Positions 1 through 64,000 of a DNA stretch of 64,000 nt are shown piece by piece. Origin of the DNA: Aminobacter aminovorans (lineage in GTDB: Bacteria; Pseudomonadota; Alphaproteobacteria; Rhizobiales; Rhizobiaceae); assembly GCF_900445235.1 (NCBI RefSeq), contig NZ_UFSM01000002.1:310001-374000 (forward strand). Reading direction: 5' to 3'. Numbering within the stretch: position 1 is the stretch's first letter; the number at the start of each line of letters is the position of its first letter. A program made the translations under genes and the position numbers. The notes under the pieces were generated by a model, which did not search any database, was not told where the DNA came from, and saw only the letters and a list, made by a program, of their open reading frames with translations.

Positions 1-25
1 ATCAGAAATAAGTCGGGGCGAAATT

Positions 26-1300
26 GTGGTGCGCAACAGCCTTTTCCTCAAGATTTACCTTACGCTGCTGGCGAGCTTGGCAGTAGTCGCATTCACGAGT
101 GCGTTTTTTGTCCGGCTGGGGCAGGACGAGTTGGACCGGGGATGGGGCGGCCGGCGTGACAAATTCATCGCCACAATGCTCCCGGTGACCGACGATCCGG
201 CTATGCTCAAGACCACGCTTGACAGGCTTGCGGACGCTTTCGCAGCCGATCTGGCGCTCTACAACTCACATGACCAATTGATTGCCAGTGCCGGAGAGCC
301 GTTCAAACTCGACGCGCCCGGCTCGCGTCAGTCACACGATGGCGAACGGCCGTTTGTAATTCGATTGGTGGATGGTCGTTCGATACAGGCACGCATGCCC
401 TTGGGGCCGGGTGGACGAAACCCACTTGGCTACCTGGCAGTCATCGCCGGTGTTATTGGCCTTGCAGCCTATCCTGTGGTTCGCCATCTGACGCTGAGGT
501 TGGAGGGTCTGCGCCGTGGCGTGGAAATCTGGGGAACTGGCGAGCTTGGAACGCGGGTTGCGGCGAGTGGCAGCGATGAAGTCGCAGCAGTCGCTCGCAG
601 TTTCAACATTGCGGCTGATCGCATCGAACGTCTGGTCGACGCGCATCGATCCCTGCTCGCGAATGCCAGCCATGAACTGCGTTCGCCCTTGGCAAGGCTT
701 CGCATGGCCATAGATCTCTACGAGCGTTCGGCCAATCAGGCAACGAAGCGAGAGATCGTGCACAGCCTCTCGGAACTCGACGGTCTGGTCGAGGAAATTC
801 TGTTGGCCAGTCGGCTCGACCATGTCCAAAAACTGGACCATGTGGAAGCCGTCGACATGCTTGCACTTGCAGCCGAGGAAGGTGCGCGCAACGACGTTGC
901 GGTCACCGGTTCGACCGCCATGATCTCGGGCGATGCGCGGTTGCTGAGACGCCTGGTTCGCAATCTGATGCAGAATGCGTTGTGCCATGGGGCTCCGCCG
1001 GTGGTCGCTGATGTCGAGACCGATGGGGCAATCGTGCGCCTGCGTGTCAAGGACCATGGCGAGGGCATTCCAGACGGCGAGGGCACACGGGTCTTCGAAC
1101 CGTTCTACCGTCCGACGGGACGAAGCGAGAGCAAGGGCGGCTGGGGGCTTGGACTATCCTTGGTCCGCCAGATCGCTACTCACCACCGAGGGTCCGTACG
1201 CTATGAAAGGGTGCCGGAGGGTGGGGCGTGTTTCATCGTGGAATTTCCGGCGTCGAGCGTGGCGCAGCCAATCGCAAGACCAGCGCCGACGAGCGGTTGA
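26..1300 (+). CDS. Sensor histidine kinase (HAMP-HisKA-HATPase)
   Basis: Inner-membrane two-component sensor of 424 residues. A first membrane helix lies near residues 8-28, a short periplasmic loop follows, and a second helix lies near 131-152, then a HAMP linker. The phospho-acceptor motif SHELRSPLARL places the acceptor at His216. The ATPase part has an N-box (NLMQNAL, about residue 317), DHGEGIP and GWGLGLSLV. The layout resembles the CpxA/EnvZ class with a short sensor loop. The start is GTG at 26, immediately followed by a second GTG. The partner response regulator is presumably upstream, outside the window. Ligand unknown. Confidence 0.9.
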   Translation: MVRNSLFLKIYLTLLASLAVVAFTSAFFVRLGQDELDRGWGGRRDKFIATMLPVTDDPAMLKTTLDRLADAFAADLALYNSHDQLIASAGEPFKLDAPGSRQSHDGERPFVIRLVDGRSIQARMPLGPGGRNPLGYLAVIAGVIGLAAYPVVRHLTLRLEGLRRGVEIWGTGELGTRVAASGSDEVAAVARSFNIAADRIERLVDAHRSLLANASHELRSPLARLRMAIDLYERSANQATKREIVHSLSELDGLVEEILLASRLDHVQKLDHVEAVDMLALAAEEGARNDVAVTGSTAMISGDARLLRRLVRNLMQNALCHGAPPVVADVETDGAIVRLRVKDHGEGIPDGEGTRVFEPFYRPTGRSESKGGWGLGLSLVRQIATHHRGSVRYERVPEGGACFIVEFPASSVAQPIARPAPTSG

Positions 1301-1706
1301 TCCGTCCTCTCAGCCCCGCTCTTCGCTTGGCGTGAAGATCCTTTATGAAAGGCGAATTGGCTCGGCTTCGTTGCAGTCGCATTAGCTTCTTCGGAGTTGG
1401 CGAGGTGTCCTTTCGCCGAAGAGCCGTCCTTGGCGCTTGGGGGCTTCCCCGTGGCCGCACGTTCTATTGCTGAGTTCAACGTGCGCAAAAAAGGTCATCC
1501 GTGACATGTATAGCTCAGGAGGCGAGGTCGCCTTCGACGGTCAGACTCAAGCGCATCGAAAGTCGAGGGTCAACTTCGCCAATTGGCCTATAAACATTTG
1601 AACGACTGCTTCGTCTCGCGCTCCCTATTTGAAGGAGTAGCTCGACCACCGCCGCCCGAATTCCATTGGCGCCAGCGCGTCACGCAGCTTCGTCCATTGC
1701 CATGAT
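1301..1706. other. Intergenic gap, no gene recognised
   Basis: About 400 bases between the kinase stop and the stop of the leftward GMC oxidoreductase gene. Short open frames here have no recognisable protein features. A weak 6-base inverted repeat (CTTCGG ... CCGAAG) near 1388-1427 might help termination for the kinase, but it lacks a T-run. Confidence 0.5.
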
Positions 1707-3332
1707 TCACGCGATTAACTGGGCTGCCTTTTCGGCGATCATCACCGCCGGGGCGTGGGTGTTGCCGGAGACGATCGTCGGCATGATCGAGCAATCGGCA
1801 ATGCGGAGTCCATCGATCCCGCGCACGCGCAGTTGAGGATCGACCACCGCCATGTCTTCGCTGCCCATTCGTGCAGTACCGACGGGATGGAAGATCGTCG
1901 TGGCGATGTCGCCGGCGGCGCGGGCGAGTTCGTCGGGCGCCTGGATATGTGCGCCCGGCTTGAATTCCTCGGGGCGGAACTGGGCCATTCGTCGGGTTTC
2001 CATCAACCGGCGGGCGATCGTGATCGACGCAGCCGCAATCTCGCGGTCTCCTTCGGTAGAGAGATAGTTAGGCGCGATTTCTGGATGATCGTCGGGTCTG
2101 GGTGAGACGATGCGCACATGGCCGCGCGCCTCAGGCCTGAGATTGCAGACCGAGACGGTGATCGCCGGAAAGCTGTGCAGCGGCTGGCCAAAGGCTTCCA
2201 GCGACAGCGGTTGGACATGGAACTCGATGTTGGGTGTCGAAAAGCGCGCGTCCGACTTCATGAAGATGCCGAGCTGGCTCGGCGCCATGGACATGGGGCC
2301 GGAACGCTTGACCGCATATTCGAGCGCGATCAGTGCCTTGCCGGCAAGGCTCGCTTGGCGCTCATTGAGCGTCTTTGTTCCCGAAACCTTGAACGCCGTC
2401 CGGATTTGCAGATGGTCCTGGAGGTTCTCGCCGACGCCGGGCAAGTGGTGCACGACTTCGATGCCGTGACGTCCAAGCAGGCCGGCTGGCCCCACGCCCG
2501 ACAGTTGCAGCAGCTGCGGCGTGCCGATAGCACCGCCTGACAGGATGAGTTCACGGGTTACCTTCACATGGGCAGGTTTGCCGGCGTGGCGCAGTTCGAG
2601 CCCAGTGGCCCGACGACCGGAAAACAGAATGCGTTCGGCCTTCGCATGGGTGAGGATGGTCAGGTTCCGTCGGTGCCGAACCGGCTTGATGAAGGCGCGC
2701 ACGGCATTGAAACGGAAACCGGATTTCTGGTTCACCTCGAAATAGGATGAGCCAAAATTGTTGCCGTCGTTGAAATCCTCGACCTGCGGCACGCCGAGTT
2801 CTTCTGCAGCCTCGCGCACAGCGTCAAGGATCGACCAGCTCAGGCGCTGACGTTCGACCCTGAGTTCGCCGCCCTGGCCGTGGAACTGACCGGAAAGGGA
2901 GTGGTGGTCCTCCGACTTTCTGAAGAGTGGCAGGACGTCGTCCCAGCCCCAGCCCGGATTGCCGAGCTGGCGCCATTGATCGTAGTCGGCGGCCTGGCCG
3001 CGCATGTAAATCATGCCGTTGATGGACGAGCAGCCGCCCATCACCTTGCCGCGTGGGTAAGCGAGGGAGCGGCCGTTAAGGCCGGGCTCCGCCGCTGTCC
3101 GATAGCCCCAGTCCGTACGCGGATTGCCCATGCAGTAGAGATATCCGACCGGGACGTGGATCCAGTGATAGTTGTCCGAACCGCCGGCTTCCAGAAGCAG
3201 CACGCGCTTGCCGGGATCAGCGCTCAGCCGGTTTGCCAAAACGCAACCGGACGAGCCGGCCCCGACGATGACGTAGTCATAGCTGCCGATGTCAGTGCGC
3301 ATGGTCATCCGACGAGCGCTCTTAGACGACAT
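1707..3332 (-). CDS. GMC-family FAD oxidoreductase (choline dehydrogenase-like)
   Basis: Flavin-dependent alcohol oxidoreductase of about 541 residues; the substrate is not predictable. The N-terminus has the FAD Rossmann motif VGAGSSGCVLANRL and the GMC signature region (PRGKVMGGCSSINGMIY). The C-terminus has HPVGTARMG and SGNTHAPA, which hold the His/Asn active-site pair of the family. Last gene of the leftward operon that starts at 7815. The chosen ATG at 3332 overlaps the end of the upstream gene by 11 bases and has GCGGAAC before it; ATGs at 3308 and 3302 are also possible. No signal peptide, so cytoplasmic. Likely oxidises an alcohol to an aldehyde for the aldehyde dehydrogenase of the same operon. 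Confidence 0.9.
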   Translation of the reverse strand: MSSKSARRMTMRTDIGSYDYVIVGAGSSGCVLANRLSADPGKRVLLLEAGGSDNYHWIHVPVGYLYCMGNPRTDWGYRTAAEPGLNGRSLAYPRGKVMGGCSSINGMIYMRGQAADYDQWRQLGNPGWGWDDVLPLFRKSEDHHSLSGQFHGQGGELRVERQRLSWSILDAVREAAEELGVPQVEDFNDGNNFGSSYFEVNQKSGFRFNAVRAFIKPVRHRRNLTILTHAKAERILFSGRRATGLELRHAGKPAHVKVTRELILSGGAIGTPQLLQLSGVGPAGLLGRHGIEVVHHLPGVGENLQDHLQIRTAFKVSGTKTLNERQASLAGKALIALEYAVKRSGPMSMAPSQLGIFMKSDARFSTPNIEFHVQPLSLEAFGQPLHSFPAITVSVCNLRPEARGHVRIVSPRPDDHPEIAPNYLSTEGDREIAAASITIARRLMETRRMAQFRPEEFKPGAHIQAPDELARAAGDIATTIFHPVGTARMGSEDMAVVDPQLRVRGIDGLRIADCSIMPTIVSGNTHAPAVMIAEKAAQLIA

Positions 3333-4071
3333 GTTCCGCGGCAACGCCCCGGAGATCCATCTCGTATTCCAGATCCACGACGGGCGGATTGTTGTAATGC
3401 CAGGTCAGGCCGGCGCGCGCAGCCCCGCGCCTGACGATTTCGTCGGCCAGGAACGGGTAGAGATTGTGCACGGTGTAGACCTGGACCGCCGTCGCATTTT
3501 CCCATCCGAAGCCCAGCGTGGCGGCACGACGTTCCATTTCCTCCAGCACGAACTGGGCCTTGGTGCGCAAGCCGTGGGGAGAGAGATCGCCGCGGCTGAT
3601 GATGTGGTCGCGATAGGCCGCATGTCCCTCCGGCACTTCGGCGGAGCCGGAAATGACAAAGGATGGCGTGGCTTCGACGGTGGGCACCGTGAACGAGAAG
3701 GCATAGATCGACGGAACCGGCGGCGGAGCGATCTGCGGACAGACGTTGCTGCGCGCCACGGGATTGAGGCCGGTATCAAGCAAGCCCCACGCCTTCAGCG
3801 TCTCCGTGTAGCTGCTGTTGAAGGCAACAAAACCCTCTTCGCTAAATGGTGCCGGCGAGCGCAGTTCGCATGCGGCGAATGAGGTGAGGGGACGATCTGC
3901 AGCCGCGATGATCCTCTCGATCTCGACAAAACCTTCCTTCAGAGGCAGGGGATGGGTAAAGCGTACCCGTTCCAGGCGAAAGCCCGGCAATGCCGCCACG
4001 CCGCCCGAATATTGCGATACGCCTTTTATGAAACGGTAGCCGCCAGACGGAAATTCAATCACTTCGCCCAT
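3322..4071 (-). CDS. RidA-like deaminase family protein (CnbZ-like)
   Basis: Protein of 249 residues that I match from memory to the CnbZ (2-amino-5-chloromuconate deaminase) family, a long relative of RidA/YjgF proteins that hydrolyse enamines or imines to ketones and ammonia. Recognisable stretches are FPSGGYRFIKGVSQYSGGV near the start, FAACELRSPAPF, NPVARSNVCP, and the RidA-like end ATAVQVYTVHNLYPFLADEI. An in-frame upstream extension exists, but ATG 4071 has a good ribosome site (AGGAGAG, 6 bases upstream). It lies between FAH hydrolase and GMC genes. No ring-cleavage dioxygenase is nearby, so an aminomuconate substrate is doubtful; removal of enamines made by the PLP enzyme at 12876 is an alternative. 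Confidence 0.6.
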   Translation of the reverse strand: MGEVIEFPSGGYRFIKGVSQYSGGVAALPGFRLERVRFTHPLPLKEGFVEIERIIAAADRPLTSFAACELRSPAPFSEEGFVAFNSSYTETLKAWGLLDTGLNPVARSNVCPQIAPPPVPSIYAFSFTVPTVEATPSFVISGSAEVPEGHAAYRDHIISRGDLSPHGLRTKAQFVLEEMERRAATLGFGWENATAVQVYTVHNLYPFLADEIVRRGAARAGLTWHYNNPPVVDLEYEMDLRGVAAEHVV

Positions 4072-4197
4072 GGTGTCTCTCCTGAAAATGAAATGCCAGA
4101 CGGGCCTGTCGCCGTCTGGTCTGAAACAAACGAACGTGCCCCTCGCAAAGTGCAAATCTGACCGACGAGGCAAGCACAATGCCCACGCGCATTGCCG

Positions 4198-5061
4198 CTA
4201 GGCGCTTTGGATGGTTTCACGCGCAATCCGGTTGTGCAGCAGGCCGACACCTTCGATGTCGACTTCGACCAGGTCACCTTCCTTCATGAAGAGGGGCGGC
4301 ACGCGGGCGAAGCCGACCCCTCCGGGTGTGCCTGTCACAATCACGTCGCCGGGCGATAGTGGGGTGATGCTCGAGATGTAGGCGATCAACTGCGCTACAG
4401 AATGGATCATCTGGCTGGTACGCGCCGCTTGGACAGTCTCGCCGTTCAACCGGCAACTGATGGCCAGATCCTGTGGGTCGGGGATCTCGTCTGATGTGAC
4501 CAGGAACGGCCCGAAGGCACCGGTTGCGGGGAAGTTTTTGCCCGGCAGGAACTGTGAGGTGTGAGTCTGCCAGTCGCGAACCGAACCATCGTTGTAGCAT
4601 GAGTATCCGGCGACATGATCCAAAGCGGCATCCGCAGGGATGTTGCGGCCGCTTCTGCCGATGATGACGGCGAGTTCCGCCTCGAAGTCGAACTGGGTGG
4701 ACACCGATGGCATCAACATCGGCTCGCCATGCGCGCATTGGGAGTCGGCGAAGCGGGCAAACAAGGTCGGATGCTGTGTCGGCGTATGGCGTGTTTCGAC
4801 CATGTGGTCGTGATAGTTCAACCCTACACAGATGATCTTTCCAGGGTTGGGAATTGGCGCTTGCAGCTCAATGCCAGCCAGCGGAAGCTCGGCGCTGCGG
4901 TCGATCGCCTGCCTGCAGATGGTCACGAAGTCTTGCTCGGCGAGGAGATTGGCGAGCGTCGGAAAGCGGTCGCCAAGGACGCTGCTGATGTCGCGGATGC
5001 GGTCGTCCGCCACCACGCCATATCCGGCTCGGCCATTATGGAAATAGCTACAAAGTCGCAT
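4198..5061 (-). CDS. Fumarylacetoacetate hydrolase (FAH) family protein
   Basis: Cytoplasmic metal-dependent hydrolase or decarboxylase of 287 residues. Family features: KIICVGLNYHDH, the acidic metal site FDFEAELAVIIG, GYSCYNDGSVRDWQ, the substrate-loop-like FLPGKNFPATGAFGPFLV, and the C-terminal PLSPGDVIVTGTPGGVG. Members cleave or decarboxylate acylpyruvates, oxaloacetate or hydroxylated 2-oxo acids, so it probably handles a 2-oxo acid intermediate. ATG 5061 was chosen over an upstream ATG because GAGGAA lies 5 bases before it and the family starts with the MRLCSYFHNGRAGYG-type sequence. Second gene from the end of the 7815-1707 operon, 126 bases upstream of the CnbZ-like gene. Confidence 0.88.
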   Translation of the reverse strand: MRLCSYFHNGRAGYGVVADDRIRDISSVLGDRFPTLANLLAEQDFVTICRQAIDRSAELPLAGIELQAPIPNPGKIICVGLNYHDHMVETRHTPTQHPTLFARFADSQCAHGEPMLMPSVSTQFDFEAELAVIIGRSGRNIPADAALDHVAGYSCYNDGSVRDWQTHTSQFLPGKNFPATGAFGPFLVTSDEIPDPQDLAISCRLNGETVQAARTSQMIHSVAQLIAYISSITPLSPGDVIVTGTPGGVGFARVPPLFMKEGDLVEVDIEGVGLLHNRIARETIQSA

Positions 5062-5189
5062 CGTTCCTCGCTGCGATTGGATTGTGTTCGGCCCCCGGGA
5101 AACGGGGTATGTTTGCGGGCGGCGCGAAGCCGCCATGTTCTTTATTGGTGGTCTGCGAACCGGGCGACCGACGCCGCCCGATCCGCCTC

Positions 5190-6638
5190 TCAGCTGATGT
5201 CGAAGGTGATCGTCTTGACGTCGGTGACTTCGCGCAGCGTGTGCTTACCGCCAAGGCGGCCCAGCCCGCTGGCCTTGCCCGATGCTCCGCCAAACGGCAG
5301 GTGCAGCTCCCAGTAGCAACTCGGGCTGTTGATGTTGACGAGACCGGCACGCAATTTCTCGCCGAATGAAAAGGCGCGGCTCAGATCGCGGGTGAACACG
5401 CTTGCCGCAAGTCCGTGCGACGAAGCGTTGGCCGTATCGAGCAGGTCGGCGTCATCAGCACAAACCACCAGCGGCGCTACGGGTCCGAAGGTCTCGGATG
5501 TGTTGAGCAGGGCCTGGCGGTCGACGCGCCCCATGACCGTGGGGTGGTACAGCAGACCCGCCCCTTTCTTTCCACCGGTGAGGATGTCGGCCCCGCGGGA
5601 CAATCCGTCTGCCACATGTTGTTCGACCTTGGCTATTACCTGGGGGTTGTTCAGCGGCCCCATCGTCGTTTCAGCGAGAAGCGGATCGCCAAGGCGGATC
5701 TTCTCCGCAATGCCTGCGATGCGGGCAGCCAAAGCGTCGTGGTTCTTTTCGGTGACGAGAATTCGGCCGGTGGCGGCGCAGACCTGTCCGGCATTGAAGA
5801 AGCAGCCAAAGGCGGCGGCCTGTGCCGCACGATCCAGATCTGCATCATCGAGCACGACGACGGGTCCGTTGCCGCCGAGTTCCAGCAGCATCGGCTTGCC
5901 GGCACCACGCTTTGCAATGGCGCTACCGGTCTGTGGGCTGCCGGTGAAACCGATCCCATGCGTGCCGGGATTGGCGACGATCTCGTCGCCGACAACCGCG
6001 CCTGGGCCGAGGACAAGGTTTACCGCCCCGTCGGGAAGGCCAGCCTCCACAATGCATTCCATCAGCTTGACGGCACAAAGAGAGGTCGTTGGGGCGGGCA
6101 CCCACACCACCGCGTTGCCTGCGGCGAGGCAGGGCGCGAGATACTCGACGGGAATGTTGATCGGGAAATTCCAAGGCGTGACGATCGCGTAGACGCCACG
6201 CGCTTGGCGAAAGCTTATCGCCCGTTTGCCAGGTGTCTCGACCGGGATGAACTCGCCTTCGAGCCACTTGATCAGTTCGCCAGCTTCCCGGAAACCGGTG
6301 GCGGCCGCATCGACCTCGCCATAGGCCTCTGACGCCAGCGGCTTGCCTTGTTCGCGTGCGAGCGTGAGCGCCAGTTCGTCGCGGCGCTTGTCGATGATGT
6401 CGGCGACGCGGTTGCAGAGGCGTGACCGGTCCCATGCCGACATTTTCGACAACGCTTTATGACCGGCTTCAGCCGCCTTGATAGCATCCTGCGCGTCCGA
6501 GCGGTCACCCTCGGCAAGCACTGCCAGGAGCTTGTCGTCGTAAGGCGATCGCGCTTCGAAAGTCTTGCCGCTGTGTGAAGGCGTCCACTTGCCCGCTATG
6601 AAATGGTGCGCCAGAACTACGCTGTGTTCCATCGTCAT
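5190..6638 (-). CDS. Aldehyde dehydrogenase, NAD(P)-dependent
   Basis: Complete 482-residue aldehyde dehydrogenase. Catalytic Cys287 is in FNAGQVCAATGR, the general base Glu253 in LLELGGNG, and the oxyanion Asn157 in TPWNFPI. The adenine-ribose lysine normally found in a KPxE motif is replaced: the sequence reads VVWVPAPTT around residue 180. This suggests altered cofactor binding or a distinct subfamily. Expected to oxidise the aldehyde made by one of the two GMC enzymes of the regulon to a carboxylate. Start ATG 6638 is preceded by GCGGAAC. It lies 16 bases downstream of the amidohydrolase gene and is certainly cotranscribed with it. Confidence 0.92.
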   Translation of the reverse strand: MTMEHSVVLAHHFIAGKWTPSHSGKTFEARSPYDDKLLAVLAEGDRSDAQDAIKAAEAGHKALSKMSAWDRSRLCNRVADIIDKRRDELALTLAREQGKPLASEAYGEVDAAATGFREAGELIKWLEGEFIPVETPGKRAISFRQARGVYAIVTPWNFPINIPVEYLAPCLAAGNAVVWVPAPTTSLCAVKLMECIVEAGLPDGAVNLVLGPGAVVGDEIVANPGTHGIGFTGSPQTGSAIAKRGAGKPMLLELGGNGPVVVLDDADLDRAAQAAAFGCFFNAGQVCAATGRILVTEKNHDALAARIAGIAEKIRLGDPLLAETTMGPLNNPQVIAKVEQHVADGLSRGADILTGGKKGAGLLYHPTVMGRVDRQALLNTSETFGPVAPLVVCADDADLLDTANASSHGLAASVFTRDLSRAFSFGEKLRAGLVNINSPSCYWELHLPFGGASGKASGLGRLGGKHTLREVTDVKTITFDIS

Positions 6639-6654
6639 TGTTCCGCTTGGATTC

Positions 6655-7815
6655 TTACTGGGATTGCATGGGGTGGCTGCCGCCCGCCGGGTCGATCTGG
6701 CGACCCTTGACGATGAGGCGATCGCACACCAGTCTTGTCGAAACGTCGAGGCCTTCGCCGGCCGCGTCCCTGAAGGTCCAGGGTTCGTCCCGCCATTTCA
6801 GCACGGCAACATTGGCTTCGTCGCCGACAGCGATACGGCCGAGGTCGGGACGGCCGATCATTTTCGCCGGGTTGGCGCTGCCTGCGGCCAGAGCCGTCGT
6901 CTGGTCGACGCCGAGCGCAATCATCTTGTTGATCGTGGTCAGAAGGTCGTAGGCAGGACCGTTGACCGAAAGGGAATGGATGTCCGAACTGATCAGGTCG
7001 GGCACGAAGCCTTCAGCCAGCATCTCGCGGCAGACGCGGAAGGAAAATCCACCCATGCCATGGCCGATGTCGAAGTGTACGCCGCTCTCGCGAGCCCGCC
7101 ATACCGCATCGCGGACGCGGCCATTTTCGGTGGCGGCATTCGGATCCGGGCGGCAGCAATGGGTGATGATGTCACCGGGGCGTAGCCGCTGCAGGACCTC
7201 CTCGATGGAAGGAGGGTCGAGGTCGACGTGGCACATGACCGGCAGGTTGAGCCGCTCGGCCACCTTGAGCGCAACTTCGAGAGCTGCGCCACCGTTTTCG
7301 CCGGAAGCTTTGCGGCCGGCCCGCACCTTGATGCCGACGATTTGCTCTGGATAGGCCTGCGCGGCTTCTATGCAGCTTTCGGCGTCGACGAGACGCATGT
7401 CGCAGCATTCGCCCACCATGACACGCTTCGAGAAGCCGAAGATTCCCGGAAACGAGATGTTGAGAAAGGCAAAGGCGTGGAAAGGCAGTGGCTCGAAGAT
7501 GAACGTTTTCAGGCCTTCGAAATTTCCTGCCCCGGCCGAACCGGCGTCGACGAAGGTTCCTGTCGCGGACCGATGCGCAACCAGTTCGGGCCGGACGCCC
7601 AGAGAGGTGGCGCCCCAGTAGATATGGGTGTGGATGTCGGTCAGCGCTGGCAAAACGATTGCTTCTCGCGCGTCCACGACGATATCGTCCGGACGCGATA
7701 AGCCGGTGCCGATAGCGACAATGCGACAGTCGGCGATGGCGATGTCGGTAACGGTTCCGGGTGCGCCGCCGAAGGCCAGGACATGGCCGCCTTGTAGAAC
7801 TGTTCGTCGTGCCAT
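6655..7815 (-). CDS. Amidohydrolase/deacetylase family metallohydrolase
   Basis: TIM-barrel metal hydrolase of 386 residues. Metal-site signatures are DIHTHIYWG (HxH, about residue 60), a possible carboxylated lysine in VGIKVRAGRK, CHVDLD, THCCRPD and SSDIHS. It belongs to the uncharacterised amidohydrolase/deacetylase group related to dihydroorotases and D-aminoacylases, which hydrolyse amide or N-acyl bonds. First gene of the leftward catabolic operon; its promoter region is shared with the divergent transporter operon and contains the TetR-type operator. May release an amine or acyl group from an imported amide. Confidence 0.85.
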   Translation of the reverse strand: MARRTVLQGGHVLAFGGAPGTVTDIAIADCRIVAIGTGLSRPDDIVVDAREAIVLPALTDIHTHIYWGATSLGVRPELVAHRSATGTFVDAGSAGAGNFEGLKTFIFEPLPFHAFAFLNISFPGIFGFSKRVMVGECCDMRLVDAESCIEAAQAYPEQIVGIKVRAGRKASGENGGAALEVALKVAERLNLPVMCHVDLDPPSIEEVLQRLRPGDIITHCCRPDPNAATENGRVRDAVWRARESGVHFDIGHGMGGFSFRVCREMLAEGFVPDLISSDIHSLSVNGPAYDLLTTINKMIALGVDQTTALAAGSANPAKMIGRPDLGRIAVGDEANVAVLKWRDEPWTFRDAAGEGLDVSTRLVCDRLIVKGRQIDPAGGSHPMQSQ

Positions 7816-7914
7816 TGGCGAGTACTCGTCTCCAGTAGGGTTCCCGTATCGAGCCGGTGCTCAGGCTCCGGATCGTGCTGCGTTGGGTGATCGTCTGCAC
7901 GATGAAAAGCACAT

Positions 7915-7938
7915 ACTGACCAGTCAGTCAATATTGAC
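7915..7938. promoter_or_regulatory. TetR-type operator in the divergent promoter region
   Basis: Two overlapping palindromes: ACTGAC-CA-GTCAGT (7915-7928) and the perfect 12-base GTCAATATTGAC (7927-7938). The first 19 bases recur at 16388-16406 with one mismatch. A rightward -35-like TTGACA (7934-7939) overlaps the second palindrome, so a bound repressor would block transcription toward the transporter. The leftward -10 is weak. The repressor is inferred to be the TetR protein at 12187-12879. Confidence 0.8.
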
Positions 7939-8006
7939 AATGACCCCGTTTTCATTCCAGATGGGTGCGTCATCCGACAACTTACAGCACCATTTGGGAG
8001 GCTCTG

Positions 8007-9251
8007 ATGGGTAAGAAGTTTTGGGCCGCGCTGATCGTCAGCACGGCCACTGCAACTGCGCTGCTGCATTCCGGCAGTGCCTGGGCAAAGGACACCGTTC
8101 GGGTCCGCGTCGCAGAATACAGCACCAAGACCGGTCCGTTCTTTCAGGATCTGGCGGCAAAGTTCAACGCGGCGAATCCCGATATCGAGGTCACGGTCGA
8201 GCACCTGCCCTGGCCGGAGATGCAGCAGCAGCTGGTGAGCGACATTTCTGCCGGTACCGCCCCTGATGTCTCGCACATGGCGACGCGCTGGATGGCGGGA
8301 TTTGCCAAGGACGGGGCGCTCGCCCCGATCGAAGGCCTGATGTCACCCGGCTTCGCCGATAGCTTTGTGCCAACCTATCTCGATCTGCAGAAGCAGGGTG
8401 ACCATACCTGGGGGCTGCCGATTGCGGCATCCGCACGTGGGCTGTTCTACAACAAGAAGTTGCTCGAGCAGGCGGGGATCGCAAACCCGCCGGCAACCTG
8501 GGACGAGGCATTCGAGGCAGCCAAGAAGATCGATGCGCTGGGCGACGGGGTCTATGGCATCGGCGTCCAGGGCAGGGACCTCGATACCGAAGGTTATTGG
8601 TTCTACAGCCTCTGGACGCATGGCGGCAGCATTCTGGGGCCGGACGGCAAGAGCGGGTTCGCTTCGCCTGAGGCCGTGACAGCGACCAACAATTATCTGC
8701 GCATGATCAAGGCGAATGTCACCCAGCCGGGCGTTACCGGTTCCAGCCGCGAGGACCTGCAGAACCTCTTCGCCGCCGGAAAGATGGGCATGGTCCTGTC
8801 GGGTCCGTGGTTCAATGCGCAGCTCGCCGAACAGGGCAAGGATGTCGAGTACGGCATCAGCCGAATTCCGGTCGCAACGACCGAGGCGACCTATGGCGTC
8901 ACCGATACCATCGCCGTCCTGGAATCCTCGAAGGTGAAACCACAGGCGATGAAGTTCCTGGAGTTCATCTTCAGCAAGGAAAACAGGCTTGAATTCGGCA
9001 AGCTCGAAGGCTTCGTGCCTGTCCTGAAGGCGGAATCGACCGAGCCCTTCTTCACCGAGAACCCGAAGATGTCGGTGTTCCTCGAAATGGGACCGACGGC
9101 AAAGTTCGCACCGCTGTTCCCGCGTTGGGAAGAGATGGCGGACGGCCTCAAGTCCGAGCTGTCCAGGATTTACGCCGGCGAGGTTTCGGCCGAGGAAGGC
9201 CTGAAGCAGGCGGCTGCAAAGATGGATGCGATCCTGGCCGAAGAAGAATAA
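8007..9251 (+). CDS. ABC transporter extracellular solute-binding protein (family 1)
   Basis: Periplasmic ligand-binding protein of 414 residues with a Sec signal peptide (a KK pair, a hydrophobic stretch, cleavage after GSAWA). The mature part is a typical sugar-type (MalE/UgpB-like) binding protein: AGTAPDVSHMATRWM, GLPIAASARGLFYNKKLLEQAG, GKMGMVLSGPWF. ATG 8007 is preferred over an upstream start because GGGAGG lies 5 bases before it. First gene of a binding protein-permease-permease-ATPase operon. Ligand unknown; the neighbouring alcohol, aldehyde and amide enzymes suggest a polar hydroxylated compound rather than a simple hexose. Confidence 0.93.
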   Translation: MGKKFWAALIVSTATATALLHSGSAWAKDTVRVRVAEYSTKTGPFFQDLAAKFNAANPDIEVTVEHLPWPEMQQQLVSDISAGTAPDVSHMATRWMAGFAKDGALAPIEGLMSPGFADSFVPTYLDLQKQGDHTWGLPIAASARGLFYNKKLLEQAGIANPPATWDEAFEAAKKIDALGDGVYGIGVQGRDLDTEGYWFYSLWTHGGSILGPDGKSGFASPEAVTATNNYLRMIKANVTQPGVTGSSREDLQNLFAAGKMGMVLSGPWFNAQLAEQGKDVEYGISRIPVATTEATYGVTDTIAVLESSKVKPQAMKFLEFIFSKENRLEFGKLEGFVPVLKAESTEPFFTENPKMSVFLEMGPTAKFAPLFPRWEEMADGLKSELSRIYAGEVSAEEGLKQAAAKMDAILAEEE

Positions 9252-9290
9252 GTCCTGAAATCGTCGCCCGCAGGCGATCCATTCTACTCA

Positions 9291-9313
9291 GGTGGCGTGA
9301 CGACCACGCCACC
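9291..9313 (+). promoter_or_regulatory. Intercistronic stem-loop after the binding-protein gene
   Basis: Perfect 9-base stem GGTGGCGTG/CACGCCACC with a 5-base loop, 40 bases after the binding-protein stop and 25 bases before the permease start. There is no T-run, so it is more likely an mRNA-stabilising or partial-attenuation hairpin of the kind seen after highly expressed binding-protein genes than a full terminator. Confidence 0.6.
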
Positions 9314-9338
9314 GCTCTTCCTCAAAGGTAAAGCGCGT

Positions 9339-10283
9339 ATGCCGGGAATTGAGATGACCGCCCCCAGAAGCGCCGCAAGCGCGGGCCGGTGGAGCAAGAC
9401 GGGGCTACCGGGTCCGGCCTTCGCGCTGATCCTGATTGCACCCTGTCTGCTGCTTTCGGTCGCCGTGATCGGCTATCCGATATTCGACGTGATCCGTATG
9501 TCGCTCTTTGACGTAAGTCGTACTGGCGTTGTCCGCGATTTCACTGGTCTGGCCAATTTTGCCAAGGCCTTCGCCGACCCTGTTTTTCTGCAGGCTGCAC
9601 GCCAGACCCTTGTCTGGACCGTCGCCGTCGTAGGCGGAACACTGCTGGTCTCTGTGCCGATTGCCTTGATCCTCAATGAGGATTTCTATGGCCGGACAAT
9701 CGCACGGACAATCGTGCTGCTGCCTTGGGCCATTTCGCTGGCGATGACGGCGGTTGTATGGCGCTATGTCGTCAACGGAGATTTCGGCACTCTCAACATG
9801 ACACTGGCCGCCCTCGGCCTGCCATTCGAAAACTATCCATGGTTGGCCGACGCCAGGACGGCGTTCCTCCTTGAGATACTGGTCGGAATTTTGGTGTCGG
9901 TGCCGTTCACCGTGACGATCCTCCTCGGCGGGCTGACGTCCATCCCGGAGTCCCTCTACGAGGCGTCTGCCATCGACGGCGCGTCGTCGACCAAGAGTTT
10001 CTACTTCATTACGATGCCGCTGCTGTGGCCGTTCATGCAGATCGCGCTCGTCCTCAACGTCATCTATGTTTTCAATTCATTCCCGATCATCTGGATCATG
10101 ACCAATGGCGGCCCCGCCAACCGGACCGACATTCTGATCACCTATGTCTACAAACAGGCCTTCGCTTTCGGAAAGCTTGGCAACGCAGCGGCCGGTTCCG
10201 TGGTCATGTTCGCGATGCTGTTGGTCTTCGCCGTTGTGTACCTGTTTCTGACAAAAGCGCAGGGGGCTCGCAACGATGTCTAA
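9339..10283 (+). CDS. Sugar-type ABC transporter permease 1 (MalF/UgpA-like)
   Basis: Inner-membrane permease of about 314 residues with six predicted helices beginning near GPAFALILIAPCLLLSV. The cytoplasmic EAA loop that contacts the ATPase is visible (EASAIDGASSTKSFYFITMP). An upstream GTG at 9297 lies inside the stem-loop and is disfavoured; ATG 9339 follows AAAGGT, and ATG 9354 is also possible. Its 3' end overlaps the next permease by 8 bases. Partner of the 10276 permease and the 11114 ATPase. Confidence 0.92.
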   Translation: MPGIEMTAPRSAASAGRWSKTGLPGPAFALILIAPCLLLSVAVIGYPIFDVIRMSLFDVSRTGVVRDFTGLANFAKAFADPVFLQAARQTLVWTVAVVGGTLLVSVPIALILNEDFYGRTIARTIVLLPWAISLAMTAVVWRYVVNGDFGTLNMTLAALGLPFENYPWLADARTAFLLEILVGILVSVPFTVTILLGGLTSIPESLYEASAIDGASSTKSFYFITMPLLWPFMQIALVLNVIYVFNSFPIIWIMTNGGPANRTDILITYVYKQAFAFGKLGNAAAGSVVMFAMLLVFAVVYLFLTKAQGARNDV

Positions 10284-11103
10284 AGCAAAGAAGAGTCTCG
10301 TTTGCTGGGCGCTGCTTTCACCCTTCCTCCTGGTCGTACTCTTTCCCTACGCGACGATGCTGTCGACGTCGCTGAAGCAGAAGGACGAGATATTCACCTT
10401 CCATCGGACCTGGCTGCCGCGCGAGTTCTATCTGGGCAATTTTGCCGAGCTCATTTTCGAGAAGGGATTTGGACGGGCATTGGCAAACTCACTTGCCATC
10501 AGCATCGGGGCCACCGTTTTGTCCCTCGCGGTGGCCATACCAGCCGCCTATGCGCTCACCCGGATGCGGGTTCCAGCCAAGGGCGCACTGACCAATTACC
10601 TGCTCATCACCCAGATGATCTCGCCGATCGTTCTGATCATTGGTCTGTTCCGGATGTTTGCCTATTTCGGCCTGGTCAACAGCCTGCTGTCGGTGATCAT
10701 CGCGCACAGCGCCTTCTTCATGGCATTTGCCGTCTGGATGCTGCAGAGCTACTTCGCGACCATTCCGAAGGATCTCGAAGAGGCCGCGTGGATGGACGGC
10801 GCCGGCCGGTTCAGTGCCTTCATCCGCGTCTTCCTGCCGTTGTGCCTTCCCGGGATTGTCGTCACGGCAATCTTCACCTTCGTCAATTCCTGGAACGAGT
10901 ATGCGATGTCGTTGACGCTGTTGCGCCAGGTCAGCCAGCAGACCGCGCCGGTTCAGATCGCGTTCCTGACCGGCACTCTCTACCAAATTGAATGGCATCT
11001 CATCATGGCCGCGACGTTGCTTGCGTCGGTGCCTGTCGCAATCGTCTTTGCAACCATCCAGCGCTACCTCATTGGGGGAATGGCGCTTGGTGGGGTCAAG
11101 TAG
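10276..11103 (+). CDS. Sugar-type ABC transporter permease 2 (MalG/UgpE-like)
   Basis: Inner-membrane permease of 275 residues with about six helices and the EAA motif EEAAWMDGAGRFSAFIRVFLP. The start overlaps the preceding permease, consistent with coupled translation and heterodimer formation. The ATPase gene follows 10 bases downstream. Length is normal for MalG-type permeases. Confidence 0.92.
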   Translation: MSKAKKSLVCWALLSPFLLVVLFPYATMLSTSLKQKDEIFTFHRTWLPREFYLGNFAELIFEKGFGRALANSLAISIGATVLSLAVAIPAAYALTRMRVPAKGALTNYLLITQMISPIVLIIGLFRMFAYFGLVNSLLSVIIAHSAFFMAFAVWMLQSYFATIPKDLEEAAWMDGAGRFSAFIRVFLPLCLPGIVVTAIFTFVNSWNEYAMSLTLLRQVSQQTAPVQIAFLTGTLYQIEWHLIMAATLLASVPVAIVFATIQRYLIGGMALGGVK

Positions 11104-11113
11104 GAGGAGCTAA

Positions 11114-12187
11114 GTGGCTTCCATCAATCTCACCAACATCCGCAAGCAATATGGCTCGGTCACGATCATCGACGATGTCCATATCTCAATCGAGGATCGA
11201 GAATTCGTCGTCCTGGTAGGTCCGTCAGGGTGCGGCAAGTCCACGCTCCTCCGGATGATCGCCGGGTTGGAATCGATCTCGGGAGGGACCATCGCCATTG
11301 ACGGCGAGGTGGTGAACGACGTTGGCCCGCAGCGGCGCGATTTGGCGATGGTCTTTCAGACCTATGCGCTCTATCCGCATATGACGACCGCGCAGAACAT
11401 CGGCTTTCCCCTGAAGCTGCGGGGCGCCAGCCAGGATGATATTGGCCGTTCCGTCGCAGGTGTGGCAAACACACTGCATCTCGACGCGCTTCTTGACCGC
11501 CAACCACGCGCCCTTTCCGGCGGGCAGCGTCAACGCGTCGCGATGGGCAGGGCGATGGTACGGGAGCCGCGGGCCTTCCTTTTCGATGAGCCGCTGAGCA
11601 ATCTCGACGCGAAACTCAGGCATCACATGCGCATCGAGCTGCGCCAATTGCACAAGTCGCTGGGCGCAACGTCCATCTATGTCACGCACGACCAGATCGA
11701 GGCGATGACCATGGCCGACCGGATCGTTGTCATGAACCGCGGCAAGGTCGAGCAGGTGGGTACACCACTCGAGCTTTTCGACAAGCCGGCAAATGTCTTC
11801 GTTGCCGGCTTCCTCGGCTCGCCGACGATCAACCTGGGCAGCGCAACGCTTTCGGCCGGAGGTGGATCAGCCAAGCTCGAATTCCATGCCGGCTCCGGTC
11901 CGATCGAGCTTGCCAACATTCCGCCGTCAGCTCACAAGGAGGTTGTGGCCGGGGTGCGCCCGCAACATCTGGAAGTTGTCTCTCCAGAGGGCGCTGGGCT
12001 CACGGGGACGGTTGATCTGGTCGAGCATACGGGGTGTGAAACCAACGTCATTCTTTCAGTTGGACCCGAGAAGTGGACGGTACAATCGCGGATCCGCCAG
12101 CATCTCGTGCAAGGAGAGCGTGTCGGGCTCGTCTTCGACCCGACCAACCTCCACCTCTTCGCAGCCGATACCAAGGAGCGGATATAA
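11114..12187 (+). CDS. ABC transporter ATPase (MalK/UgpC-like)
   Basis: Energy-coupling ATPase of 357 residues: Walker A GPSGCGKST, Q-loop VFQTYALYPHM, signature LSGGQRQRVAMGRA, Walker B FLFDEPLSNLD, and switch His in YVTHDQIEAMTMADR. A C-terminal OB-type regulatory domain (about residues 240-357) is present, as in MalK/UgpC. The start is GTG 11114 with a strong AGGAGG 8 bases upstream. The stop shares one base with the TetR start (TAATG), so the regulator is translated with the transporter. Confidence 0.95.
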   Translation: MASINLTNIRKQYGSVTIIDDVHISIEDREFVVLVGPSGCGKSTLLRMIAGLESISGGTIAIDGEVVNDVGPQRRDLAMVFQTYALYPHMTTAQNIGFPLKLRGASQDDIGRSVAGVANTLHLDALLDRQPRALSGGQRQRVAMGRAMVREPRAFLFDEPLSNLDAKLRHHMRIELRQLHKSLGATSIYVTHDQIEAMTMADRIVVMNRGKVEQVGTPLELFDKPANVFVAGFLGSPTINLGSATLSAGGGSAKLEFHAGSGPIELANIPPSAHKEVVAGVRPQHLEVVSPEGAGLTGTVDLVEHTGCETNVILSVGPEKWTVQSRIRQHLVQGERVGLVFDPTNLHLFAADTKERI

Positions 12188-12879
12188 TGGCAGCAATGCG
12201 TACTCACGGCTCCACCAGCGAAGCCAAGCCTGCGGAGGCAAGAAAGCGCGACCCCGAGCGCACCAGGCTTGTGATCATCGAGGCAGCTCGCGAGGAATTT
12301 GCCGAAAACGGCTACGATGGCGCACGCACGGATCGGATCGCCACCCGCACGGGCATGAGCAAGGGCGTTCTCTACCACTACTTCAGTTCGAAGGATGATC
12401 TATTCGTAGCCGTCCTGGAAGACATCTACCAGGAGCTTCGCTCGCAGAACGAAGCCCTGGTTCTGGACGAATTCGAGCCGGTAGACGGCATCCGCGAGCT
12501 CATCGCGCACACATACCAGTACTTCGTCGATCATCCTGAGTTCATCGTGCTGGTGAACTCCGAAAATCTGATGAAGGCCCAGCACCTTGAGCGATCGGAG
12601 AGCATCCGCAACATGTTTACACCCTTGTCGCGGCGCCTGAGCGAGTTGATCAGCCGCGGCCAGGAGCAGGGCATTTTTCGGTCAAACGTCGATGTCGTCG
12701 AACTATACATCTCGATCGTCGGCCTGGGCTATTTCTTCCTGGCCAATCGCTGGACCCTCGGCGTGGTCTTCAACCGTGATCTGTTGGGACAGGGTGCGGA
12801 AAAGGTGCGCCTGCAGCATATGACCGAAATGGTTCTCGACTATCTGCGCAACGTCAAATCCTTGGACGGAAAAGAATGA
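12187..12879 (+). CDS. TetR/AcrR family transcriptional regulator
   Basis: Repressor of 230 residues. The N-terminal helix-turn-helix is classical: REEFAENGYDGARTDRIATR followed by TGMSKGVLYHYFSSKDDLF. The C-terminal ligand domain (about 90-230) resembles the TetR_C group of RutR/CymR-like regulators. ATG 12187 overlaps the ATPase stop and has AAGGAG upstream; a longer in-frame extension lies inside the ATPase gene and was rejected. It sits inside the operon it likely regulates. Two matching palindromic operators in the window (7915 and 16388) are its most likely targets, giving feedback control of uptake and catabolism. Inducer probably the transported substrate or a catabolite. Confidence 0.92.
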   Translation: MAAMRTHGSTSEAKPAEARKRDPERTRLVIIEAAREEFAENGYDGARTDRIATRTGMSKGVLYHYFSSKDDLFVAVLEDIYQELRSQNEALVLDEFEPVDGIRELIAHTYQYFVDHPEFIVLVNSENLMKAQHLERSESIRNMFTPLSRRLSELISRGQEQGIFRSNVDVVELYISIVGLGYFFLANRWTLGVVFNRDLLGQGAEKVRLQHMTEMVLDYLRNVKSLDGKE

Positions 12880-13973
12880 TCGCTACGCCGCCGTTACTGC
12901 CGGATGCCGGGCCGCTGCGCTGGCGCGACGTTGTCGAAACGCCCGCGGTGCTGATCGACCTCGATGTCGTCGAACGGAACATCAGGCGCTGCCAGGAGCA
13001 GTGTGACAAGCTCGGCGTAACTGTCCGACCCCACATCAAAACGCACAAATTGCCGCTGCTCGCGCACGCCCAACTGGCGGCAGGGGCGGTTGGCGTCACG
13101 GCGCAGAAGATCGGCGAAGCCGAGGTCATGGCCGATGCGGGAATCGACGACATCCTCATTTCCTACAACATTGTCGGCCATCGCAAGCTTGAGCGGCTGA
13201 GGCATCTCGCCGAACGGTGCCGCCTTTCTGTGGTTGCCGATAGCGCCGAAGTCGTTGCCGGCCTTGCGCGTACATTCGCGGACGGAAAAAGCGAACTCGG
13301 CGTCCTGGTAGAATGCGATACCGGCATGCAGCGGTGTGGCGTCCTGGCCCCGGAGGCCGCGCTCGAACTGGCCCGGCAGATCTCCAGCTCCCCTGGCTTG
13401 CGGTTCGCCGGCGTGATGACGTACCCGGCTCCCGGCCAGGGCAATGCGGCCGGGGAATGGCTCGAGCGTGTTGCTGGCATCATTCGTTCTGCGGGGATCG
13501 AAGCCGAAATTGTGTCGAGCGGCGGAACTCCCGACCTATACGCAATGAAGCATCACACCAGCCTTACTGAGTACAGGCCGGGCAGCTACATCTACAATGA
13601 TCGCTCGCTTGTCACTGCCGGCGCTTGCGGACCGGAAGATTGCGCGCTGACGGTGCTGACGACCGTCGTCAGTTCGCCCGCGCGAGGCCGCGCGATCGTC
13701 GATGCCGGTACGAAGGTGCTGACGTCCGATCTCTTCGGGATGAGCGGGTATGGCATGGTACTGGACCGGCCCGACAGCTCTGTCACGTCGCTGAACGAAG
13801 AGCACGGACGGATCGAATATGGCAGCGAGCCGATGCCTTCGGTGGGCGAGTTCCTGCGCATCATCCCCAACCACGCCTGTGTCGTCAGCAACATGGTAGA
13901 TTGCGTACATCTCGTCAGGGGAGAGTATTACGTCCGGGCCGAGCCGGTGGCAGCGCGCGGTCGGATCACCTGA
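12876..13973 (+). CDS. DSD1-family fold-III PLP enzyme (D-serine dehydratase/D-threonine aldolase-like)
   Basis: PLP enzyme of 365 residues with an alanine-racemase-type barrel and a D-serine-dehydratase-like C-terminal domain. The PLP lysine is in RPHIKTHK. The zinc pair of eukaryotic-type D-serine dehydratases is visible as His and Cys in NHACVVSNM. Members act on D-beta-hydroxy amino acids (D-serine, D-threo-3-hydroxyaspartate, D-threonine) by dehydration or retro-aldol cleavage. ATG overlaps the TetR stop (ATGA). Dehydration would make a reactive enamine, a natural substrate for the RidA-like protein at 3322. The exact substrate cannot be assigned. Confidence 0.85.
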   Translation: MIATPPLLPDAGPLRWRDVVETPAVLIDLDVVERNIRRCQEQCDKLGVTVRPHIKTHKLPLLAHAQLAAGAVGVTAQKIGEAEVMADAGIDDILISYNIVGHRKLERLRHLAERCRLSVVADSAEVVAGLARTFADGKSELGVLVECDTGMQRCGVLAPEAALELARQISSSPGLRFAGVMTYPAPGQGNAAGEWLERVAGIIRSAGIEAEIVSSGGTPDLYAMKHHTSLTEYRPGSYIYNDRSLVTAGACGPEDCALTVLTTVVSSPARGRAIVDAGTKVLTSDLFGMSGYGMVLDRPDSSVTSLNEEHGRIEYGSEPMPSVGEFLRIIPNHACVVSNMVDCVHLVRGEYYVRAEPVAARGRIT

Positions 13974-14052
13974 GTTCGCAGAACGGAACCGGTCTGCGTC
14001 CCTGCTGAATGGGCAACCTTAGAGAGACGTGGCCAACGTTCTATGGTTGAGA

Positions 14053-14084
14053 CGGAGCGAGCGTCGCTGAGACTGCTCGCTCCG
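14053..14084. terminator. Hairpin between convergent operons
   Basis: Inverted repeat CGGAGCGAGC/GCTCGCTCCG (10-base perfect stem, 12-base loop) between the stop of the PLP enzyme gene and the stop of the leftward GMC gene. The position suits a bidirectional terminator; no clear T-run flanks it. Confidence 0.55.
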
Positions 14085-14092
14085 CCAGGCAA

Positions 14093-15718
14093 TCATGCCA
14101 TTGCCGGAACATTGGTGGCCTTGGACAAGGCGACGAAGTTGTCGCGTATGTAGGTCGCGGCCCGCAGCGCCAGAGCGGATATCGTCGGCGTCGGATTCAC
14201 GGTTCCGCCGGTCGCAAGCACGCTCCCGTCGATGATGAACAGGTTGGGCACCTCCCAACTCTGGTTCCAGCCGTTCACCACGGAGGTTTCCGGATCCTTG
14301 CCCATCCGGCATGTTCCAAGCATGTGCCAGGCGGGCGTCCGGTATACTCCATTCGCATCGCGGTAATCCTGCAGGCGATACTCGACGGCATCACATGCCT
14401 GCGCGAGATCCTTCAACCGATCAAGCATGTAGTTCATCATGCGCTTGTCGTTTTCGCCGGGCGTGTAATGCAGCTTGGCTCCGGGCATTCCGTCCGAATC
14501 CGTCCGAGTATCCAGCGTGACCCGATTTTCGGGGTTGGGAAGATCGTCGCCTATGGCAAAGACGCCGATGGAATGGCCGAAATGATTTTCAAACCATCGA
14601 TGATGCCCTGACCCCCATGGCGCGCGGGCAGACGAAAGCCATCCGGCCGCCAACTCCCCGGCAGATGGGGTCGAAGAGATGCAGTTGAGGTTGAAACCGT
14701 TCACGAAGCCGCGCGACAGGTCGGTTTCGGCGAATTCGCGACTGATCAGCGAGGCAGCATAGCCGATGTGGCCGTCGACCGGGCGGTCGACCCACATTTC
14801 GGACGCCACGAGCGTGTGGTGGAGCAGGTTGCGGCCGACCTGGTCGTTACCGTTGGCGAGGTTGTCCGAACCCAGCAGGAGACGCGGCGTGCCAACGCCG
14901 TTGGCTGCCACGACGACAATCCGCGCCTTCTGGAACAGAAGCTGGTCGGAGTTGCGATCTATGTAGTGGGCGCCGGTAGCGCGACCGTCCGCCCCCTTTT
15001 CGATCCTGAGGACGCGGGCGTGGGTTCGCAGTTCACACCCCGCACGCAAAGCCTTGGGCCAGATAGATGTCGCGTATTCGTTCATCGAGCCACGAGGGCA
15101 GCCGCTGCATACGCCGCAATTGTTGCAGGCAGGGCGACCATCGTAGTCTTCCGAGATGACAGATGCCTCGACGGGCCACCAATGCCAATCAAGCCTGTCA
15201 AAGCCGGACGAAAGCCGCCGGGCGACGTCGGAAACAGGCAGCGGGCGGGTTGGGCAACGCTCTCGCGGCGGCATTGCAGGGTCGCCCGCCAACCCAGAGA
15301 CGCCTACGACCTGATCCGCGAGTTCATAGAAGGGAGAGATGTCCTCATAGGTGATAGGCCAGTCGGGCTGAAGGCCGTGCTCGGTGCCCTTCCTGAAGTC
15401 TGACGGACGGTAGCGTGGCCATAGGCCGCCATAAACGTTGGTCGACCCGCCCACGGCGTTCCACATGAGTACCTGCGATGAGTTGGACTCGACTGGAAAA
15501 TCATCGGCGTGATCGCGTTTGTTGACGTCGGGGTTCCATCGACCGCGTCTCTGCCAAGACCAGTCCGCATGTCCGTGCGGCCGATCACCAGCGTTTACCC
15601 ACGATCCCTGCTCCAGGCAGACCACGTCGAGTCCAGCTTTCGCGAAGACGAGCGCGGCGAGCGACCCCGTCGCGCCGGCACCGACGATCAGGACGTCGCA
15701 GATACGCTGCCGGCTCAT
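14093..15718 (-). CDS. GMC-family FAD oxidoreductase paired with a subunit-3-like protein
   Basis: FAD oxidoreductase of about 541 residues of the gluconate 2-dehydrogenase/sorbose dehydrogenase large-subunit type. It has DVLIVGAGATGSLAALVFAKAG at the N-terminus, a Cys-rich insert (CNNCGVCSGCPRGSMNEY), and a C-terminus with AWHMLGTCRMG and GGTVNPTPTISALALR. ATG 15718 overlaps the upstream stop (ATGA), so it is coupled to the small-subunit gene. No Tat signal is seen on either subunit and no cytochrome c subunit gene follows, unlike classical membrane gluconate dehydrogenases. Likely oxidises a hydroxyl group of the regulon's substrate. Confidence 0.88.
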   Translation of the reverse strand: MSRQRICDVLIVGAGATGSLAALVFAKAGLDVVCLEQGSWVNAGDRPHGHADWSWQRRGRWNPDVNKRDHADDFPVESNSSQVLMWNAVGGSTNVYGGLWPRYRPSDFRKGTEHGLQPDWPITYEDISPFYELADQVVGVSGLAGDPAMPPRERCPTRPLPVSDVARRLSSGFDRLDWHWWPVEASVISEDYDGRPACNNCGVCSGCPRGSMNEYATSIWPKALRAGCELRTHARVLRIEKGADGRATGAHYIDRNSDQLLFQKARIVVVAANGVGTPRLLLGSDNLANGNDQVGRNLLHHTLVASEMWVDRPVDGHIGYAASLISREFAETDLSRGFVNGFNLNCISSTPSAGELAAGWLSSARAPWGSGHHRWFENHFGHSIGVFAIGDDLPNPENRVTLDTRTDSDGMPGAKLHYTPGENDKRMMNYMLDRLKDLAQACDAVEYRLQDYRDANGVYRTPAWHMLGTCRMGKDPETSVVNGWNQSWEVPNLFIIDGSVLATGGTVNPTPTISALALRAATYIRDNFVALSKATNVPAMA

Positions 15719-16239
15719 CGCTTCATCCCCCAACGTTCGGTCGTTGCTGAGCCAAGGTCGATCGACGACAGGTCCAGGGGCACGACGTCCTCGGTTCGCA
15801 GATAGCGTCCGCGGCCGTGGGTCGGCGTATCACGTTCAAGGTCAAAGGCCGGCATGGGGTATCCGTCTGCATGGGGGAATGTGGAGTATGGTCGACCACC
15901 GGCCCTGATCGCTTCCACTACTCCCGGCATCTCGTAGTAGGCGAGCAGCGCTGCGGTGTAGATCTTGTCGAATAGAACAGGGTTTGCCTCTTCAAACTGT
16001 CGAACAGCCGAGATGCGGCGTTCCGAAGCGGCGTTCAGCAGGCCTTCTGAAGCAGGTTCGAGCGCTGTGGCCAATAATTCGATGGCGCGGGAGGGCCGAT
16101 CGCCAGACAGGCGCAACAACACCAGACCATGGACGCCAACCTCAGAGGCCGAGGGCCAGCAACCATCGCCTGGAATAAGCTCATCCACTAAGCGCTTAAG
16201 TACGATCTCGTTTGCAATGGGCAAGTTACTTGGCTGCAT
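15715..16239 (-). CDS. Gluconate 2-dehydrogenase subunit 3 family protein
   Basis: Small-subunit-like protein of about 174 residues. Recognisable features are the start LKRLVDELIPGDGCWPSASEVGV, FDKIYTAALLAYYEMPGV and the GGRPYSTFPHADGYPMPAFD region that is typical of subunit 3. ATG 16239 follows AAGGGC; a longer 20-residue extension is possible but lacks a signal peptide too. Normally this subunit carries a Tat signal and chaperones export of the FAD subunit, so its absence here suggests a cytoplasmic complex. First gene of the leftward pair, about 140 bases downstream of its promoter/operator. Confidence 0.8.
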   Translation of the reverse strand: MQPSNLPIANEIVLKRLVDELIPGDGCWPSASEVGVHGLVLLRLSGDRPSRAIELLATALEPASEGLLNAASERRISAVRQFEEANPVLFDKIYTAALLAYYEMPGVVEAIRAGGRPYSTFPHADGYPMPAFDLERDTPTHGRGRYLRTEDVVPLDLSSIDLGSATTERWGMKR

Positions 16240-16376
16240 TCTAAAGCCCTTGGTTGCTGTGGCCGTGCAATCGTTGCGTGGCGGGGTCGGTGCCAAGAAG
16301 GGAAGTGCGAGCCATCGGGTCTTCGTTTCTCCATTCTCGCGGACCTATCGACCCCTTCGATTTGCGTGTTGCTCTC

Positions 16377-16406
16377 AGATTACGCAAACTGACTAGTCAG
16401 TCAATA
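16377..16406 (-). promoter_or_regulatory. Promoter with TetR-type operator for the GMC pair
   Basis: Perfect 14-base palindrome ACTGACTAGTCAGT at 16388-16401. With the next five bases it matches the 7915 operator at 18 of 19 positions. On the minus strand TTGACT (16399-16404) and TAATCT (16377-16382) are 16 bases apart, a plausible -35/-10 pair, with the palindrome filling the spacer. Repressor occlusion is the simplest reading. The rest of 16240-16639 holds no supportable gene. Confidence 0.8.
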
Positions 16407-16639
16407 GCGAGCGCTTGTCTTCCTAGCTGCTACCGGCATGTGAGTTCTCCGTGGAATTGCGGGATTGGGAAAGCGCTGCTTCGGTGACACTTACCGAAAC
16501 GGTCGAGTGCCCTGTTGGTCATCCGACATTGTTCTATGTCAGCTTATCCGAGTCTCGCCCCGAAACCGGACAGGTTCCGGCACCGTTGCCACCCCTTGCT
16601 GTAGTCTCGGCGCGGATCCCGGCGGCGCGTCCTTTGCTG

Positions 16640-17827
16640 CTAAGGCCCCGTCATCCAGACGGCCTGCCTCCGGACGACGGGCGCGAATCCAGCGACGAGC
16701 ATTACCGCGATCATCGCACCGGTGACCACAAACAATGCGCCGGACAGGGAGATGACCGTTAGCGCCGCGCTGGCGAAGATCACGCCGATGGCGTTCGCGG
16801 TACGCAGCAGCGCAAACACTGCGGGCCGCTTTCGCGGAGGCGCTAACCGATCAAGCGCAAGCGCGTAGTGGGTTCCGAGCGGCGCAAGCACGAAGCCTAT
16901 GAGGATAGCTCCGATCACGGTCGTCACGAGAGACGACCCCAACGCCGCTAGAGCAGCTCCCAGCGTCATGACCCCCAACTGGACGACCACTATGCGCCTG
17001 CTCGCCAGCCGGTTCCGCACACTCACCCAGATCCCTCCTGCGACTGAAGCCAAGCATAGCGGCACCGTGAACAGAATGGCAAAGGCCGGCTCGTAACCGA
17101 ACTTCAGAGCTAACGCGACAGCGCCGATCTCAATTGCCGCGACAGTTGAGCCGCCAGCGGCCGCGCAGGCGAGCCAGAGCAAGATGGAAGGGCTCAGGAT
17201 AGAGCCCTCCGTATGCGGGATGTCCGTGACATGGACCAGGTTTGCCTGAGGGATCAGGAGGATGGGTATCGCTCCCATTGCGGTGATCGCCAGCAAGGCG
17301 AAGACGGGCGATATCGAACCGAGACCGGACGCCGCGACAGGCCCCAGGACGAAAGTCAATTCGTTGAGGGTGGATGCTATCCCGAGGGCACGCGGCAAGC
17401 GCGATGCGGGCGTGAAATGATTGAGCAGCGACCTCAGGTAGCCGAATGCTGCGCCATTCACCGATCCGGCCAAGGCCGCGAGGCAGACGAGCCAGAGGAA
17501 GGGGGCCTCGTAGTAGGCGCACAAAGCGATGCCAGCCAAGGCAATCGTCCGAAATCCCACCAAGAGCCTGAGGAACGTGGAGGCCGGCAGGTTCCTGCCA
17601 AGACGCGTGATCGGAATTGCCCCTGCCACCTGTGCGATCGTCATTGCGAGGATTATGCCAGCTCCCCCTCTCGCGTCGCCCACCAAGCTCAGAGCAAGAA
17701 GCGAAAAGGCCACCGGTCCCGCAGCCTGCGGCACCGACAAGGTTGCAGACGAGGCAAACCAGCGGATGAGTGGCCAGCGGCCCGATGGGCTGCTCGCCGG
17801 ATTATCAGGATTGTGATCGCTGGTCAT
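16640..17827 (-). CDS. MFS transporter
   Basis: Polytopic membrane protein of 395 residues with about 12 helices, starting PASSPSGRWPLIRWFASSATL. Gly- and Ala-rich helices and basic loops between helices 2-3 (ITRLGRNLPASTFLR) and 8-9 (VRNRLASRR) fit a drug/metabolite MFS exporter. ATG 17827 has no strong ribosome site, but the extra 66 residues of the longer frame are Arg/Cys-rich and unlike a transporter. Substrate unknown. It ends 240 bases from the 16388 operator but is transcribed from its own upstream region. Confidence 0.85.
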   Translation of the reverse strand: MTSDHNPDNPASSPSGRWPLIRWFASSATLSVPQAAGPVAFSLLALSLVGDARGGAGIILAMTIAQVAGAIPITRLGRNLPASTFLRLLVGFRTIALAGIALCAYYEAPFLWLVCLAALAGSVNGAAFGYLRSLLNHFTPASRLPRALGIASTLNELTFVLGPVAASGLGSISPVFALLAITAMGAIPILLIPQANLVHVTDIPHTEGSILSPSILLWLACAAAGGSTVAAIEIGAVALALKFGYEPAFAILFTVPLCLASVAGGIWVSVRNRLASRRIVVVQLGVMTLGAALAALGSSLVTTVIGAILIGFVLAPLGTHYALALDRLAPPRKRPAVFALLRTANAIGVIFASAALTVISLSGALFVVTGAMIAVMLVAGFAPVVRRQAVWMTGP

Positions 17828-18317
17828 GCTGTCGTGGTTCGGCCGAAGACAATTGCGCGCACTCCCTCGACCAGGATTTCTCGAACCTCGCAGCCATACG
17901 CGACTGGGATTCGTGGCGGATGTCGGGTAGCGCGCCTCTAACAGGATGAAGCTGCAAGAGATAACAACACCGGAACACGCCTCGACCCTTGGTGGGCCGG
18001 GCCGTTCCCGGACATTCTTTCCCAATACGGGAGAGGACGTTACCTCGCGATGGGGACCTTATCCACCAAGCTCGCCGAGTCAACTGTGGAGGATGTGGTG
18101 ATGCAAACCCAGGAGCGAGGCCCGACTGAGTTGGAGTCTCTGTGAGCGACTGTCAGACCAAGCGACAGTCAAACATTACCTGAAATTGCGAGAGCCGAGT
18201 TCCATGTCGGATGACGACAGCTGAACCGCATCCACCGACGCCAACTCAACAACCGCATTGAACAGCATCATCGGCATGGCACGCGATGTCCCTTCATCCT
18301 ATCGGAACCGCATAAGT
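17828..18317. other. Intergenic gap with one inverted repeat
   Basis: About 490 bases without a recognisable gene between the MFS start and the stop of the ProC-like gene. It contains GACTGTC-N9-GACAGTC at 18148-18170, a perfect 7-base inverted repeat that could be an operator for the MFS gene or a weak hairpin. No other structure seen. Confidence 0.45.
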
Positions 18318-19100
18318 CTAACCTTGGATCCGCGCAAAAACCCGATCGAGGGCCAGCACCAGGGAGCGGCTGCCACCGTCTTCGTTGAAGTCATGTAGGA
18401 CCTGCTCGTTGAGGCCGCCCTTGGTGGCGAATTCGTGGCTCATTTCGAGGAATTCAACATCCTTGCCGGCCAATAGCGCCGTTTCGGCGAGGCCGGAGAA
18501 CAGAGGAGCGAGATAGGCGCGACCCTTTTCTTCCGGGAGGCCGTTCTCCGCGAGCCAGGCGGCCGTAGTTTGCATGATGCCGAAATAGGTAGCCATCAGG
18601 GCGCTTGCCGCAGCGAGGAGATCGTACTCCGTCTTTGTCTCGCATTCGACTGCTTTGCCCAGCACGTCGAAGATGGCAGCCGTATCGGTATCAGGCGGGT
18701 AGACGGCTGTGACGCCCTTGCGCCTTCCGACAAAAGGCAGTGGAATCGCTTGGGAGAGACGCACATCCGCGCCGATCCAGTCGAGAAGCGCGCTTCGGCT
18801 CGTTGCGGCAACGACGCTGATCACGCTCTGCCCGTCGCGGAACCGAAGCGGTCGGATGACCTCCTCCGCGATCTGCGGGCGGATAGCCAGCACCACTGTA
18901 TCGCATTGATCTACGATCGCCTGGTTGTCGCCTGAGACGATTACAGTTGGGAAATCCGCGGACAATTTGGCCGAGATATCTGCGCTGCGTTGCGACACCA
19001 TCACGTAGGACACAGCGGCCGGCTCGGTGAGCAGGCCGCGTACCATAGCGTCAGTAATGGCGCCGGTTCCGACAAATCCAATCTTTCGAGACAGGGCCAT
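18318..19100 (-). CDS. Pyrroline-5-carboxylate reductase-like protein
   Basis: NAD(P)-binding reductase of about 260 residues: Rossmann motif IGFVGTGAITDAMVRGLL, the VVLAIRPQ and VVAATSRS segments of the ProC family, and a C-terminal dimerisation domain with EFATKGGLNEQVL in place of the usual GGTTEAAL. Likely reduces a cyclic or linear imine, but the changed substrate-loop sequence means true proline synthesis is not assured. ATG 19100 or 19106 are both plausible; the longer frame is rejected. Stands alone, 137 bases from the next gene. Confidence 0.75.
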   Translation of the reverse strand: MALSRKIGFVGTGAITDAMVRGLLTEPAAVSYVMVSQRSADISAKLSADFPTVIVSGDNQAIVDQCDTVVLAIRPQIAEEVIRPLRFRDGQSVISVVAATSRSALLDWIGADVRLSQAIPLPFVGRRKGVTAVYPPDTDTAAIFDVLGKAVECETKTEYDLLAAASALMATYFGIMQTTAAWLAENGLPEEKGRAYLAPLFSGLAETALLAGKDVEFLEMSHEFATKGGLNEQVLHDFNEDGGSRSLVLALDRVFARIQG

Positions 19101-19237
19101 GATCATTCCGTTGTCGCGAGGGGCAATATGACCGATTCGACGACAGCGTCCGCCGGATTTACGGCTATTACGGAGTCCCAAAGGCGCCAACCGTCCCTTT
19201 GGTTGACGATCCTTATTCCTGCAACGAGATCAGTCGC

Positions 19238-19558
19238 TTAACCGCCGGTGCATGCGGATGGCACTGCTCTGCCAATGCCCCACGTTAGCTTTCCCTGCAC
19301 TATGGTGATCGTCTGCTGACCATTCGAATAGGTTGTTCCGTCTGGTCCCATGGCGGGCAATTCGATCTCGGTCGCTCCGTTGATGGATACCGAGGCGTGG
19401 TCTCCGAGCAGGCGCACTGCCAGGCGCGTGCCGTCCTCGCACGTGTATTCACTGACGGGATGGGGGTTGCCTGCACCGATCGCCGCGCCTGAGGCCGGAT
19501 GCTCGAAGCCTGCAAGCGTCAGTACGCTGATCGCAGCGATCGACAGTTCTCTCCACAT
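19238..19558 (-). CDS. MliC-type C-type lysozyme inhibitor family protein
   Basis: Small secreted protein of 106 residues. A Sec signal peptide is followed by a single MliC-like domain: EYTCEDGTRLAVRLL, VSINGATEIELPAM, GTTYSNGQQTITIVQGKLTWGIG, and a final Cys that can pair with the first. MliC/PliC proteins bind the active site of animal-type lysozyme in the periplasm. No lipobox, so probably soluble. GGAGAA lies 6 bases before the ATG. Assigned by pattern, without alignment. Confidence 0.72.
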   Translation of the reverse strand: MWRELSIAAISVLTLAGFEHPASGAAIGAGNPHPVSEYTCEDGTRLAVRLLGDHASVSINGATEIELPAMGPDGTTYSNGQQTITIVQGKLTWGIGRAVPSACTGG

Positions 19559-19615
19559 GATAGTTCTCCAAGCTGGCGCGCTGGTGCGGGCGAGGTGGCG
19601 GCGCGCGCAGATGTT

Positions 19616-20818
19616 CTATTCGGGGTAGATTTCAACGCCGTCTTGGGGCGCCTTGTTGAACAGAATGAACGCGAGAGGGTTGCCGGGCTCGGACATCGCA
19701 TCGCTGCGCTGTCCCGAAATCTCTCCGGCCACTCCGGCTGTATACTCGGCGACCACTTCACCGAAGCTGTTGCGCTGAATGGCCACTTTTTGTCCGGGTA
19801 CAACTTTGTCGTTCAGTTTGACCAGATGCTCGACGAGCCCGCCTGCGGTGGCCAGAACCGGGAACCCGCTATTGCCGACAAAGACAGCCATGCCCTTGGC
19901 AGTGCGGCCCATCGGTCCGGCAACGATCCCGTAATGCTTGAGGACGTTCATCGTCCCTTCGACGAACAGCGCGATCATCTCGCGATCCAGTACGCGGGCA
20001 GCGCCGATCTCCGGTGCAATCGCCGGAATTCCCACGTCTATGAACGCATTGTGCAAGACCGTTGGATAGGCGGCTTTCGGCATGTTGAGAATCTGGCCGA
20101 CGGGATAGAGATCCAGCATTGCCTTGACCTCGGGCCTGTCTATTTCGCCGATGTTGAATGCGGTGACTTCGAACCCGGTCGTCCCGGTGTGGAAATCGAT
20201 CGCTGCGTCGGCATTCGGCCGCAGCAGCCTGTTGAACAGAAGCCCGGCATGGCGGCTTGGCGCGGTGAGGCCGTTCTCATTCCCGGGCCATTCCCGGTTC
20301 ATGTCGATCAGGTCGATACCTCTGCCCTGGTTCGGCCACCGGCGTTGCATGCTTTCCAGGGCCGGTCGGGATATATCGGTAACCGCCATCACGGTGCCGG
20401 ACATCTTCGCCGGCTCGAGCTGGTTCATCACGGTATGGACCGTATGTATGGAACTCATCTCGTCACCATGCACACCGCTTGTCAGGACGACACGCTTGCC
20501 CGGCTTTGCGCCCCTGGTGACTGTTACGGACACGTACCAGTGCTGCCCGGTGGGCGTCTCCACACCCTGAAAATATAGGCGATGCGTCTGTCCGGCCTCC
20601 AGATCCTTCACGTCGAGCGAAGTGACGACCTTCTTTCCGTCGATGGTATCGCCCGTGAAAACGGTGCCTTTTCCATCAACGGCCAACGAGCCGGCAGACG
20701 TCGATCTTGATTGTGCCTGGGCAGCGCCCGTCACGAGTGCGGCTGCCGCACCAACGGTTGCGACGGATCCGATCATGAAGCCGCGACGATCGAGACCCGG
20801 GTCATTGCCAATTGTCAT
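19616..20818 (-). CDS. Tat-exported succinylglutamate desuccinylase/aspartoacylase family protein
   Basis: Zinc hydrolase of 400 residues. The N-terminus is a twin-arginine signal (DRRGFMIGSVATVGAAAALV, cleavage near AQAQS), so it acts folded in the periplasm. The M14/AstE-AspA zinc motif is SGVHGDEMSSIHTVH (HxxE), followed by IDLIDMNREWPG and the His in AAIDFHTGTTGFE. A beta-rich C-terminal domain (about 300-400) is present. Family members remove acyl groups from N-acyl amino acids or peptides. Exported versions are common in Rhizobiales and uncharacterised. Confidence 0.8.
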   Translation of the reverse strand: MTIGNDPGLDRRGFMIGSVATVGAAAALVTGAAQAQSRSTSAGSLAVDGKGTVFTGDTIDGKKVVTSLDVKDLEAGQTHRLYFQGVETPTGQHWYVSVTVTRGAKPGKRVVLTSGVHGDEMSSIHTVHTVMNQLEPAKMSGTVMAVTDISRPALESMQRRWPNQGRGIDLIDMNREWPGNENGLTAPSRHAGLLFNRLLRPNADAAIDFHTGTTGFEVTAFNIGEIDRPEVKAMLDLYPVGQILNMPKAAYPTVLHNAFIDVGIPAIAPEIGAARVLDREMIALFVEGTMNVLKHYGIVAGPMGRTAKGMAVFVGNSGFPVLATAGGLVEHLVKLNDKVVPGQKVAIQRNSFGEVVAEYTAGVAGEISGQRSDAMSEPGNPLAFILFNKAPQDGVEIYPE

Positions 20819-20896
20819 GGGAAGCTTCCGTACTTCATCACAAGACCACCCTGCAGGATCGCCATCAAGGACGTGCAGAAAGTGACGTGGAATGGA

Positions 20897-21196
20897 TCAC
20901 CTGCGAATGCGTCGAACATCCACCACACGCCCCGTGCGTGAGTTCAGCGCGATTTCAAACCTGCTGCTGCCGCGCCGGGCGTGGTAGATGAAAATCCTGC
21001 CGCGGCAGTCTATGCGCCGGACCTCACGGAAGCCTCTGTTCTGAAGCAGTCTTTGGCCTTGGCTGCAACTAATGGCCCGGCCGTGGTTCAGGCTGGTTCC
21101 GATTGTGATGTTGACGGTTACCGCCTGAGCCGGAGTGGGCGCCGCCAGCGGCATTGCAAGGCCGATCGCAAGACACAGAGCCAACAAACGTTTCAT
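20897..21196 (-). CDS. Small secreted protein, function unknown
   Basis: Protein of 99 residues with a clear Sec signal (MKRLLALCLAIGLAMPLAAP, cleavage after AQA). The mature part is basic (many Arg) with two Cys (ISCSQGQ and IDCRG) that could form a disulfide, and ends in an arginine-rich RVVDVRRIRR. The GRIFIYHARRGSSRFEIALNSRTGRVV segment looks like a small PepSY-like beta unit. Codon use matches neighbours. Function not assignable. Confidence 0.7.
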   Translation of the reverse strand: MKRLLALCLAIGLAMPLAAPTPAQAVTVNITIGTSLNHGRAISCSQGQRLLQNRGFREVRRIDCRGRIFIYHARRGSSRFEIALNSRTGRVVDVRRIRR

Positions 21197-21284
21197 GACG
21201 AACCTCGATTACAAACGACATCTGCCTGATGTCAGTTCCTCAGTAGACCTGTTGTCAACAAGCGCTTCATGCCGACCGGCGTCT

Positions 21285-21326
21285 TTGGGACGTGATGCAT
21301 AATATCTGGACACTATGCCAACCTCC
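21285..21326 (+). repeat. Copy D of a dispersed intergenic element
   Basis: Starts TTGGGACG and contains GCAT-N14-ATGC at the same spacing as the copies at 30939 and 32695. About 28 of 42 bases match the 30939 copy. It lies in the 350-base gap between the divergent genes ending at 21196 and starting at 21548. The rest of that gap holds no gene. Confidence 0.55.
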
Positions 21327-21547
21327 GTCGCCCTTGGCGCTGAGGAGACGGGGCTGTTAGTGGCGCAAAGGCGAGTTGATCGTTTCCGTGAGACGAGAGG
21401 CCGCGTGACACGCTGCGATTGAGGCGCAGTGCATAGGATTGGGACGCTCAGCCAATCACTTCGACGTTTCAATCGACTAAAGCAATGGCAGCATTGTCGT
21501 CGGTGCTCATGCAATCGACATGTGCACCGTAGTGGAGGAATCGATCG

Positions 21548-21859
21548 ATGATACGAACAATGGGTGAGGTTGCTGTTCTCCTTGTGATCGCCCTGGCTAT
21601 GTCGGCGTGCAACACGCCCCAGGAACGCGCGCTCGGCGGAGCCGCCATTGGCGCAACAGGCGGCGCACTGGTTGGCCAGGCCATCGGCGGCAATACCGGG
21701 GCAACGGTCGCGGGTGCGGCAATCGGCGGTGTGGCGGGTGCCATGATTGGTGCCGGGACCGCTCCGGGCGAGTGCCGCTTCCAGCGGGTCGACAGCCGTG
21801 GACGACCAATGGTCGATCGCTACGGCAGGCCGGTGACTTATCTCGCACCTTGCCGGTAG
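21548..21859 (+). CDS. Glycine-zipper lipoprotein
   Basis: Protein of 103 residues. The lipobox AMSAC near residue 21 marks a lipoprotein. The centre is a glycine zipper (GGAAIGATGGALVGQAIGG then GAAIGGVAGAMIGAG) able to form a membrane hairpin, as in the 17-kDa antigen/SlyB group. The C-terminus ends with a short Cys-containing tail (CRFQRVDSRGRPMVDRYGRP). Likely an outer-membrane envelope-stability protein. Monocistronic. Confidence 0.8.
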   Translation: MIRTMGEVAVLLVIALAMSACNTPQERALGGAAIGATGGALVGQAIGGNTGATVAGAAIGGVAGAMIGAGTAPGECRFQRVDSRGRPMVDRYGRPVTYLAPCR

Positions 21860-22012
21860 GCGCCTGTCTGCGACGTAGCGGATCGGCGGCCCATTCATCG
21901 GGCCGCCAGGTCACTGCGCCGGGGTCGAGGCAACACTTACGCGGTCAGAAGGCATGACCTGAGCCCGCAGCGTAAGCACCATCAACATCCGCAGAAGGTT
22001 GCGCTTACGGGC

Positions 22013-22741
22013 ATGCGCTGTTTCCTGGCATTGATGTTGTCTCTGTTTTGGTCCGCTGCATCGGCGCAGGATTGCGTGGTGCTGCTTCACGGCCTTGGGC
22101 GTTCGGCCCCATCGCTGCTCCTGATCGAGGAGGCACTGGAGGCCAACGACTTCAGGGTGGTGAATGACGGCTATCCCTCCCTGAAAGCTCCGGTTGAAAA
22201 GCTGATCGAGCATGTCGACAAGTCGGTGATCAGATGTGGGACGTCTGGGAATATCCACTTCGTGACGCACTCGCTTGGCGGCATACTGGTCCGGGCCTGG
22301 CTGCAGCAGCACAGGCCTGGAAACCTCGGCCGCGTGGTCATGCTGGGTCCGCCAAATGGCGGCTCCGAGATCATCGACGAATTCGGCGATCTCGCAATCC
22401 TGCAGATGCTCACCGGACCAGCCGGCCGGCAACTGGGCACCAATCCGGGCAGCATTCCCAACACGCTCGGGCCGGCAGATTTCAATCTCGGCATCATAGC
22501 CGGCGACAGATCGACCAATCCCGCGTTCTCCCAATTGTTCAGCGGCCCCAATGACGGCAAAGTTTCGGTCGAGAGCACCAAACTCGAAGGCATGGCTGAC
22601 CATATCGTGCTGCCGACGTCCCACACATTCATGATGAACAATCCATTGGTCATCGCGCAGGTTCTGTACTTCCTGCGCGATGGACATTTCGACCACCACC
22701 TGACCATGCGCGAGCTGTTCCGGCGCGTGTTGAGGAACTGA
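22013..22741 (+). CDS. Secreted alpha/beta hydrolase (lipase-like)
   Basis: Hydrolase of 242 residues with a signal peptide (cleavage near ASAQD). Features: [11 protein letters not shown] (oxyanion HG) and the nucleophile elbow [13 protein letters not shown], which gives the catalytic Ser; a late His in LPTSHTFMM completes the triad. Resembles PGAP1/triacylglycerol-lipase-type esterases of Rhizobiales. Followed 22 bases later by a DUF900 hydrolase, suggesting a two-gene unit. Confidence 0.8.
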
Positions 22742-22763
22742 ACACGCACCGGCCGAGGACAAT

Positions 22764-24050
22764 ATGTTCCGCTATCTCGCCATCTTCTGCCTTGTCGTCG
22801 CCGGGGCGACCATAGCCATTTCCTTTTACCAGCCGCCCATGCGCCTGATGCCCGCCCCGCTCGCTTTCCTCAGCGGCCTGTCAAGCTCCTTCACCTCCAA
22901 TCCAGAGCGCAAGTCAGATCCGGAGATCGATCTTTTCTACGCCACCAACCGGCTGCCCATCGGGCCGCGCAACGACCGCCTCTATGCGGTCATCCCGGGC
23001 AGGGATCTGCATCTCGGGGAGGCGACGGTCAGAATCGGCGAGGAAGGTACGACCTGGGACAGGATTTATGCCTGGTCGACCGGTGCAAGCGACGACCGGC
23101 GGCCATTCCTCCATCTCAGCAATCTGAATGAGCAGGCGGCAATCGAGCCGGATCAGGCGCTTTCACCCGCGGCGATAGCCTGGTTCGACAAGATCGACCA
23201 AGCGTTGGCCGCGAGCCCGGATCGCGACGTCATTGTCTATGTCCACGGCGCCAACACCACCGTTGAACGTGCCGCCGGACAGGCAGCGCAGCTGCGCCAT
23301 TTCACAGGCCGGACCGCCGTGGTCGTTCTATTCGCCTGGCCGACGGCCGAGAACTTCCTGAGGTATCCGAGAGATATGGTGACCGCTTTCGGCGCGGCTC
23401 CCCAGCTGGCCAAGTTGGTCGAGCTCCTGTCGAAGCACACAATTGCTGACAAGGTCGACTTGTTGACCTACAGCGCCGGCGGCACTGTCGGCAGCGACGC
23501 CCTGGCATTGGCGGGGCGCAAGGCAAAGCAGCCGGACGCCAGGCCGGTGCGTCTCGGCGAGGTTTATCACGCCGCCCCCGACGCCGATTTTCGACGCTTC
23601 GTGACAGACATGCGCGACTACGCCGACGTGGCCGAACGCGTGACTGTTTCTGCCAATCTCAACGATAGCGCGCTCAGGCTGTCGCAGGCGATTAACCGTG
23701 CGTCACGCGCAGGCAGGCCTGATATGGAAGAACTTGATGCGGATGACACGACCTGGCTACTGCAAAGCGCACGGACCGACGGTCTGGAACTGCTTCGGGT
23801 CAGGCCGGAGAACATTCCCGGTCTGTCGCGAACCTCGCATACATTCTGGTATGACGACCCGTGGGTCAGCAGCGACGTGCTTATCACGCTGCTTTATGAT
23901 CTGGCCCCCGGCGAGCGCGGCCTGATGGACGCTGCGGCTGCCTCCGGGGTTCACTACTGGACCTTCACGCCAGACTATCCCGACCAGCTTGCCGATGTCT
24001 TGTCGCGGCTACGTCAGCAGGGAAAAGTCCACCCCGCAACCAGTGACTGA
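22764..24050 (+). CDS. DUF900 alpha/beta hydrolase
   Basis: Membrane-anchored or exported hydrolase of 428 residues with an N-terminal hydrophobic helix. DUF900 features: LFYATNRLP near residue 54, VIVYVHGANTT (oxyanion region), FAWPTAENFL, and a nucleophile elbow YSAGGTVGSD with Ser in the GxSxG-like position (first Gly replaced). HTFWYDDPWVSSDVL near the C-terminus supplies a candidate His. Its relative at 29712 lies on the other side of the antiporter operon. Substrate unknown. Confidence 0.75.
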   Translation: MFRYLAIFCLVVAGATIAISFYQPPMRLMPAPLAFLSGLSSSFTSNPERKSDPEIDLFYATNRLPIGPRNDRLYAVIPGRDLHLGEATVRIGEEGTTWDRIYAWSTGASDDRRPFLHLSNLNEQAAIEPDQALSPAAIAWFDKIDQALAASPDRDVIVYVHGANTTVERAAGQAAQLRHFTGRTAVVVLFAWPTAENFLRYPRDMVTAFGAAPQLAKLVELLSKHTIADKVDLLTYSAGGTVGSDALALAGRKAKQPDARPVRLGEVYHAAPDADFRRFVTDMRDYADVAERVTVSANLNDSALRLSQAINRASRAGRPDMEELDADDTTWLLQSARTDGLELLRVRPENIPGLSRTSHTFWYDDPWVSSDVLITLLYDLAPGERGLMDAAAASGVHYWTFTPDYPDQLADVLSRLRQQGKVHPATSD

Positions 24051-24195
24051 CTGCCACGTGATCTGGCACCCGATCTGGCACGCGACGCTTTCCCATGGCG
24101 GGCCTCAGAGCATCTCTGCACTGTGTCGAGGCCCAATAACGCTGCTTGCATTGTCTGGCCCAATTCTGGACCCACTCGGGCCATGCTGGTTCGAG

Positions 24196-27100
24196 TTAGC
24201 CGACATGTCCGGCAATGAGATTGGCCGACAGCAGAAACAGCACGTAAGACAGCGCCACAAGAACATACATCTGGCCGTCGCCATTGTAGATCCTGCGCGT
24301 TGCTTCGGCTGAGCGAATGCCAAGGCGTGCAATGTTCTCCCAGACCCTCGTTGCCAGCGGCGCCGACCAGGGTTGCGAGATCTTGATGTAGTAGCGATAG
24401 AATTCGGCGACACCCTCGGCGGCAGTGCGGCCTTGGTCGAGGCGATAGACGATCCATCCGATCAGGAACAGAACGCCGGCCCCGGCAATCGAGGCGGCCA
24501 TGACGGGAACCGGATTCCAATAGCCATAGATCGTCTCGAGCGACATGCCCTGCCAGACCAGCGTTGAGGCGAAATGGGGATCGATGGCAGTCGATACCGG
24601 GTCCATGAACAGCTTGGGCTGGAAGGAGAGCACGAGGATCGCCCCGACAAGCACGATTTGCGGCAGGAGAAGATGCACCGGCGCTTCGCCGGCGTCGACG
24701 GCCGCAGCCTGCGGCGGCGCGAGAAACAGCGCATGGGCGAGGCGGAACATGTAGAGCAGGCCGATCAGCGTGGCCAGGATGCCTGCTGCCGCCAGGCCGT
24801 ACCAGCCCTTGTCGACCATGGCGCTGAGCAGGAGCCATTTGCCGCCGAAGCCGGCGAGCGGGGGCAAGCCGGACATCGACACAAGAGCAATGACGGCAGT
24901 GACGAAGGTCAGTGGCATCCGTTTGGCCAGGCCGCCGAGCCCGTCGAGGCTGCGGGTCCCGCAGCGCAGGATCACGCCGGCAATGGCCAGGAACAGGATG
25001 CCCTTGACCATCAGATGGTTGGCGACGAGGTAAAGGGCAGTAACCCAGCCAAGATGGCTCATGAGCGCGATTGCCGTGATGATGTAGCCGAGCTGGCTCA
25101 TGCTCGAATAGGCAAGCAGCCGCTTGACGTCGTCCTGCCTGAAGGCGAGGGCGGCGCCGACCACAGTCGTCAGCATGCCAATCCAGCCCATGAGATGGGC
25201 AAGCTCCAGCCCAGCCTGCGAGCGGATGGCAAGATAGGTGACCATGAACAGGCCGAAGATGGCGACCTTGCTGACCACCGACGACAGCATTGCCGAGAGG
25301 TCGTCGTCGGCCTCGGCATAGGCGCCGGGCAGCCAGATATGGAAGCCGATCGCACCGGCCTTGATGAGGAAGCCAAGTGCCAGCAGCGCAAAGGCGGAGG
25401 CAGCGTCCGTCCCGCCTGTCCGGAACGCCTGCAGCACGGAAGTGCCGTTGGCTGCATCGGCAAGCGCGAAGCCGGCAAGCAGGCAGAAGGCTGAGGTCAG
25501 CGAAAACAGCAGGAAGGGCAGGGCATAGGGGTGGGCATGCCTACCTTGCGCGATCATGAAGTAGGACGATAGCGTGATCAGTTCCCAGGCGAAGAAGAAC
25601 TCCAGGCTGGTTTGCGCGCGCATCATCGCGGCGATTGACAGCAAAAGCACCGCCATCAGCGGATAATAGCCGGGGCGAGAATCCGGTCTGTAGAGCGCTG
25701 CCGAGGCCACCACCAGACCGCCGGCCAGAAGCACGGTGGCAAAGAGCCCTGATATGCCTGTCGTATCGGAGATCAGCCAGTTGCCAACGCCGAGCACGGC
25801 CAGAAGCATCAGGCAGCATTTGACGCGCCCTGGTAGCCAGTCGAGCGCGTAGAGCACCATGGCCACAATGAGCGGCGCAAACAGCCAGAGCGAGGCAGCA
25901 CCTGCAAGCTCGGCCGCATAATAGCTGCCGACGGCCAGCAGCACGGCACTGGCTGCGGCCGGCAACAGGTCTCGCCACGTGACGGAGACCGGCAGGTCGC
26001 CGGGCATGGCCCGCGTCGCCTGCTTGAACCAGCCGAACATGTAGGCAGCCTCCAGCAGCGAACCGAGCAGGATCAGGGCAATCCAGACATAGAGCTGGGC
26101 TCCGGAAAGCTGCATGATCAACTCCCACTTGGCCCAGAAGCCGGGGAAGGGCGGCAGGCCGGCAATGGCGACAAGCAGAAGTGCCAAGACGAGCAGAAGG
26201 AAGGGCCGCCCCGCAACGGTCGACCAGCCGGCCACCTGCGGGCGCTGCACCGCGCCGGAGAGCCAGAACAGCCCGGCCTTGGCGAAGAGATGGTTGGCAA
26301 ACAGGCCGCCGATGACCAGTGGCATGGAGGCTGCCGCGCCCTGCTTCTGCAGCAAGGCCAGCGCCAGCATCATCAGTCCCATCTGCGCGATGGAGGAGTA
26401 ACCCAGCATGCGCTGGACGTTGCTTTGCCTGAGCCCGACGAGATTGGAGAACAGGAAGGTGGCGCCGCCGGCGACCGCGATCAGCGCGAGATGATTTTCG
26501 AACAAGGGCAGGAGCTTGAGCAGCGCAAAGAACACGCCCGTGGAAACACCGACCGATACCAGCGCGGCAATGCCACCGGGCGCCGTCTCGTAGACGTCGA
26601 GACCCCAGCCATTGGCCGGGAACGGTTTCAGTTCGAGGATCAGGCAGGCCAGCACGAAGATCAGCGCCGTGGTGCCGATCGGCCCGGCGAGGAGTTCGCG
26701 CCGTGCGATCAGTTCGTCGATGTTGAGCGTGCCGGTGACATGGTAGAGCAACACCGAGCCGAGCAGCAGGAACGACGAGGCGAGCACGGTTGCCATGACG
26801 TATTTGAAACTGGCCGCCAGCGCTGCCGGGCTGCGCTCGAGCCCGAGCAGGCCATAGGTCGCTATGGACACGATCTCCAGGAAGACGAACAGATTGAACA
26901 GGTCGCGGGTCATCACCATGCCGTTGATGCCCATGATGAGGATCAAATAGAGCAGGAGCGCCGCATAGCTGCTGCGCAGGCGTTGCCACAGCTGCCAGGC
27001 ACCGAGTATCGCTGCTATGTTGACGCAGAAGGTGAAGAAGGCCTCCCAGGCCCCGAAGCGCAGATTGATGGAGATCGGCGGCACAGCACCCGCGGTATAG

Positions 27101-27291
27101 ACCTCGATGGCCGGTTGGCCGTCTTGCAGCGCCCACAAGTTGACGCCGGAGATGGCCGCGATGCCGCAGAGTGCTGCGATGAAGGCGAGCGCCGGCAAGG
27201 GCTTGGCGATGCGGTAGAGCAGGGGGATGAGGAAGCCGCCGCCGAGGCCGAGCAGGAAGATGTTCAGCGGCTGGAACAGCGCTTCTACCAT
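24196..27291 (-). CDS. Tandem two-module Mrp/Mbh-type antiporter subunit
   Basis: One continuous frame of 1031 residues holding two proton-antiporter-M (NuoL/M/N, MrpA/D) modules. Module 1 (about 1-480) has Glu139 in FVFLEI, Lys222 in LELKPFPANGW and Lys338/Lys388; at the usual helix-8 lysine it reads VSTGVF. Module 2 (about 500-1031) has Glu570 in FFAWELI, Lys644 in FLIKAGAIGFHIWLP, Lys675 in SVVSKVAIFG and Lys763, so its proton-path residues are complete. Bacterial MrpA and MrpD are normally separate proteins. The 5' end overlaps mnhC by 7 bases. No frameshift is needed. Last gene of the operon. Confidence 0.9.
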   Translation of the reverse strand: MVEALFQPLNIFLLGLGGGFLIPLLYRIAKPLPALAFIAALCGIAAISGVNLWALQDGQPAIEVYTAGAVPPISINLRFGAWEAFFTFCVNIAAILGAWQLWQRLRSSYAALLLYLILIMGINGMVMTRDLFNLFVFLEIVSIATYGLLGLERSPAALAASFKYVMATVLASSFLLLGSVLLYHVTGTLNIDELIARRELLAGPIGTTALIFVLACLILELKPFPANGWGLDVYETAPGGIAALVSVGVSTGVFFALLKLLPLFENHLALIAVAGGATFLFSNLVGLRQSNVQRMLGYSSIAQMGLMMLALALLQKQGAAASMPLVIGGLFANHLFAKAGLFWLSGAVQRPQVAGWSTVAGRPFLLLVLALLLVAIAGLPPFPGFWAKWELIMQLSGAQLYVWIALILLGSLLEAAYMFGWFKQATRAMPGDLPVSVTWRDLLPAAASAVLLAVGSYYAAELAGAASLWLFAPLIVAMVLYALDWLPGRVKCCLMLLAVLGVGNWLISDTTGISGLFATVLLAGGLVVASAALYRPDSRPGYYPLMAVLLLSIAAMMRAQTSLEFFFAWELITLSSYFMIAQGRHAHPYALPFLLFSLTSAFCLLAGFALADAANGTSVLQAFRTGGTDAASAFALLALGFLIKAGAIGFHIWLPGAYAEADDDLSAMLSSVVSKVAIFGLFMVTYLAIRSQAGLELAHLMGWIGMLTTVVGAALAFRQDDVKRLLAYSSMSQLGYIITAIALMSHLGWVTALYLVANHLMVKGILFLAIAGVILRCGTRSLDGLGGLAKRMPLTFVTAVIALVSMSGLPPLAGFGGKWLLLSAMVDKGWYGLAAAGILATLIGLLYMFRLAHALFLAPPQAAAVDAGEAPVHLLLPQIVLVGAILVLSFQPKLFMDPVSTAIDPHFASTLVWQGMSLETIYGYWNPVPVMAASIAGAGVLFLIGWIVYRLDQGRTAAEGVAEFYRYYIKISQPWSAPLATRVWENIARLGIRSAEATRRIYNGDGQMYVLVALSYVLFLLSANLIAGHVG

Positions 27292-27653
27292 TTGGACTCC
27301 GTCAGCGCGTCGATAGACAGCGTCTTGCTGGCGTCATGGATGCGGATGGCGAAAGCCAGCATGATGGCGGTGACCGAAAAGCCGATGACGATCGCGGTCA
27401 CGACCAGAGCCGAAGGCACTGGATCGACCGCCCGCGTCGTCGCCTGCTCGATCGCGAGTGCCGTGTCGATGATCGGCGCTGTGCCACCGGTGATGTAGCC
27501 GGTCGCCACCATGACAATGTGCAGCCCAGTGTCGATCAGGCCGAAGCCGATGATGATGCGCAGGATGTTGCGATGGCGCAGGATGCCCCACATGCCGATC
27601 AGCACCAGCAGGAAGCCGGTGGTCATGAGCAGTGTCGAGACAGGCAGGCCCAT
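27285..27653 (-). CDS. mnhC: Mrp-type antiporter subunit C (NuoK-like)
   Basis: Membrane protein of 122 residues with three helices, homologous to MrpC/NuoK: LLMTTGFLLVLIGMWGIL, IIIGFGLIDTGLHIVMV, and DPVPSALVVTAIVIGFSVTA, where the DPxPxALVLTAIVI signature is conserved. Start ATG 27653 follows GCAGGAAA. Overlaps the tandem antiporter gene by 7 bases and follows mnhB by 15 bases. Confidence 0.92.
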   Translation of the reverse strand: MGLPVSTLLMTTGFLLVLIGMWGILRHRNILRIIIGFGLIDTGLHIVMVATGYITGGTAPIIDTALAIEQATTRAVDPVPSALVVTAIVIGFSVTAIMLAFAIRIHDASKTLSIDALTESKW

Positions 27654-27668
27654 GGCGTTTTCCTGCGT

Positions 27669-28358
27669 TCAGTTGCGAAAGCGGTCGACGATGACGCTGA
27701 GTTCTGCGCCGACCTTGACGCCCAGCAGCGCCGAGATGACAGGGATGGCGCCGGCGCTGACCAGCGTGCCGAATTCACCCGAGGGAAGGATGTGGCTGTC
27801 GAGGAAGCCGGCCGCGAATACCAGTCCGAGGATGCCGATCCCGACATAGACGACGCCGGCAAGGGATTCCGTCACGCCGAGGAAACCGTGGTTGAGCCTG
27901 GTCGACGGCAAGGCGAGCATCAGAAGCATGGTTCCCGAGGCGACCACCGCACCACCCTGGAAGCCGCCGCCGGCCGACAGGTGGCCGTTCTTGATAACAT
28001 AGGCGCCGAACAGGAAGATCAGCGGCAGGATGATCTCGGCGCCGTTGCCAACCAGTTCGCTGGGGCGACGCGACCTCATTCCTGGCTCCGCAGCCGTAGC
28101 GGTGTCCTTGCCGCCCAAAAGCACACCGACGCCCGCGGCAACCATGAACAGCACCGCCACTTCGCCGAGCGTGTCGAAGCCACGATAGGTGATCAGAATG
28201 CCCGTCACGACATTGGGTGCGCCGAGTTCGCGCGGCACCATGGCCAGGTACTGTTCGGCGAGCGCGGACACGCTGTCGCGTTCGGCATAACCGCCGACGA
28301 TACTGGCGAAGACCGCCCCGAACAAAAGTACGACGAGGAAGGAGAGGACCGTCTTCAT
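27669..28358 (-). CDS. mnhB: Mrp-type antiporter subunit B with MbhE-like N-terminus
   Basis: Protein of 229 residues in two parts. Residues 1-85 (two helices, YRGFDTLGEVAVLFMVAAGVG) match the MbhE-like end normally carried by MrpA. Residues 100-229 are MrpB (VGNGAEIILPLIFLFGAYVI, HLSAGGGFQGGAVVASG). ATG 28358 overlaps the mnhG stop (ATGA); the longer upstream frame was rejected. The arrangement corresponds to archaeal MbhE-MbhF rather than bacterial MrpA-MrpB. Confidence 0.88.
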   Translation of the reverse strand: MKTVLSFLVVLLFGAVFASIVGGYAERDSVSALAEQYLAMVPRELGAPNVVTGILITYRGFDTLGEVAVLFMVAAGVGVLLGGKDTATAAEPGMRSRRPSELVGNGAEIILPLIFLFGAYVIKNGHLSAGGGFQGGAVVASGTMLLMLALPSTRLNHGFLGVTESLAGVVYVGIGILGLVFAAGFLDSHILPSGEFGTLVSAGAIPVISALLGVKVGAELSVIVDRFRN

Positions 28359-28702
28359 GACGCGTCCCCGTTGCCTGCCCGGTCGTCCTCCTCGCGCAGA
28401 GCGTCGACGATGGTCGACCGCGCCATAGGCGTGCCGATGGCGTGCGCTGCGCGCGACAGCGCGTGCGAGGAGAGCGGGTTGGTCATCATGACGAAATAGC
28501 CAACGACCAGGAGCTTGAACGCCCAATCCGGGTGATGGAAACCGAGCCCGGCAAGCACAAGAATGTTGCCCAGCGTCGAGGCCTTGGTGCCGGCCTGGAT
28601 GCGGGTAAAGGTGTCGGGCATGCGCAGCAGGCCGAGCCCGGCGGAAAACAGGAAGAACGCGCCTGCTAGCACCAGGATGCTGCCCGTCAGCTCCATGGTC
28701 AT
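28355..28702 (-). CDS. mnhG: Mrp-type antiporter subunit G
   Basis: Membrane protein of 115 residues with three helices and the MnhG/PhaG core GLLRMPDTFTRIQAGTKAST, followed by VGYFVMMTNPLSSHALSRAAH. A charged C-terminal tail ends in DRAGNGDAS. Overlaps neighbours by 4 bases on both sides. Length normal. Confidence 0.92.
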   Translation of the reverse strand: MTMELTGSILVLAGAFFLFSAGLGLLRMPDTFTRIQAGTKASTLGNILVLAGLGFHHPDWAFKLLVVGYFVMMTNPLSSHALSRAAHAIGTPMARSTIVDALREEDDRAGNGDAS

Positions 28703-28947
28703 CCTCCCCCGCCGCCGGTGCGGCGGATCGCGTAAAGAAAGATGACGGTCGACAGGCCCGAGCCGATTGCGGCTTCCGCCATGGCTACATCGGGCGCTGC
28801 CAGCAGCACGTAAGAAACAGCGGCAAACAGGCTTGCCAGGCCGGCACTCACCATCGCCGGCATGAGATTTTCGAGACAGACGGCCAAGACGCCACTGACC
28901 AGGATGCTGCCGCAGATCAGGATCACCAGCAGTTCAAGCATCGTCAC
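28699..28947 (-). CDS. DUF4040 (MbhD-like) antiporter subunit, free-standing
   Basis: Membrane protein of 82 residues with three helices: ELLVILICGSILVSGVLAV, MVSAGLASLFAAVSYVLLAAPDVAMAEAAIG, and a final helix STVIFLYAIRR. The APDVAxAEAxIG pattern is the hallmark of the MbhD/DUF4040 segment that bacterial MrpA usually carries at its C-terminus. Here it is a separate gene between mnhF and mnhG, overlapping both. Confidence 0.88.
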   Translation of the reverse strand: MTMLELLVILICGSILVSGVLAVCLENLMPAMVSAGLASLFAAVSYVLLAAPDVAMAEAAIGSGLSTVIFLYAIRRTGGGGG

Positions 28948-29204
28948 GGCCCCTTTTCGAGGAAACGGGCAATGGCGAGCACGGCGAGGAAGCTGAGCAG
29001 GCCGTAAACGAGGGCGACGTCGATATAGACGAAGCGGCCTGACAGATGCGCGTAGAGCGTGATCAACGCGATCGAGACGACGGTCAGCATGTCGATGGCA
29101 ACGACACGGTCGACTGCGGTCCGTCCGATCACCAGCCTCGCCACGCCGAAGACGATGGCGAAGGAGATCAGCACGCCGGCAAGCAGGAGCATCATGTCAG
29201 CCAA
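28944..29204 (-). CDS. mnhF: Mrp-type antiporter subunit F
   Basis: Membrane protein of 86 residues with three helices. The MrpF pattern RLVIGRTAVDRVVAIDMLTV is intact, followed by YIDVALVYGLLSFLAVLAIARFLEKG. Overlaps mnhE (8 bases) and the DUF4040 gene (4 bases). Length normal. Confidence 0.92.
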   Translation of the reverse strand: MADMMLLLAGVLISFAIVFGVARLVIGRTAVDRVVAIDMLTVVSIALITLYAHLSGRFVYIDVALVYGLLSFLAVLAIARFLEKGP

Positions 29205-29715
29205 AGACCGCCTCCAGATGCTTCTCGAACGGCGCGACTATCATCTGGGTCGCCTGATCCGGGTCCGACGTCTTCACGTCGAGCCAGTGGATGAACAACG
29301 CCTCGCCTCTGACGTCCATCATCAGTGAACCAGGTGTCAGTGCGATCGAGTTGCAGAGCGCCAGCCTTCCGATCGGCGACTTCAAGCGAATGCGGACCCT
29401 GACGATGCCGGGATGGATGTCGATGCGCGGCGAATAGACATAGCGCAGCATGTTGAGATTGGCCTTCACCAACTCCGTGAAGAAGACGGCGGTATAGGCG
29501 AGGAAGTGCCATGCGCTGCGCGGGGTGATGGCGATGTCCCAGACATTGCTGCGGCGTGCGAAGATCAAGGCGACGGCAAAGGAAATGACAGCGCCGGTGA
29601 CAAGGATGGGCGTTGCCAGCGACGCGTTGACGATCAGCCAGAGGATGAAGAGCAGCAGCCAAAGCACCGGCAGGCCGCCGACACCTTTCCCGATGGTCGG
29701 AGACCGTTCGCTCAT
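29197..29715 (-). CDS. mnhE: Mrp-type antiporter subunit E
   Basis: Protein of 172 residues with two N-terminal helices and a cytoplasmic domain, as in MrpE/PhaE: FLAYTAVFFTELVKANLNMLRYV, LKSPIGRLALCNSIALTPGSLMMDV and a C-terminal IVAPFEKHLEAVFG. Its ATG overlaps the stop of the DUF900 lipoprotein gene (ATGA), so the whole operon appears to begin with that gene. Confidence 0.92.
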   Translation of the reverse strand: MSERSPTIGKGVGGLPVLWLLLFILWLIVNASLATPILVTGAVISFAVALIFARRSNVWDIAITPRSAWHFLAYTAVFFTELVKANLNMLRYVYSPRIDIHPGIVRVRIRLKSPIGRLALCNSIALTPGSLMMDVRGEALFIHWLDVKTSDPDQATQMIVAPFEKHLEAVFG

Positions 29716-30857
29716 AGGCGACTCGCGAGCGCCACGCCGCCGAGGATGCGGCCGGGCAGATAGATGACGAGAGCCGCCGCACCTTCGATGACCGAGCCGC
29801 CATCGGCCAGGATCGTTTCGCCGGCGCTGGCATCGCCGCCCTCGATCAAGCGGCGCAGCAGCCCGCTTTGACCGGCAAAGCCAATCAGCGTCGGGGAAGT
29901 TGCGAAAATGTTGTGCGAGCCGCCATCGACCTCGGACGCGTCAAGCACAGTGATATGCTTCTGTTGCAACAGCGCGATATCGGAGCCGCTGCCGACCCGC
30001 GGATGGCCGCCGGCGATGCGCCGGGATATGCCGAGGGCGCGGTCGCGACGCGATACCACGATGGCGAAGGGCATGGGCAATTCGCCGATGTCGCGGACCT
30101 GGCTCTGGAAGGCGTCGATGTCGATGTCGGGCGCTGCCAGCACCACGCCGCCGAGACGCTTGATGGCGTGGCGGCGGCCGGTCTGCGCCAATTCACGCAG
30201 CGCTTCCATGACGACATAGGCACCCATGGAATGGCCGACGAGGATGACCCGGTTCGCCTTGGTCTGCGCCGCGATCTCGATGGTTTCCGCCAGGCCGCCG
30301 CGACCGACCACGGTGCTGTCGCGGTCGTATACATAGAGCGGCAAAGCACCTCCCGAGGGCCACGCATAGTGCAGCGTGACGGCGCGGACATTGTAGTCAT
30401 GGGCGATCTGCGCGGCCCGGAAGACACTGTCGGCGAAGTTGTTGTTGTAGCCGTGCACGAAGATGAAGATCTCGCGCTCCTGCGGCGGACGCTGGGCCAG
30501 CGCGGCATCGAGTTGGGCGACGAACTGCTTGCGGCTGGCGATCTGCTGGTAGCTCCGCGCCACGAAATGCCTGCTGGAGTCAGGTGTCCGGCCGGTCTTC
30601 TCGACGTCGCCGGGCACATGGTTCCTGGGAATGCCGATATCGAATCTTGCGAAATTGAGGGTCTGCGAGCGTTCGGCCGAATAGGGCAGCGACAGGTTGT
30701 CCGAACGGGCGCGCGTGGTGGCGACGTAGACGGGCACATCCGCCGCAGACGCAGCCTGGTCCGCCGCCGCGCCAAGGCCGAGCACCGCGCGGGGGCCACC
30801 GCAGCCGGCGAGCAGCACTACCATCAACAGAACGGAAAACAGACGCTTCGCCGACAT
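29712..30857 (-). CDS. DUF900 alpha/beta hydrolase lipoprotein
   Basis: Lipoprotein of 381 residues: signal MSAKRLFSVLLMVVLLAGC with lipobox LAGC. DUF900 features: VPVYVATTRAR, SAERSQTLNFARFDIGIPRNH, IFIFVHGYNNNFADSVFRAAQI (oxyanion), LHYAWPSGG, and nucleophile elbow VGHSMGAYVVMEAL. DASEVDGGSHNIFATSP supplies the late His. The family acts on unknown esters or amides. ATG 30857 is chosen because it starts the lipoprotein signal; a longer frame exists. The stop overlaps the mnhE start, tying it to the antiporter operon. Confidence 0.85.
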   Translation of the reverse strand: MSAKRLFSVLLMVVLLAGCGGPRAVLGLGAAADQAASAADVPVYVATTRARSDNLSLPYSAERSQTLNFARFDIGIPRNHVPGDVEKTGRTPDSSRHFVARSYQQIASRKQFVAQLDAALAQRPPQEREIFIFVHGYNNNFADSVFRAAQIAHDYNVRAVTLHYAWPSGGALPLYVYDRDSTVVGRGGLAETIEIAAQTKANRVILVGHSMGAYVVMEALRELAQTGRRHAIKRLGGVVLAAPDIDIDAFQSQVRDIGELPMPFAIVVSRRDRALGISRRIAGGHPRVGSGSDIALLQQKHITVLDASEVDGGSHNIFATSPTLIGFAGQSGLLRRLIEGGDASAGETILADGGSVIEGAAALVIYLPGRILGGVALASRL

Positions 30858-30938
30858 GCCTCGATCCAGCAGCTTACGCGTGATCAGAAGCAGCAAATTC
30901 GCGTGGCGGCAACCGACGAAGCAGGTCGAGGCCAAGGA

Positions 30939-30980
30939 TTGGGACGCCAAGCATATCCTCGGGATTCCATGCCAATCACA
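30939..30980 (+). repeat. Copy A of a dispersed intergenic element
   Basis: A 42-base element beginning TTGGGACG, with GCAT-N14-ATGC and ending AATCACA. It matches the 32695 copy at 35 of 42 positions. It lies between the divergent DUF900 lipoprotein gene and the first APC permease gene, about 90 bases upstream of the latter. Confidence 0.7.
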
Positions 30981-31069
30981 TGGTCACCGGGCTCGGGCTA
31001 GATTGCCGTCATGGCGGAAGAAATTGATGGGGCTGCCGCCGGCCAATCAAATATTGACGACAAGATTCG

Positions 31070-32500
31070 ATGAGCTCAGCCACTCAGCAGAAATTCTCGG
31101 TCTGGACCCTGATGGCGATGGTCGTCGGCTCGATGGTCGGCGCAGGCATCTTCTCGCTGCCGCAGGCCTTCGGCCGCGAGACCGGGCCGTTCGGTGCCCT
31201 GATCGCCTGGGCCATCGCTGGCGTAGGCATGCTGATGCTGGCTTTCGTCTTCCAGACGCTGTCGCGCCGAAAGCCCGATCTCGACGCTGGCATCTACGCC
31301 TATGCCAAGGCAGGTTTCGGCAACTATCTCGGCTTTCTTTCGGCCCTCGGCTATTGGTCAGCCGCGCTTCTCGGCAATGTTTCCTATTTCGTTCTGATCA
31401 AGTCGACGCTCGGTCTGTTCTTTCCAGTATTCGGCGATGGCAACACCATCACGGCCATCGTCATCTCGTCGATGCTGCTGTGGGTCGTTCATTCGCTCAT
31501 CCTGCGTGGCGTCAAGGAAGCAGCGGCGATCAACACAATCGTCACCTTCGCCAAGATCATCCCGATCTTCCTGTTCATCGTCTTCGTCATCTATGGCTTC
31601 AGGGCCGACATCTTCGCTACCAACTTCTGGGGTGGCGAAGATGTCAGCCTCCGCAGCGTCGCAAGCCAGGTCCGGGGCACGATGCTGGTGACTGTTTTCG
31701 TCTTCGGCGGCATCGAGGGCGCAAGCGTCTATTCGCGCTATGCCCGCAGTCGCCGCGACGTCGGCGTGGCGACGCTGCTCGGTTTTCTCGGCGTGCTCTG
31801 CCTGCTCGTGCTGGTGACGATCCTCTCCTACGGCGTCATGCTGCGCCCGGATCTGGCGGCCCTGCGCAACCCGTCCATGGCTGGCGTGCTGGAGGCGGTG
31901 GTGGGGCCATGGGGCGCCAAGTTCGTCAGTGTCGGCCTGCTGATCTCGGTTGCCGGCGCCTACCTGTCCTGGGTGTTGCTGGCGGCCGAAATCCTGTTCA
32001 CCGCATCACGTAACGAAACCATGCCGCGCTTCCTCGCGCATGAGAACAAGAACGGTGTGCCGTCGAACGCGCTGTGGCTCACCAATGCTGTCGTCCAGAC
32101 CTTCCTGATCCTTACGCTCTTTGCCCAGTATGCCTTCAGGCTGGCGCTCGAACTGACCAGTTCGATGATCCTCATTCCGTATTTTCTGGTCGCCGCCTAC
32201 GGCTTCAAGCTGGCCTGGAGCGGCGAGAGCTATGAAAAAGACCAGGCCGCGCGGCGTAGCGAATTGGCCATTGCTGCTATCGCCTTGGTCTACACCGCCT
32301 TCCTCATCTATGCGGCAGGCGCCAAGCACCTGCTGCTCTCCGCAGCCCTTTACGGACCGGGCACGATCCTATTCTTCATGGCGCGCATCGAGCAGGGTCG
32401 CAGGGTATTCACGCCCGCCGAGACGGTGATGTTCGCCGTTGCCGCTGTCGGCGCGGCGGCTGCGATCTACGGCATCGTCACAGGTCTCATCGTTGTTTAG
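31070..32500 (+). CDS. Basic amino acid APC permease 1 (ArcD-like antiporter)
   Basis: APC-superfamily membrane protein of 476 residues with about 12 helices. The N-terminal substrate motif [15 protein letters not shown] is typical of arginine:ornithine and related antiporters. Other conserved segments are [19 protein letters not shown] and the C-terminal AGAKHLLLSAALYGPGTI. It shares much sequence with the next permease, so the two are tandem paralogues. Context with arginine deiminase suggests arginine import coupled to ornithine or citrulline export. Confidence 0.88.
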   Translation: MSSATQQKFSVWTLMAMVVGSMVGAGIFSLPQAFGRETGPFGALIAWAIAGVGMLMLAFVFQTLSRRKPDLDAGIYAYAKAGFGNYLGFLSALGYWSAALLGNVSYFVLIKSTLGLFFPVFGDGNTITAIVISSMLLWVVHSLILRGVKEAAAINTIVTFAKIIPIFLFIVFVIYGFRADIFATNFWGGEDVSLRSVASQVRGTMLVTVFVFGGIEGASVYSRYARSRRDVGVATLLGFLGVLCLLVLVTILSYGVMLRPDLAALRNPSMAGVLEAVVGPWGAKFVSVGLLISVAGAYLSWVLLAAEILFTASRNETMPRFLAHENKNGVPSNALWLTNAVVQTFLILTLFAQYAFRLALELTSSMILIPYFLVAAYGFKLAWSGESYEKDQAARRSELAIAAIALVYTAFLIYAAGAKHLLLSAALYGPGTILFFMARIEQGRRVFTPAETVMFAVAAVGAAAAIYGIVTGLIVV

Positions 32501-32694
32501 CCAAGCTCTACAGCAATGCCTGCGCATGCCCGTAGCTTGCTCTAGTTGCAACGCCGCAGGCGCAAACACCCGGCATGGCCGTGACCAGCAGCCCATGCTC
32601 AGAAGCAACTGTACGGTATTTGAGCATCTGCTTGATTGGCGCGATCTTTTTCGGGATGGCGTTTCGGTTCCCTATGCCTTTGCGCGGCACAACT

Positions 32695-32736
32695 TTGGGA
32701 CGCGAAGCATAGACATGGGATTCCATGCTGATCACA
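32695..32736 (+). repeat. Copy B of a dispersed intergenic element
   Basis: Second strong copy of the 42-base element (TTGGGACG ... GCAT-N14-ATGC ... ATCACA), 87 bases upstream of the second permease. It also contains CATGG-GATT-CCATG. The surrounding 32501-32822 gap holds no gene; a possible -35/-10 pair is not clear. Confidence 0.7.
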
Positions 32737-32822
32737 GCCCCACCCCTGCAATCCTATAGTTCACACTGAATTTCTTTCGCATCTCGATCGCGAACGTGGG
32801 TTCGCTGCCAGGAGAGGGGACC

Positions 32823-34256
32823 ATGGCTTCAAGCGATAATCAGAAGCTGTCGCTGTTTGCACTTACGTCCATGGTCGTGGGATCGATGGTCGGTGCGGGC
32901 ATCTTCAACCTGCCCGGTCGCTTCGGCGCAGCCACAGGTCCGTTCGGCGCCATCATTGCCTGGGCGATCGCGGGAACGGGCATGTATATGCTGGCACGCG
33001 TGTTCCAGGCCCTGGCCGAGAAGAAGCCGGACATCGACTCCGGCGTCTTTGCTTATGCCAAGGCCGGTTTCGGCAACTATATGGGGTTCCTGTCGGCCTT
33101 CGGCTACTGGCTCGGCAGTTGCCTGGGCAACGTCTTCTACTGGGTCCTGATCGGTTCGACCCTTGGGCGGTTCTTCCCCGGCATGTTCGGCGACGGAAGT
33201 AGCGCCACCGCCATCATCGTATCGCTGATTGGCATCTGGGCATTCCATTTCATGATCCTGCGCGGCGTCGAGCAGGCCACGTTCATCAACACCATCGTCA
33301 CAATTGCCAAGATCGTACCGATCCTGGTGTTCATCCTCGCACTGGTCTTCGCCTTCAACTATTCCCAGTTCTCCGCGAATTTTTTCGGTGGTGCCGACAT
33401 GCCGGCCAAGACGCTGATCGCCCAGGTGCGCGACACCATGCTGATCACCGTTTTTGTCTTCCTCGGCATCGAAGGCGCGAGCGTTTACTCGCGCTTCGCC
33501 AAGGAACGCTCCGACGTCGGCAGGGCAACGATCCTCGGCTTCGTCGGCGTCACCGGACTGATGGTGGCGGTGACCTTGCTGCCCTACGCAGCGATGCCGC
33601 AGTCGGCGATCGCCGCCGTCCCGCAGCCGTCGATGGCGAGTGTTCTCGAGGCCGTTGTGGGACATTGGGGCGCCGTCTTCATCTCCATCGGTGTCCTGGT
33701 GTCGGTGCTGGGCGCCTATCTCGCCTGGTCGCTGATCTGCGCGGAAGTGCTGTTTGCTGCCGCCAAGTCCAATGACATGCCGAAGCTCTTTGCCACGCAG
33801 AACGGCAATCGGGTCCCCGCCAATGCACTGTGGCTGACGAACATCGTCGTGTCGCTGTTCGTGATCTCAACCTATTGGTCCCGCGACGCCTTCAACTTCA
33901 TGCTCGACATGACGAGCGTGACGGCGCTGCTGCCCTACCTGCTGGTTGCCGGTTACGGCATTCTGATCGCGCGCAGCGGGGAAGGCTACGAGACCTCCCA
34001 GAATGAACGTGGGCGGGATCAGGTCATCGCCTGGATAGCGGCGATCTACACGATCTTCATGTTCGTCGCTGCCGGGCTGAAATACGTGCTGCTCGTCGCC
34101 GTCCTCTTCGCGCCGGGTACGATCCTCTACTTCTGGGCACGCCGTGAACAGAAACTGCAGTTGTTCACCCCAACCGAGCTCATCGTCTTCGCCATCACCC
34201 TGATCGCTGGTCTGGTCGGCGTCTACGGTCTGCTGACCGGCACCATCACACATTGA
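32823..34256 (+). CDS. Basic amino acid APC permease 2 (ArcD-like antiporter)
   Basis: APC permease of 477 residues, paralogue of the 31070 gene: [85 protein letters not shown] 32823 has GGAGAGG upstream; the extra nine residues of the longer frame are rejected. The arginine deiminase gene follows after 19 bases, so this copy is the likely true partner of the deiminase. Confidence 0.9.
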
Positions 34257-34275
34257 ACAGAAAGGCAGAAACGTC

Positions 34276-35520
34276 ATGACAAACAACACTCCTCTCGGTG
34301 TTCATTCGGAAGTCGGCCAGCTTCGCAAGGTCATGGTTTGTGCGCCCGGCCGGGCCCACCAGCGCCTGACGCCTTCCAACTGCGACGATCTCCTCTTCGA
34401 CGACGTGCTCTGGGTGGACAATGCCAAGCGCGACCATTTCGACTTCATGACCAAGATGCGCGACCGCGGTGTCGAGGTGGTCGAGATGCACAACCTGCTC
34501 GCCGAAACGGTTGCCAATCCCGAGGCCAAGAAGTGGATCCTCGATCATCAGGTGTCGCCGAACCAGATCGGCCTCGGACTTCTCGACGAAGTCCGCTCCT
34601 ATCTCGAAGGGCTCTCCAATCGCGAGCTCGCCGAAACACTGATCGGCGGCCTCTCGACACATGAGTTCCCCGAGGCCATCGGCGGCGAGCAACTGGCACT
34701 GATCCGGGATGCTGCCGGCGTCAACGAATATCTCCTGCCGCCACTGCCCAATACGCTCTACACCCGCGACACCACGTGCTGGATCTATGGCGGCGTGACG
34801 CTGAACTCGCTCTACTGGCCGGCGCGCCACGAGGAGACGATCCTCACCACCGCGATATACAAGTTCCACCCCGACTTCGCCGGCAAGGTCAACGTCTGGT
34901 GGGGTGACCCGACCAAGGATTGGGGACTGGCAACGCTCGAAGGCGGCGACGTCATGCCGATCGGCAAGGGCAACGTGCTCATCGGCATGAGCGAGCGCAC
35001 ATCGCGCCAGGCGATCAGCCAGGTTGCAGCCGCGCTGTTCGAGAAGGGGGCTGCCGAGCGCGTGATCGTTGCAGCGATGCCCAAGCTGCGCGCCGCCATG
35101 CACCTCGACACCGTCTTCACCTTCGCCGACCGCGACTGCGTGCTGCTCTATCCCGATATCGTCAACGGCATCGGCGCCTTCTCCTATCGCCCCGACGGAA
35201 ACGGCGGCGTCGAACTGCACAAGGACAAGGGCAGCTTCGTCGAGACGGTGCGCGACTCGCTCGGCCTCAAGAAGATGCGCGTCGTCGAGACCGGCGGCAA
35301 CGACTACATGCGCGAACGTACCCAGTGGGACAGCGGCGCCAATCTCGTCTGCGCTTCTCCTGGCGTCGTCTTCGCCTACGACCGCAACACCTACACCAAC
35401 ACGCTGCTGCGCAAGGAAGGCATCGAGGTCATCACCATTACCGGGGCCGAGCTTGGCCGGGGCCGTGGCGGCGGTCACTGCATGACCTGCCCGATCATCC
35501 GCGACGCGGTCGACTACTGA
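34276..35520 (+). CDS. arcA: Arginine deiminase
   Basis: Cytoplasmic enzyme of 414 residues converting arginine to citrulline and ammonia. Diagnostic motifs: [87 protein letters not shown], and the active-site end [13 protein letters not shown] with catalytic Cys402. Full length. Ornithine transcarbamylase (arcB) and carbamate kinase (arcC), which normally complete the ATP-yielding pathway, are not in the window; the next gene is an RND adaptor. Confidence 0.96.
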
Positions 35521-35595
35521 CGTCACCGTCTGTGCTTGTCCTCCAGCGTGCGACGAGAGCCGCGCGCTGGCCCTTGGGTCGATGAGGAACCCGAA

Positions 35596-36699
35596 ATGGC
35601 ATCTCGTTCGTCTTCCACCAGCAGGCGCCTCCTTGGGCTGGCCGCTGTCGCCACAACGTCACTGCTTGTCGCCGGCTGCCAGCGGGCGGAGGACGTGGCC
35701 GAACTGCCGCCTCGTCCGGTCAAGACGGTTGCAGTTTCCTTTAGCCCCGAGGACACGTTCGGCTCGCTCGTCGGCGACGTGCAGCCGCGAACCGAAACCA
35801 ATTTCGGTTTCCGGCAGGGCGGCGAGATCAGGGAGCGCGACGTGGATGTCGGCGACCGCGTCGAGGTCGGCGTCGTACTGGCGCGGCTCGACACCGAAGA
35901 CGCCCAGGATGCCGTCCGCAAGGCCGAGGCCAATCTGTTTGCGGCACAATCGACTTTTGACAATGCCGACCAGACGCGCAGGCGGCAGGAGCAGCTTTAT
36001 CCGCGCACCATCAGCCGTGCAGCACTTGATGCCGCCACCGCCCAGGCAAACGCCGCGCGGGCAGGCGTCGATGCCGCGCAGGCCGCTGTGCGCGTCGCCC
36101 AGAACAATCTCGACAACCGCGTGCTGAAATCCAACGCCGCCGGCGTGGTCACCGCGGTGGGTGGTGATGTCGGCCAGGTTGTTGGCGGCGGCCAGATGAT
36201 CGTGCGCGTCGCGCAGCTTGTCGACAAGGATGCGGTCTTCCAGGTGCCCGAGGCGACCATTCAATCGGCCAGCCGCGATGTCCGCGTCGAAGCGCGGCTG
36301 CTCAGCAACCCAAACAGCAAGGCGATCGGCGCGGTCCGCGAGATTTCTCCGGTCGCCAATCCTGTAACCCGCAACTTCACCGTCCGGGTCGGGTTGGAGG
36401 CGGTGCCTGATGATTTCCGCTTCGGCAGTGCCGTGCGCGGCACCGTGCAGGTTGCCGGTGACCCGGTTGCCAGGCTGCCGATGACGGCCCTGTTCAACCA
36501 GGGCAACGAGCCAGCCGTCTGGGTGGTCGACCCCAAGACCAACACCACGAAGCTGGTGTCGATTGAGGTCCATCGTTTCGAGACCCGCGACTTCCTCGTC
36601 GCCAAGGGCTTGCAGGACGGCGACAATGTCGTGGTCGCCGGCGTGCAGCAGCTTCGCCCCGACATGCCAGTGCGCCTGCTCAACGGGGCAGCCAGATGA
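35596..36699 (+). CDS. RND efflux periplasmic adaptor lipoprotein
   Basis: Membrane-fusion protein of 367 residues with a lipoprotein signal (LLVAGC). Order: beta-barrel/lipoyl half FRQGGEIRERDVDVGDRVEVG, coiled-coil hairpin (about 105-180, AQDAVRKAEANLFAAQSTFDNADQ), second lipoyl half (VLKSNAAGVVTAVGGDVGQ), beta-barrel and membrane-proximal domain. ATG 35596 has GAGGA 9 bases upstream. The stop overlaps the RND gene (ATGA). No outer-membrane channel gene is adjacent. Confidence 0.93.
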   Translation: MASRSSSTSRRLLGLAAVATTSLLVAGCQRAEDVAELPPRPVKTVAVSFSPEDTFGSLVGDVQPRTETNFGFRQGGEIRERDVDVGDRVEVGVVLARLDTEDAQDAVRKAEANLFAAQSTFDNADQTRRRQEQLYPRTISRAALDAATAQANAARAGVDAAQAAVRVAQNNLDNRVLKSNAAGVVTAVGGDVGQVVGGGQMIVRVAQLVDKDAVFQVPEATIQSASRDVRVEARLLSNPNSKAIGAVREISPVANPVTRNFTVRVGLEAVPDDFRFGSAVRGTVQVAGDPVARLPMTALFNQGNEPAVWVVDPKTNTTKLVSIEVHRFETRDFLVAKGLQDGDNVVVAGVQQLRPDMPVRLLNGAAR

Positions 36700-39600
36700 A
36701 CGAGGGCGGCTTCAACCTCTCGGAATGGGCCATCAAGCGCCAGGGGCTCATCGTCTTTCTGATGGTACTTGGCGCCATCGCCGGGGCATTTTCATTCCTG
36801 AACCTCGGTCGCAGCGAAGATCCCGACTTCACCGTCAAGACGATGCTGGTTCACGCCGTCTGGCCGGGCGGCACCATCGAGCAGACCGTCGACCAGGTGA
36901 CCGACAGGCTGGAGCGGACACTGCAGGAAGTGCCGCGGCTCGACACACTGCGCAGCCTGACAAGTGCCGGACAGTCGATCATCTACGTCTCGCTCGAGGA
37001 TTCGACCGCGCCGGATGAGGTCGCCGACATCTGGTATCAAGTGCGCAAGAAGGTCGGCGACATCCAGGCCACCTTGCCGGCTGGTGTGCGCGGCCCCTTC
37101 TTCAACGACGAGTTCGGCGACACTTTCGGCATCATCTATGCGCTGCAGTCGAGCGACTTCAGCGATCGCGAGTTGCGCGACTGGGCCTATGAGGCGCGCA
37201 GCCGGCTGCTGCGTGTCCACAACATCGGCAAGGTCGAGATGCTCGGCACGCAGGACGAGACAATCTACATCGAGTTCTCGACCCAGCGCCTGGCGAGCCT
37301 GAGTATCAGCCCGGCCGTGGTGATGAGCACCATCCAGGCGCAGAACGCGGTGATGCCGGCCGGCACCATGACATCGGCAACCGACCGCACCATCCTCGAG
37401 GTGTCGGGGGACCTTCGCGATGAAAACGACATCCGCGAGATCAACATTCCGACCGCGTCGGGTTTCGTGCGGCTGGGCGACATCGCCACCGTCACACGTG
37501 GCACGGTCGATCCGCCCCAGCCGATGTTCCGCGTCAAGGGCAAGCCTGCCATCGGCGTTGCCGTTTCCATGGCGTCTGGCGGCGACATTCTCGAACTTGG
37601 CCGCGACATCAAGCAGGTGATGACCGGCTTCGAGCACGACCTGCCGCTCGGCATCGAGCTCGTCCATGTCGCGAGCCAGCCGGAAGTCGTCACCAACGCC
37701 ATCAGGGGCTTCACCGTCTCGCTGACCCAAGCGGTCGTGATCGTGCTCGGCGTCAGCTTCCTGGCACTTGGCTTCCGCGCCGGTATCGCCGTCGCTGTTT
37801 CGATCCCGCTCGTCCTTTGCATGACCTTCCTGGCCATGGAAATAAGCGGCATCGCCCTGCAACGCGTGTCCTTGGGTGCGCTGATCATCGCGCTGACGCT
37901 GATGATCGACGACGCCATGGTCGCGGTCGAAATGATGATGGCCAAGCTCGACGAGGGCTACGACCGCGTGAAAGCCGCGTCCTATGCCTATACCTCGACG
38001 GCCTTTCCGATGCTTGCCGGCACGCTTGTCACCATCGCCGGCTTCATTCCCGTCGGGCTCGCCCGAAGCGTCTCGGGCGAATATGCGCGTTCGCTGTTTG
38101 TGGTCATCGCGGTCGCACTCATCGTCTCCTGGCTGATCGCAGTGCTGTTGACGCCGATCGTCGGCCTGGCTGTGCTCAAGTCGGGCGCAAAATCGGCAGA
38201 CAAGGGCGAAGGCGGCCTGGCGCGAAACTTCAAGAAGCTTCTTCATGCCTGCATCCGCATGCGCTACATCATCGTCGCCGCCACGGTCGCGTTGTTCGTC
38301 GTAGCTCTGCTCGCCGCGCCGCTGATGAAACGGCAATTCTTTCCACCCTCTGACCGCCCGGAGCTGATGCTGCAACTGGTGCTGCCGCAAGGCGTATCGA
38401 TGCAGGCGACTTCGGCGGAAGTGGACAAGGTCGAAAAGCTGCTTGCTTCAGACAGCGACGTCGTCGACTGGAGCTTCTATGTCGGATCGGATGCCATCCG
38501 CTTCTATCTGCCTATGGATATCCAGGCGCCGGCGCCGTTCCGTGCCCAAGCGGTTGTGATAGCCAAGAGCGTCGAAGCGCGCGATAGCCTGCAGGCAAGG
38601 CTGCAAAGCGAACTCGACCAGCAATTCCCTGACATCATCGCCCGTGTCTCGCCGCTGGAGATGGGGCCGCCTGTGGGCTGGCCGGTCCAGTATCGCGTCA
38701 TCGGCTCCGATGTTGCCGGTGTCCGCGGCCTCGCCTGGAAAGTCGCCGACGCCGTCGGCAATGTAAGCGGCGTCATCACCCCCAATCTCGACTGGAACGA
38801 GCCGATCCGGAAGGTGGTGATCGAGGTCGACCAGGATCGGGCGCGGCTCGTCGGCCTGAACTCGGCAGCCATCAGCCAGACGCTGTTTGCCACGGCGTCG
38901 GGATTGCCGATCACCCAGGTCCGCGATTCCATTTACCTGGTCAACGTCGTTGCCCGCGCCGCGGCTGACGAGCGCGCCAATGTCGAAACACTGCGCTCGC
39001 TGCAAATTCCGATAGGACCGAACCAGACCATTCCGCTGGCCAGCATCGCCGACATCGAATACCGCACCACTCAGCCGATCATCTGGCGACGCGACCGCGA
39101 AACCACGATTACCGTGCAGGCCGATGTCGCGGAGGGCGTGATGGCCGACAGCGTCGTCGACCAGGCCTCTGCTGCCATCGACAAGCTGCGCCACGACAAT
39201 CCGAATTACCGGATCGAGGTTGGCGGCTCGGTCGAAGGCGCCGAGACCGGCATGGGGTCGGTGCTGGAGATGATCCCGCTGATGGCGATCGTCATGGTCA
39301 TCATCCTGATGTTCCAGCTCCAGAGCGTCCAGAAGCTGCTGCTCGTGATCAGCGTGGTACCACTCGGCTTGATCGGCGTCGTATTGGTGATGCTGATTAC
39401 CAACACTCCTGTCGGCTTCATCGCAGTGCTCGGCATGATCGCCTTGATTGGCATGATCACGCGAAACTCAGTCGTGCTGATCGACCAGATGGACAACCGG
39501 CTGGAGAGTAGCGGGATGTGCTGGCAGAGCGTCATCGACGTCACGGCTGAACGCGTCCGCCCGGTATTCCTGACCGCAGGGTCGACCATCCTCGGCATGC

Positions 39601-39788
39601 TGCCGATCATCCGCGATCCGTTCTGGGCGCCGCTGGCCTACACTGTCATCGGCGGTCTGGTTGTAGCGGCCGTGCTGACGCTGATCTTCCTGCCTGCTCT
39701 CTACGTGCTTTGGTTCCGCATTCCGGAGGAACGGCCGGCATCGCCTGCGCCGCAGGCAACGGCTCAACCTGCCGGTGTGCCTGCCTGA
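36696..39788 (+). CDS. RND multidrug efflux inner-membrane transporter
   Basis: Resistance-nodulation-division pump of 1030 residues with 12 helices and two large periplasmic loops. Proton-relay aspartates Asp405/Asp406 are in TLMIDDAMVAVEMM, and the GMIALIGMITRNSVVLIDQM signature lies in the second half. The N-terminus (NLSEWAIKRQGLIVFLMVLGA) and IPEERP tail resemble the AcrB-like group of Rhizobiales paired with lipoprotein adaptors. Substrates unknown. Likely drug or solvent export. Confidence 0.94.
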   Translation: MNEGGFNLSEWAIKRQGLIVFLMVLGAIAGAFSFLNLGRSEDPDFTVKTMLVHAVWPGGTIEQTVDQVTDRLERTLQEVPRLDTLRSLTSAGQSIIYVSLEDSTAPDEVADIWYQVRKKVGDIQATLPAGVRGPFFNDEFGDTFGIIYALQSSDFSDRELRDWAYEARSRLLRVHNIGKVEMLGTQDETIYIEFSTQRLASLSISPAVVMSTIQAQNAVMPAGTMTSATDRTILEVSGDLRDENDIREINIPTASGFVRLGDIATVTRGTVDPPQPMFRVKGKPAIGVAVSMASGGDILELGRDIKQVMTGFEHDLPLGIELVHVASQPEVVTNAIRGFTVSLTQAVVIVLGVSFLALGFRAGIAVAVSIPLVLCMTFLAMEISGIALQRVSLGALIIALTLMIDDAMVAVEMMMAKLDEGYDRVKAASYAYTSTAFPMLAGTLVTIAGFIPVGLARSVSGEYARSLFVVIAVALIVSWLIAVLLTPIVGLAVLKSGAKSADKGEGGLARNFKKLLHACIRMRYIIVAATVALFVVALLAAPLMKRQFFPPSDRPELMLQLVLPQGVSMQATSAEVDKVEKLLASDSDVVDWSFYVGSDAIRFYLPMDIQAPAPFRAQAVVIAKSVEARDSLQARLQSELDQQFPDIIARVSPLEMGPPVGWPVQYRVIGSDVAGVRGLAWKVADAVGNVSGVITPNLDWNEPIRKVVIEVDQDRARLVGLNSAAISQTLFATASGLPITQVRDSIYLVNVVARAAADERANVETLRSLQIPIGPNQTIPLASIADIEYRTTQPIIWRRDRETTITVQADVAEGVMADSVVDQASAAIDKLRHDNPNYRIEVGGSVEGAETGMGSVLEMIPLMAIVMVIILMFQLQSVQKLLLVISVVPLGLIGVVLVMLITNTPVGFIAVLGMIALIGMITRNSVVLIDQMDNRLESSGMCWQSVIDVTAERVRPVFLTAGSTILGMLPIIRDPFWAPLAYTVIGGLVVAAVLTLIFLPALYVLWFRIPEERPASPAPQATAQPAGVPA

Positions 39789-39796
39789 GCAATAGC

Positions 39797-40402
39797 ATGG
39801 AGACCAAAGACTTGCCGGCGGTCGGGAAGAGTGGTGCAATCGAGATCCGGCTCGAGGACGTGTCGCAGCTGTTCGAGACCATGGATCCGTTTCCGTTCAG
39901 AGAGCGGGATCTGGCGCGGGATGCGGACGAATACATCTGCGGCTGGGCTGGCGAACTGCCCACCGACCGGCCGCTGGAAATCAGGATCCATCTGCCGGCG
40001 GCAGCAGCCGGCAGTGCCGAGGTTCATGGTGTCGACTCGTCATTGCGCAACTATTTCGACTACCGTACCGGGATCGTGGCGCGTGAACTGTCCGATGAGT
40101 TCCGCATGGGCCGGCGGGCGTTGCTGATCGGGCTTGGTGTGCTCGGCTTCTGCCTGCTGCTGGGCCAAATGTTTGTCGCCCTCACATCCTATGGTCGCAT
40201 CGGGCACTTCGTCGAGGAGGGGCTCATCATCGTCGGCTGGGTGGCGCTGTGGCGGCCGCTTGAAATCTTTCTCTACGACTGGTGGCCAATCGCCCAGAGG
40301 AAGAGGCTGTATCGGCGCCTGGCCGATGCCAGCGTGAGCGTCAGTTTCTACGACACGCCGGGCGGCGAGGGCCTTGACCTCAAGTCGAGGCGCTCAAAAT
40401 GA
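39797..40402 (+). CDS. Two-helix membrane protein, function unknown
   Basis: Protein of 201 residues starting METKDLPAV. The first 110 residues are soluble and acidic (IEIRLEDVSQLFETMDPFPFRERDL), with YFDYRTGIVARELSDEFRMGRR before the membrane part. Two helices follow (LLIGLGVLGFCLLLGQMFV and EEGLIIVGWVALWRPLEIFLYDWWPI), then a cytoplasmic basic segment. Eight bases downstream of the RND stop, so probably cotranscribed. Similar small proteins occur in Rhizobiales, but I know no function. Confidence 0.7.
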   Translation: METKDLPAVGKSGAIEIRLEDVSQLFETMDPFPFRERDLARDADEYICGWAGELPTDRPLEIRIHLPAAAAGSAEVHGVDSSLRNYFDYRTGIVARELSDEFRMGRRALLIGLGVLGFCLLLGQMFVALTSYGRIGHFVEEGLIIVGWVALWRPLEIFLYDWWPIAQRKRLYRRLADASVSVSFYDTPGGEGLDLKSRRSK

Positions 40403-40418
40403 AACGCAATGCAAAGCG

Positions 40419-40460
40419 TTGGGACGCACCGCTAATCCCCGGCAATTGCCCACAGGCTAT
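40419..40460 (+). repeat. Weak copy C of the dispersed intergenic element
   Basis: Matches only the left part of the 42-base element (TTGGGACGC, GC and CGG at matching positions, about 20 of the first 31 bases). It lacks the GCAT/ATGC arms; instead it has the palindrome GGCAATTGCC. Lies upstream of the DUF1269 gene. Confidence 0.35.
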
Positions 40461-40526
40461 GCTGCCGCGCAACACGCTTCGCCAACACGCTTCGCATTGT
40501 CCGGTTTTGAAGCAAAAGGAGTTACC

Positions 40527-41030
40527 ATGTCCGACCTGATCGTCATCGTGTATCCGACCGAAGCCAAGGCCGAAGAAGTGCGCGAGCGCCTGTTCGAGCT
40601 GCAGAAACAATATCTCATCACGCTTAGCGACGCGGTTATCGCAACCAAGAACGATGCCGGCAAGATCAAGCTGAACCAGCTCGTCAACACCACGGCCGCC
40701 GGTGCCGTCTCCGGAAGCTTCTGGGGCCTGCTCGTCGGCGTGCTGTTCCTCAACCCGCTGCTCGGCGTCGCCGTTGGTGCAGCGTCTGGCGCGGTAGGCG
40801 GTGCGATGAGCGACTTCGGCATCGACGACGCCTTCATGAAAGAGCTTTCGGGCAGCCTGCAGCCCGGCAATGGCGCGCTCTTCGTGCTAGTCAAGGAAAT
40901 GACCGCCGACAAGGTGCTGAAGGAGGTCGCGGGCTACGGCGGCGTGGTGCTGAAGACCTCGCTCGACGAAACCAAGGAACAGGCCCTGCGCGACGCCCTG
41001 CAGAAGGCCTCCGCCGACCCGGCAAGCTGA
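40527..41030 (+). CDS. DUF1269 membrane protein
   Basis: Protein of 167 residues with a soluble N-terminal part (MSDLIVIVYPTEAKAEEVRE, LSDAVIATKNDAGKIKLNQ), a glycine-rich central membrane hairpin (FWGLLVGVLFLNPLLGVAVGAASG), and the C-terminal motif SLQPGNGALFVLVKEMT typical of DUF1269. ATG 40527 follows AAGGAG. The family is widespread in stress-responsive loci but has no assigned activity. Confidence 0.88.
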   Translation: MSDLIVIVYPTEAKAEEVRERLFELQKQYLITLSDAVIATKNDAGKIKLNQLVNTTAAGAVSGSFWGLLVGVLFLNPLLGVAVGAASGAVGGAMSDFGIDDAFMKELSGSLQPGNGALFVLVKEMTADKVLKEVAGYGGVVLKTSLDETKEQALRDALQKASADPAS

Positions 41031-41136
41031 GTGCCTTGACCCTGGAAGTCGCAACGGGCCGGAGCCGGCCCGTTGCAGCCGTCGCCGCGCTGCGCGGAAT
41101 GGTCGTCTGATTGTTTGACAGGGGGAGTTGGCCATC

Positions 41137-41505
41137 ATGAACCGTCTGCTTGCAAGTCCCGCCGCATTGCTGCTGATGACTCTTGGCGTGCTGACGTCCT
41201 GTGTTCCCCAGTCGGGGCCCGGACCTGGACCATCGCGTCCTCAGGCGTGCACCTTCGAATATGCGCCCGTCTGCGGACAGCGCGGCGATCGCAGCCGAAC
41301 CTTCTCCAATTCCTGCATGGCCCGCGCCGATGGCTTCCGCGTTATCCATAATGGCCAGTGCCGCAGGCCCGAGCAGCAGACTGCCTGCCCGGCGATCTAC
41401 ATGCCGGTCTGCGCCGTCAGCGGCGCAAGATGGCGGACGTTCTCCAACAGCTGCATGGCGCGTGCTGACAATTTCCGCGTCGTGTATCAAGGCCGCTGCC
41501 GTTGA
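41137..41505 (+). CDS. Lipoprotein with two Kazal-type inhibitor domains
   Basis: Protein of about 122 residues. Lipoprotein signal with lipobox LTSC. Two tandem Kazal-like domains follow, each with the pattern C-x-YxPVC-x-TFSNSCMARADxFRV-x-GxC: one around CTFEYAPVCGQRGD and one around CPAIYMPVCAVSGA. Each has four cysteines. Kazal domains inhibit serine proteases by presenting a reactive loop. Anchored in the outer membrane, it could protect the surface from host or competitor proteases. ATG 41137 is preferred over TTG 41128 because of the GGGGGAG site. Confidence 0.82.
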   Translation: MNRLLASPAALLLMTLGVLTSCVPQSGPGPGPSRPQACTFEYAPVCGQRGDRSRTFSNSCMARADGFRVIHNGQCRRPEQQTACPAIYMPVCAVSGARWRTFSNSCMARADNFRVVYQGRCR

Positions 41506-41580
41506 CGACAGTGCATCGAAATGGTCCGATCGAGACAGTTGAAATCTGGCAATGGGTAGCAGGGGCAGGGCAACGGCTGC

Positions 41581-42612
41581 ATGAACGCATATCTTGCCAC
41601 CGGCATCCTGGTGCTCGCATTGCTGCGAGTCGGGGATTCGATCTTTGTTCCGCTCGTCGTGTCGCTGTTCATCATCGCGCTGGTCTGGCCGATCCAGGCA
41701 ACGCTTCAGCGGTTCCTGCCACGGCTGCTGGCGTTGTTCATCACCCTCTCAACGACGATCGCTATCGTGCTCGCCGTCGGGTCGTCCGTGGTCTGGGGCT
41801 TCGGCCGACTCGGGCAGTGGCTATTCGTCAATGCGGGCAGGTTTCAGGCGATCTACGTCGATTGGACCCACTGGCTGGAGGAGCGCGGCGTGGCGGTCGC
41901 TGGACCGCTTGCCGACCGCTTCGACGTCAACTGGCTGGTTGGCTTCACCCAGGGCATTGCAGGCCGCCTGAACAGCTTTGTCGGACTGGCATTGCTGGTC
42001 TTCGTGCTGGTAATGCTTGGTCTGCTCGAGGTCGAGGATTTCAACCGGCGCCTGGAGACTCCGGCCGCCCAGCCTTATGGCGCCCGCATTCGCGCTGCAA
42101 ATCGCGAGATCGGCATCAAGCTGCGCCGCTTCATGGCGGTGCGCACCTTTGCCAGTGTGCTGACGGGGCTTGTGGTCTGGGGCTTTGCTCTGGTGGCCGG
42201 ACTCGAGCTCGCAGCGGCATGGGGCGCCATTGCCTTCGCGCTCAATTACATTCCGTTTCTCGGGCCATTCTTCGCGACCATGTTTCCGACCCTGTTCGCC
42301 ATTGCCCAGTTCGAGTCGTGGCAGATGGCGTTGGTGGTGTTCGTCGGGCTCAACCTGATCCAGTTCATGATCGGCAGCTACCTCGAGCCAATCCTCACAG
42401 GTGCTTCGCTGGCAATCTCGCCTTTCGCGGTCATCTTTGCCGTGTTCTTCTGGAGCTTCATGTGGGGTATCTCGGGCGCCTTCATCGGCGTGCCGATCCT
42501 GATCGCCTTCATCGTCTATTGCGCCCAGTCACCATCGTCCCGCTGGATCGCGGCGCTGCTCGCGTCGGGCAAGACGGAAAAACTGGAAGCGCAGCTCGAA
42601 CGCCAGGATTGA
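41581..42612 (+). CDS. AI-2E/PerM family transporter
   Basis: Polytopic protein of 343 residues. Helices occur in three groups: about 4-75, 140-155 and 195-320. The family signature LNYIPFLGPFFATMFPTLFA and the GSYLEPILTGASLAISPFAV segment are intact. Members were named for AI-2 export, but many move other solutes or ions. Separate from its neighbours, with gaps of 75 and 233 bases. Confidence 0.88.
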   Translation: MNAYLATGILVLALLRVGDSIFVPLVVSLFIIALVWPIQATLQRFLPRLLALFITLSTTIAIVLAVGSSVVWGFGRLGQWLFVNAGRFQAIYVDWTHWLEERGVAVAGPLADRFDVNWLVGFTQGIAGRLNSFVGLALLVFVLVMLGLLEVEDFNRRLETPAAQPYGARIRAANREIGIKLRRFMAVRTFASVLTGLVVWGFALVAGLELAAAWGAIAFALNYIPFLGPFFATMFPTLFAIAQFESWQMALVVFVGLNLIQFMIGSYLEPILTGASLAISPFAVIFAVFFWSFMWGISGAFIGVPILIAFIVYCAQSPSSRWIAALLASGKTEKLEAQLERQD

Positions 42613-42845
42613 GAAGACCGGCCGTCTCGCCATCGTCTGCACGAGCCGGCCAAACATTAGCATTAACTGTCATTTTTCGGCCTCGTTGAACAAACTTTCG
42701 CGAGCTCTATGATATGTGCACGCGAAGGATCATGACTGCAGGTGTCGCACAGGCCAGCTTGGGCAGGGCCACAGGTCTCAAGCCAACCGCAGACGGCACC
42801 TGAAACGCCACTGGACGAGATGCACGTCCGGCTGAGGGGGTTGGC

Positions 42846-43946
42846 ATGGTTGCAACTGGTAGAAGCTTTGCGCCGGAGAACCAGGACGGTTTTCACGCCT
42901 CGGCCGGTCAACACGATGGGCCTATTCCTCATTTCGAATTTTCGACCGACGATGTGGCACGCGCCGACCAGTTCGACGCCTGGCGGCAAAACTTTTCCGC
43001 AATGCTTGACCTCACGCCCACTGGAAATACGCCCGAGGTGATCGACGGCAGGCAGGTCATCTGGGACCTCGGCTGTCTCGCCTTCACCTCGATCAGCACC
43101 GGAGCGTTGAACTTCGCCGGTTTGCCGGGCCATGTGCGCCGGGATGCTCTCGACCACTGGATGATGACCTTGTTTCTCGATGGGGAGGCGAGCACCGTGG
43201 CTGGAGGCCGGGCCTTTGACGGCGGCGCCGGGGCGGTACAGTTGCATTCCCTGGGGCAGCCTTTCGAAGGGCACGTCACCGACAGTCACATGCTGATGCT
43301 GCTGATCCCGAGGGATTTCTTCCAGGAGCATTCGGGCGCCTTGAGCCTGGCAGAATTCTCGACGCTCGGCGGTGGTATGGGTTGCCTGCTCGCCGACTAC
43401 ATCATCGGTCTTGCCAAGCGCCTGTCGACACTGACGGTTGCCGACCTACCTGGTGTGGCAGCGGCGACGCGCGCCATGATACTGGCCTGCATCGCGCCTT
43501 CCCCCGATCATCTCGACGAGGCGAGGGCACCTATATCGAACATGTTGCTGGAACGGGCGCGGCAATGCATCAATGCCAATCTCTACAATCCTGATCTCGA
43601 CAATGACATGCTGTGCCATGCGCTCGGCGTTTCGCGGACGCGGCTTTACCGCCTGTTCGAGCCCAGCGGTGGTGTCATGCGCTATATCCTGCACCGGCGT
43701 CTGGTCGATGCCCATTCGAAGCTCGCCGACCCGACAGAGACCCGGCGCATCTTCGAGATCGCCGAGCAGCGCGGGTTCAACGACGGCGCGGAGTTCAGCC
43801 GGGCCTTTCGGCGCGAGTTCGGCTACAGCCCGAGCGAAGTCAGGACACGCGGCCTGGGCGCGATACCGGCGAGGCCGGTCGCCGACCTTGCCTCACTCGA
43901 GCCGGTTGAGCGGCTCGGTCATCTTCTGCGGCGCCTGCAGAGCTAG
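42846..43946 (+). CDS. AraC family transcriptional regulator 1
   Basis: Regulator of 366 residues with an AraC-binding-like N-terminal domain (FDAWRQNFSAMLDL, VIWDLGCLAFTS) and a C-terminal double helix-turn-helix (LDNDMLCHALGVSRTRLYRLFEP and IFEIAEQRGFNDGAEFSRAFRREFGYSPSEVR). ATG 42846 follows GAGGGGG. Its last 54 bases overlap, tail to tail, with the leftward MFS gene. Paralogue of the 45285 regulator. Target unknown; the MFS gene between the two is the obvious candidate. Confidence 0.9.
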   Translation: MVATGRSFAPENQDGFHASAGQHDGPIPHFEFSTDDVARADQFDAWRQNFSAMLDLTPTGNTPEVIDGRQVIWDLGCLAFTSISTGALNFAGLPGHVRRDALDHWMMTLFLDGEASTVAGGRAFDGGAGAVQLHSLGQPFEGHVTDSHMLMLLIPRDFFQEHSGALSLAEFSTLGGGMGCLLADYIIGLAKRLSTLTVADLPGVAAATRAMILACIAPSPDHLDEARAPISNMLLERARQCINANLYNPDLDNDMLCHALGVSRTRLYRLFEPSGGVMRYILHRRLVDAHSKLADPTETRRIFEIAEQRGFNDGAEFSRAFRREFGYSPSEVRTRGLGAIPARPVADLASLEPVERLGHLLRRLQS

Positions 43947-45086
43947 GCTCCGGCGGCTTGCTGAAAGTGCTGCGAGGCCGATCAGCACCATGCCTGTCGC
44001 TGCCACGCCAGCCATGAAAAGGTAGGTTCGCTCGCCCCAGCCGGCATAGACCTGACCGCAAAGCGCGGTCAGCAGCGCCATCAGCCCGGCCCACGCCCCG
44101 GCAAGCCATCCCTGGACCTGCGCCTGCATCGCGGGCGCAGCCAACTGGGCCAGCACCACGATGCTTCCGACATGCGTGGCGCCGAAGGTGAAGCCGTGAG
44201 TTAGCTGCAAAACGGCAAGCAGTTCGACGTTGGGGTCGAATGCCATGCACAGCCAGCGGCCTGCCGCAACCGCAGCCCCCGACAAGAGCAGGAACATCGC
44301 AGCTCTGGCATTGCCGACGAGACGCCCGGCAATTGCGAACACGGCGATTTCGGACACCACCCCCAAGGCCCACAGCATTCCGGTCGTGCCTGTGCCGATG
44401 CCTGCAGACTGCCAGTGCAACGTTCCGAATGCGTAGATCAGCCCATGGCTTGCCTGAACACAGGCCGCTCCAATCACGACGAGCACGATAAGGCGACCGA
44501 CGCTGCCGCTTGCTCGGAAGGCTTGGCGCTCGCTCTGCTGCGTCGAAGGCAGCCTTGCGACGGTCAAGGCGGTCAGGGCAGTCAGCCAGGCTGAAGCGGT
44601 GAGCAGCCATATGATCATATCCGGCTCGAACCAGATGAGCAGCATGCCCCCGGCAATGTTGGCCATTGCGAAGGCGATCGAACCCCACAGCCTGACGCGT
44701 CCATAGTCAACCGGCACTGCCGTGCGCGTGGCACGCAGCGTGACCGCGTCGGCCAAGGCGATCAGTGGCCCCTGCGCGAGGCCGATCGCAGCGACGAGCA
44801 GCAAGATCGGCAGGAAGGTAGTTGTTGCCCCGAGAAGGGGCGTGCCGATCGCAACTGCAGCGGCACATGTCAGAAGCGTTCCGCTCAGGCGCTCCTGCCT
44901 GTCGGCGACAGCTGTGACCAGCGGATTGGCAACAACACGCGCCAGAAGCGGCATGGCCAGAATGATGCCGATACGGCCGTCATCAAGGTGCTGCGACCGC
45001 AGCCACACCGGAAAGAATGGCAAGTTGACGCCGAGTTCAAAGAACAGCGCGGCGTATAGCAGCGAAAAACGCAGGCCAGCAGGCAT
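43893..45086 (-). CDS. MFS transporter (HcaT/LacY-like group)
   Basis: Transporter of 397 residues with 12 helices, starting AGLRFSLLYAALFFELGVNLPFFPVWL, as in the 3-phenylpropionate-transporter/nucleoside-like MFS_1-like group. Basic loop ADRQERLSG after helix 2, VDYGRVRLWGSIAFAMANI and HGFTFGATHVGSIVVL are characteristic. Flanked by two related AraC regulators and overlapping one of them. Likely sugar or aromatic-acid uptake, not resolvable from sequence alone. Confidence 0.85.
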   Translation of the reverse strand: MPAGLRFSLLYAALFFELGVNLPFFPVWLRSQHLDDGRIGIILAMPLLARVVANPLVTAVADRQERLSGTLLTCAAAVAIGTPLLGATTTFLPILLLVAAIGLAQGPLIALADAVTLRATRTAVPVDYGRVRLWGSIAFAMANIAGGMLLIWFEPDMIIWLLTASAWLTALTALTVARLPSTQQSERQAFRASGSVGRLIVLVVIGAACVQASHGLIYAFGTLHWQSAGIGTGTTGMLWALGVVSEIAVFAIAGRLVGNARAAMFLLLSGAAVAAGRWLCMAFDPNVELLAVLQLTHGFTFGATHVGSIVVLAQLAAPAMQAQVQGWLAGAWAGLMALLTALCGQVYAGWGERTYLFMAGVAATGMVLIGLAALSASRRSLALQAPQKMTEPLNRLE

Positions 45087-45284
45087 TCACCCTCAACAAT
45101 GATGTCATGAGCACCGGACATCTTTGGTGAGGCTGCCATCCATCCGCGCATTAGTACAGATGGCGAGATAGCGAACTTGTTGATTGCTATCCAGAAATCG
45201 CATTGAGACGCGCTGTGTCAGCAAGAGCCGTCATGTCAAACATGGGCTGTCGGACGCAGCTAGGCCTTCACCTGCAGATCAGTT

Positions 45285-46316
45285 CTACACCTGCAGATAC
45301 AGCAGAATTTCGCCCAGGCTTACCACCTGGTTGAGCAGCTTGAGCGGCAGCCGCTTGGGCGACAAGGGCAGTCCGGCGGCCGCTGCCGCCCTGACTTCAC
45401 TTGGTGCACAACCCATTTCGCTTCGAAAGGCCCGACTGAATGTCGCAGCGTCTGCAAAGCACAGCCTCTCTGCGATCCGAGAGATGCTGGTCATCGAATT
45501 GGGATCGGACAGTTCGTTGTAGGCTGCCAATAGCCGCTGGCGCTGGATGTAGCGTGTCACTCCATGCAGCGGCTCAAAAAGTACATAGAGTTTTGAACGC
45601 GAGAGGCCGAGTTGCCGACACAGCTTGTCCGGCCCGAGATCGGGGGCGTGAAGCTCCTTGTGGATCATCTGGCGGGCACGCTCGAGCATCGTTGCCGCGA
45701 TATGGGCCTGTGCTTCGGCAACACGGTCGGCGGTCGGCGCCAGACAGGCAGAGATCATCGCACGCATCGCCTCGATGGCCTTGGGCACCTCATGTGCCGG
45801 TACCTGCGGCAGCCGGCGTTCGAATGAGATCAGGAAGTCGGCGAGCAACCCGCCCAGACCGTCCGGGCCGACACTCCCGGGGTGCTTGTCGAGTACGCCT
45901 GCCAGAGGTCGCAGCAGGTCGCGCGGGATGTAGACGGTAGAGACGCTCGAATCCGCCGCAGCGCCAACATAAGGGCGACCAAGCGAGCGGAAATGGACTT
46001 GCCGGCGAGGGGCGTTTGCCGCCTCGGCGGCATGCATTGCGCTGTCCGGCAGCACGAGGCACCAATGGTCGAGTGGATCCTTGCCCAAATGATGCCATTT
46101 GCGCGGCACTTTGGGACCAGGCATGCGCGACGAGGTGAAGGCGAGCTTGCCCAAATCCCAGACTTGCTGCTCGAAGATGAATCCCTGCCGCGCTTCTGGA
46201 CTTATGGAGACGTCGATCACCGAAGCGTGGAAGGAGCGCCATGCCTCGAACTGGTGTTCGACCGGCAATTTGCGCGTATCGAATTTCAGCGTGGCGAGCA
46301 TGCCTGCTTCGTTCAT
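45285..46316 (-). CDS. AraC family transcriptional regulator 2
   Basis: Regulator of 343 residues related to the 42846 protein: FEAWRSFHASVIDVSI, QVWDLGKLAFTSSRM, DPLDHWCLVLPDS in the sensor part; LGPDKLCRQLGLSRSKLYVLFEP and ISRIAERLCFADAATFSRAFRSEMGCAPSEVR in the DNA-binding part. ATG 46316 has GGAG 7 bases upstream. Faces the DadA-like pseudogene on the opposite strand; the divergent region between them is only about 100 bases. Confidence 0.9.
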   Translation of the reverse strand: MNEAGMLATLKFDTRKLPVEHQFEAWRSFHASVIDVSISPEARQGFIFEQQVWDLGKLAFTSSRMPGPKVPRKWHHLGKDPLDHWCLVLPDSAMHAAEAANAPRRQVHFRSLGRPYVGAAADSSVSTVYIPRDLLRPLAGVLDKHPGSVGPDGLGGLLADFLISFERRLPQVPAHEVPKAIEAMRAMISACLAPTADRVAEAQAHIAATMLERARQMIHKELHAPDLGPDKLCRQLGLSRSKLYVLFEPLHGVTRYIQRQRLLAAYNELSDPNSMTSISRIAERLCFADAATFSRAFRSEMGCAPSEVRAAAAAGLPLSPKRLPLKLLNQVVSLGEILLYLQV

Positions 46317-46412
46317 GAAGTCTCCAAGATGCGGGGCCGAACAACCGCTTGCAACTCGAAGTTAGAGAATGACTGAGTGCGGGCCAGCAGACAATAGCAA
46401 CCGCCCATTGCT

Positions 46413-47567
46413 GTGGATGGGCATGCCATTCGGCACGCTCTGCTCGAACAGATCCACAACGTCGCCGTGCATCCGTATCGCGACGCCGCCCTCTTGGTCC
46501 AGCTACATGCCAGGTGCACAGCCTGGGATGTTGCGCAATGTTCCCGGTTGCCTGCGCGCTCCTCTGGGACCGCTTGCGAACAAGCCGTCCTATCTGCCTC
46601 GCGCTCTGCCATGGTTCATGCGGTGGCTCAAAGCAGGGCAATTGGGACGAATGACCCTTCTTGCGCGGCACATGCGCGCGCTGCACAGCCCCGCTTTGGC
46701 CGAGTGGCAGAGGCTCGTCGGACCACAACTTTACGCACGGTTCATCCGGCAGGAAGGCGAGGCCGTTCTTTGGGATCATCCTGGTGCGGGTCCGGCTGAT
46801 GAGGTCGAGGCTAGGCTGAAGGCGGAGTTTGGCATCGAGGTCGAAATGCTCGGTCCCACCGAACTGCAAAAAATGTCCCCCGGCATCTCCTCGAAGGTGA
46901 GACGCGGAATGGCCCACACCGTCAGTCCCGCCCAGCTGAACGCCGCACTGGCCGCCCTTATGGAGCGCGAGGGCGTCCGCTTTATCCGCGAACGCGTGCT
47001 GAAACTCATTCGTGATGGGCGACGGTTGGCTTGTCCTGACGTCAACGGGCAACCATCGCGCCCGCGAGATCGTGGTCGCCTGTGGCGTCTGGTCTGCCGA
47101 GTTGATCGCGCCTCTGGGGGTCAAGGTGCCGCTTGAGAGCCAGCGCGGCTATCACGTCATGTTGCCCCCGGACGCAATTGACCTTGCCATGCCTTTCATT
47201 CATCGGACGCGGCATCGGCATGACGCCGATGCTGGAGGGTGCGCGCGTAGTGGGAACTGTGGAATTCTCCGGCCTCGACGGCGTTCCCAATGAGAAGCGG
47301 GCCGATCAGGCTCTCTACCATGCGAGGGACATTTTCCCCGCGCTGAAGGCCACGCCGCGGCAGATCTGGACGGGTCAGCGTCCAGCCACACCGGACTCGC
47401 TACACGTCCTTGGATCAGTGCCAGAACATCGCGGCCTCTGGCTGTGCTTCGGGCATGGAGCCTATGGCATGACGGGTGCGCCGCCGAGTGGACGCCTGGT
47501 CGCCGACCTGATCCTGAAGCGGCCACCTCGGCTTGACGCGGCGCCCTATTCGGTAACTCGGTTCTGA
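46413..47567 (+). pseudogene. D-amino-acid dehydrogenase (DadA-like) pseudogene, multiple frameshifts
   Basis: Similarity to DadA-type FAD oxidoreductases runs through three frames. The start reads HALLEQIHNVAVHPYRDAAL in one frame (46413 on). From about 46510 a second frame gives GAQPGMLRNVPGCLRAPLGP up to about 47020. A third frame gives GWLVLTSTGNHRAREIVVACG, and from about 47200 the first frame returns with GIGMTPMLEGARVVGTVEFSG and ends FGHGAYGMTGAPPSGRLVADL. The FAD GxGxxG N-terminus is not recognisable. At least three frame changes plus N-terminal loss make function impossible without sequencing error. It once oxidised D-amino acids or D-hydroxyproline to 2-oxo acids. Confidence 0.82.
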
Positions 47568-47587
47568 GGGCGGCCTTCGACTGAACG

Positions 47588-48673
47588 TCAGCGAACGGCG
47601 TAAACCCAGTTTCGTTCGTCGACCGACAGGCCTCGTTGTATCCCGACCAGCTCACTGCGCAGCTGGCTTGTGACAGGGCCGACCTGGCCATCAGCTATGG
47701 TGAACGAACCACCGGAAAAACGCACGGCACCGATTGCAGCGACGACCGCAGCCGTGCCACAGGCGAAAACCTCCCGCAGCCTGCCGCTTGCGGCGTCTGA
47801 TTGCCATTGGTCGAAACTGTAAGCCTTCTCCTCGATGGCAATACCAGCGTCGCGAGCGATCGAGATGAGAGACGCACGGGTGATGCCGGGTAGGATCGTG
47901 CCCAAAGGCGGCGTTACGATGCTGCCGTCGTCCATGACAAAAAAGATATTCATGCCGCCGAGTTCTTCCACCCAGCGGCGCTCCGCGGCATCGAGAAACA
48001 CGACCTGATCGCAATCATGCTTTGCCGCCTCAGCTTGTGCGATCAGGCTGCCAGCATAATTGCCACCACACTTGGCCGCTCCCGTGCCACCCGCCGCTGC
48101 CCGACTGTAATTGTCTGAGACCCAGACCGTAATCGGCTTCTCCCCACCCTTGAAATAGGCGCCAACCGGAGATGCGATAACGCAGAAGATGTATTGAGAT
48201 GCGGGACGCACGCCCAGAAACGCGTCGCTTGCGAACATGAACGGTCGGAGATAGAGGCTGCCTTCCCCTTCCGGAATCCACTCGCGGTCAATCCCGACGA
48301 GCGCTTCAACCGCTTTGACAAAGACGGCTTCCGGCAACTGCGGCATTGCCATGCGTTCGGCGGAACGATTGAAGCGACGCGCATTCTCCTCGGGACGAAA
48401 CAGGGCAATCTCGCCACTGCTTGTCCTGTACGCCTTCATGCCTTCGAAGATTTCCTGGGCGTAGTGTAGCACTGCGCTGGCTGGATCGAGAGAAAACGGC
48501 TCTCGCGGCCTGACGCGCGCGTCGTGCCAACCTTGATCTGCCGACCAGCTCATCGTCACCATATGGTCGGTGAAAATCCTGCCGAAACCGGGGTTTTCCA
48601 GAAGCTTCGCCCGGTCCCGTGAAGGCACCGGATCTGTTGCCCGCGTGGTGGTGAGCTCAAAAGTCTTGTCCAT
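47588..48673 (-). CDS. ilvE: Branched-chain amino acid aminotransferase
   Basis: Fold-IV PLP aminotransferase of 361 residues, the long (eukaryote-like, BCAT group II) form. Features: FGRIFTDHMVTMSW, LHYAQEIFEGMKAYR, SLYLRPFMFASD, GTGAAKCGGNYAGSLIAQ with the PLP lysine (AAKCGGNYA), EELGGMNIFFV and FACGTAAVVAAIG. ATG 48673 has GAGG 5 bases upstream; 48688 is an alternative. Interconverts Leu/Ile/Val and their 2-oxo acids. Context with acyl-CoA dehydrogenase and thiolase points to degradation rather than synthesis. Confidence 0.93.
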   Translation of the reverse strand: MDKTFELTTTRATDPVPSRDRAKLLENPGFGRIFTDHMVTMSWSADQGWHDARVRPREPFSLDPASAVLHYAQEIFEGMKAYRTSSGEIALFRPEENARRFNRSAERMAMPQLPEAVFVKAVEALVGIDREWIPEGEGSLYLRPFMFASDAFLGVRPASQYIFCVIASPVGAYFKGGEKPITVWVSDNYSRAAAGGTGAAKCGGNYAGSLIAQAEAAKHDCDQVVFLDAAERRWVEELGGMNIFFVMDDGSIVTPPLGTILPGITRASLISIARDAGIAIEEKAYSFDQWQSDAASGRLREVFACGTAAVVAAIGAVRFSGGSFTIADGQVGPVTSQLRSELVGIQRGLSVDERNWVYAVR

Positions 48674-48711
48674 AGCAGCCTCATTCATCGCAGACACGCC
48701 TATATAGTCAT

Positions 48712-48972
48712 TTGGGAGCCATTCGAATGGCTCCATCCAGCCTGATCGTTTCGCCATTCAACATCGGATTCAAGACGATGCTCTCCACCAAGAGCGCATA
48801 TTCCCACAAGATTGATCTCGATTGCCTTCCTGAACGCCTCGACAGGGTGCGGCATGAATTCCCGGCCGACGGCCTTGATTGCAGGAGCGACGCTGGCGCG
48901 GTGCCGAGCGGTCGCTGCACCTAGACCCGATGCGCCGCCGGTGACGACCACCGCAGCTCCTTCAATCCGCAC
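48712..48972 (-). pseudogene. HSD10-type short-chain dehydrogenase remnant
   Basis: Remnant with three islands of a 3-hydroxyacyl-CoA/2-methyl-3-hydroxybutyryl-CoA dehydrogenase (HSD17B10 type, about 255 residues when intact). It keeps the N-terminus [16 protein letters not shown] and a central piece [10 protein letters not shown]...[14 protein letters not shown]. In another frame it keeps the C-terminus [20 protein letters not shown]. About 60 residues between the first two islands and over 100 before the last are missing, including the catalytic Ser-Tyr-Lys. It lies between thiolase and aminotransferase genes, where an intact copy would fit isoleucine degradation. Confidence 0.82.
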
Positions 48973-48981
48973 CAGCGCCTC

Positions 48982-50163
48982 CTAGATGATTTCAAGCGCA
49001 ATGGCAGTGGCTTCACCACCGCCAATGCAAAGTGCGGCCACGCCGCGCTTTGCACCACGTGCCTTCAGGGCGCCGATCAGCGTCGCGACGATGCGCGCGC
49101 CGCTTGCGCCGATGGGGTGGCCAAGCGCGGTTGCTCCTCCGTTGACGTTGATCTTGTCGTGAGGAATATCGAGATCGCGCATCGCAATCATTGCCACTGC
49201 CGCGAAAGCCTCGTTGACCTCGAAAAGGTCAACATCCGCAACCGACCAGCCGGCCTTTTGCAAGAGCTTTCGGATGGCAAAGACGGGTGCGGTTGTGAAC
49301 AGGGCCGGCGCATGTGCGTGTGCAGCGGTGGCAACAACCTGCGCCTCCTGCGCGAGGCCTAACCGCGACGCGACGCTGGCGCGGGTCATCACCAGTGCAG
49401 CAGCGCCGTCGGAGATGGAGGCGGATGTCGCGGCAGTAATGGTGCCGTCCTTGGCGAAGGCGGGCTTCAGCGACGGGACCTTTTCCGGTTTCGCCTTGCC
49501 TGGCTGCTCGTCTTCCGAGACCACGACATCGCCGCCGCGACTGGTTACCGTCACGGGCACGATTTCGGCTGCGAAGGCTCCGCTGTTTATCGCAGCATTG
49601 GCGCGGGACAAGCTTGCGAGCGCGAATGCGTCCTGTTCGGTGCGGGAGAACTGGTAGTCGCGCGCAGTATCCTCGGCAAAGGCACCCATCGGCTTGCCCT
49701 TGTCATAGGCATCTTCCAGCCCGTCCATCATCATCGTGTCGATGATCCGGTCATGGCCGATGCGCGCGCCGCTGCGATGCTTGGGAAGGGCGTAGGGCGC
49801 GTTGGACATGCTCTCCATGCCACCGGCAATGACGACGTCGGCGGCACCTGACGCAAGCGCCTCGGCCGCCATGATTGCCGCCTGCATGCCGCTGCCACAC
49901 ATCTTGTTGACGGTGGTCGCCTCGACTGACTGCGGCAATCCAGCACCGAGGGCCGCCTGTCGTGCAGGCGCCTGTCCGAGAGCTGCCGGCAAAACGCAGC
50001 CCATGTAGATTCGGTCGATGATTTGTGGGTCGACGCCACTTCGATCAACCGCCGCCTTGACGGCGGCGGCACCAAGTTGCGTTGCCGAGGTGCCGGAAAA
50101 GGCCCCCTGAAAAGCGCCCATGGGGGTGCGGGCATATGAGGAGATAATGATTGGGTCGGTCAT
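48982..50163 (-). CDS. Acetyl-CoA C-acyltransferase (thiolase)
   Basis: Thiolase of 393 residues. Nucleophilic Cys in TTVNKMCGSGMQAA (about residue 90), His in GGATALGHPIGASGAR and second Cys in AALCIGGGEATAIALE. Cleaves 3-ketoacyl-CoA (for example 2-methylacetoacetyl-CoA) to acetyl-CoA plus a shorter acyl-CoA. ATG 50163 follows TAGGAG; the 60-residue upstream extension is spurious. Ten bases after the acyl-CoA dehydrogenase gene, same operon. Confidence 0.94.
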   Translation of the reverse strand: MTDPIIISSYARTPMGAFQGAFSGTSATQLGAAAVKAAVDRSGVDPQIIDRIYMGCVLPAALGQAPARQAALGAGLPQSVEATTVNKMCGSGMQAAIMAAEALASGAADVVIAGGMESMSNAPYALPKHRSGARIGHDRIIDTMMMDGLEDAYDKGKPMGAFAEDTARDYQFSRTEQDAFALASLSRANAAINSGAFAAEIVPVTVTSRGGDVVVSEDEQPGKAKPEKVPSLKPAFAKDGTITAATSASISDGAAALVMTRASVASRLGLAQEAQVVATAAHAHAPALFTTAPVFAIRKLLQKAGWSVADVDLFEVNEAFAAVAMIAMRDLDIPHDKINVNGGATALGHPIGASGARIVATLIGALKARGAKRGVAALCIGGGEATAIALEII

Positions 50164-50173
50164 TGTTTGACTC

Positions 50174-51301
50174 CTACAGGCTGCGCGCGATGACGAGACG
50201 CTGAATGTCCGATGTGCCTTCATATATCTGGCACACACGGACATCACGATAGATCTTGGCGAGCCCGAACTCTTCGAGATAACCATAGCCTCCCAATGTC
50301 TGCATCGCACCCGAAACAACGGCCTCTGCGGTTTCAGATGCAAAAAGTTTGGCCATCGAAGCCTGGGTCAGGCAGGACGCGCCAGCGTCCTTGAGGGACG
50401 CAGCCGAGAGAACCAACTGCAGCGCAGCCTCGAGGCGGGTAGCCAGATCGGCCAATCGGAAACCCACCGCCTGATGCTGAATGATCGGCTGGCCGAAGCT
50501 CTTGCGTTCCTTGGCGTAGCTGATCGCGACCTCCAGGGCTGCCCGGGCCATGCCGACGCTCTGCGCGGCGATGCCGATGCGACCTGCCTCAAGGTTTGAA
50601 AGGGCTATGCCATATCCCAGCCCCTCAGCACCCAGTCTTAGCTCATCCTCGATGAACAGGTCCTCGAACCTTATCGCACAGGTATCTGAGGCACCTTGCC
50701 CGAGCTTGTGTTCAAGCTTGTCGATCCCGTAGCCCGGACGGTCGGTAGGTACCAGAAAGGCGGAGATGCCGCGCTTGCCCGCGGCCGGATCGGTAACCGC
50801 GTAGACAATTGCCAATCCCGCGATCCGTCCGGACGTAATGAACTGCTTGGCCCCGTTCAGGCGATAGCCGCCATCGATCTTTTCGGCGCGCGTGCGCAGC
50901 GCCGCGGCGTCAGACCCGGCATCTGCCTCCGTCAAGGCAAAAGCCCCGATCATTCGTCCCGCCATCAGATCCGGCAGGAACCGCGCTTGTTGGGCAGACG
51001 TGCCGTCCTTGATCAGACTTGAAACGATAAGGCTGTTTTGGATGGACGTAATTGTCGACAGCGCGCCGTCAGCCGCAGCGATTTCTATCAACGCCAAAGC
51101 ATAGCTCGTATAGTCTGCAGCGGCCCCGCCAAATTCGACCGGCGCGGTCATTCCCATCAGGCCGAGCTCTGCCATGCGTTGGAACAATGCTGGAGGATAA
51201 CCGCCGTTCCTTTCAAAACTTGTGCTGTGGGGGCGTATTTCCGCTTGAGCGAAATTGCGCACCATGTCGCGGATCGCGGCCTGAGTATCGTTGAGGGTCA
51301 T
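50174..51301 (-). CDS. Acyl-CoA dehydrogenase
   Basis: FAD enzyme of 375 residues of the short/branched-chain acyl-CoA dehydrogenase type. Signatures: GAFALTEADAGSDAAALRTRA, GAKQFITSGRIAGLAIVYA, ERKSFGQPIIQHQAVGFRLAD, and C-terminal QTLGGYGYLEEFGLAKIYRDVRV with QIYEGTSDIQRLVIAR (catalytic Glu in YEGT). The start ATG 51301 follows the stop of the truncated ferredoxin oxidoreductase remnant by 6 bases. Introduces a double bond into an acyl-CoA made from branched 2-oxo acids. Confidence 0.94.
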   Translation of the reverse strand: MTLNDTQAAIRDMVRNFAQAEIRPHSTSFERNGGYPPALFQRMAELGLMGMTAPVEFGGAAADYTSYALALIEIAAADGALSTITSIQNSLIVSSLIKDGTSAQQARFLPDLMAGRMIGAFALTEADAGSDAAALRTRAEKIDGGYRLNGAKQFITSGRIAGLAIVYAVTDPAAGKRGISAFLVPTDRPGYGIDKLEHKLGQGASDTCAIRFEDLFIEDELRLGAEGLGYGIALSNLEAGRIGIAAQSVGMARAALEVAISYAKERKSFGQPIIQHQAVGFRLADLATRLEAALQLVLSAASLKDAGASCLTQASMAKLFASETAEAVVSGAMQTLGGYGYLEEFGLAKIYRDVRVCQIYEGTSDIQRLVIARSL

Positions 51302-51306
51302 TTCCG

Positions 51307-51708
51307 TCAGGCCGCCTTGCTGGCTAGAGTCTCGGGGGTCATGGCTGCGAGCAGCGATGCGCGCTTTCCAGCGTACTCGGCGATTGCGGCCTCCTTGATC
51401 GGCCCGAAAGCCCTGTGCATCTGGGCACCCCAAAGCGCCGTTGCTGCAAGGTCTTCGTTAAGACCCGGCTGGAATACGACATCGTGGGCCTTGAGATGTT
51501 TCACCGCTTTCCAGAGCTGTTGATCATATGCGCCGACAGGCGAGCCGCGATACCCTGATATGAGCCCTGATGTCTTGTGGCCCCATCGCCGGCCCAGTCG
51601 CCTTTGCATCAACGGCAATCGCACCAAAGCCTGGATACCTGTCATGAAAGTTGGGCCGGCCTCGGTGTTGTAGATCGGGTCCAAGCTGGTACTGCGTTCG
51701 AATTTCAC
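51307..51708 (-). pseudogene. Indolepyruvate/2-oxoacid:ferredoxin oxidoreductase, internally deleted remnant
   Basis: Open frame of 133 residues. The first 95 residues match the N-terminus of the fused bacterial indolepyruvate ferredoxin oxidoreductase (TGIQALVRLPLMQRR, SGLISGYRGSPVGAYDQQLW, VVFQPGLNEDLAATALWG). The last 36 (FGPIKEAAIAEYAGKRASLLAAM) look like the extreme C-terminus of the same roughly 1150-residue protein. About 1000 residues, including the thiamine-PP and iron-sulfur parts, are missing in frame. The GTG start and strong ribosome site (GGGAGG) remain, so a short peptide may still be made. The intact enzyme would convert 2-oxo acids to acyl-CoA. Confidence 0.8.
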
Positions 51709-51730
51709 GCCAATCCTCCCTAGATTGGCG
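51708..51730 (-). promoter_or_regulatory. Inverted repeat enclosing the ribosome site of the remnant gene
   Basis: CGCCAATC-N7-GATTGGCG, an 8-base perfect inverted repeat. On the minus strand the loop reads TAGGGAG, so the ribosome site is presented in the loop and the GTG start begins at the 3' stem edge. It may act as an operator for the divergent Lrp regulator or as a translational hairpin. Confidence 0.5.
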
Positions 51731-51818
51731 ATATATGCTCTAAAATTTCCTCCAATTCAGACCAATTATGCGCGTTCTTACTCGCTAAAAATAGTGAACT
51801 TTGCTACTCGACTGCAGC

Positions 51819-52292
51819 ATGACAGCGAACATTGCCAATCCGCTGAAACTCGACAAGCAAGACCTCAAGATCTTGAACGCGCTGACTCGCGACGGCAGAA
51901 TTACCTGGAGCGAGCTTGCCGAGGAAATCGGCCTGTCACTGACACCAACGCTCCGCCGCGTGCGGAGGCTCGAGCAGGATGGGATCATTCGAGGCTACAC
52001 GGCCGATCTGGATCAGGCGAAACTCATTGGCGCGATGGGGCTATTCATAACCATCACGATGGAAAGGCAAGTCGAGGAAATTCTTGCCAAATTTGAAACC
52101 GCGGTCGCTGGGTTACCCGAAGTGATGAGCGGATATCTCATAAGTGGCGGTCACGACTACATGCTGCACGCCTTCGTCCGCGACCTCGACCATTATCGAG
52201 AATTGCTGGCCGTGCTGACACGCATCGATGGCATTGCCCATATCCAGTCGAGCTTCATCCTGAAGACATTCGCCCGACACGTCGGCACTTGA
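51819..52292 (+). CDS. Lrp/AsnC family transcriptional regulator
   Basis: Regulator of 157 residues: N-terminal HTH (LKLDKQDLKILNALTRDGRI, ELAEEIGLSLTPTLRRVRRLE) and C-terminal RAM ligand domain (GHDYMLHAFVRDLDHYRELL). ATG 51819 is used rather than an upstream TTG. It is divergent from the acyl-CoA dehydrogenase operon with an AT-rich 110-base region between them, so it probably controls that operon in response to a branched-chain or other amino acid. Confidence 0.92.
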   Translation: MTANIANPLKLDKQDLKILNALTRDGRITWSELAEEIGLSLTPTLRRVRRLEQDGIIRGYTADLDQAKLIGAMGLFITITMERQVEEILAKFETAVAGLPEVMSGYLISGGHDYMLHAFVRDLDHYRELLAVLTRIDGIAHIQSSFILKTFARHVGT

Positions 52293-52332
52293 AAGACTGA
52301 ACCCAAGAGCTGCCGACACGCCTGCGTCGATG

Positions 52333-53172
52333 CTACGAAATCAGGCGGCCAGCAGGAACCGATGGAAAGGCAGGAAGCTCCTGCGACGCGACACCAGGCG
52401 GGGTGTCGCAGACGAAGTTCCATTCCGGCATCGGCAATACGTCGCGCAGCAGCGCCTGCGTGTACGGATGGGATGGCGACGACAAGACCGTATCGACATT
52501 GCCGTGTTCTACAATCTGCCCCCGATCGAGGACGATGATCTTCTGGCAGATGTCAGCGACCACACCAAAGTCGTGCGTAACGAGCAGGTAACCGATGCCA
52601 GACGTGCGGTGCAGGTCGAGGAGCAAGTCGATCAGTTTCGCCTGGACTGAGACATCGAGCGCCGAGAGAGGTTCATCCAGCACCAGCAATTCAGGCTCCG
52701 GCGCAAGTGCCCGCGCCATGCAGACACGCTGGCACTGACCTGTGCTGAGTTCGTGCGGATGGCGGTCGAGAAGGTCGTCGCTGAGCGCAACACGCTCGAG
52801 CAAGTGGCGGAGACGTTCGCTTCTTGCGGCGGCTCCTTCTTTGGGCAGCCAGTTGACCAGTGGCTCGGTCAGGATCCGGCGAATGGTCCAGCGCGGGTTA
52901 AGGCTTGACCTCGGATCCTGGAACACGCCCTGGATGCCGCGACGAGCCTTCCGCCGCGCCATGCCATCGACAAGAGGTTGGCCATGCCATCGCACGCGGC
53001 CGCTGTCCGGCCGCTCGAGGCCCAGGATGCACTTTGCGATCGTGCTCTTGCCCGAGCCGGACTGTCCGACAAGCCCTACGATCGCGGCCTGACCAACCTC
53101 AAAGGAGACATTGGTGAGAACCTCGTTATCCTTGTAGCGCTTGGACAGCCTTTCTACCGACAGCATCGTCAT
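52333..53172 (-). CDS. ABC transporter ATPase (Opp/Dpp/Nik F-type)
   Basis: ATPase of 279 residues: Walker A GQSGSGKSTIAK, Q-loop GVFQDPRSSLNPR, signature LSTGQCQRVCMARAL (Gly2 replaced by Thr, common in this group), Walker B LLVLDEPLSALD and TYTQALL-like C-terminus (HPYTQALLRDVL). Last gene of the riboswitch operon; the start overlaps the upstream fusion gene (ATGA). Partners the ATPase half of that fusion. Confidence 0.93.
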   Translation of the reverse strand: MTMLSVERLSKRYKDNEVLTNVSFEVGQAAIVGLVGQSGSGKSTIAKCILGLERPDSGRVRWHGQPLVDGMARRKARRGIQGVFQDPRSSLNPRWTIRRILTEPLVNWLPKEGAAARSERLRHLLERVALSDDLLDRHPHELSTGQCQRVCMARALAPEPELLVLDEPLSALDVSVQAKLIDLLLDLHRTSGIGYLLVTHDFGVVADICQKIIVLDRGQIVEHGNVDTVLSSPSHPYTQALLRDVLPMPEWNFVCDTPPGVASQELPAFPSVPAGRLIS

Positions 53173-54926
53173 GCCTCCTCCAAAGCTGCACGACGCAGCC
53201 GCCGGCCCGGTATCGCCGTCAGCAACTCCCGCGTATAGGCATGGGCCGAACTTCCGAACACGGTCGCGGTCGGCCCACTGTCCATGACGGCGCCGTTTCG
53301 CATGATGACAACGCGATCGACGACGCGTGAGACAACGCGCAAGTCGTGGGACACAAGAAGCAGGGCAAGTCCGTAGCGGTCCTGCAGATCGCGAAGCAAA
53401 TCCAAAACGCGGAGCTGGGTCGAGACGTCAAGGGCCGTCGTCGGTTCATCAGCAATAAGCAGCTTTGGCCTGTTGACGACGGCCATGGCGATGACGGCAC
53501 GCTGTCGCATCCCGCCACTGAGCTCGTGCGGAAACTGCGCCAGCACGCGCGCCGGCAGATGAACTTCATCCAGCACCTCGCGCAATCTGCACTCGAGCGC
53601 AGCTGCGGAGGGGGCAAGGTGGGCCTGCATCACCTCGCGGATCTGATCACCGATGCGCAATACGGGATTGAGCGCGGAGAGAGGATCCTGGTTGACCAGC
53701 GTCACCATCCGCCCGCGCACCTGTTGCCAGTCGTCCCAGGACCACCGAGCGGTGTCTTGGCCGAACAGCGAGACACGGCCGCTCACAAGGCCGAGCGGAG
53801 GCCTTGTCAGGCCGAGTGCCAAGGCAGCAAGTGTACTCTTGCCGGAGCCGCTTTCGCCGATCAGCCCGATGCTTTCGCCGCGCCCGACATGCAGACTGAC
53901 GTCATCGAGGAGACGTCGACCGAAATAGGGTGACCGGCGGTCGACGACGTCGACCCGGACAGCTTGCAGATCAAGGGCGGGAGTGGCCGACCCTTGGGGC
54001 GCGTCGAATGAGGCAACGATGGCATTGGCACACATAGGGCGGTTCGCGCCCCAGCGTGGGAGGCGCAACCAGTTGCGCGGGCCGTGGACAGCTCGGCCCT
54101 CGACACTGTCACGCACGATGTCGCCGAAGTAGTTCGCGGCCAGCACGACGACAAAGATTGCCATCCCCGGCGCGACGACCAGCCAGGGGGCGATCTCCAT
54201 GCTGCCGCGCCCCTCATTCAGCATCGCGCCCCATTCCGGAGCGGGAGGTGGAACCCCGAGGCCAAGGAATGAGAGGGCCGAGACTGCTAGGATCAGGTTG
54301 CCGATGTCGAGCATCGCCAGCACAAGTATCGGCCCGATCAGGTTCAGAGCGATATGACCGGTCAGGATCTTCCATGTCGGCGTTCCGAGGCACCTGGCCG
54401 CCGACACATAGCCCTCTTGCGCCAGCTGAAGTGTAAAGCCACGGATAATGCGGGCATAGGCAGGCCACGCGACGACGGAGATGGCGATGATGAGCGGCAC
54501 CATGCCGCCGCCCATCAGGGCGGCGACGGCAATCGCCAGCACCAGCCGCGGAAAAGCGAGAAGCACATCGATGATCTTGGTCAGGACGAGATCGACCACG
54601 CCCCCGAAATAGCCGGCCACGACGCCGACGGCGACGCCGATCGACATGACAATCAGCACGGCGATGGCCGCGACCATCAGCGAGGTGCGACCGCCGTAAA
54701 GGAGCCGGGTGAAGACGTCGCGGCCGAAATCGTCCGTTCCAAGCAGGTTGGCGGCATTTGGCGGCAGCAGGACCTGCTTGAAGTCCGTGTCGACCGGGCT
54801 CAGGCCGGAGACGAGAGGCGCGGCGAGCACGGCGGCAATCATCGCCATCACGACGGCAAGCAGAAGGATGCCAACCGGGTCACGGCGCAGGCCACCCGCA
54901 AAGCGGCGCAGGACGCGGTCAGACAT
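53169..54926 (-). CDS. Fused peptide/nickel-type permease and ATPase
   Basis: Protein of 585 residues combining a DppC/NikC permease (about 1-280: LLGTDDFGRDVFTRLLYGGRTSL, EAA-like region AARCLGTPTWKILTGHI, LSFLGLGVPPPAPEWGAML) with a DppD/NikD ATPase (about 310-585: Walker A GESGSGKSTLAAL, NQDPLSALNP, signature LSGGMRQRAVIAMA, Walker B LLIADEPTTALD, switch SHDLRVV). These are separate proteins in most transporters. The linker (about 280-310) is short and the frame is continuous. Starts by overlapping the permease gene by 8 bases. Confidence 0.93.
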   Translation of the reverse strand: MSDRVLRRFAGGLRRDPVGILLLAVVMAMIAAVLAAPLVSGLSPVDTDFKQVLLPPNAANLLGTDDFGRDVFTRLLYGGRTSLMVAAIAVLIVMSIGVAVGVVAGYFGGVVDLVLTKIIDVLLAFPRLVLAIAVAALMGGGMVPLIIAISVVAWPAYARIIRGFTLQLAQEGYVSAARCLGTPTWKILTGHIALNLIGPILVLAMLDIGNLILAVSALSFLGLGVPPPAPEWGAMLNEGRGSMEIAPWLVVAPGMAIFVVVLAANYFGDIVRDSVEGRAVHGPRNWLRLPRWGANRPMCANAIVASFDAPQGSATPALDLQAVRVDVVDRRSPYFGRRLLDDVSLHVGRGESIGLIGESGSGKSTLAALALGLTRPPLGLVSGRVSLFGQDTARWSWDDWQQVRGRMVTLVNQDPLSALNPVLRIGDQIREVMQAHLAPSAAALECRLREVLDEVHLPARVLAQFPHELSGGMRQRAVIAMAVVNRPKLLIADEPTTALDVSTQLRVLDLLRDLQDRYGLALLLVSHDLRVVSRVVDRVVIMRNGAVMDSGPTATVFGSSAHAYTRELLTAIPGRRLRRAALEEA

Positions 54927-55881
54927 TGCGGCGCTCCTCGAGCCGGACCCGCGGATCCAGGAAGCGGTAGAGGATGTCGACGGCGAAGTTGATGATGACG
55001 AACAGGGTCGCCATCAGCAAGGTGAAGCCCTGAATGACGGGATAGTCACGACCGCTGATCGCTTCGACCATGTATCTGCCAACACCGGGCCATGCGAATA
55101 CGGTTTCTATAACGGCTGCACCGCCGAGCAGACCGCCGGCGACAAGCGAGGCGGCGGTGAGCACGGGTATCAACGCAGGCCGCAAGGCGTGGCGGAACAG
55201 CAGCGTGCGTCGCTTCATGCCCTTCGCCTCGGCCATCAGCATATAGGGCTGCGACAATGTATCGAGCAGGCTGGCGCGAAGAAGCCGCGACGTCGCTGCT
55301 GCGATGCCGACGCCGAGCGTGACGGCGGGCAGGATGATGCTTTCCGGCCGCCTGCCGCCCATTGCCGGCAGCCATCCGAGCGTGATGGCGAAGAGATAGA
55401 CGAGCAGGACCCCGAGGAAGAAGCTCGGCAGCGATTCGCCCACGAGGCTCAGAACCCGGGTGACGTGATCGGTGGTGCGGCCGGCGTAGAGGCCGCCAAG
55501 GATTCCACTCGGAATGGCGATGACGAACATCACCAGAAGTGCTGCACCACCAAGTTTCAACGTCGCTGGAATGCGCGCCGCCAGCTCATCGGCTATGGGC
55601 TGGCGACTGCGCAGCGAGGTTCCGAGGTTGCCCGTTGCCACGCGCGCGAGCCACGTCACATACTGCTGCGCCAGAGGGTCGTTCAGGCCCATCTGGTCGC
55701 GCACCTCATCGATGTCGCGCCGGGTGATCTGCGCGGAATCGAGTCCTGGCTCGACCATGGTCAGCAGTACCGCCGTGGCGGGGTCACCCGGGATGAATCG
55801 CAGCATCAGGAAGACGACCACGGTTATTCCAAACAGGACCGAAAGCCCGGCGAGCGCGCGTCGGAACGCGTAGGCGAGCAT
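54919..55881 (-). CDS. Peptide/nickel-type ABC permease (DppB/NikB-like)
   Basis: Inner-membrane permease of 320 residues: N-terminal LSVLFGITVVVFLMLRFIPGDPA, membrane core, EAA-like AEAKGMKRRTLLFRHALRPALIPV, and AVIETVFAWPGVGRYMVEAISGRDYPVIQG, all typical of the DppB/NikB family. Three bases after the binding-protein gene and overlapping the fused gene, so part of one transcript. Confidence 0.94.
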   Translation of the reverse strand: MLAYAFRRALAGLSVLFGITVVVFLMLRFIPGDPATAVLLTMVEPGLDSAQITRRDIDEVRDQMGLNDPLAQQYVTWLARVATGNLGTSLRSRQPIADELAARIPATLKLGGAALLVMFVIAIPSGILGGLYAGRTTDHVTRVLSLVGESLPSFFLGVLLVYLFAITLGWLPAMGGRRPESIILPAVTLGVGIAAATSRLLRASLLDTLSQPYMLMAEAKGMKRRTLLFRHALRPALIPVLTAASLVAGGLLGGAAVIETVFAWPGVGRYMVEAISGRDYPVIQGFTLLMATLFVIINFAVDILYRFLDPRVRLEERRNV

Positions 55882-55884
55882 TCG

Positions 55885-57417
55885 TCACTCCGCCGCGATG
55901 TACATAGACGGCGTGATATCGCGTGGACGCTCGACATCGACGCCCGCGACGCGCGCGTTATGCGCAATGCCGATCAGTTCGGCGTTTGCGACGTAGATCA
56001 ACGCTGTGTCGGCCATCACTTTCTCCTGGATCTGCTTTGCCAAAGCGAAGCGAGCTTCGGTGTTGGCTTCGGTGCGCAGCTGGTCGACAAGCGTGTCGAC
56101 CTCCGGATTCGAATAGCGCTGCCAGTTCTGCACAGCGTCAGAACGGTAGAAGCTGGAGAGCTGGCCGTTGAGGTCGCCGGTAGCCGTTCCGCACGAGCAG
56201 TAGGTCGCGATGTCGAAGGCCCCGTCGAGCATGATCTGGTTCGAGGCCGTCGGCTCGACCACGTGCAGCTTGGTGGAAACACCGATCTTGCGCCACTGCG
56301 CCTCGAGAGCGATGGCGACGGTCTGCCACCAGCCATAGGTCAACACGGTGAACTCGAGCTTCTTGCCATCGCGCTCGCGGATGCCATCCGCGCCAGGCTT
56401 CCAGCCCAGTTCGTCCAGCAGCGCCCTTGCACGCTCAAGGTCGGTAACCTGCTTCGTCTCGATCGCGTAAGGCAGGCCAGCTGGAAAGTGCCCGGTCGAG
56501 TGCGTGGCAAAGGGAGCCATCACTCCGTCGACGATCTCGTTGCGATCGGTGCCCAGGCTGAGTGCCTGCCGCAGCTTCACATCCTGAAGCAGCGGGTTGC
56601 GATAGTTCATCCAGATGTTCCAGTTGCTCGCGTTCACGACAGGGAACTTGTAGTCTTCGCTGCGGACATAGGCGGGACGCTGCTCGAACTGGACATTGGC
56701 ATCCATGTCGGCCTCGCCCGACTGCATGGCCAGATAGCGGGTCTGCGGATCGACCACGAAACGGGCTTCGAGCCGTTGGAGTTTGGGCTGCTCGCCCCAG
56801 TAGCCTTCGAACGGCTCGGCTACGACGAGTTCGCCGGGGACAAACTCGGTCGGCTTGAAGTAACCTGAGAGGTCGGCTTCCAGCGCATATCGGTCACCAA
56901 GTTCTTCGGCACGCGCGGCATTGTGTACGGCGATCGTAACTGTCTTGAACAGGAATGCCGGGTCGGGCTTTTCGGTGCGGATTTCAAGCGTGGTCGGGCC
57001 CACCGCCTTGAACGTCGCGCCACGCAAGATCGAAGCCGCGCGGGTGTTCTTGGCCTGATGTCGCTCAAAGGATGCCTGCACGGAAGCAGCATCGACGGGC
57101 GCGCCGCTCCAGAACTTGGCGTTCGGCTGCAATTCGATCCGCCACAAGGTTGGTTCCACCAGTTCCCAGCTTTTCGCAAGCGCCGGGATCAGATCCGCGC
57201 CGTCGAGCGTCGCGTGAACAAGCGGCTCCGCGAAACCATTGTTGATGATCCGCTGGGCATCGATGTTGATGGGGTCGAGCGAGCGCGGCATGTTTGCGGT
57301 GACGAGGCGCAAGACCTGCTCCTCGGCAGGCGCGGCCTCCTGGGCGAAAGCAGGCAGGGTGAAGGTGGACCATGCGATGGCCAGCGCGGCCAATGCGCTC
57401 CGCGAAAGGACGTTCAT
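55885..57417 (-). CDS. ABC transporter substrate-binding protein (peptide/nickel family 5)
   Basis: Periplasmic binding protein of 510 residues with a Sec signal (cleavage after PAFAQ). Family 5 features: PRSLDPINIDAQRIINNGFAEPLVH, SWELVEPTLWRIELQPNAKFWSGAPVDAASVQASFERH and LDELGWKPGADGIRERDGKKLEF. The mature chain contains several His and Trp residues but no obvious metal motif. The cobalamin riboswitch and CbiX-like first gene suggest the ligand is cobalt or a cobalt chelate, as in rhizobial cobalt ABC systems, rather than a peptide. Confidence 0.9.
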   Translation of the reverse strand: MNVLSRSALAALAIAWSTFTLPAFAQEAAPAEEQVLRLVTANMPRSLDPINIDAQRIINNGFAEPLVHATLDGADLIPALAKSWELVEPTLWRIELQPNAKFWSGAPVDAASVQASFERHQAKNTRAASILRGATFKAVGPTTLEIRTEKPDPAFLFKTVTIAVHNAARAEELGDRYALEADLSGYFKPTEFVPGELVVAEPFEGYWGEQPKLQRLEARFVVDPQTRYLAMQSGEADMDANVQFEQRPAYVRSEDYKFPVVNASNWNIWMNYRNPLLQDVKLRQALSLGTDRNEIVDGVMAPFATHSTGHFPAGLPYAIETKQVTDLERARALLDELGWKPGADGIRERDGKKLEFTVLTYGWWQTVAIALEAQWRKIGVSTKLHVVEPTASNQIMLDGAFDIATYCSCGTATGDLNGQLSSFYRSDAVQNWQRYSNPEVDTLVDQLRTEANTEARFALAKQIQEKVMADTALIYVANAELIGIAHNARVAGVDVERPRDITPSMYIAAE

Positions 57418-57418
57418 C

Positions 57419-58246
57419 TTACTCTCCTTTGGATGAGGAACTGTTGATCACCGGACGCAGCCGCTGCTTGCGGCCTGTCGGCTCATAGGCGAAATCATGG
57501 ACGACGCTGCCGCCCAGCAGATGCTCTTCAACGATGCGGTCGACCGCCGTCTCCGTGACGCCGCCATAGTAGGTGCCTTCCGGATAGACCTGGAGCACGG
57601 GCGCGAGATTGCAGGGGCCAAGACAGGTCGCCTTCGCTGTCATCGTGCCTTCGCCAGTCATCCGAAGCTTGCGGCTTTCCTGCAGATTGCGGAGGTGGCC
57701 CCAGATCGCGTGCGCACCCGCCGCATTGCAGGCGCCGCCCTCGCAGACCAGGACCCGACGCTTTTGCGCTGGCACCAGCGATCCTTCCAGCTTCACGTGA
57801 TCATCCGGTGGAACCGCAGGCTCGGCGGCCGCGCCGTTGATGAGAGCACCGAGCAGCGGTTCGAAATGGAGGCTCTGGGCGATATCACGAGATATGCGGA
57901 CCGGCGGCCATCGACCGGGATGTTCGGACTGCCAGCGCTTCAGCGAGCGCGTAATCCAGTTCAGGAAGCTCGGCTCCAGCGGAAGGACAAGCGGCACCAC
58001 AAGGATCGCGTCATAGGGGCCGCCGCGGAGCGACAGGAGTGCGTCGCGCAGCGAGGGTTGACCCTGTTCGGAGTAGCAAGCCATCGCCGCCGCCACTCCT
58101 GGCAGCATGGCAGCCATCGTCGCTATGCGCTGCATCTCCGCATGCGGAGCCGCCGCAAACGCAGACTTTGCCACCAACAGTACGGCCTGTCCGGACGCGA
58201 CTTTGTCCGGGCTGAGCTGGTGCGAAAGAGAGAAATCTACTTCCAA
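57419..58246 (-). CDS. CbiX-like chelatase domain fused to a [2Fe-2S] ferredoxin domain
   Basis: Protein of about 275 residues. The first 150 residues resemble a CbiX/SirB-type chelatase fold (AVLLVAKSAF, MAAMLPGVAAAMACYSEQGQPSL, YDAILVVPLVLPLEPSFLNWI). The last 100 are a thioredoxin-like ferredoxin with four Cys (VCEGGACNAAG and ATCLGPCNLAPVLQVYPEG). The open frame extends into the riboswitch terminator, so a TTG start at 58246, just after the T-run with GGGGA upstream, is proposed. First gene of the operon. Probably handles cobalt insertion into the corrin precursor or cobalt sensing. Confidence 0.78.
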   Translation of the reverse strand: MEVDFSLSHQLSPDKVASGQAVLLVAKSAFAAAPHAEMQRIATMAAMLPGVAAAMACYSEQGQPSLRDALLSLRGGPYDAILVVPLVLPLEPSFLNWITRSLKRWQSEHPGRWPPVRISRDIAQSLHFEPLLGALINGAAAEPAVPPDDHVKLEGSLVPAQKRRVLVCEGGACNAAGAHAIWGHLRNLQESRKLRMTGEGTMTAKATCLGPCNLAPVLQVYPEGTYYGGVTETAVDRIVEEHLLGGSVVHDFAYEPTGRKQRLRPVINSSSSKGE

Positions 58247-58248
58247 CG

Positions 58249-58278
58249 AAAAATCCCCGACCTGATGCGGACGGGGAT
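58249..58278 (-). terminator. Intrinsic terminator of the cobalamin riboswitch
   Basis: On the minus strand ATCCCCG-N12-CGGGGAT followed by a run of five T. Inside the loop, TCC/GGT can extend the stem with one mismatch. It lies about 90 bases downstream of the riboswitch core and immediately before the proposed first start codon, and its 3' arm contains GGGGA, the likely ribosome site. Confidence 0.75.
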
Positions 58279-58365
58279 ACGGAAACGTGGCCGCGCGAGC
58301 ATGCCAAAGGCAGCTGCGACAGCGCGCGCTCCTGTGGCACACCCCGACCACGGAACCAAAAGCAG

Positions 58366-58556
58366 TCAGGCAGGTCTCCTGGCTCGCGGTTCATCGCTGC
58401 TTCGCCTGTCTTCCCGGCACCTAAGTGCCAGTGACGTCGTTGGCGTAACAACTCGCCGCTTACAGTTGCGGGACAGCTCCGGTTTCGCACCGGATTCCCT
58501 CTTAGCTGTCACGTCGGCGCAAACCGCCGCGACAGAACCTTGACCGGCGCAACCTA
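58366..58556 (-). promoter_or_regulatory. Cobalamin (B12) riboswitch
   Basis: Minus-strand leader with the conserved AdoCbl aptamer pieces: GGGAATCCGGTGCGAAACCG, GCTGTCCCGCAACTGTAAGC, and the B12 box GCCAGGAGACCTGCC near 58368-58382. The 5' side (AGGTTC and the preceding stem) extends to about 58556. Placed directly upstream of the transport operon, with the terminator at 58249-58278, so it should shut off the operon when cobalamin is abundant. Confidence 0.95.
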
Positions 58557-58787
58557 TCGGTGTCAGCCCTCAAGTCAATCCCGTCGGTCAGGCATTTTCC
58601 CTGCAAGGCCGAAAGAAAACAGAATGTATTGTCAGTCGACGATTACTGCCCTGTTCACACAGTCAGGCAGGTAGCTCTGCAGCCGAGTAGTTCTGGCGAT
58701 CCTGATTTGCCGACAGGTCAGCGACGTGGCAGGGATCACAGGGAAAACCGCGCGGCCATCTTTAGCCCGCTATCGCCAGGGGAGCCT

Positions 58788-59204
58788 TTAACTTGCCTTG
58801 GCTACAAGCCAGACTGTGCAGAAGTAACCCAAGGTGGCTGCGGTTGCGGTCAAGGCAGTCCCCCACATCATGTCGACGACACTGACCGAAACTGACCAGT
58901 TCTTGAGCGTGGCCAGGTTGGTCATGTCGTAAGTGCCATAGGCGACAAGCCCGAGCAGCGCGCCATTGACCAGTGCGGTCACCCAGCTTGCGCCGTTCAC
59001 CGCCGGCATCACTGCGAAGTGGACCACACCGGCGACATAGACAAGGTAGAAGAGACCGGCGACGCCGAAATTGGGTTGCTCGAGAAGCAGGCTGCCGATC
59101 CGGTTGCGGTAAAAGCTGGTGGAAATGGTCGACAGCCAGATGAAGTCGATGCAGAAAAAGCCGACGGCGGTAGCGGCATAAGCGATGGCGTAGCTTGCGA
59201 TCAT
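58788..59204 (-). CDS. DUF2177 family membrane protein
   Basis: Protein of 138 residues with four helices: YAIAYAATAVGFFCIDFIWL, FGVAGLFYLVYVAGVVHFAV, VNGALLGLVAYGTYDMTNLATL and VVDMMWGTALTATAATLGYF. DFIWL and the YGTYDMTNLATLKNWS segment are typical of DUF2177. It follows chrR by 36 bases on the same strand, and members often travel with RpoE-ChrR singlet-oxygen regulons. Biochemical function unknown. Confidence 0.85.
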   Translation of the reverse strand: MIASYAIAYAATAVGFFCIDFIWLSTISTSFYRNRIGSLLLEQPNFGVAGLFYLVYVAGVVHFAVMPAVNGASWVTALVNGALLGLVAYGTYDMTNLATLKNWSVSVSVVDMMWGTALTATAATLGYFCTVWLVAKAS

Positions 59205-59240
59205 CGGTGCACTTCTGCTGCTTGGGGCGCAGGCGCCCGA

Positions 59241-59903
59241 TCAAATACCCAGGAGTGGCTGGATCGCCCGGACAATCCAGCTGCGGAACTTCAGTGGCGC
59301 GTCGGTGACGGCAAGACAGATGCAATCGCTGTCCGCAGTGGCGACGGGCTGATGCATCAGGCTTTCATCGGCATCTTCGATATCACCGCGGGAAAAGATG
59401 TTCTCGCCGTCAACGAAGCTGCCGCTGAGCACCAGTGTCAGCTCGCGGCCGCCATGGCTATGCTCAGGCACAGGCTTGCCTGCAGGAATGCGCAGCAGCC
59501 GTACCCTGGTCTCGCGCTCTCCGGTCCTGATAGGGATCTGATAGGCACCTCGTCCGAGTGGCCGCCATTTGAGCGCGTCGATGTCACTGCCGAGGTAGGA
59601 GCGCAGCGGCTCCGGCAAGCCATCGCCCTGGCCGGAAGCCGAGGTTTCGCGGCTGGCGAATGGAGGGGCCTTGGAGGGCTGCTCCAGACGCCTGCGCACG
59701 CTCGCCCATGCATCGTCGACGGAAGCATCGTGCGGCAGGCTATCCAGCAGTTCACCGCCGATGCCTTCGGCAACAGTCAAGCGGCGCCGGCAGGACGGGC
59801 AAAGGGCAAGGTGCGTGGCGACCGCGATACTCCAGCCTTCGGCCAGACTGCCGGCAGCATAGCTCAAGAGCAGATCGTCGCTGACATGGTGACGGATGGT
59901 CAA
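59241..59903 (-). CDS. chrR: ChrR family anti-sigma factor
   Basis: Zinc-binding anti-sigma factor of 220 residues. The N-terminal ZAS domain has His6, His31, Cys35 and Cys38 (THLALCPSC), the same ligand positions as Rhodobacter ChrR. The C-terminal cupin (about 125-200) has PEHSHGGRELTLVLSGSF with metal-ligand His/Glu residues needed for the singlet-oxygen response. Holds the sigma factor inactive until oxidative damage. The start overlaps the rpoE stop (ATGA). Confidence 0.93.
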   Translation of the reverse strand: MTIRHHVSDDLLLSYAAGSLAEGWSIAVATHLALCPSCRRRLTVAEGIGGELLDSLPHDASVDDAWASVRRRLEQPSKAPPFASRETSASGQGDGLPEPLRSYLGSDIDALKWRPLGRGAYQIPIRTGERETRVRLLRIPAGKPVPEHSHGGRELTLVLSGSFVDGENIFSRGDIEDADESLMHQPVATADSDCICLAVTDAPLKFRSWIVRAIQPLLGI

Positions 59904-60478
59904 GACACTTCTCCAGAGCGGGCGAGCGCGGCCCGCAGTTTGTCGAAGGCGAGGCGCATGCGCGATTTGACTGTTCCCAGCGGTACATTGAGGCGCGTCG
60001 CGATTGCCCTGTGCGACTGGTCTTCGAAAAAGGACAGCTTGAGCAACGCGGCCTGCTCCTCCGGCAGCGTGGCGATTGCCTGGCGCAACTGCTCCGAGGT
60101 CTCCCGCGCGTCGAGCTCGGCATCGGCAGGGGCCATCTCATCGGGCACGAAAGAGGGATCGTTAGGGTCGAAATCCGGTCGATTCTCGCGCCGAAACGCG
60201 TCGATGCGCAGGTTGCGCGCGATGGTGAAGATCCACGTCGAGGCCGCGCCCTTTGAAGGATCGAACTTCGCGGCCTTGTTCCAGACCGCGATCATGGTCT
60301 CCTGCATCAGCTCCTCGGCGATCTGGTTGCCGCCGCCCGTCCGCGCCATGTAGGCCTTCACGCGCGGTGCGAAGTGGCGGAAGAGCGTCTCATAGGCCTC
60401 CATGTCGCGCCGCGCGCCCACGGCTTGAAGCAGCGCGCGCAAGTCAGGACGTGCATCATCATCTGTCTGGCGGCGCAT
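59900..60478 (-). CDS. rpoE: ECF sigma factor, RpoE (ECF11-like)
   Basis: Sigma factor of 192 residues. Region 2: YETLFRHFAPRVKAYMARTG, ELMQETMIAVWNKAAKFD and STWIFTIARNLRIDAFRR. Region 4: LPEEQAALLKLSFFEDQSHRAIATRLNVPLGTVKSRMRLA. ATG 60478 is chosen because conserved sequence begins just after it; the longer frame runs through the promoter. Pairing with ChrR and the TGATCC/CGTATC promoters nearby place it in the singlet-oxygen response group. Likely autoregulated. Confidence 0.93.
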   Translation of the reverse strand: MRRQTDDDARPDLRALLQAVGARRDMEAYETLFRHFAPRVKAYMARTGGGNQIAEELMQETMIAVWNKAAKFDPSKGAASTWIFTIARNLRIDAFRRENRPDFDPNDPSFVPDEMAPADAELDARETSEQLRQAIATLPEEQAALLKLSFFEDQSHRAIATRLNVPLGTVKSRMRLAFDKLRAALARSGEVS

Positions 60479-60586
60479 ACCCACAATTCCCAAATCGCAA
60501 TGCCGTGGCGCGGAGCGCCAGTGCCCCACCATAGAGCGTTTCTGCCACGCCGGCGCGCTTATGGAAACGATTGTGTTCATGCTGCA

Positions 60587-60614
60587 GATACGTCCCCTGC
60601 AGCGCCCCGGATCA
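60587..60614 (-). promoter_or_regulatory. ECF promoter for rpoE-chrR
   Basis: Minus-strand TGATCC (60609-60614), 16-base spacer, CGTATC (60587-60592), about 110 bases upstream of the rpoE start. Matches the known TGATCC/CGTA pattern of ECF11-type RpoE promoters, so autoregulation is inferred. Confidence 0.8.
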
Positions 60615-60640
60615 CCGATGCAGCAAATTTTGCCTCCCAG

Positions 60641-60668
60641 CGATCCGGCACGGCTTCTGCTGCGTATC
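60641..60668 (+). promoter_or_regulatory. ECF promoter for the FAD oxidoreductase-DUF1365 operon
   Basis: CGATCC (60641-60646), 16-base spacer, CGTATC (60663-60668). It is divergent from the rpoE promoter and has the same spacing. It lies 37 bases upstream of the GTG start at 60705, inside a longer open frame, which supports the later start. Confidence 0.78.
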
Positions 60669-60704
60669 AATCACGAAGCCGTTGCGGAATTGGAAGGGCA
60701 AAAA

Positions 60705-62063
60705 GTGCGAATTCATACCAGCAGGCAATTGCCGGATCATGCTCGCCGTGTCGCGGTTGTGGGGTCGGGTATCTCCGGCCTTTCGGCAGCCTGGCTGCTC
60801 AGCAGCAAGCTCAGCGTGACGCTCTATGAAAGCGAGACGCGTCTCGGCGGCCATTCAAACACGGTGATAGTGCCGACGAAGGACGGGGCGCTCCCCGTCG
60901 ATACGGGCTTCATCGTCTACAACGAACGCAACTATCCCAACCTTGTTGCCCTGTTCAAACAGATCGGGGTGCCCACGGCTGCTTCCGACATGTCCTTTGC
61001 AGCCTCGCTCGACGGCGGCAAACTCGAATATTCGGGCTCCGGCCTCAACGGTCTGATCGGCCAGCGTGGCAATGTCGTGCGGCCGCGCTTCTGGCGGATG
61101 ATGCGGGACATATTGCGCTTCTACCGCGAGGCGCCTGCGCTGCTGCTTCGGACGGATCTCAACGGCGTCAGCCTCGGCGAATATCTCGATCTCAACGCCT
61201 ATGCGCCGGCCTTCATCGAGGATCACCTGTTGCCGATGGGCGCGGCGATCTGGTCGACCACGGCGCGGGAGATGCGCGCCTATCCGCTGCTTGCCTTCGT
61301 CAGGTTCTTTGCCAGCCATGGCCTGCTCAGCCTCGCCGACCGCCCGAAATGGCGAACTGTGCTCGGCGGCAGCTGCGAATATGTCCATCGTCTGAGCGCT
61401 AGCTTCACCAAGGGGATCAGGCTCGGCGTCGCGGTGCGCAGCATCTCGCGGGAGAATGACCGCGTCGTCGTCACCGATGCAGCGGGACATGTCGACACCT
61501 TTACCGATGTCGTCATTGCCACCCATGCCGACCAGGCGCTCGGCCTGCTGGCCGATGCCGACCAGGCTGAGCAGGGCCTGCTCGGCGCCTTCCGCTACAC
61601 CGACAATCTGGCCGTGCTGCATTCCGACGAGACGCTGATGCCCAGGCGTCGACGTGTCTGGTCGAGCTGGAACTACATCGGTGAAAGCAGGGACGACGAC
61701 GCCCAGCCCCTTTGCGTCACCTACTGGATGAACCGCCTGCAGAATCTCGACAGGCGGTATCCCCTGTTCGTCACCCTCAACCCGACCCGCGAGATCGCGC
61801 CTTCGAAGATCATCGGGAGCTACAACTACACCCACCCACTGTTCGACCAGCGCGCGCTGGACGCCCAGCAGCGACTCTGGTGCTTGCAGGGCAGGCGCAA
61901 CACCTGGTTCTGCGGTGCCTATTTCGGGTTCGGCTTCCATGAAGACGGACTGCAGGCAGGTCTGGCTGCAGCCGAGAGCGTCACCGACGTGCAGCGGCCT
62001 TGGCGGGTGCGCGATGAATCGGGGCGGCTAGTGATCCGGCCACGCGTGGAGGCGGCGGAATGA
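60705..62063 (+). CDS. FAD-dependent NAD(P)-binding/amine oxidase-like protein
   Basis: Flavoprotein of 452 residues: RRVAVVGSGISGLSAAWLLS (GxGxxG), TLYESETRLGGHSNTV, PVDTGFIVYNERNYPNL, DVVIATHADQAL and a C-terminal TWFCGAYFGFGFHEDGL. This protein is regularly found with DUF1365 and cyclopropane-fatty-acid synthase genes in RpoE-ChrR regulons. GTG 60705 is chosen because GGAAGG is 6-7 bases upstream and an ECF promoter overlaps the longer frame. The stop overlaps the DUF1365 gene (ATGA). Proposed lipid-modifying role, not proven here. Confidence 0.88.
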   Translation: MRIHTSRQLPDHARRVAVVGSGISGLSAAWLLSSKLSVTLYESETRLGGHSNTVIVPTKDGALPVDTGFIVYNERNYPNLVALFKQIGVPTAASDMSFAASLDGGKLEYSGSGLNGLIGQRGNVVRPRFWRMMRDILRFYREAPALLLRTDLNGVSLGEYLDLNAYAPAFIEDHLLPMGAAIWSTTAREMRAYPLLAFVRFFASHGLLSLADRPKWRTVLGGSCEYVHRLSASFTKGIRLGVAVRSISRENDRVVVTDAAGHVDTFTDVVIATHADQALGLLADADQAEQGLLGAFRYTDNLAVLHSDETLMPRRRRVWSSWNYIGESRDDDAQPLCVTYWMNRLQNLDRRYPLFVTLNPTREIAPSKIIGSYNYTHPLFDQRALDAQQRLWCLQGRRNTWFCGAYFGFGFHEDGLQAGLAAAESVTDVQRPWRVRDESGRLVIRPRVEAAE

Positions 62064-62857
62064 ACGGCCAGTCGGCGATCTTCCTCGGCGATGTCATGCA
62101 CATTCGGATGCGGCCACGCCGGCACCGGCTCAGCTACCGCGTCTTTTCGCTGCTGCTCGATCTGGACGAGCTCAAGGCCATCAGTTCGACGTCCCGCGTG
62201 TTCCGCTACAACGCCCGGGCCGTGCTGAGTTTCTGGGACGCCGACCACGGCGATGGCAGCCCTGACGGGCTACGCGCCTGGATCGATGCGCGCTTGCACC
62301 AGGCAGGTAGGCTGGAAGAAGGCATGAGAATTCGCGTGCTCTGCTATCCCCGCATTCTCGGCTACGTCTTCAATCCGCTGACAGTCTACTTCTGCTACGC
62401 CTCGGATGGTGCGCTGCGGGCCATTCTCTACGAGGTCTGCAACACCTTCGGCGAGCGCCACACATATGTCATTCCCGTTGAAGATGGCACGTCGGGCGCC
62501 GTGAGACAGCGCTGCGCCAAGGAGCTTTATGTCTCGCCCTTCATGCCGATGTCATGCTTCTACCGTTTCCACATCGAGCCGCCGGACGACAGGGTGCTGG
62601 TGCGTATCGATGAATCGGACGCGGACGGCCAGCTTCTCGTCGCTTCGTTTTCCGGCCGCCGCGAAGCGCTGACCGACCGTGCGCTGATGCGGGCGCTGTT
62701 CCGCTATCCTCTGATGACGCTCAAGGTAACCATCGGCATCTATTGGGAGGCGCTGCGTATCTGGACGAAGGGCGTTCCCGTTTACCGCCATAGCGCGGCG
62801 GCCAGCCGGGTCGCCACGACCGTCGTCCCGCCCAAGGAAGCAAATTCGTCGCCTTAA
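62060..62857 (+). CDS. DUF1365 family protein
   Basis: Protein of 265 residues: AIFLGDVMHIRMRPRRHRLSYRVFSLLLDLDEL at the start, then LCYPRILGYVFNPLTVYFCY, VCNTFGERHTYVIP and KELYVSPFMPMSCFYRF, all characteristic of DUF1365. Known companions in other genomes are an FAD protein (present upstream) and a cyclopropane-fatty-acid-synthase-like methyltransferase (absent downstream here). Cytoplasmic or peripheral; activity unknown. Confidence 0.9.
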   Translation: MNGQSAIFLGDVMHIRMRPRRHRLSYRVFSLLLDLDELKAISSTSRVFRYNARAVLSFWDADHGDGSPDGLRAWIDARLHQAGRLEEGMRIRVLCYPRILGYVFNPLTVYFCYASDGALRAILYEVCNTFGERHTYVIPVEDGTSGAVRQRCAKELYVSPFMPMSCFYRFHIEPPDDRVLVRIDESDADGQLLVASFSGRREALTDRALMRALFRYPLMTLKVTIGIYWEALRIWTKGVPVYRHSAAASRVATTVVPPKEANSSP

Positions 62858-63102
62858 GGACCCGTCACAGCTGATCTGCGCCCGTGTTCTTCGCGGCTGG
62901 ACCGACACAGCACGGCGCGTGCCAGTTCGCCACCATTGTCCTGAAGGCACTGCCCCGCATGCAACGGACGCTCCGATCCTTCGCGAGGGCGCACACTTTT
63001 CGGTCGGAAAGGTTGGGATAAAAGGCGGCATACCGGCGCCTTGCTTTGTCCTCGCATATCCCTGCCAGTTCCGGCCAGCGGATGAGCAGCCGGGCGTGGC
63101 AG
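62858..63102. other. Convergent intergenic region, no gene recognised
   Basis: About 245 bases between the DUF1365 stop and the stop of the leftward SDR gene. I see no remnant of the cyclopropane-fatty-acid-synthase-like gene that usually follows DUF1365, and no convincing terminator hairpin. Confidence 0.45.
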
Positions 63103-63891
63103 TCAGCCTCGAACCATGCGGCGTGTGACCATCAGGCGCAGTCTTGCCGGCAAGCACGCCAAAACCTTCATCGACAGAGCCATCTTCCAGGGAAAGGCAA
63201 TTTCGAAGTGCCGCGACTTCAGCCCGGCCATGATGTGGTCGACCGCCGCTTCGGCCGAAATCAGAAATGGCATCGGAAAATCGTTCTTCTGCGTCAAAGG
63301 CGTGTCGACGAAGCCCGGATTAATCAGGCTGAGGCGCACGTTGCGGGCGGCGAGTTCGGGATGCAGCGCCTCGCACAGATTGATGAGCGCGGCCTTGGAA
63401 GCGCCATAGGCAGCGGCGCCCGGCAGGCCGACATAACCCGCGACCGATGACACGACGGCAATGTGGCCCGACCCGCGCGCCATCATGCGTGGCATCAGCG
63501 CGGCCAGGCAATGTACCGCGCCCATCAGGTTGACCTCGACGGTCGCGCGAAAGGCGGCGGCGTCCAAGCGGGCAGCTGTATCACGGGCGTAGGTGCCGGC
63601 GTTCAACACGACAAGGTCGAGCGGCCCCAGTGTGTCCTCGATGCCGACCAATGTCTCACGCGCGGCCTCGGCGTCCGTCACGTCGAGCGGAAACGCATGG
63701 ATGCGATCGGGGGCTTCGGCGGCAAGTCTTTCGAGGTCCCGCGCCGTCCGCGCGCTTGCCGCGACATTCCAGCCCTCGCGGGCGAGGCGAAGCGCCAGGA
63801 CGCGGCCGATGCCGGAACTGGCTCCCGTCACCCACGCCGTGCGGCCGTCCATTCCGGCCTGGCCTTCGTCCGCGTTCATGTTTCCGTGCAT
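63103..63891 (-). CDS. SDR family oxidoreductase of the RpoE-ChrR regulon
   Basis: Short-chain dehydrogenase of 262 residues: cofactor motif TAWVTGASSGIGRVLALRLA, NAG in LVVLNAGTYARD, catalytic Ser in VVSSVAGYVG and YxxxK in AAAYGASKAALIN. The C-terminal tail (FPWKMALSMKVLACLPARLRL) is basic and hydrophobic and may bind membranes. ATG 63891 follows AAGGGAG. An ECF-type promoter lies about 35 bases upstream. SDRs of this kind are regular members of ChrR-controlled regulons. Confidence 0.9.
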   Translation of the reverse strand: MHGNMNADEGQAGMDGRTAWVTGASSGIGRVLALRLAREGWNVAASARTARDLERLAAEAPDRIHAFPLDVTDAEAARETLVGIEDTLGPLDLVVLNAGTYARDTAARLDAAAFRATVEVNLMGAVHCLAALMPRMMARGSGHIAVVSSVAGYVGLPGAAAYGASKAALINLCEALHPELAARNVRLSLINPGFVDTPLTQKNDFPMPFLISAEAAVDHIMAGLKSRHFEIAFPWKMALSMKVLACLPARLRLMVTRRMVRG

Positions 63892-63925
63892 GTCGGCTCC
63901 CTTGGAAGAACGGGTGGTCACTCCT

Positions 63926-63953
63926 GATACGTTGGAAGTCGGCAATTGGTTCA
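63926..63953 (-). promoter_or_regulatory. ECF promoter for the SDR gene
   Basis: Minus-strand TGAACC (63948-63953), 16-base spacer, CGTATC (63926-63931). Same spacing and -10 as the two promoters near 60.6 kb; the -35 differs from TGATCC by one base. Confidence 0.72.
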
Positions 63954-64000
63954 GTATGCGGCCTGTGAAGCGTCCGGGCATGACGAGGGCGCCTGCCCTC

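Follow-up and report, generated by a model that had tools for sequence, protein, structure and literature searches.

The window, i.e. the whole stretch of 64,000 nucleotides that was analysed, contains catabolic and transport genes arranged around two putative operators, neither with a strand assigned. Operator 1 (7915–7928, ACTGAC-CA-GTCAGT) lies between divergent operons and operator 2 (16388–16401, ACTGAC-TA-GTCAGT) lies ahead of a pair of genes for a GMC oxidoreductase (GMC2) and its small subunit.

The rightward operon is located on the plus strand. It begins with a sugar-type ABC solute-binding protein (SBP, 8007–9251; PF01547), whose best solved relatives are sugar-binding proteins. Two permeases (9297–10283 and 10276–11103, both PF00528) and an ATPase of the UgpC type (11114–12187; NF008653 with 469.7 bits, cut-off 432) complete the transporter. 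A tetR gene (12187–12879), which encodes a regulator of 230 amino acids with orthologs in 10 relatives, overlaps the ATPase gene at its stop codon. The protein matches PF00440 (66.9 bits, cut-off 24) and PF17938 (125.7 bits, cut-off 26.2) and scores below every cut-off of the 21 named TetR equivalog families listed from NCBIfam (RutR, BetI, ScbR and others). The first-pass annotation had placed a TetR gene at these coordinates, between both sites and inside the transporter operon, and this position is correct.

The tetR gene is followed on the same strand by the gene of a PLP enzyme (12876–13973; PF01168 and PF14031) of the D-threonine aldolase/D-serine dehydratase group, a predicted D-3-hydroxy amino acid dehydratase. 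The enzyme scores best to D-threonine aldolases. The metal ligands of the aldolase AxDTA are described as His347 and Asp349 (PMC4401734). In the window and in all 11 distinct relatives the metal motif is His-x-Cys instead of the His-x-Asp of the aldolase, i.e. the ligand pair of the dehydratases (His and Cys) is present and that of the aldolases (His and Asp) is not. An aldolase role was set aside because of the wrong metal ligand, and from its motif the enzyme looks like a dehydratase. The earlier designation as a PLP enzyme holds and is refined to the dehydratase type. With 196.1 bits the protein is also below the NCBIfam cut-off (690) for the 3-hydroxy-D-aspartate aldolase BhcC.

The leftward operon is located on the minus strand and begins with an amidohydrolase (6655–7815; PF01979, best solved relative 2ogj), which we take to belong to the Atu3266-like group. 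Its metal-site motifs are kept in 9/9 distinct relatives aligned. An aldehyde dehydrogenase (ALDH, 5190–6638; PF00171) and a hydrolase of the FAH family (4198–5136; PF01557) follow; the FAH hydrolase and the amidohydrolase are both below the cut-offs of named families. The next protein (3322–4071) is a predicted enamine deaminase of the CnbZ family (NF049982 with 380.8 bits, cut-off 220). The last gene encodes GMC oxidoreductase 1 (GMC1, 1707–3344; PF00732 and PF05199), which is choline dehydrogenase-like. Among solved structures it scores best to a chloramphenicol-inactivating oxidoreductase (367 bits) and almost equally to the choline dehydrogenase 9lq0 (353 bits).

The CnbZ-family protein had been called RidA-like, a name that has to be replaced: it matches no Pfam family, a relation to Rid proteins appears as 1 weak match among 26 relatives (E 0.14) and profile comparison gives a probability of 0.6%, so that no sequence relation is detectable. 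Matches to the CnbZ family above cut-off were also obtained in 3/3 relatives tested. The family is large and is matched by 7612 of the 8000 candidates that were scored. Across 10/10 relatives CnbZ and Rid alternate, a Rid-family protein replacing CnbZ in four of them.

GMC2 (14093–15733; PF05199 and PF00732) and its small subunit (15715–16239) are both encoded on the minus strand. GMC2 resembles the large subunits of fructose/glucose dehydrogenases among solved relatives. The small subunit has no Pfam match of its own, including PF13618 (gluconate 2-dehydrogenase subunit 3), which is carried by 4/22 of its homologs. Inspection by eye shows no apparent export signal in the small-subunit protein.

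The sequences ACTGACCAGTCAGTCAATA at 7915–7933 and ACTGACTAGTCAGTCAATA at 16388–16406 differ at one of 19 bases, as the first-pass annotation had noticed. With up to three mismatches allowed, the 19-base site has two matches in the window and none in 100 shuffles. They share a palindrome of 14 bases, ACTGAC-YR-GTCAGT. A genome scan finds exact copies of ACTGACYRGTCAGT in the whole genome (5.89 Mb) only at the two window sites, and about 0.06 exact palindromes per genome are expected from base composition. One further place has a single mismatch (C1:4649199, ACTCACTAGTCAGT), about 12 bases ahead of a different TetR gene. The distance from site 1 is 100 bp to the amidohydrolase start (minus strand) and 79 bp to the SBP start (plus strand), and site 2 and the start of the GMC small subunit are 149 bp apart. 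Of the promoter placements made earlier, that of site 1 between divergent operons stands, whereas that of site 2 in a -35/-10 spacer is not established, since a scan with the sigma-70 consensus found no promoter there, nor at site 1.

Operator 1 is flanked by CAATATTGAC (7929–7938, no strand assigned), which is identical in 11/11 divergent promoters compared (the window and 10 relatives). In an alignment of eight sequences, 22/24 columns across 7915–7938 are invariant versus 12/240 of the remaining columns. The flank beside the palindrome varies at sites other than the divergent promoter. CAATATTGAC may be read as back-to-back -35 hexamers, and the CAATA common to both sites is probably part of a promoter and not of the operator. 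The operator proper is probably the 14-base palindrome, the 19-base match mixing it with a probable promoter element.

The site is conserved together with the regulator. Each of the 10 relatives with an orthologous TetR (at least 54%) has it in the corresponding divergent promoter, as an exact copy in seven and with a single mismatch in three. A palindromic operator that is linked to and conserved with the gene, as is expected for the TetR family, is thus found in 10/10 relatives. In 11/11 loci of the same scan with a TetR at 45% or less no such site is present. It is also absent from the 5/5 fetched loci (of 27 found) with an SBP at 38–45% and without a TetR ortholog. Two of the latter five carry a PLP enzyme at 58–59% and one an amidohydrolase at 45%, which gives no more than hints at the substrate. 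Among 10 genomes of the genus, exact palindromes are present in four, the same four that have the TetR ortholog. Furthermore, a matrix trained on the relatives only ranks the window sites as the top two (27.5 and 24.8 bits), with the next site at 6.7 bits. The cluster is found in Aminobacter, Shinella, Mesorhizobium, Hoeflea and a metagenome bin assigned to Ruegeria. In one fetched region (G495) TetR, site, SBP, permeases, ALDH and Rid are kept, and genes for amidohydrolase, ATPase and PLP enzyme were not found.

Where the GMC2 unit stands alone, as in the window and in Aminobacter sp. HY435, it has its own site; in HY435 an exact palindrome occupies the same place as operator 2. In A. anthyllidis GMC2 is fused behind GMC1 and a second site is absent. 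In another relative (G608) GMC2 is fused behind the PLP gene, and FAH hydrolase, CnbZ and GMC1 are located apart with an exact site of their own. In these arrangements the operators follow the genes: a separate block owns a site, whereas a block that is joined to a controlled operon lacks one.

In 397 genomes, 10 of 11 palindrome copies outside the cluster abut another TetR gene. One genome (G680) has a copy with perfect arms (centre AA) and neither a TetR ortholog nor an adjoining TetR gene. Around TetR paralogs (39–49%), 1 of 15 regions also has sites with one mismatch (G064). At a further locus (L048) a site at 9851 is located behind the TetR gene of that locus and ahead of a gene for an NMT1-type binding protein. 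Since other TetR proteins use this type of palindrome, its presence is not enough to identify the regulator, and cross-talk is possible.

Most likely, both sites belong to a single TetR regulon of three units (probability about 0.8). The claim of such a regulon in the first-pass annotation passes four comparative tests, namely that the site is conserved, that it co-occurs with the TetR ortholog, that a held-out matrix predicts it and that operators move with genes. The regulatory reading is well supported at the level of sequence comparison, and binding is predicted. TetR 12187–12879 would be a local repressor that binds ACTGAC-YR-GTCAGT at 7915–7928 and 16388–16401. Site 1 would allow it to block the two divergent promoters, i.e. 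those of the leftward amidohydrolase-ALDH-FAH-CnbZ-GMC1 operon and of the rightward ABC transporter-TetR-PLP enzyme operon. Since tetR lies within the rightward operon, TetR would also be autoregulated. Through site 2 it would block the GMC2 pair. A compound of the pathway would release TetR and act as inducer. We infer TetR binding, repression rather than activation, and the inducible character claimed earlier.

Another TetR of the cell, such as the one beside C1:4649199, is unlikely to be the main protein at these sites, and it is equally unlikely that two TetR proteins share the operator type. The frequent neighborhood of non-cluster copies to other TetR genes and the one-mismatch copy in this genome speak for such a regulator, but exact copies track the cluster TetR in 4/10 genomes of the genus, HY435 (G143) has both cluster sites without the C1-type site, and tetR is located inside the controlled operon in relatives. 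A promoter element, or the site of some other DNA-binding protein, in place of a TetR operator is highly improbable and was set aside, because the palindrome beside the invariant CAATATTGAC, for all the resemblance of the latter to two -35 hexamers, recurs at other sites without this flank and abuts TetR genes elsewhere.

The single TetR regulon provides a regulator, an operator and a target list for a catabolic cluster, all directly testable. Operators accompanying relocated gene blocks make it a clean small case of regulon evolution.

Tentatively, the substrate is an N-acylated amino-polyol or amino-sugar acid that is degraded by oxidation, deacylation, dehydration and deamination. The ABC system would import an amino-polyol or amino sugar in N-acylated form. 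Its alcohol would be oxidized to the acid by GMC and aldehyde dehydrogenases, and the amidohydrolase would strip the acyl group. The PLP enzyme would dehydrate a D-3-hydroxy-2-amino acid to an enamine, which would be hydrolysed by CnbZ or, in other species, by a Rid protein. The dioxo acid formed by enamine hydrolysis would be cleaved by the FAH hydrolase. An undescribed pathway of this complete form, with a D-specific PLP dehydratase, an enamine deaminase (CnbZ or an unrelated Rid-family protein) and FAH cleavage under one TetR whose operators appear and disappear as blocks split or fuse, is rather doubtful. A muconate cycloisomerase gene is located after GMC1 in Mesorhizobium; it does not fit the proposed chemistry, against which the scores of the FAH hydrolase and the amidohydrolase below the cut-offs of named families also speak. 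That CnbZ is exchanged for a Rid-family protein suggests that its large family, whose name comes from a single nitroaromatic enzyme, may have a general role. If the complete pathway is true, the CnbZ family would gain a general role as Rid substitute.

Two other substrates were considered for the same regulon. In an improbable pathway for a ring-cleavage product of the 2-aminomuconate type, ALDH, CnbZ (as 2-aminomuconate deaminase) and then FAH hydrolase would act. The name of CnbZ refers to 2-amino-5-chloromuconate, and the window protein far exceeds the cut-off of the family, but relatives of CnbZ are very many, and the name is therefore no sure guide to the substrate. The Mesorhizobium muconate cycloisomerase would suit this pathway, as would a dioxygenase near HpaD (320 bits, cut-off 321.4) close to the Hoeflea cluster; however, an IclR gene on the other strand separates the latter from the operon. 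This route would leave GMC2, PLP enzyme and sugar-type transporter without a role. It was set aside, as a scan of 30 window ORFs showed no ring-cleaving dioxygenase. An aromatic D-threo amino-diol of the chloramphenicol type, with its side chain oxidized by GMC1 and ALDH, deacylated by the amidohydrolase and cleaved by the PLP enzyme as an aldolase, is very unlikely. It would agree with the best solved relative of GMC1 and the best scores of the PLP enzyme, but that enzyme is without the Asp ligand of the aldolases, the transporter is of the sugar type, and the substrate was set aside as the choline dehydrogenase scores almost equally for GMC1.

The first-pass annotation did not recognise the gene combination as a described one, and it was not found in the literature searched, where the sole match was a fungal study. 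The full operator gave no match and, for shorter pieces, no TetR operator study was evident by title among the matches listed. For Aminobacter and TetR, the combination was not found among the titles listed, and D-glucosaminate dehydratase gave no match in the literature searched.

Several parts of the cluster resemble known systems. The nearest model of the FAH hydrolase by score is the 2,4-diketo-3-deoxy-L-rhamnonate (2,4-didehydro-3-deoxy-L-rhamnonate) hydrolase, but with 193.8 bits versus an NCBIfam cut-off of 500. That enzyme belongs to the non-phosphorylating L-rhamnose route, which the cluster resembles in its FAH hydrolase, sugar-type ABC transporter and dehydrogenases; in contrast, the presence of an amidohydrolase, a PLP enzyme and CnbZ/Rid speaks for an amino compound. 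The PLP enzyme shares fold family and His-x-Cys with D-serine dehydratase and D-threo-3-hydroxyaspartate dehydratase, although its scores to these are lower than to D-threonine aldolases. CnbZ, the 2-amino-5-chloromuconate deaminase, is the family match of the window protein, but no nitroaromatic genes are seen adjoining the window copy. GMC2 resembles the large subunit of FAD-dependent fructose/glucose dehydrogenase complexes and is paired with a small subunit that may be related to subunit 3 of gluconate 2-dehydrogenase; the two-gene unit differs from these complexes by having no cytochrome subunit gene and, by eye, no apparent export signal in its small subunit. RutR is described as a TetR-family local repressor of pyrimidine catabolism (PMC5343134). 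By score RutR is among the nearest named families of the window TetR, yet at 60.8 bits versus a cut-off of 368. The RutR operator differs from the palindrome of the window, and the targets are different. What RutR-type repressors and the window have in common is a TetR protein and a palindromic operator ahead of catabolic and transport genes; the cluster is a new regulon of a familiar kind.

The regulon of three catabolic units under one TetR regulator, as proposed in the first-pass annotation, is very probably real. Conservation of the sites, their co-occurrence with the regulator, a held-out weight matrix and operators moving with genes argue for it. Both 19-mers are found where they had been reported and differ at one base. 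The first (7915) lies in the divergent promoter of the amidohydrolase operon and the ABC-TetR-PLP operon, the second (16388) before the GMC2 oxidoreductase pair. Neither the window nor 100 shuffles contain a further match with up to three mismatches. The proposed genome scan for more copies (five contigs, 5,886,880 bases; the window is C2:310001-374000) found exact ACTGACYRGTCAGT only twice, at the two window sites.

The sole genomic copy of the palindrome with one mismatch (ACTCACTAGTCAGT) is located at C1:4649199-4649212 (L050:5200-5213), about a dozen bases before a gene for a 191-aa TetR protein, which diverges from an alpha/beta hydrolase gene. Most likely, this site belongs to the adjoining TetR, which is probably separate and autoregulated. 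The ACTCACTAGTCAGT variant is also present in genomes G261 and G679, in G261 beside a TetR gene. Within the window, a region beside the regulon (16640-20818) encodes an MFS transporter, a pyrroline-5-carboxylate reductase-like protein and an AstE/AspA-type deacylase; the window scan found no operator in it. Further on, 24196-27291 encodes a protein of 1031 aa whose complex I/Mrp-antiporter type domain falls into two stretches, and 35536-39788 holds HlyD-type and AcrB-type genes belonging to an RND efflux system.

The core common to both sites is ACTGAC-YR-GTCAGT. The trailing CAATA of both is part of CAATATTGAC in all 11 divergent promoters. In an alignment of eight of these, 22 of 24 columns are invariant in the block versus 12 of 240 elsewhere. 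We read CAATATTGAC as putative back-to-back -35 hexamers. Neither window site gave a promoter in a strict sigma-70 scan, so that the -10 boxes are not placed. At extra sites elsewhere the palindrome is kept, the CAATATTGAC flank not always. Mesorhizobium (three mismatches), Hoeflea (two) and G495 (three) each have a weak second copy at a distance of 26 bp from the main one.

A weight matrix trained on the first sites of ten relatives (loci with an orthologous TetR, 54% or more), with the window left out, ranks window positions 16388 and 7915 top (27.5 and 24.8 bits; next place 6.7). The operators follow genes as blocks split off or fuse. The GMC2 pair is separate with its own site in the window and in Aminobacter sp. 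HY435. In A. anthyllidis it stands behind GMC1 inside the amidohydrolase operon, and the 19 kb fetched contain no site beyond the divergent one. In G608 it follows the PLP gene, and FAH-CnbZ-GMC1 is separate with its own exact site. Additionally, a one-mismatch site precedes a TRAP binding-protein gene in Mesorhizobium, and two exact extra sites in a Ruegeria bin precede genes resembling that TRAP system by place and size.

Exact ACTGACYRGTCAGT occurs in four of ten genus genomes, the same four that have a TetR of 83% or more. Against this co-occurrence counts G680, with one copy (perfect arms, centre AA) and neither a TetR ortholog nor an adjoining TetR gene. The 19-mer with at most one mismatch is found in 15 of 397 genomes of the order, including all four with an orthologous solute-binding protein (chance 1.3e-6 under independence of genomes, which does not hold). 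The palindrome is a mark of TetR control in general, since 10 of the remaining 11 places adjoin another TetR gene; in a rough control with the same script, this was the case at one of nine weaker sites of genus genomes, the C1-type site. It is by co-occurrence that the palindrome would be linked to the cluster TetR (12187-12879). In G064 (L048) a 45% TetR paralog is accompanied by one-mismatch copies at 9851 and 14628, preceding an NMT1-type binding-protein gene and a hydantoinase A gene; this is perhaps a parallel regulon.

The protein at 3322-4071, previously called RidA-like, scores far above the cut-off of the CnbZ family, which has no detectable sequence relation to Rid. CnbZ was found in six of the ten relatives and a Rid-family protein in exactly the remaining four (Mesorhizobium, Ruegeria bin, Hoeflea, G495), two assigned by Pfam and two by 73-83% identity to the Mesorhizobium protein. 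Judged by sequence, unrelated proteins appear to be exchanged within one operon.

A His-x-Cys motif is present in the window PLP enzyme and in all 11 distinct relatives (13 rows less two duplicates), among them two 58-59% enzymes whose own clusters lack this TetR. According to PMC4401734, the metal ligands are His and Asp in D-threonine aldolase and His and Cys in D-serine dehydratase, from which the aldolase base His193 is absent. The window enzyme has Gly at this place, counted by eye on the alignment. Dehydratases yield enamines, which are the type of substrate that Rid proteins act on; the predicted dehydratase role thus fits the neighbouring CnbZ or Rid.

An aromatic substrate is a live rival, since two neighbours do not fit a sugar-like amino compound: in Mesorhizobium GMC1 is followed by a muconate cycloisomerase, and in Hoeflea an HpaD-like dioxygenase lies near the cluster. 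In Hoeflea poritis (L034:364-3263) this dioxygenase stands directly beside the cluster together with an FAH hydrolase and a divergent IclR regulator. The sugar-like amino compound is favoured by two loci in which 58-59% PLP enzymes and RpiR regulators accompany a related ABC system of sugar type. Our best guess, a tentative one that we would not call likely, is an N-acylated amino-polyol or amino-sugar acid.

The metal-site motifs of the amidohydrolase are kept in all nine distinct relatives aligned, and an H-x-x-E motif of the FAH enzyme in 8 of 8. The regulon belongs to a familiar kind and was not found in the literature searched. The window GMC2 resembles fructose and glucose dehydrogenases, and some relatives of its small subunit belong to the gluconate dehydrogenase subunit 3 type.
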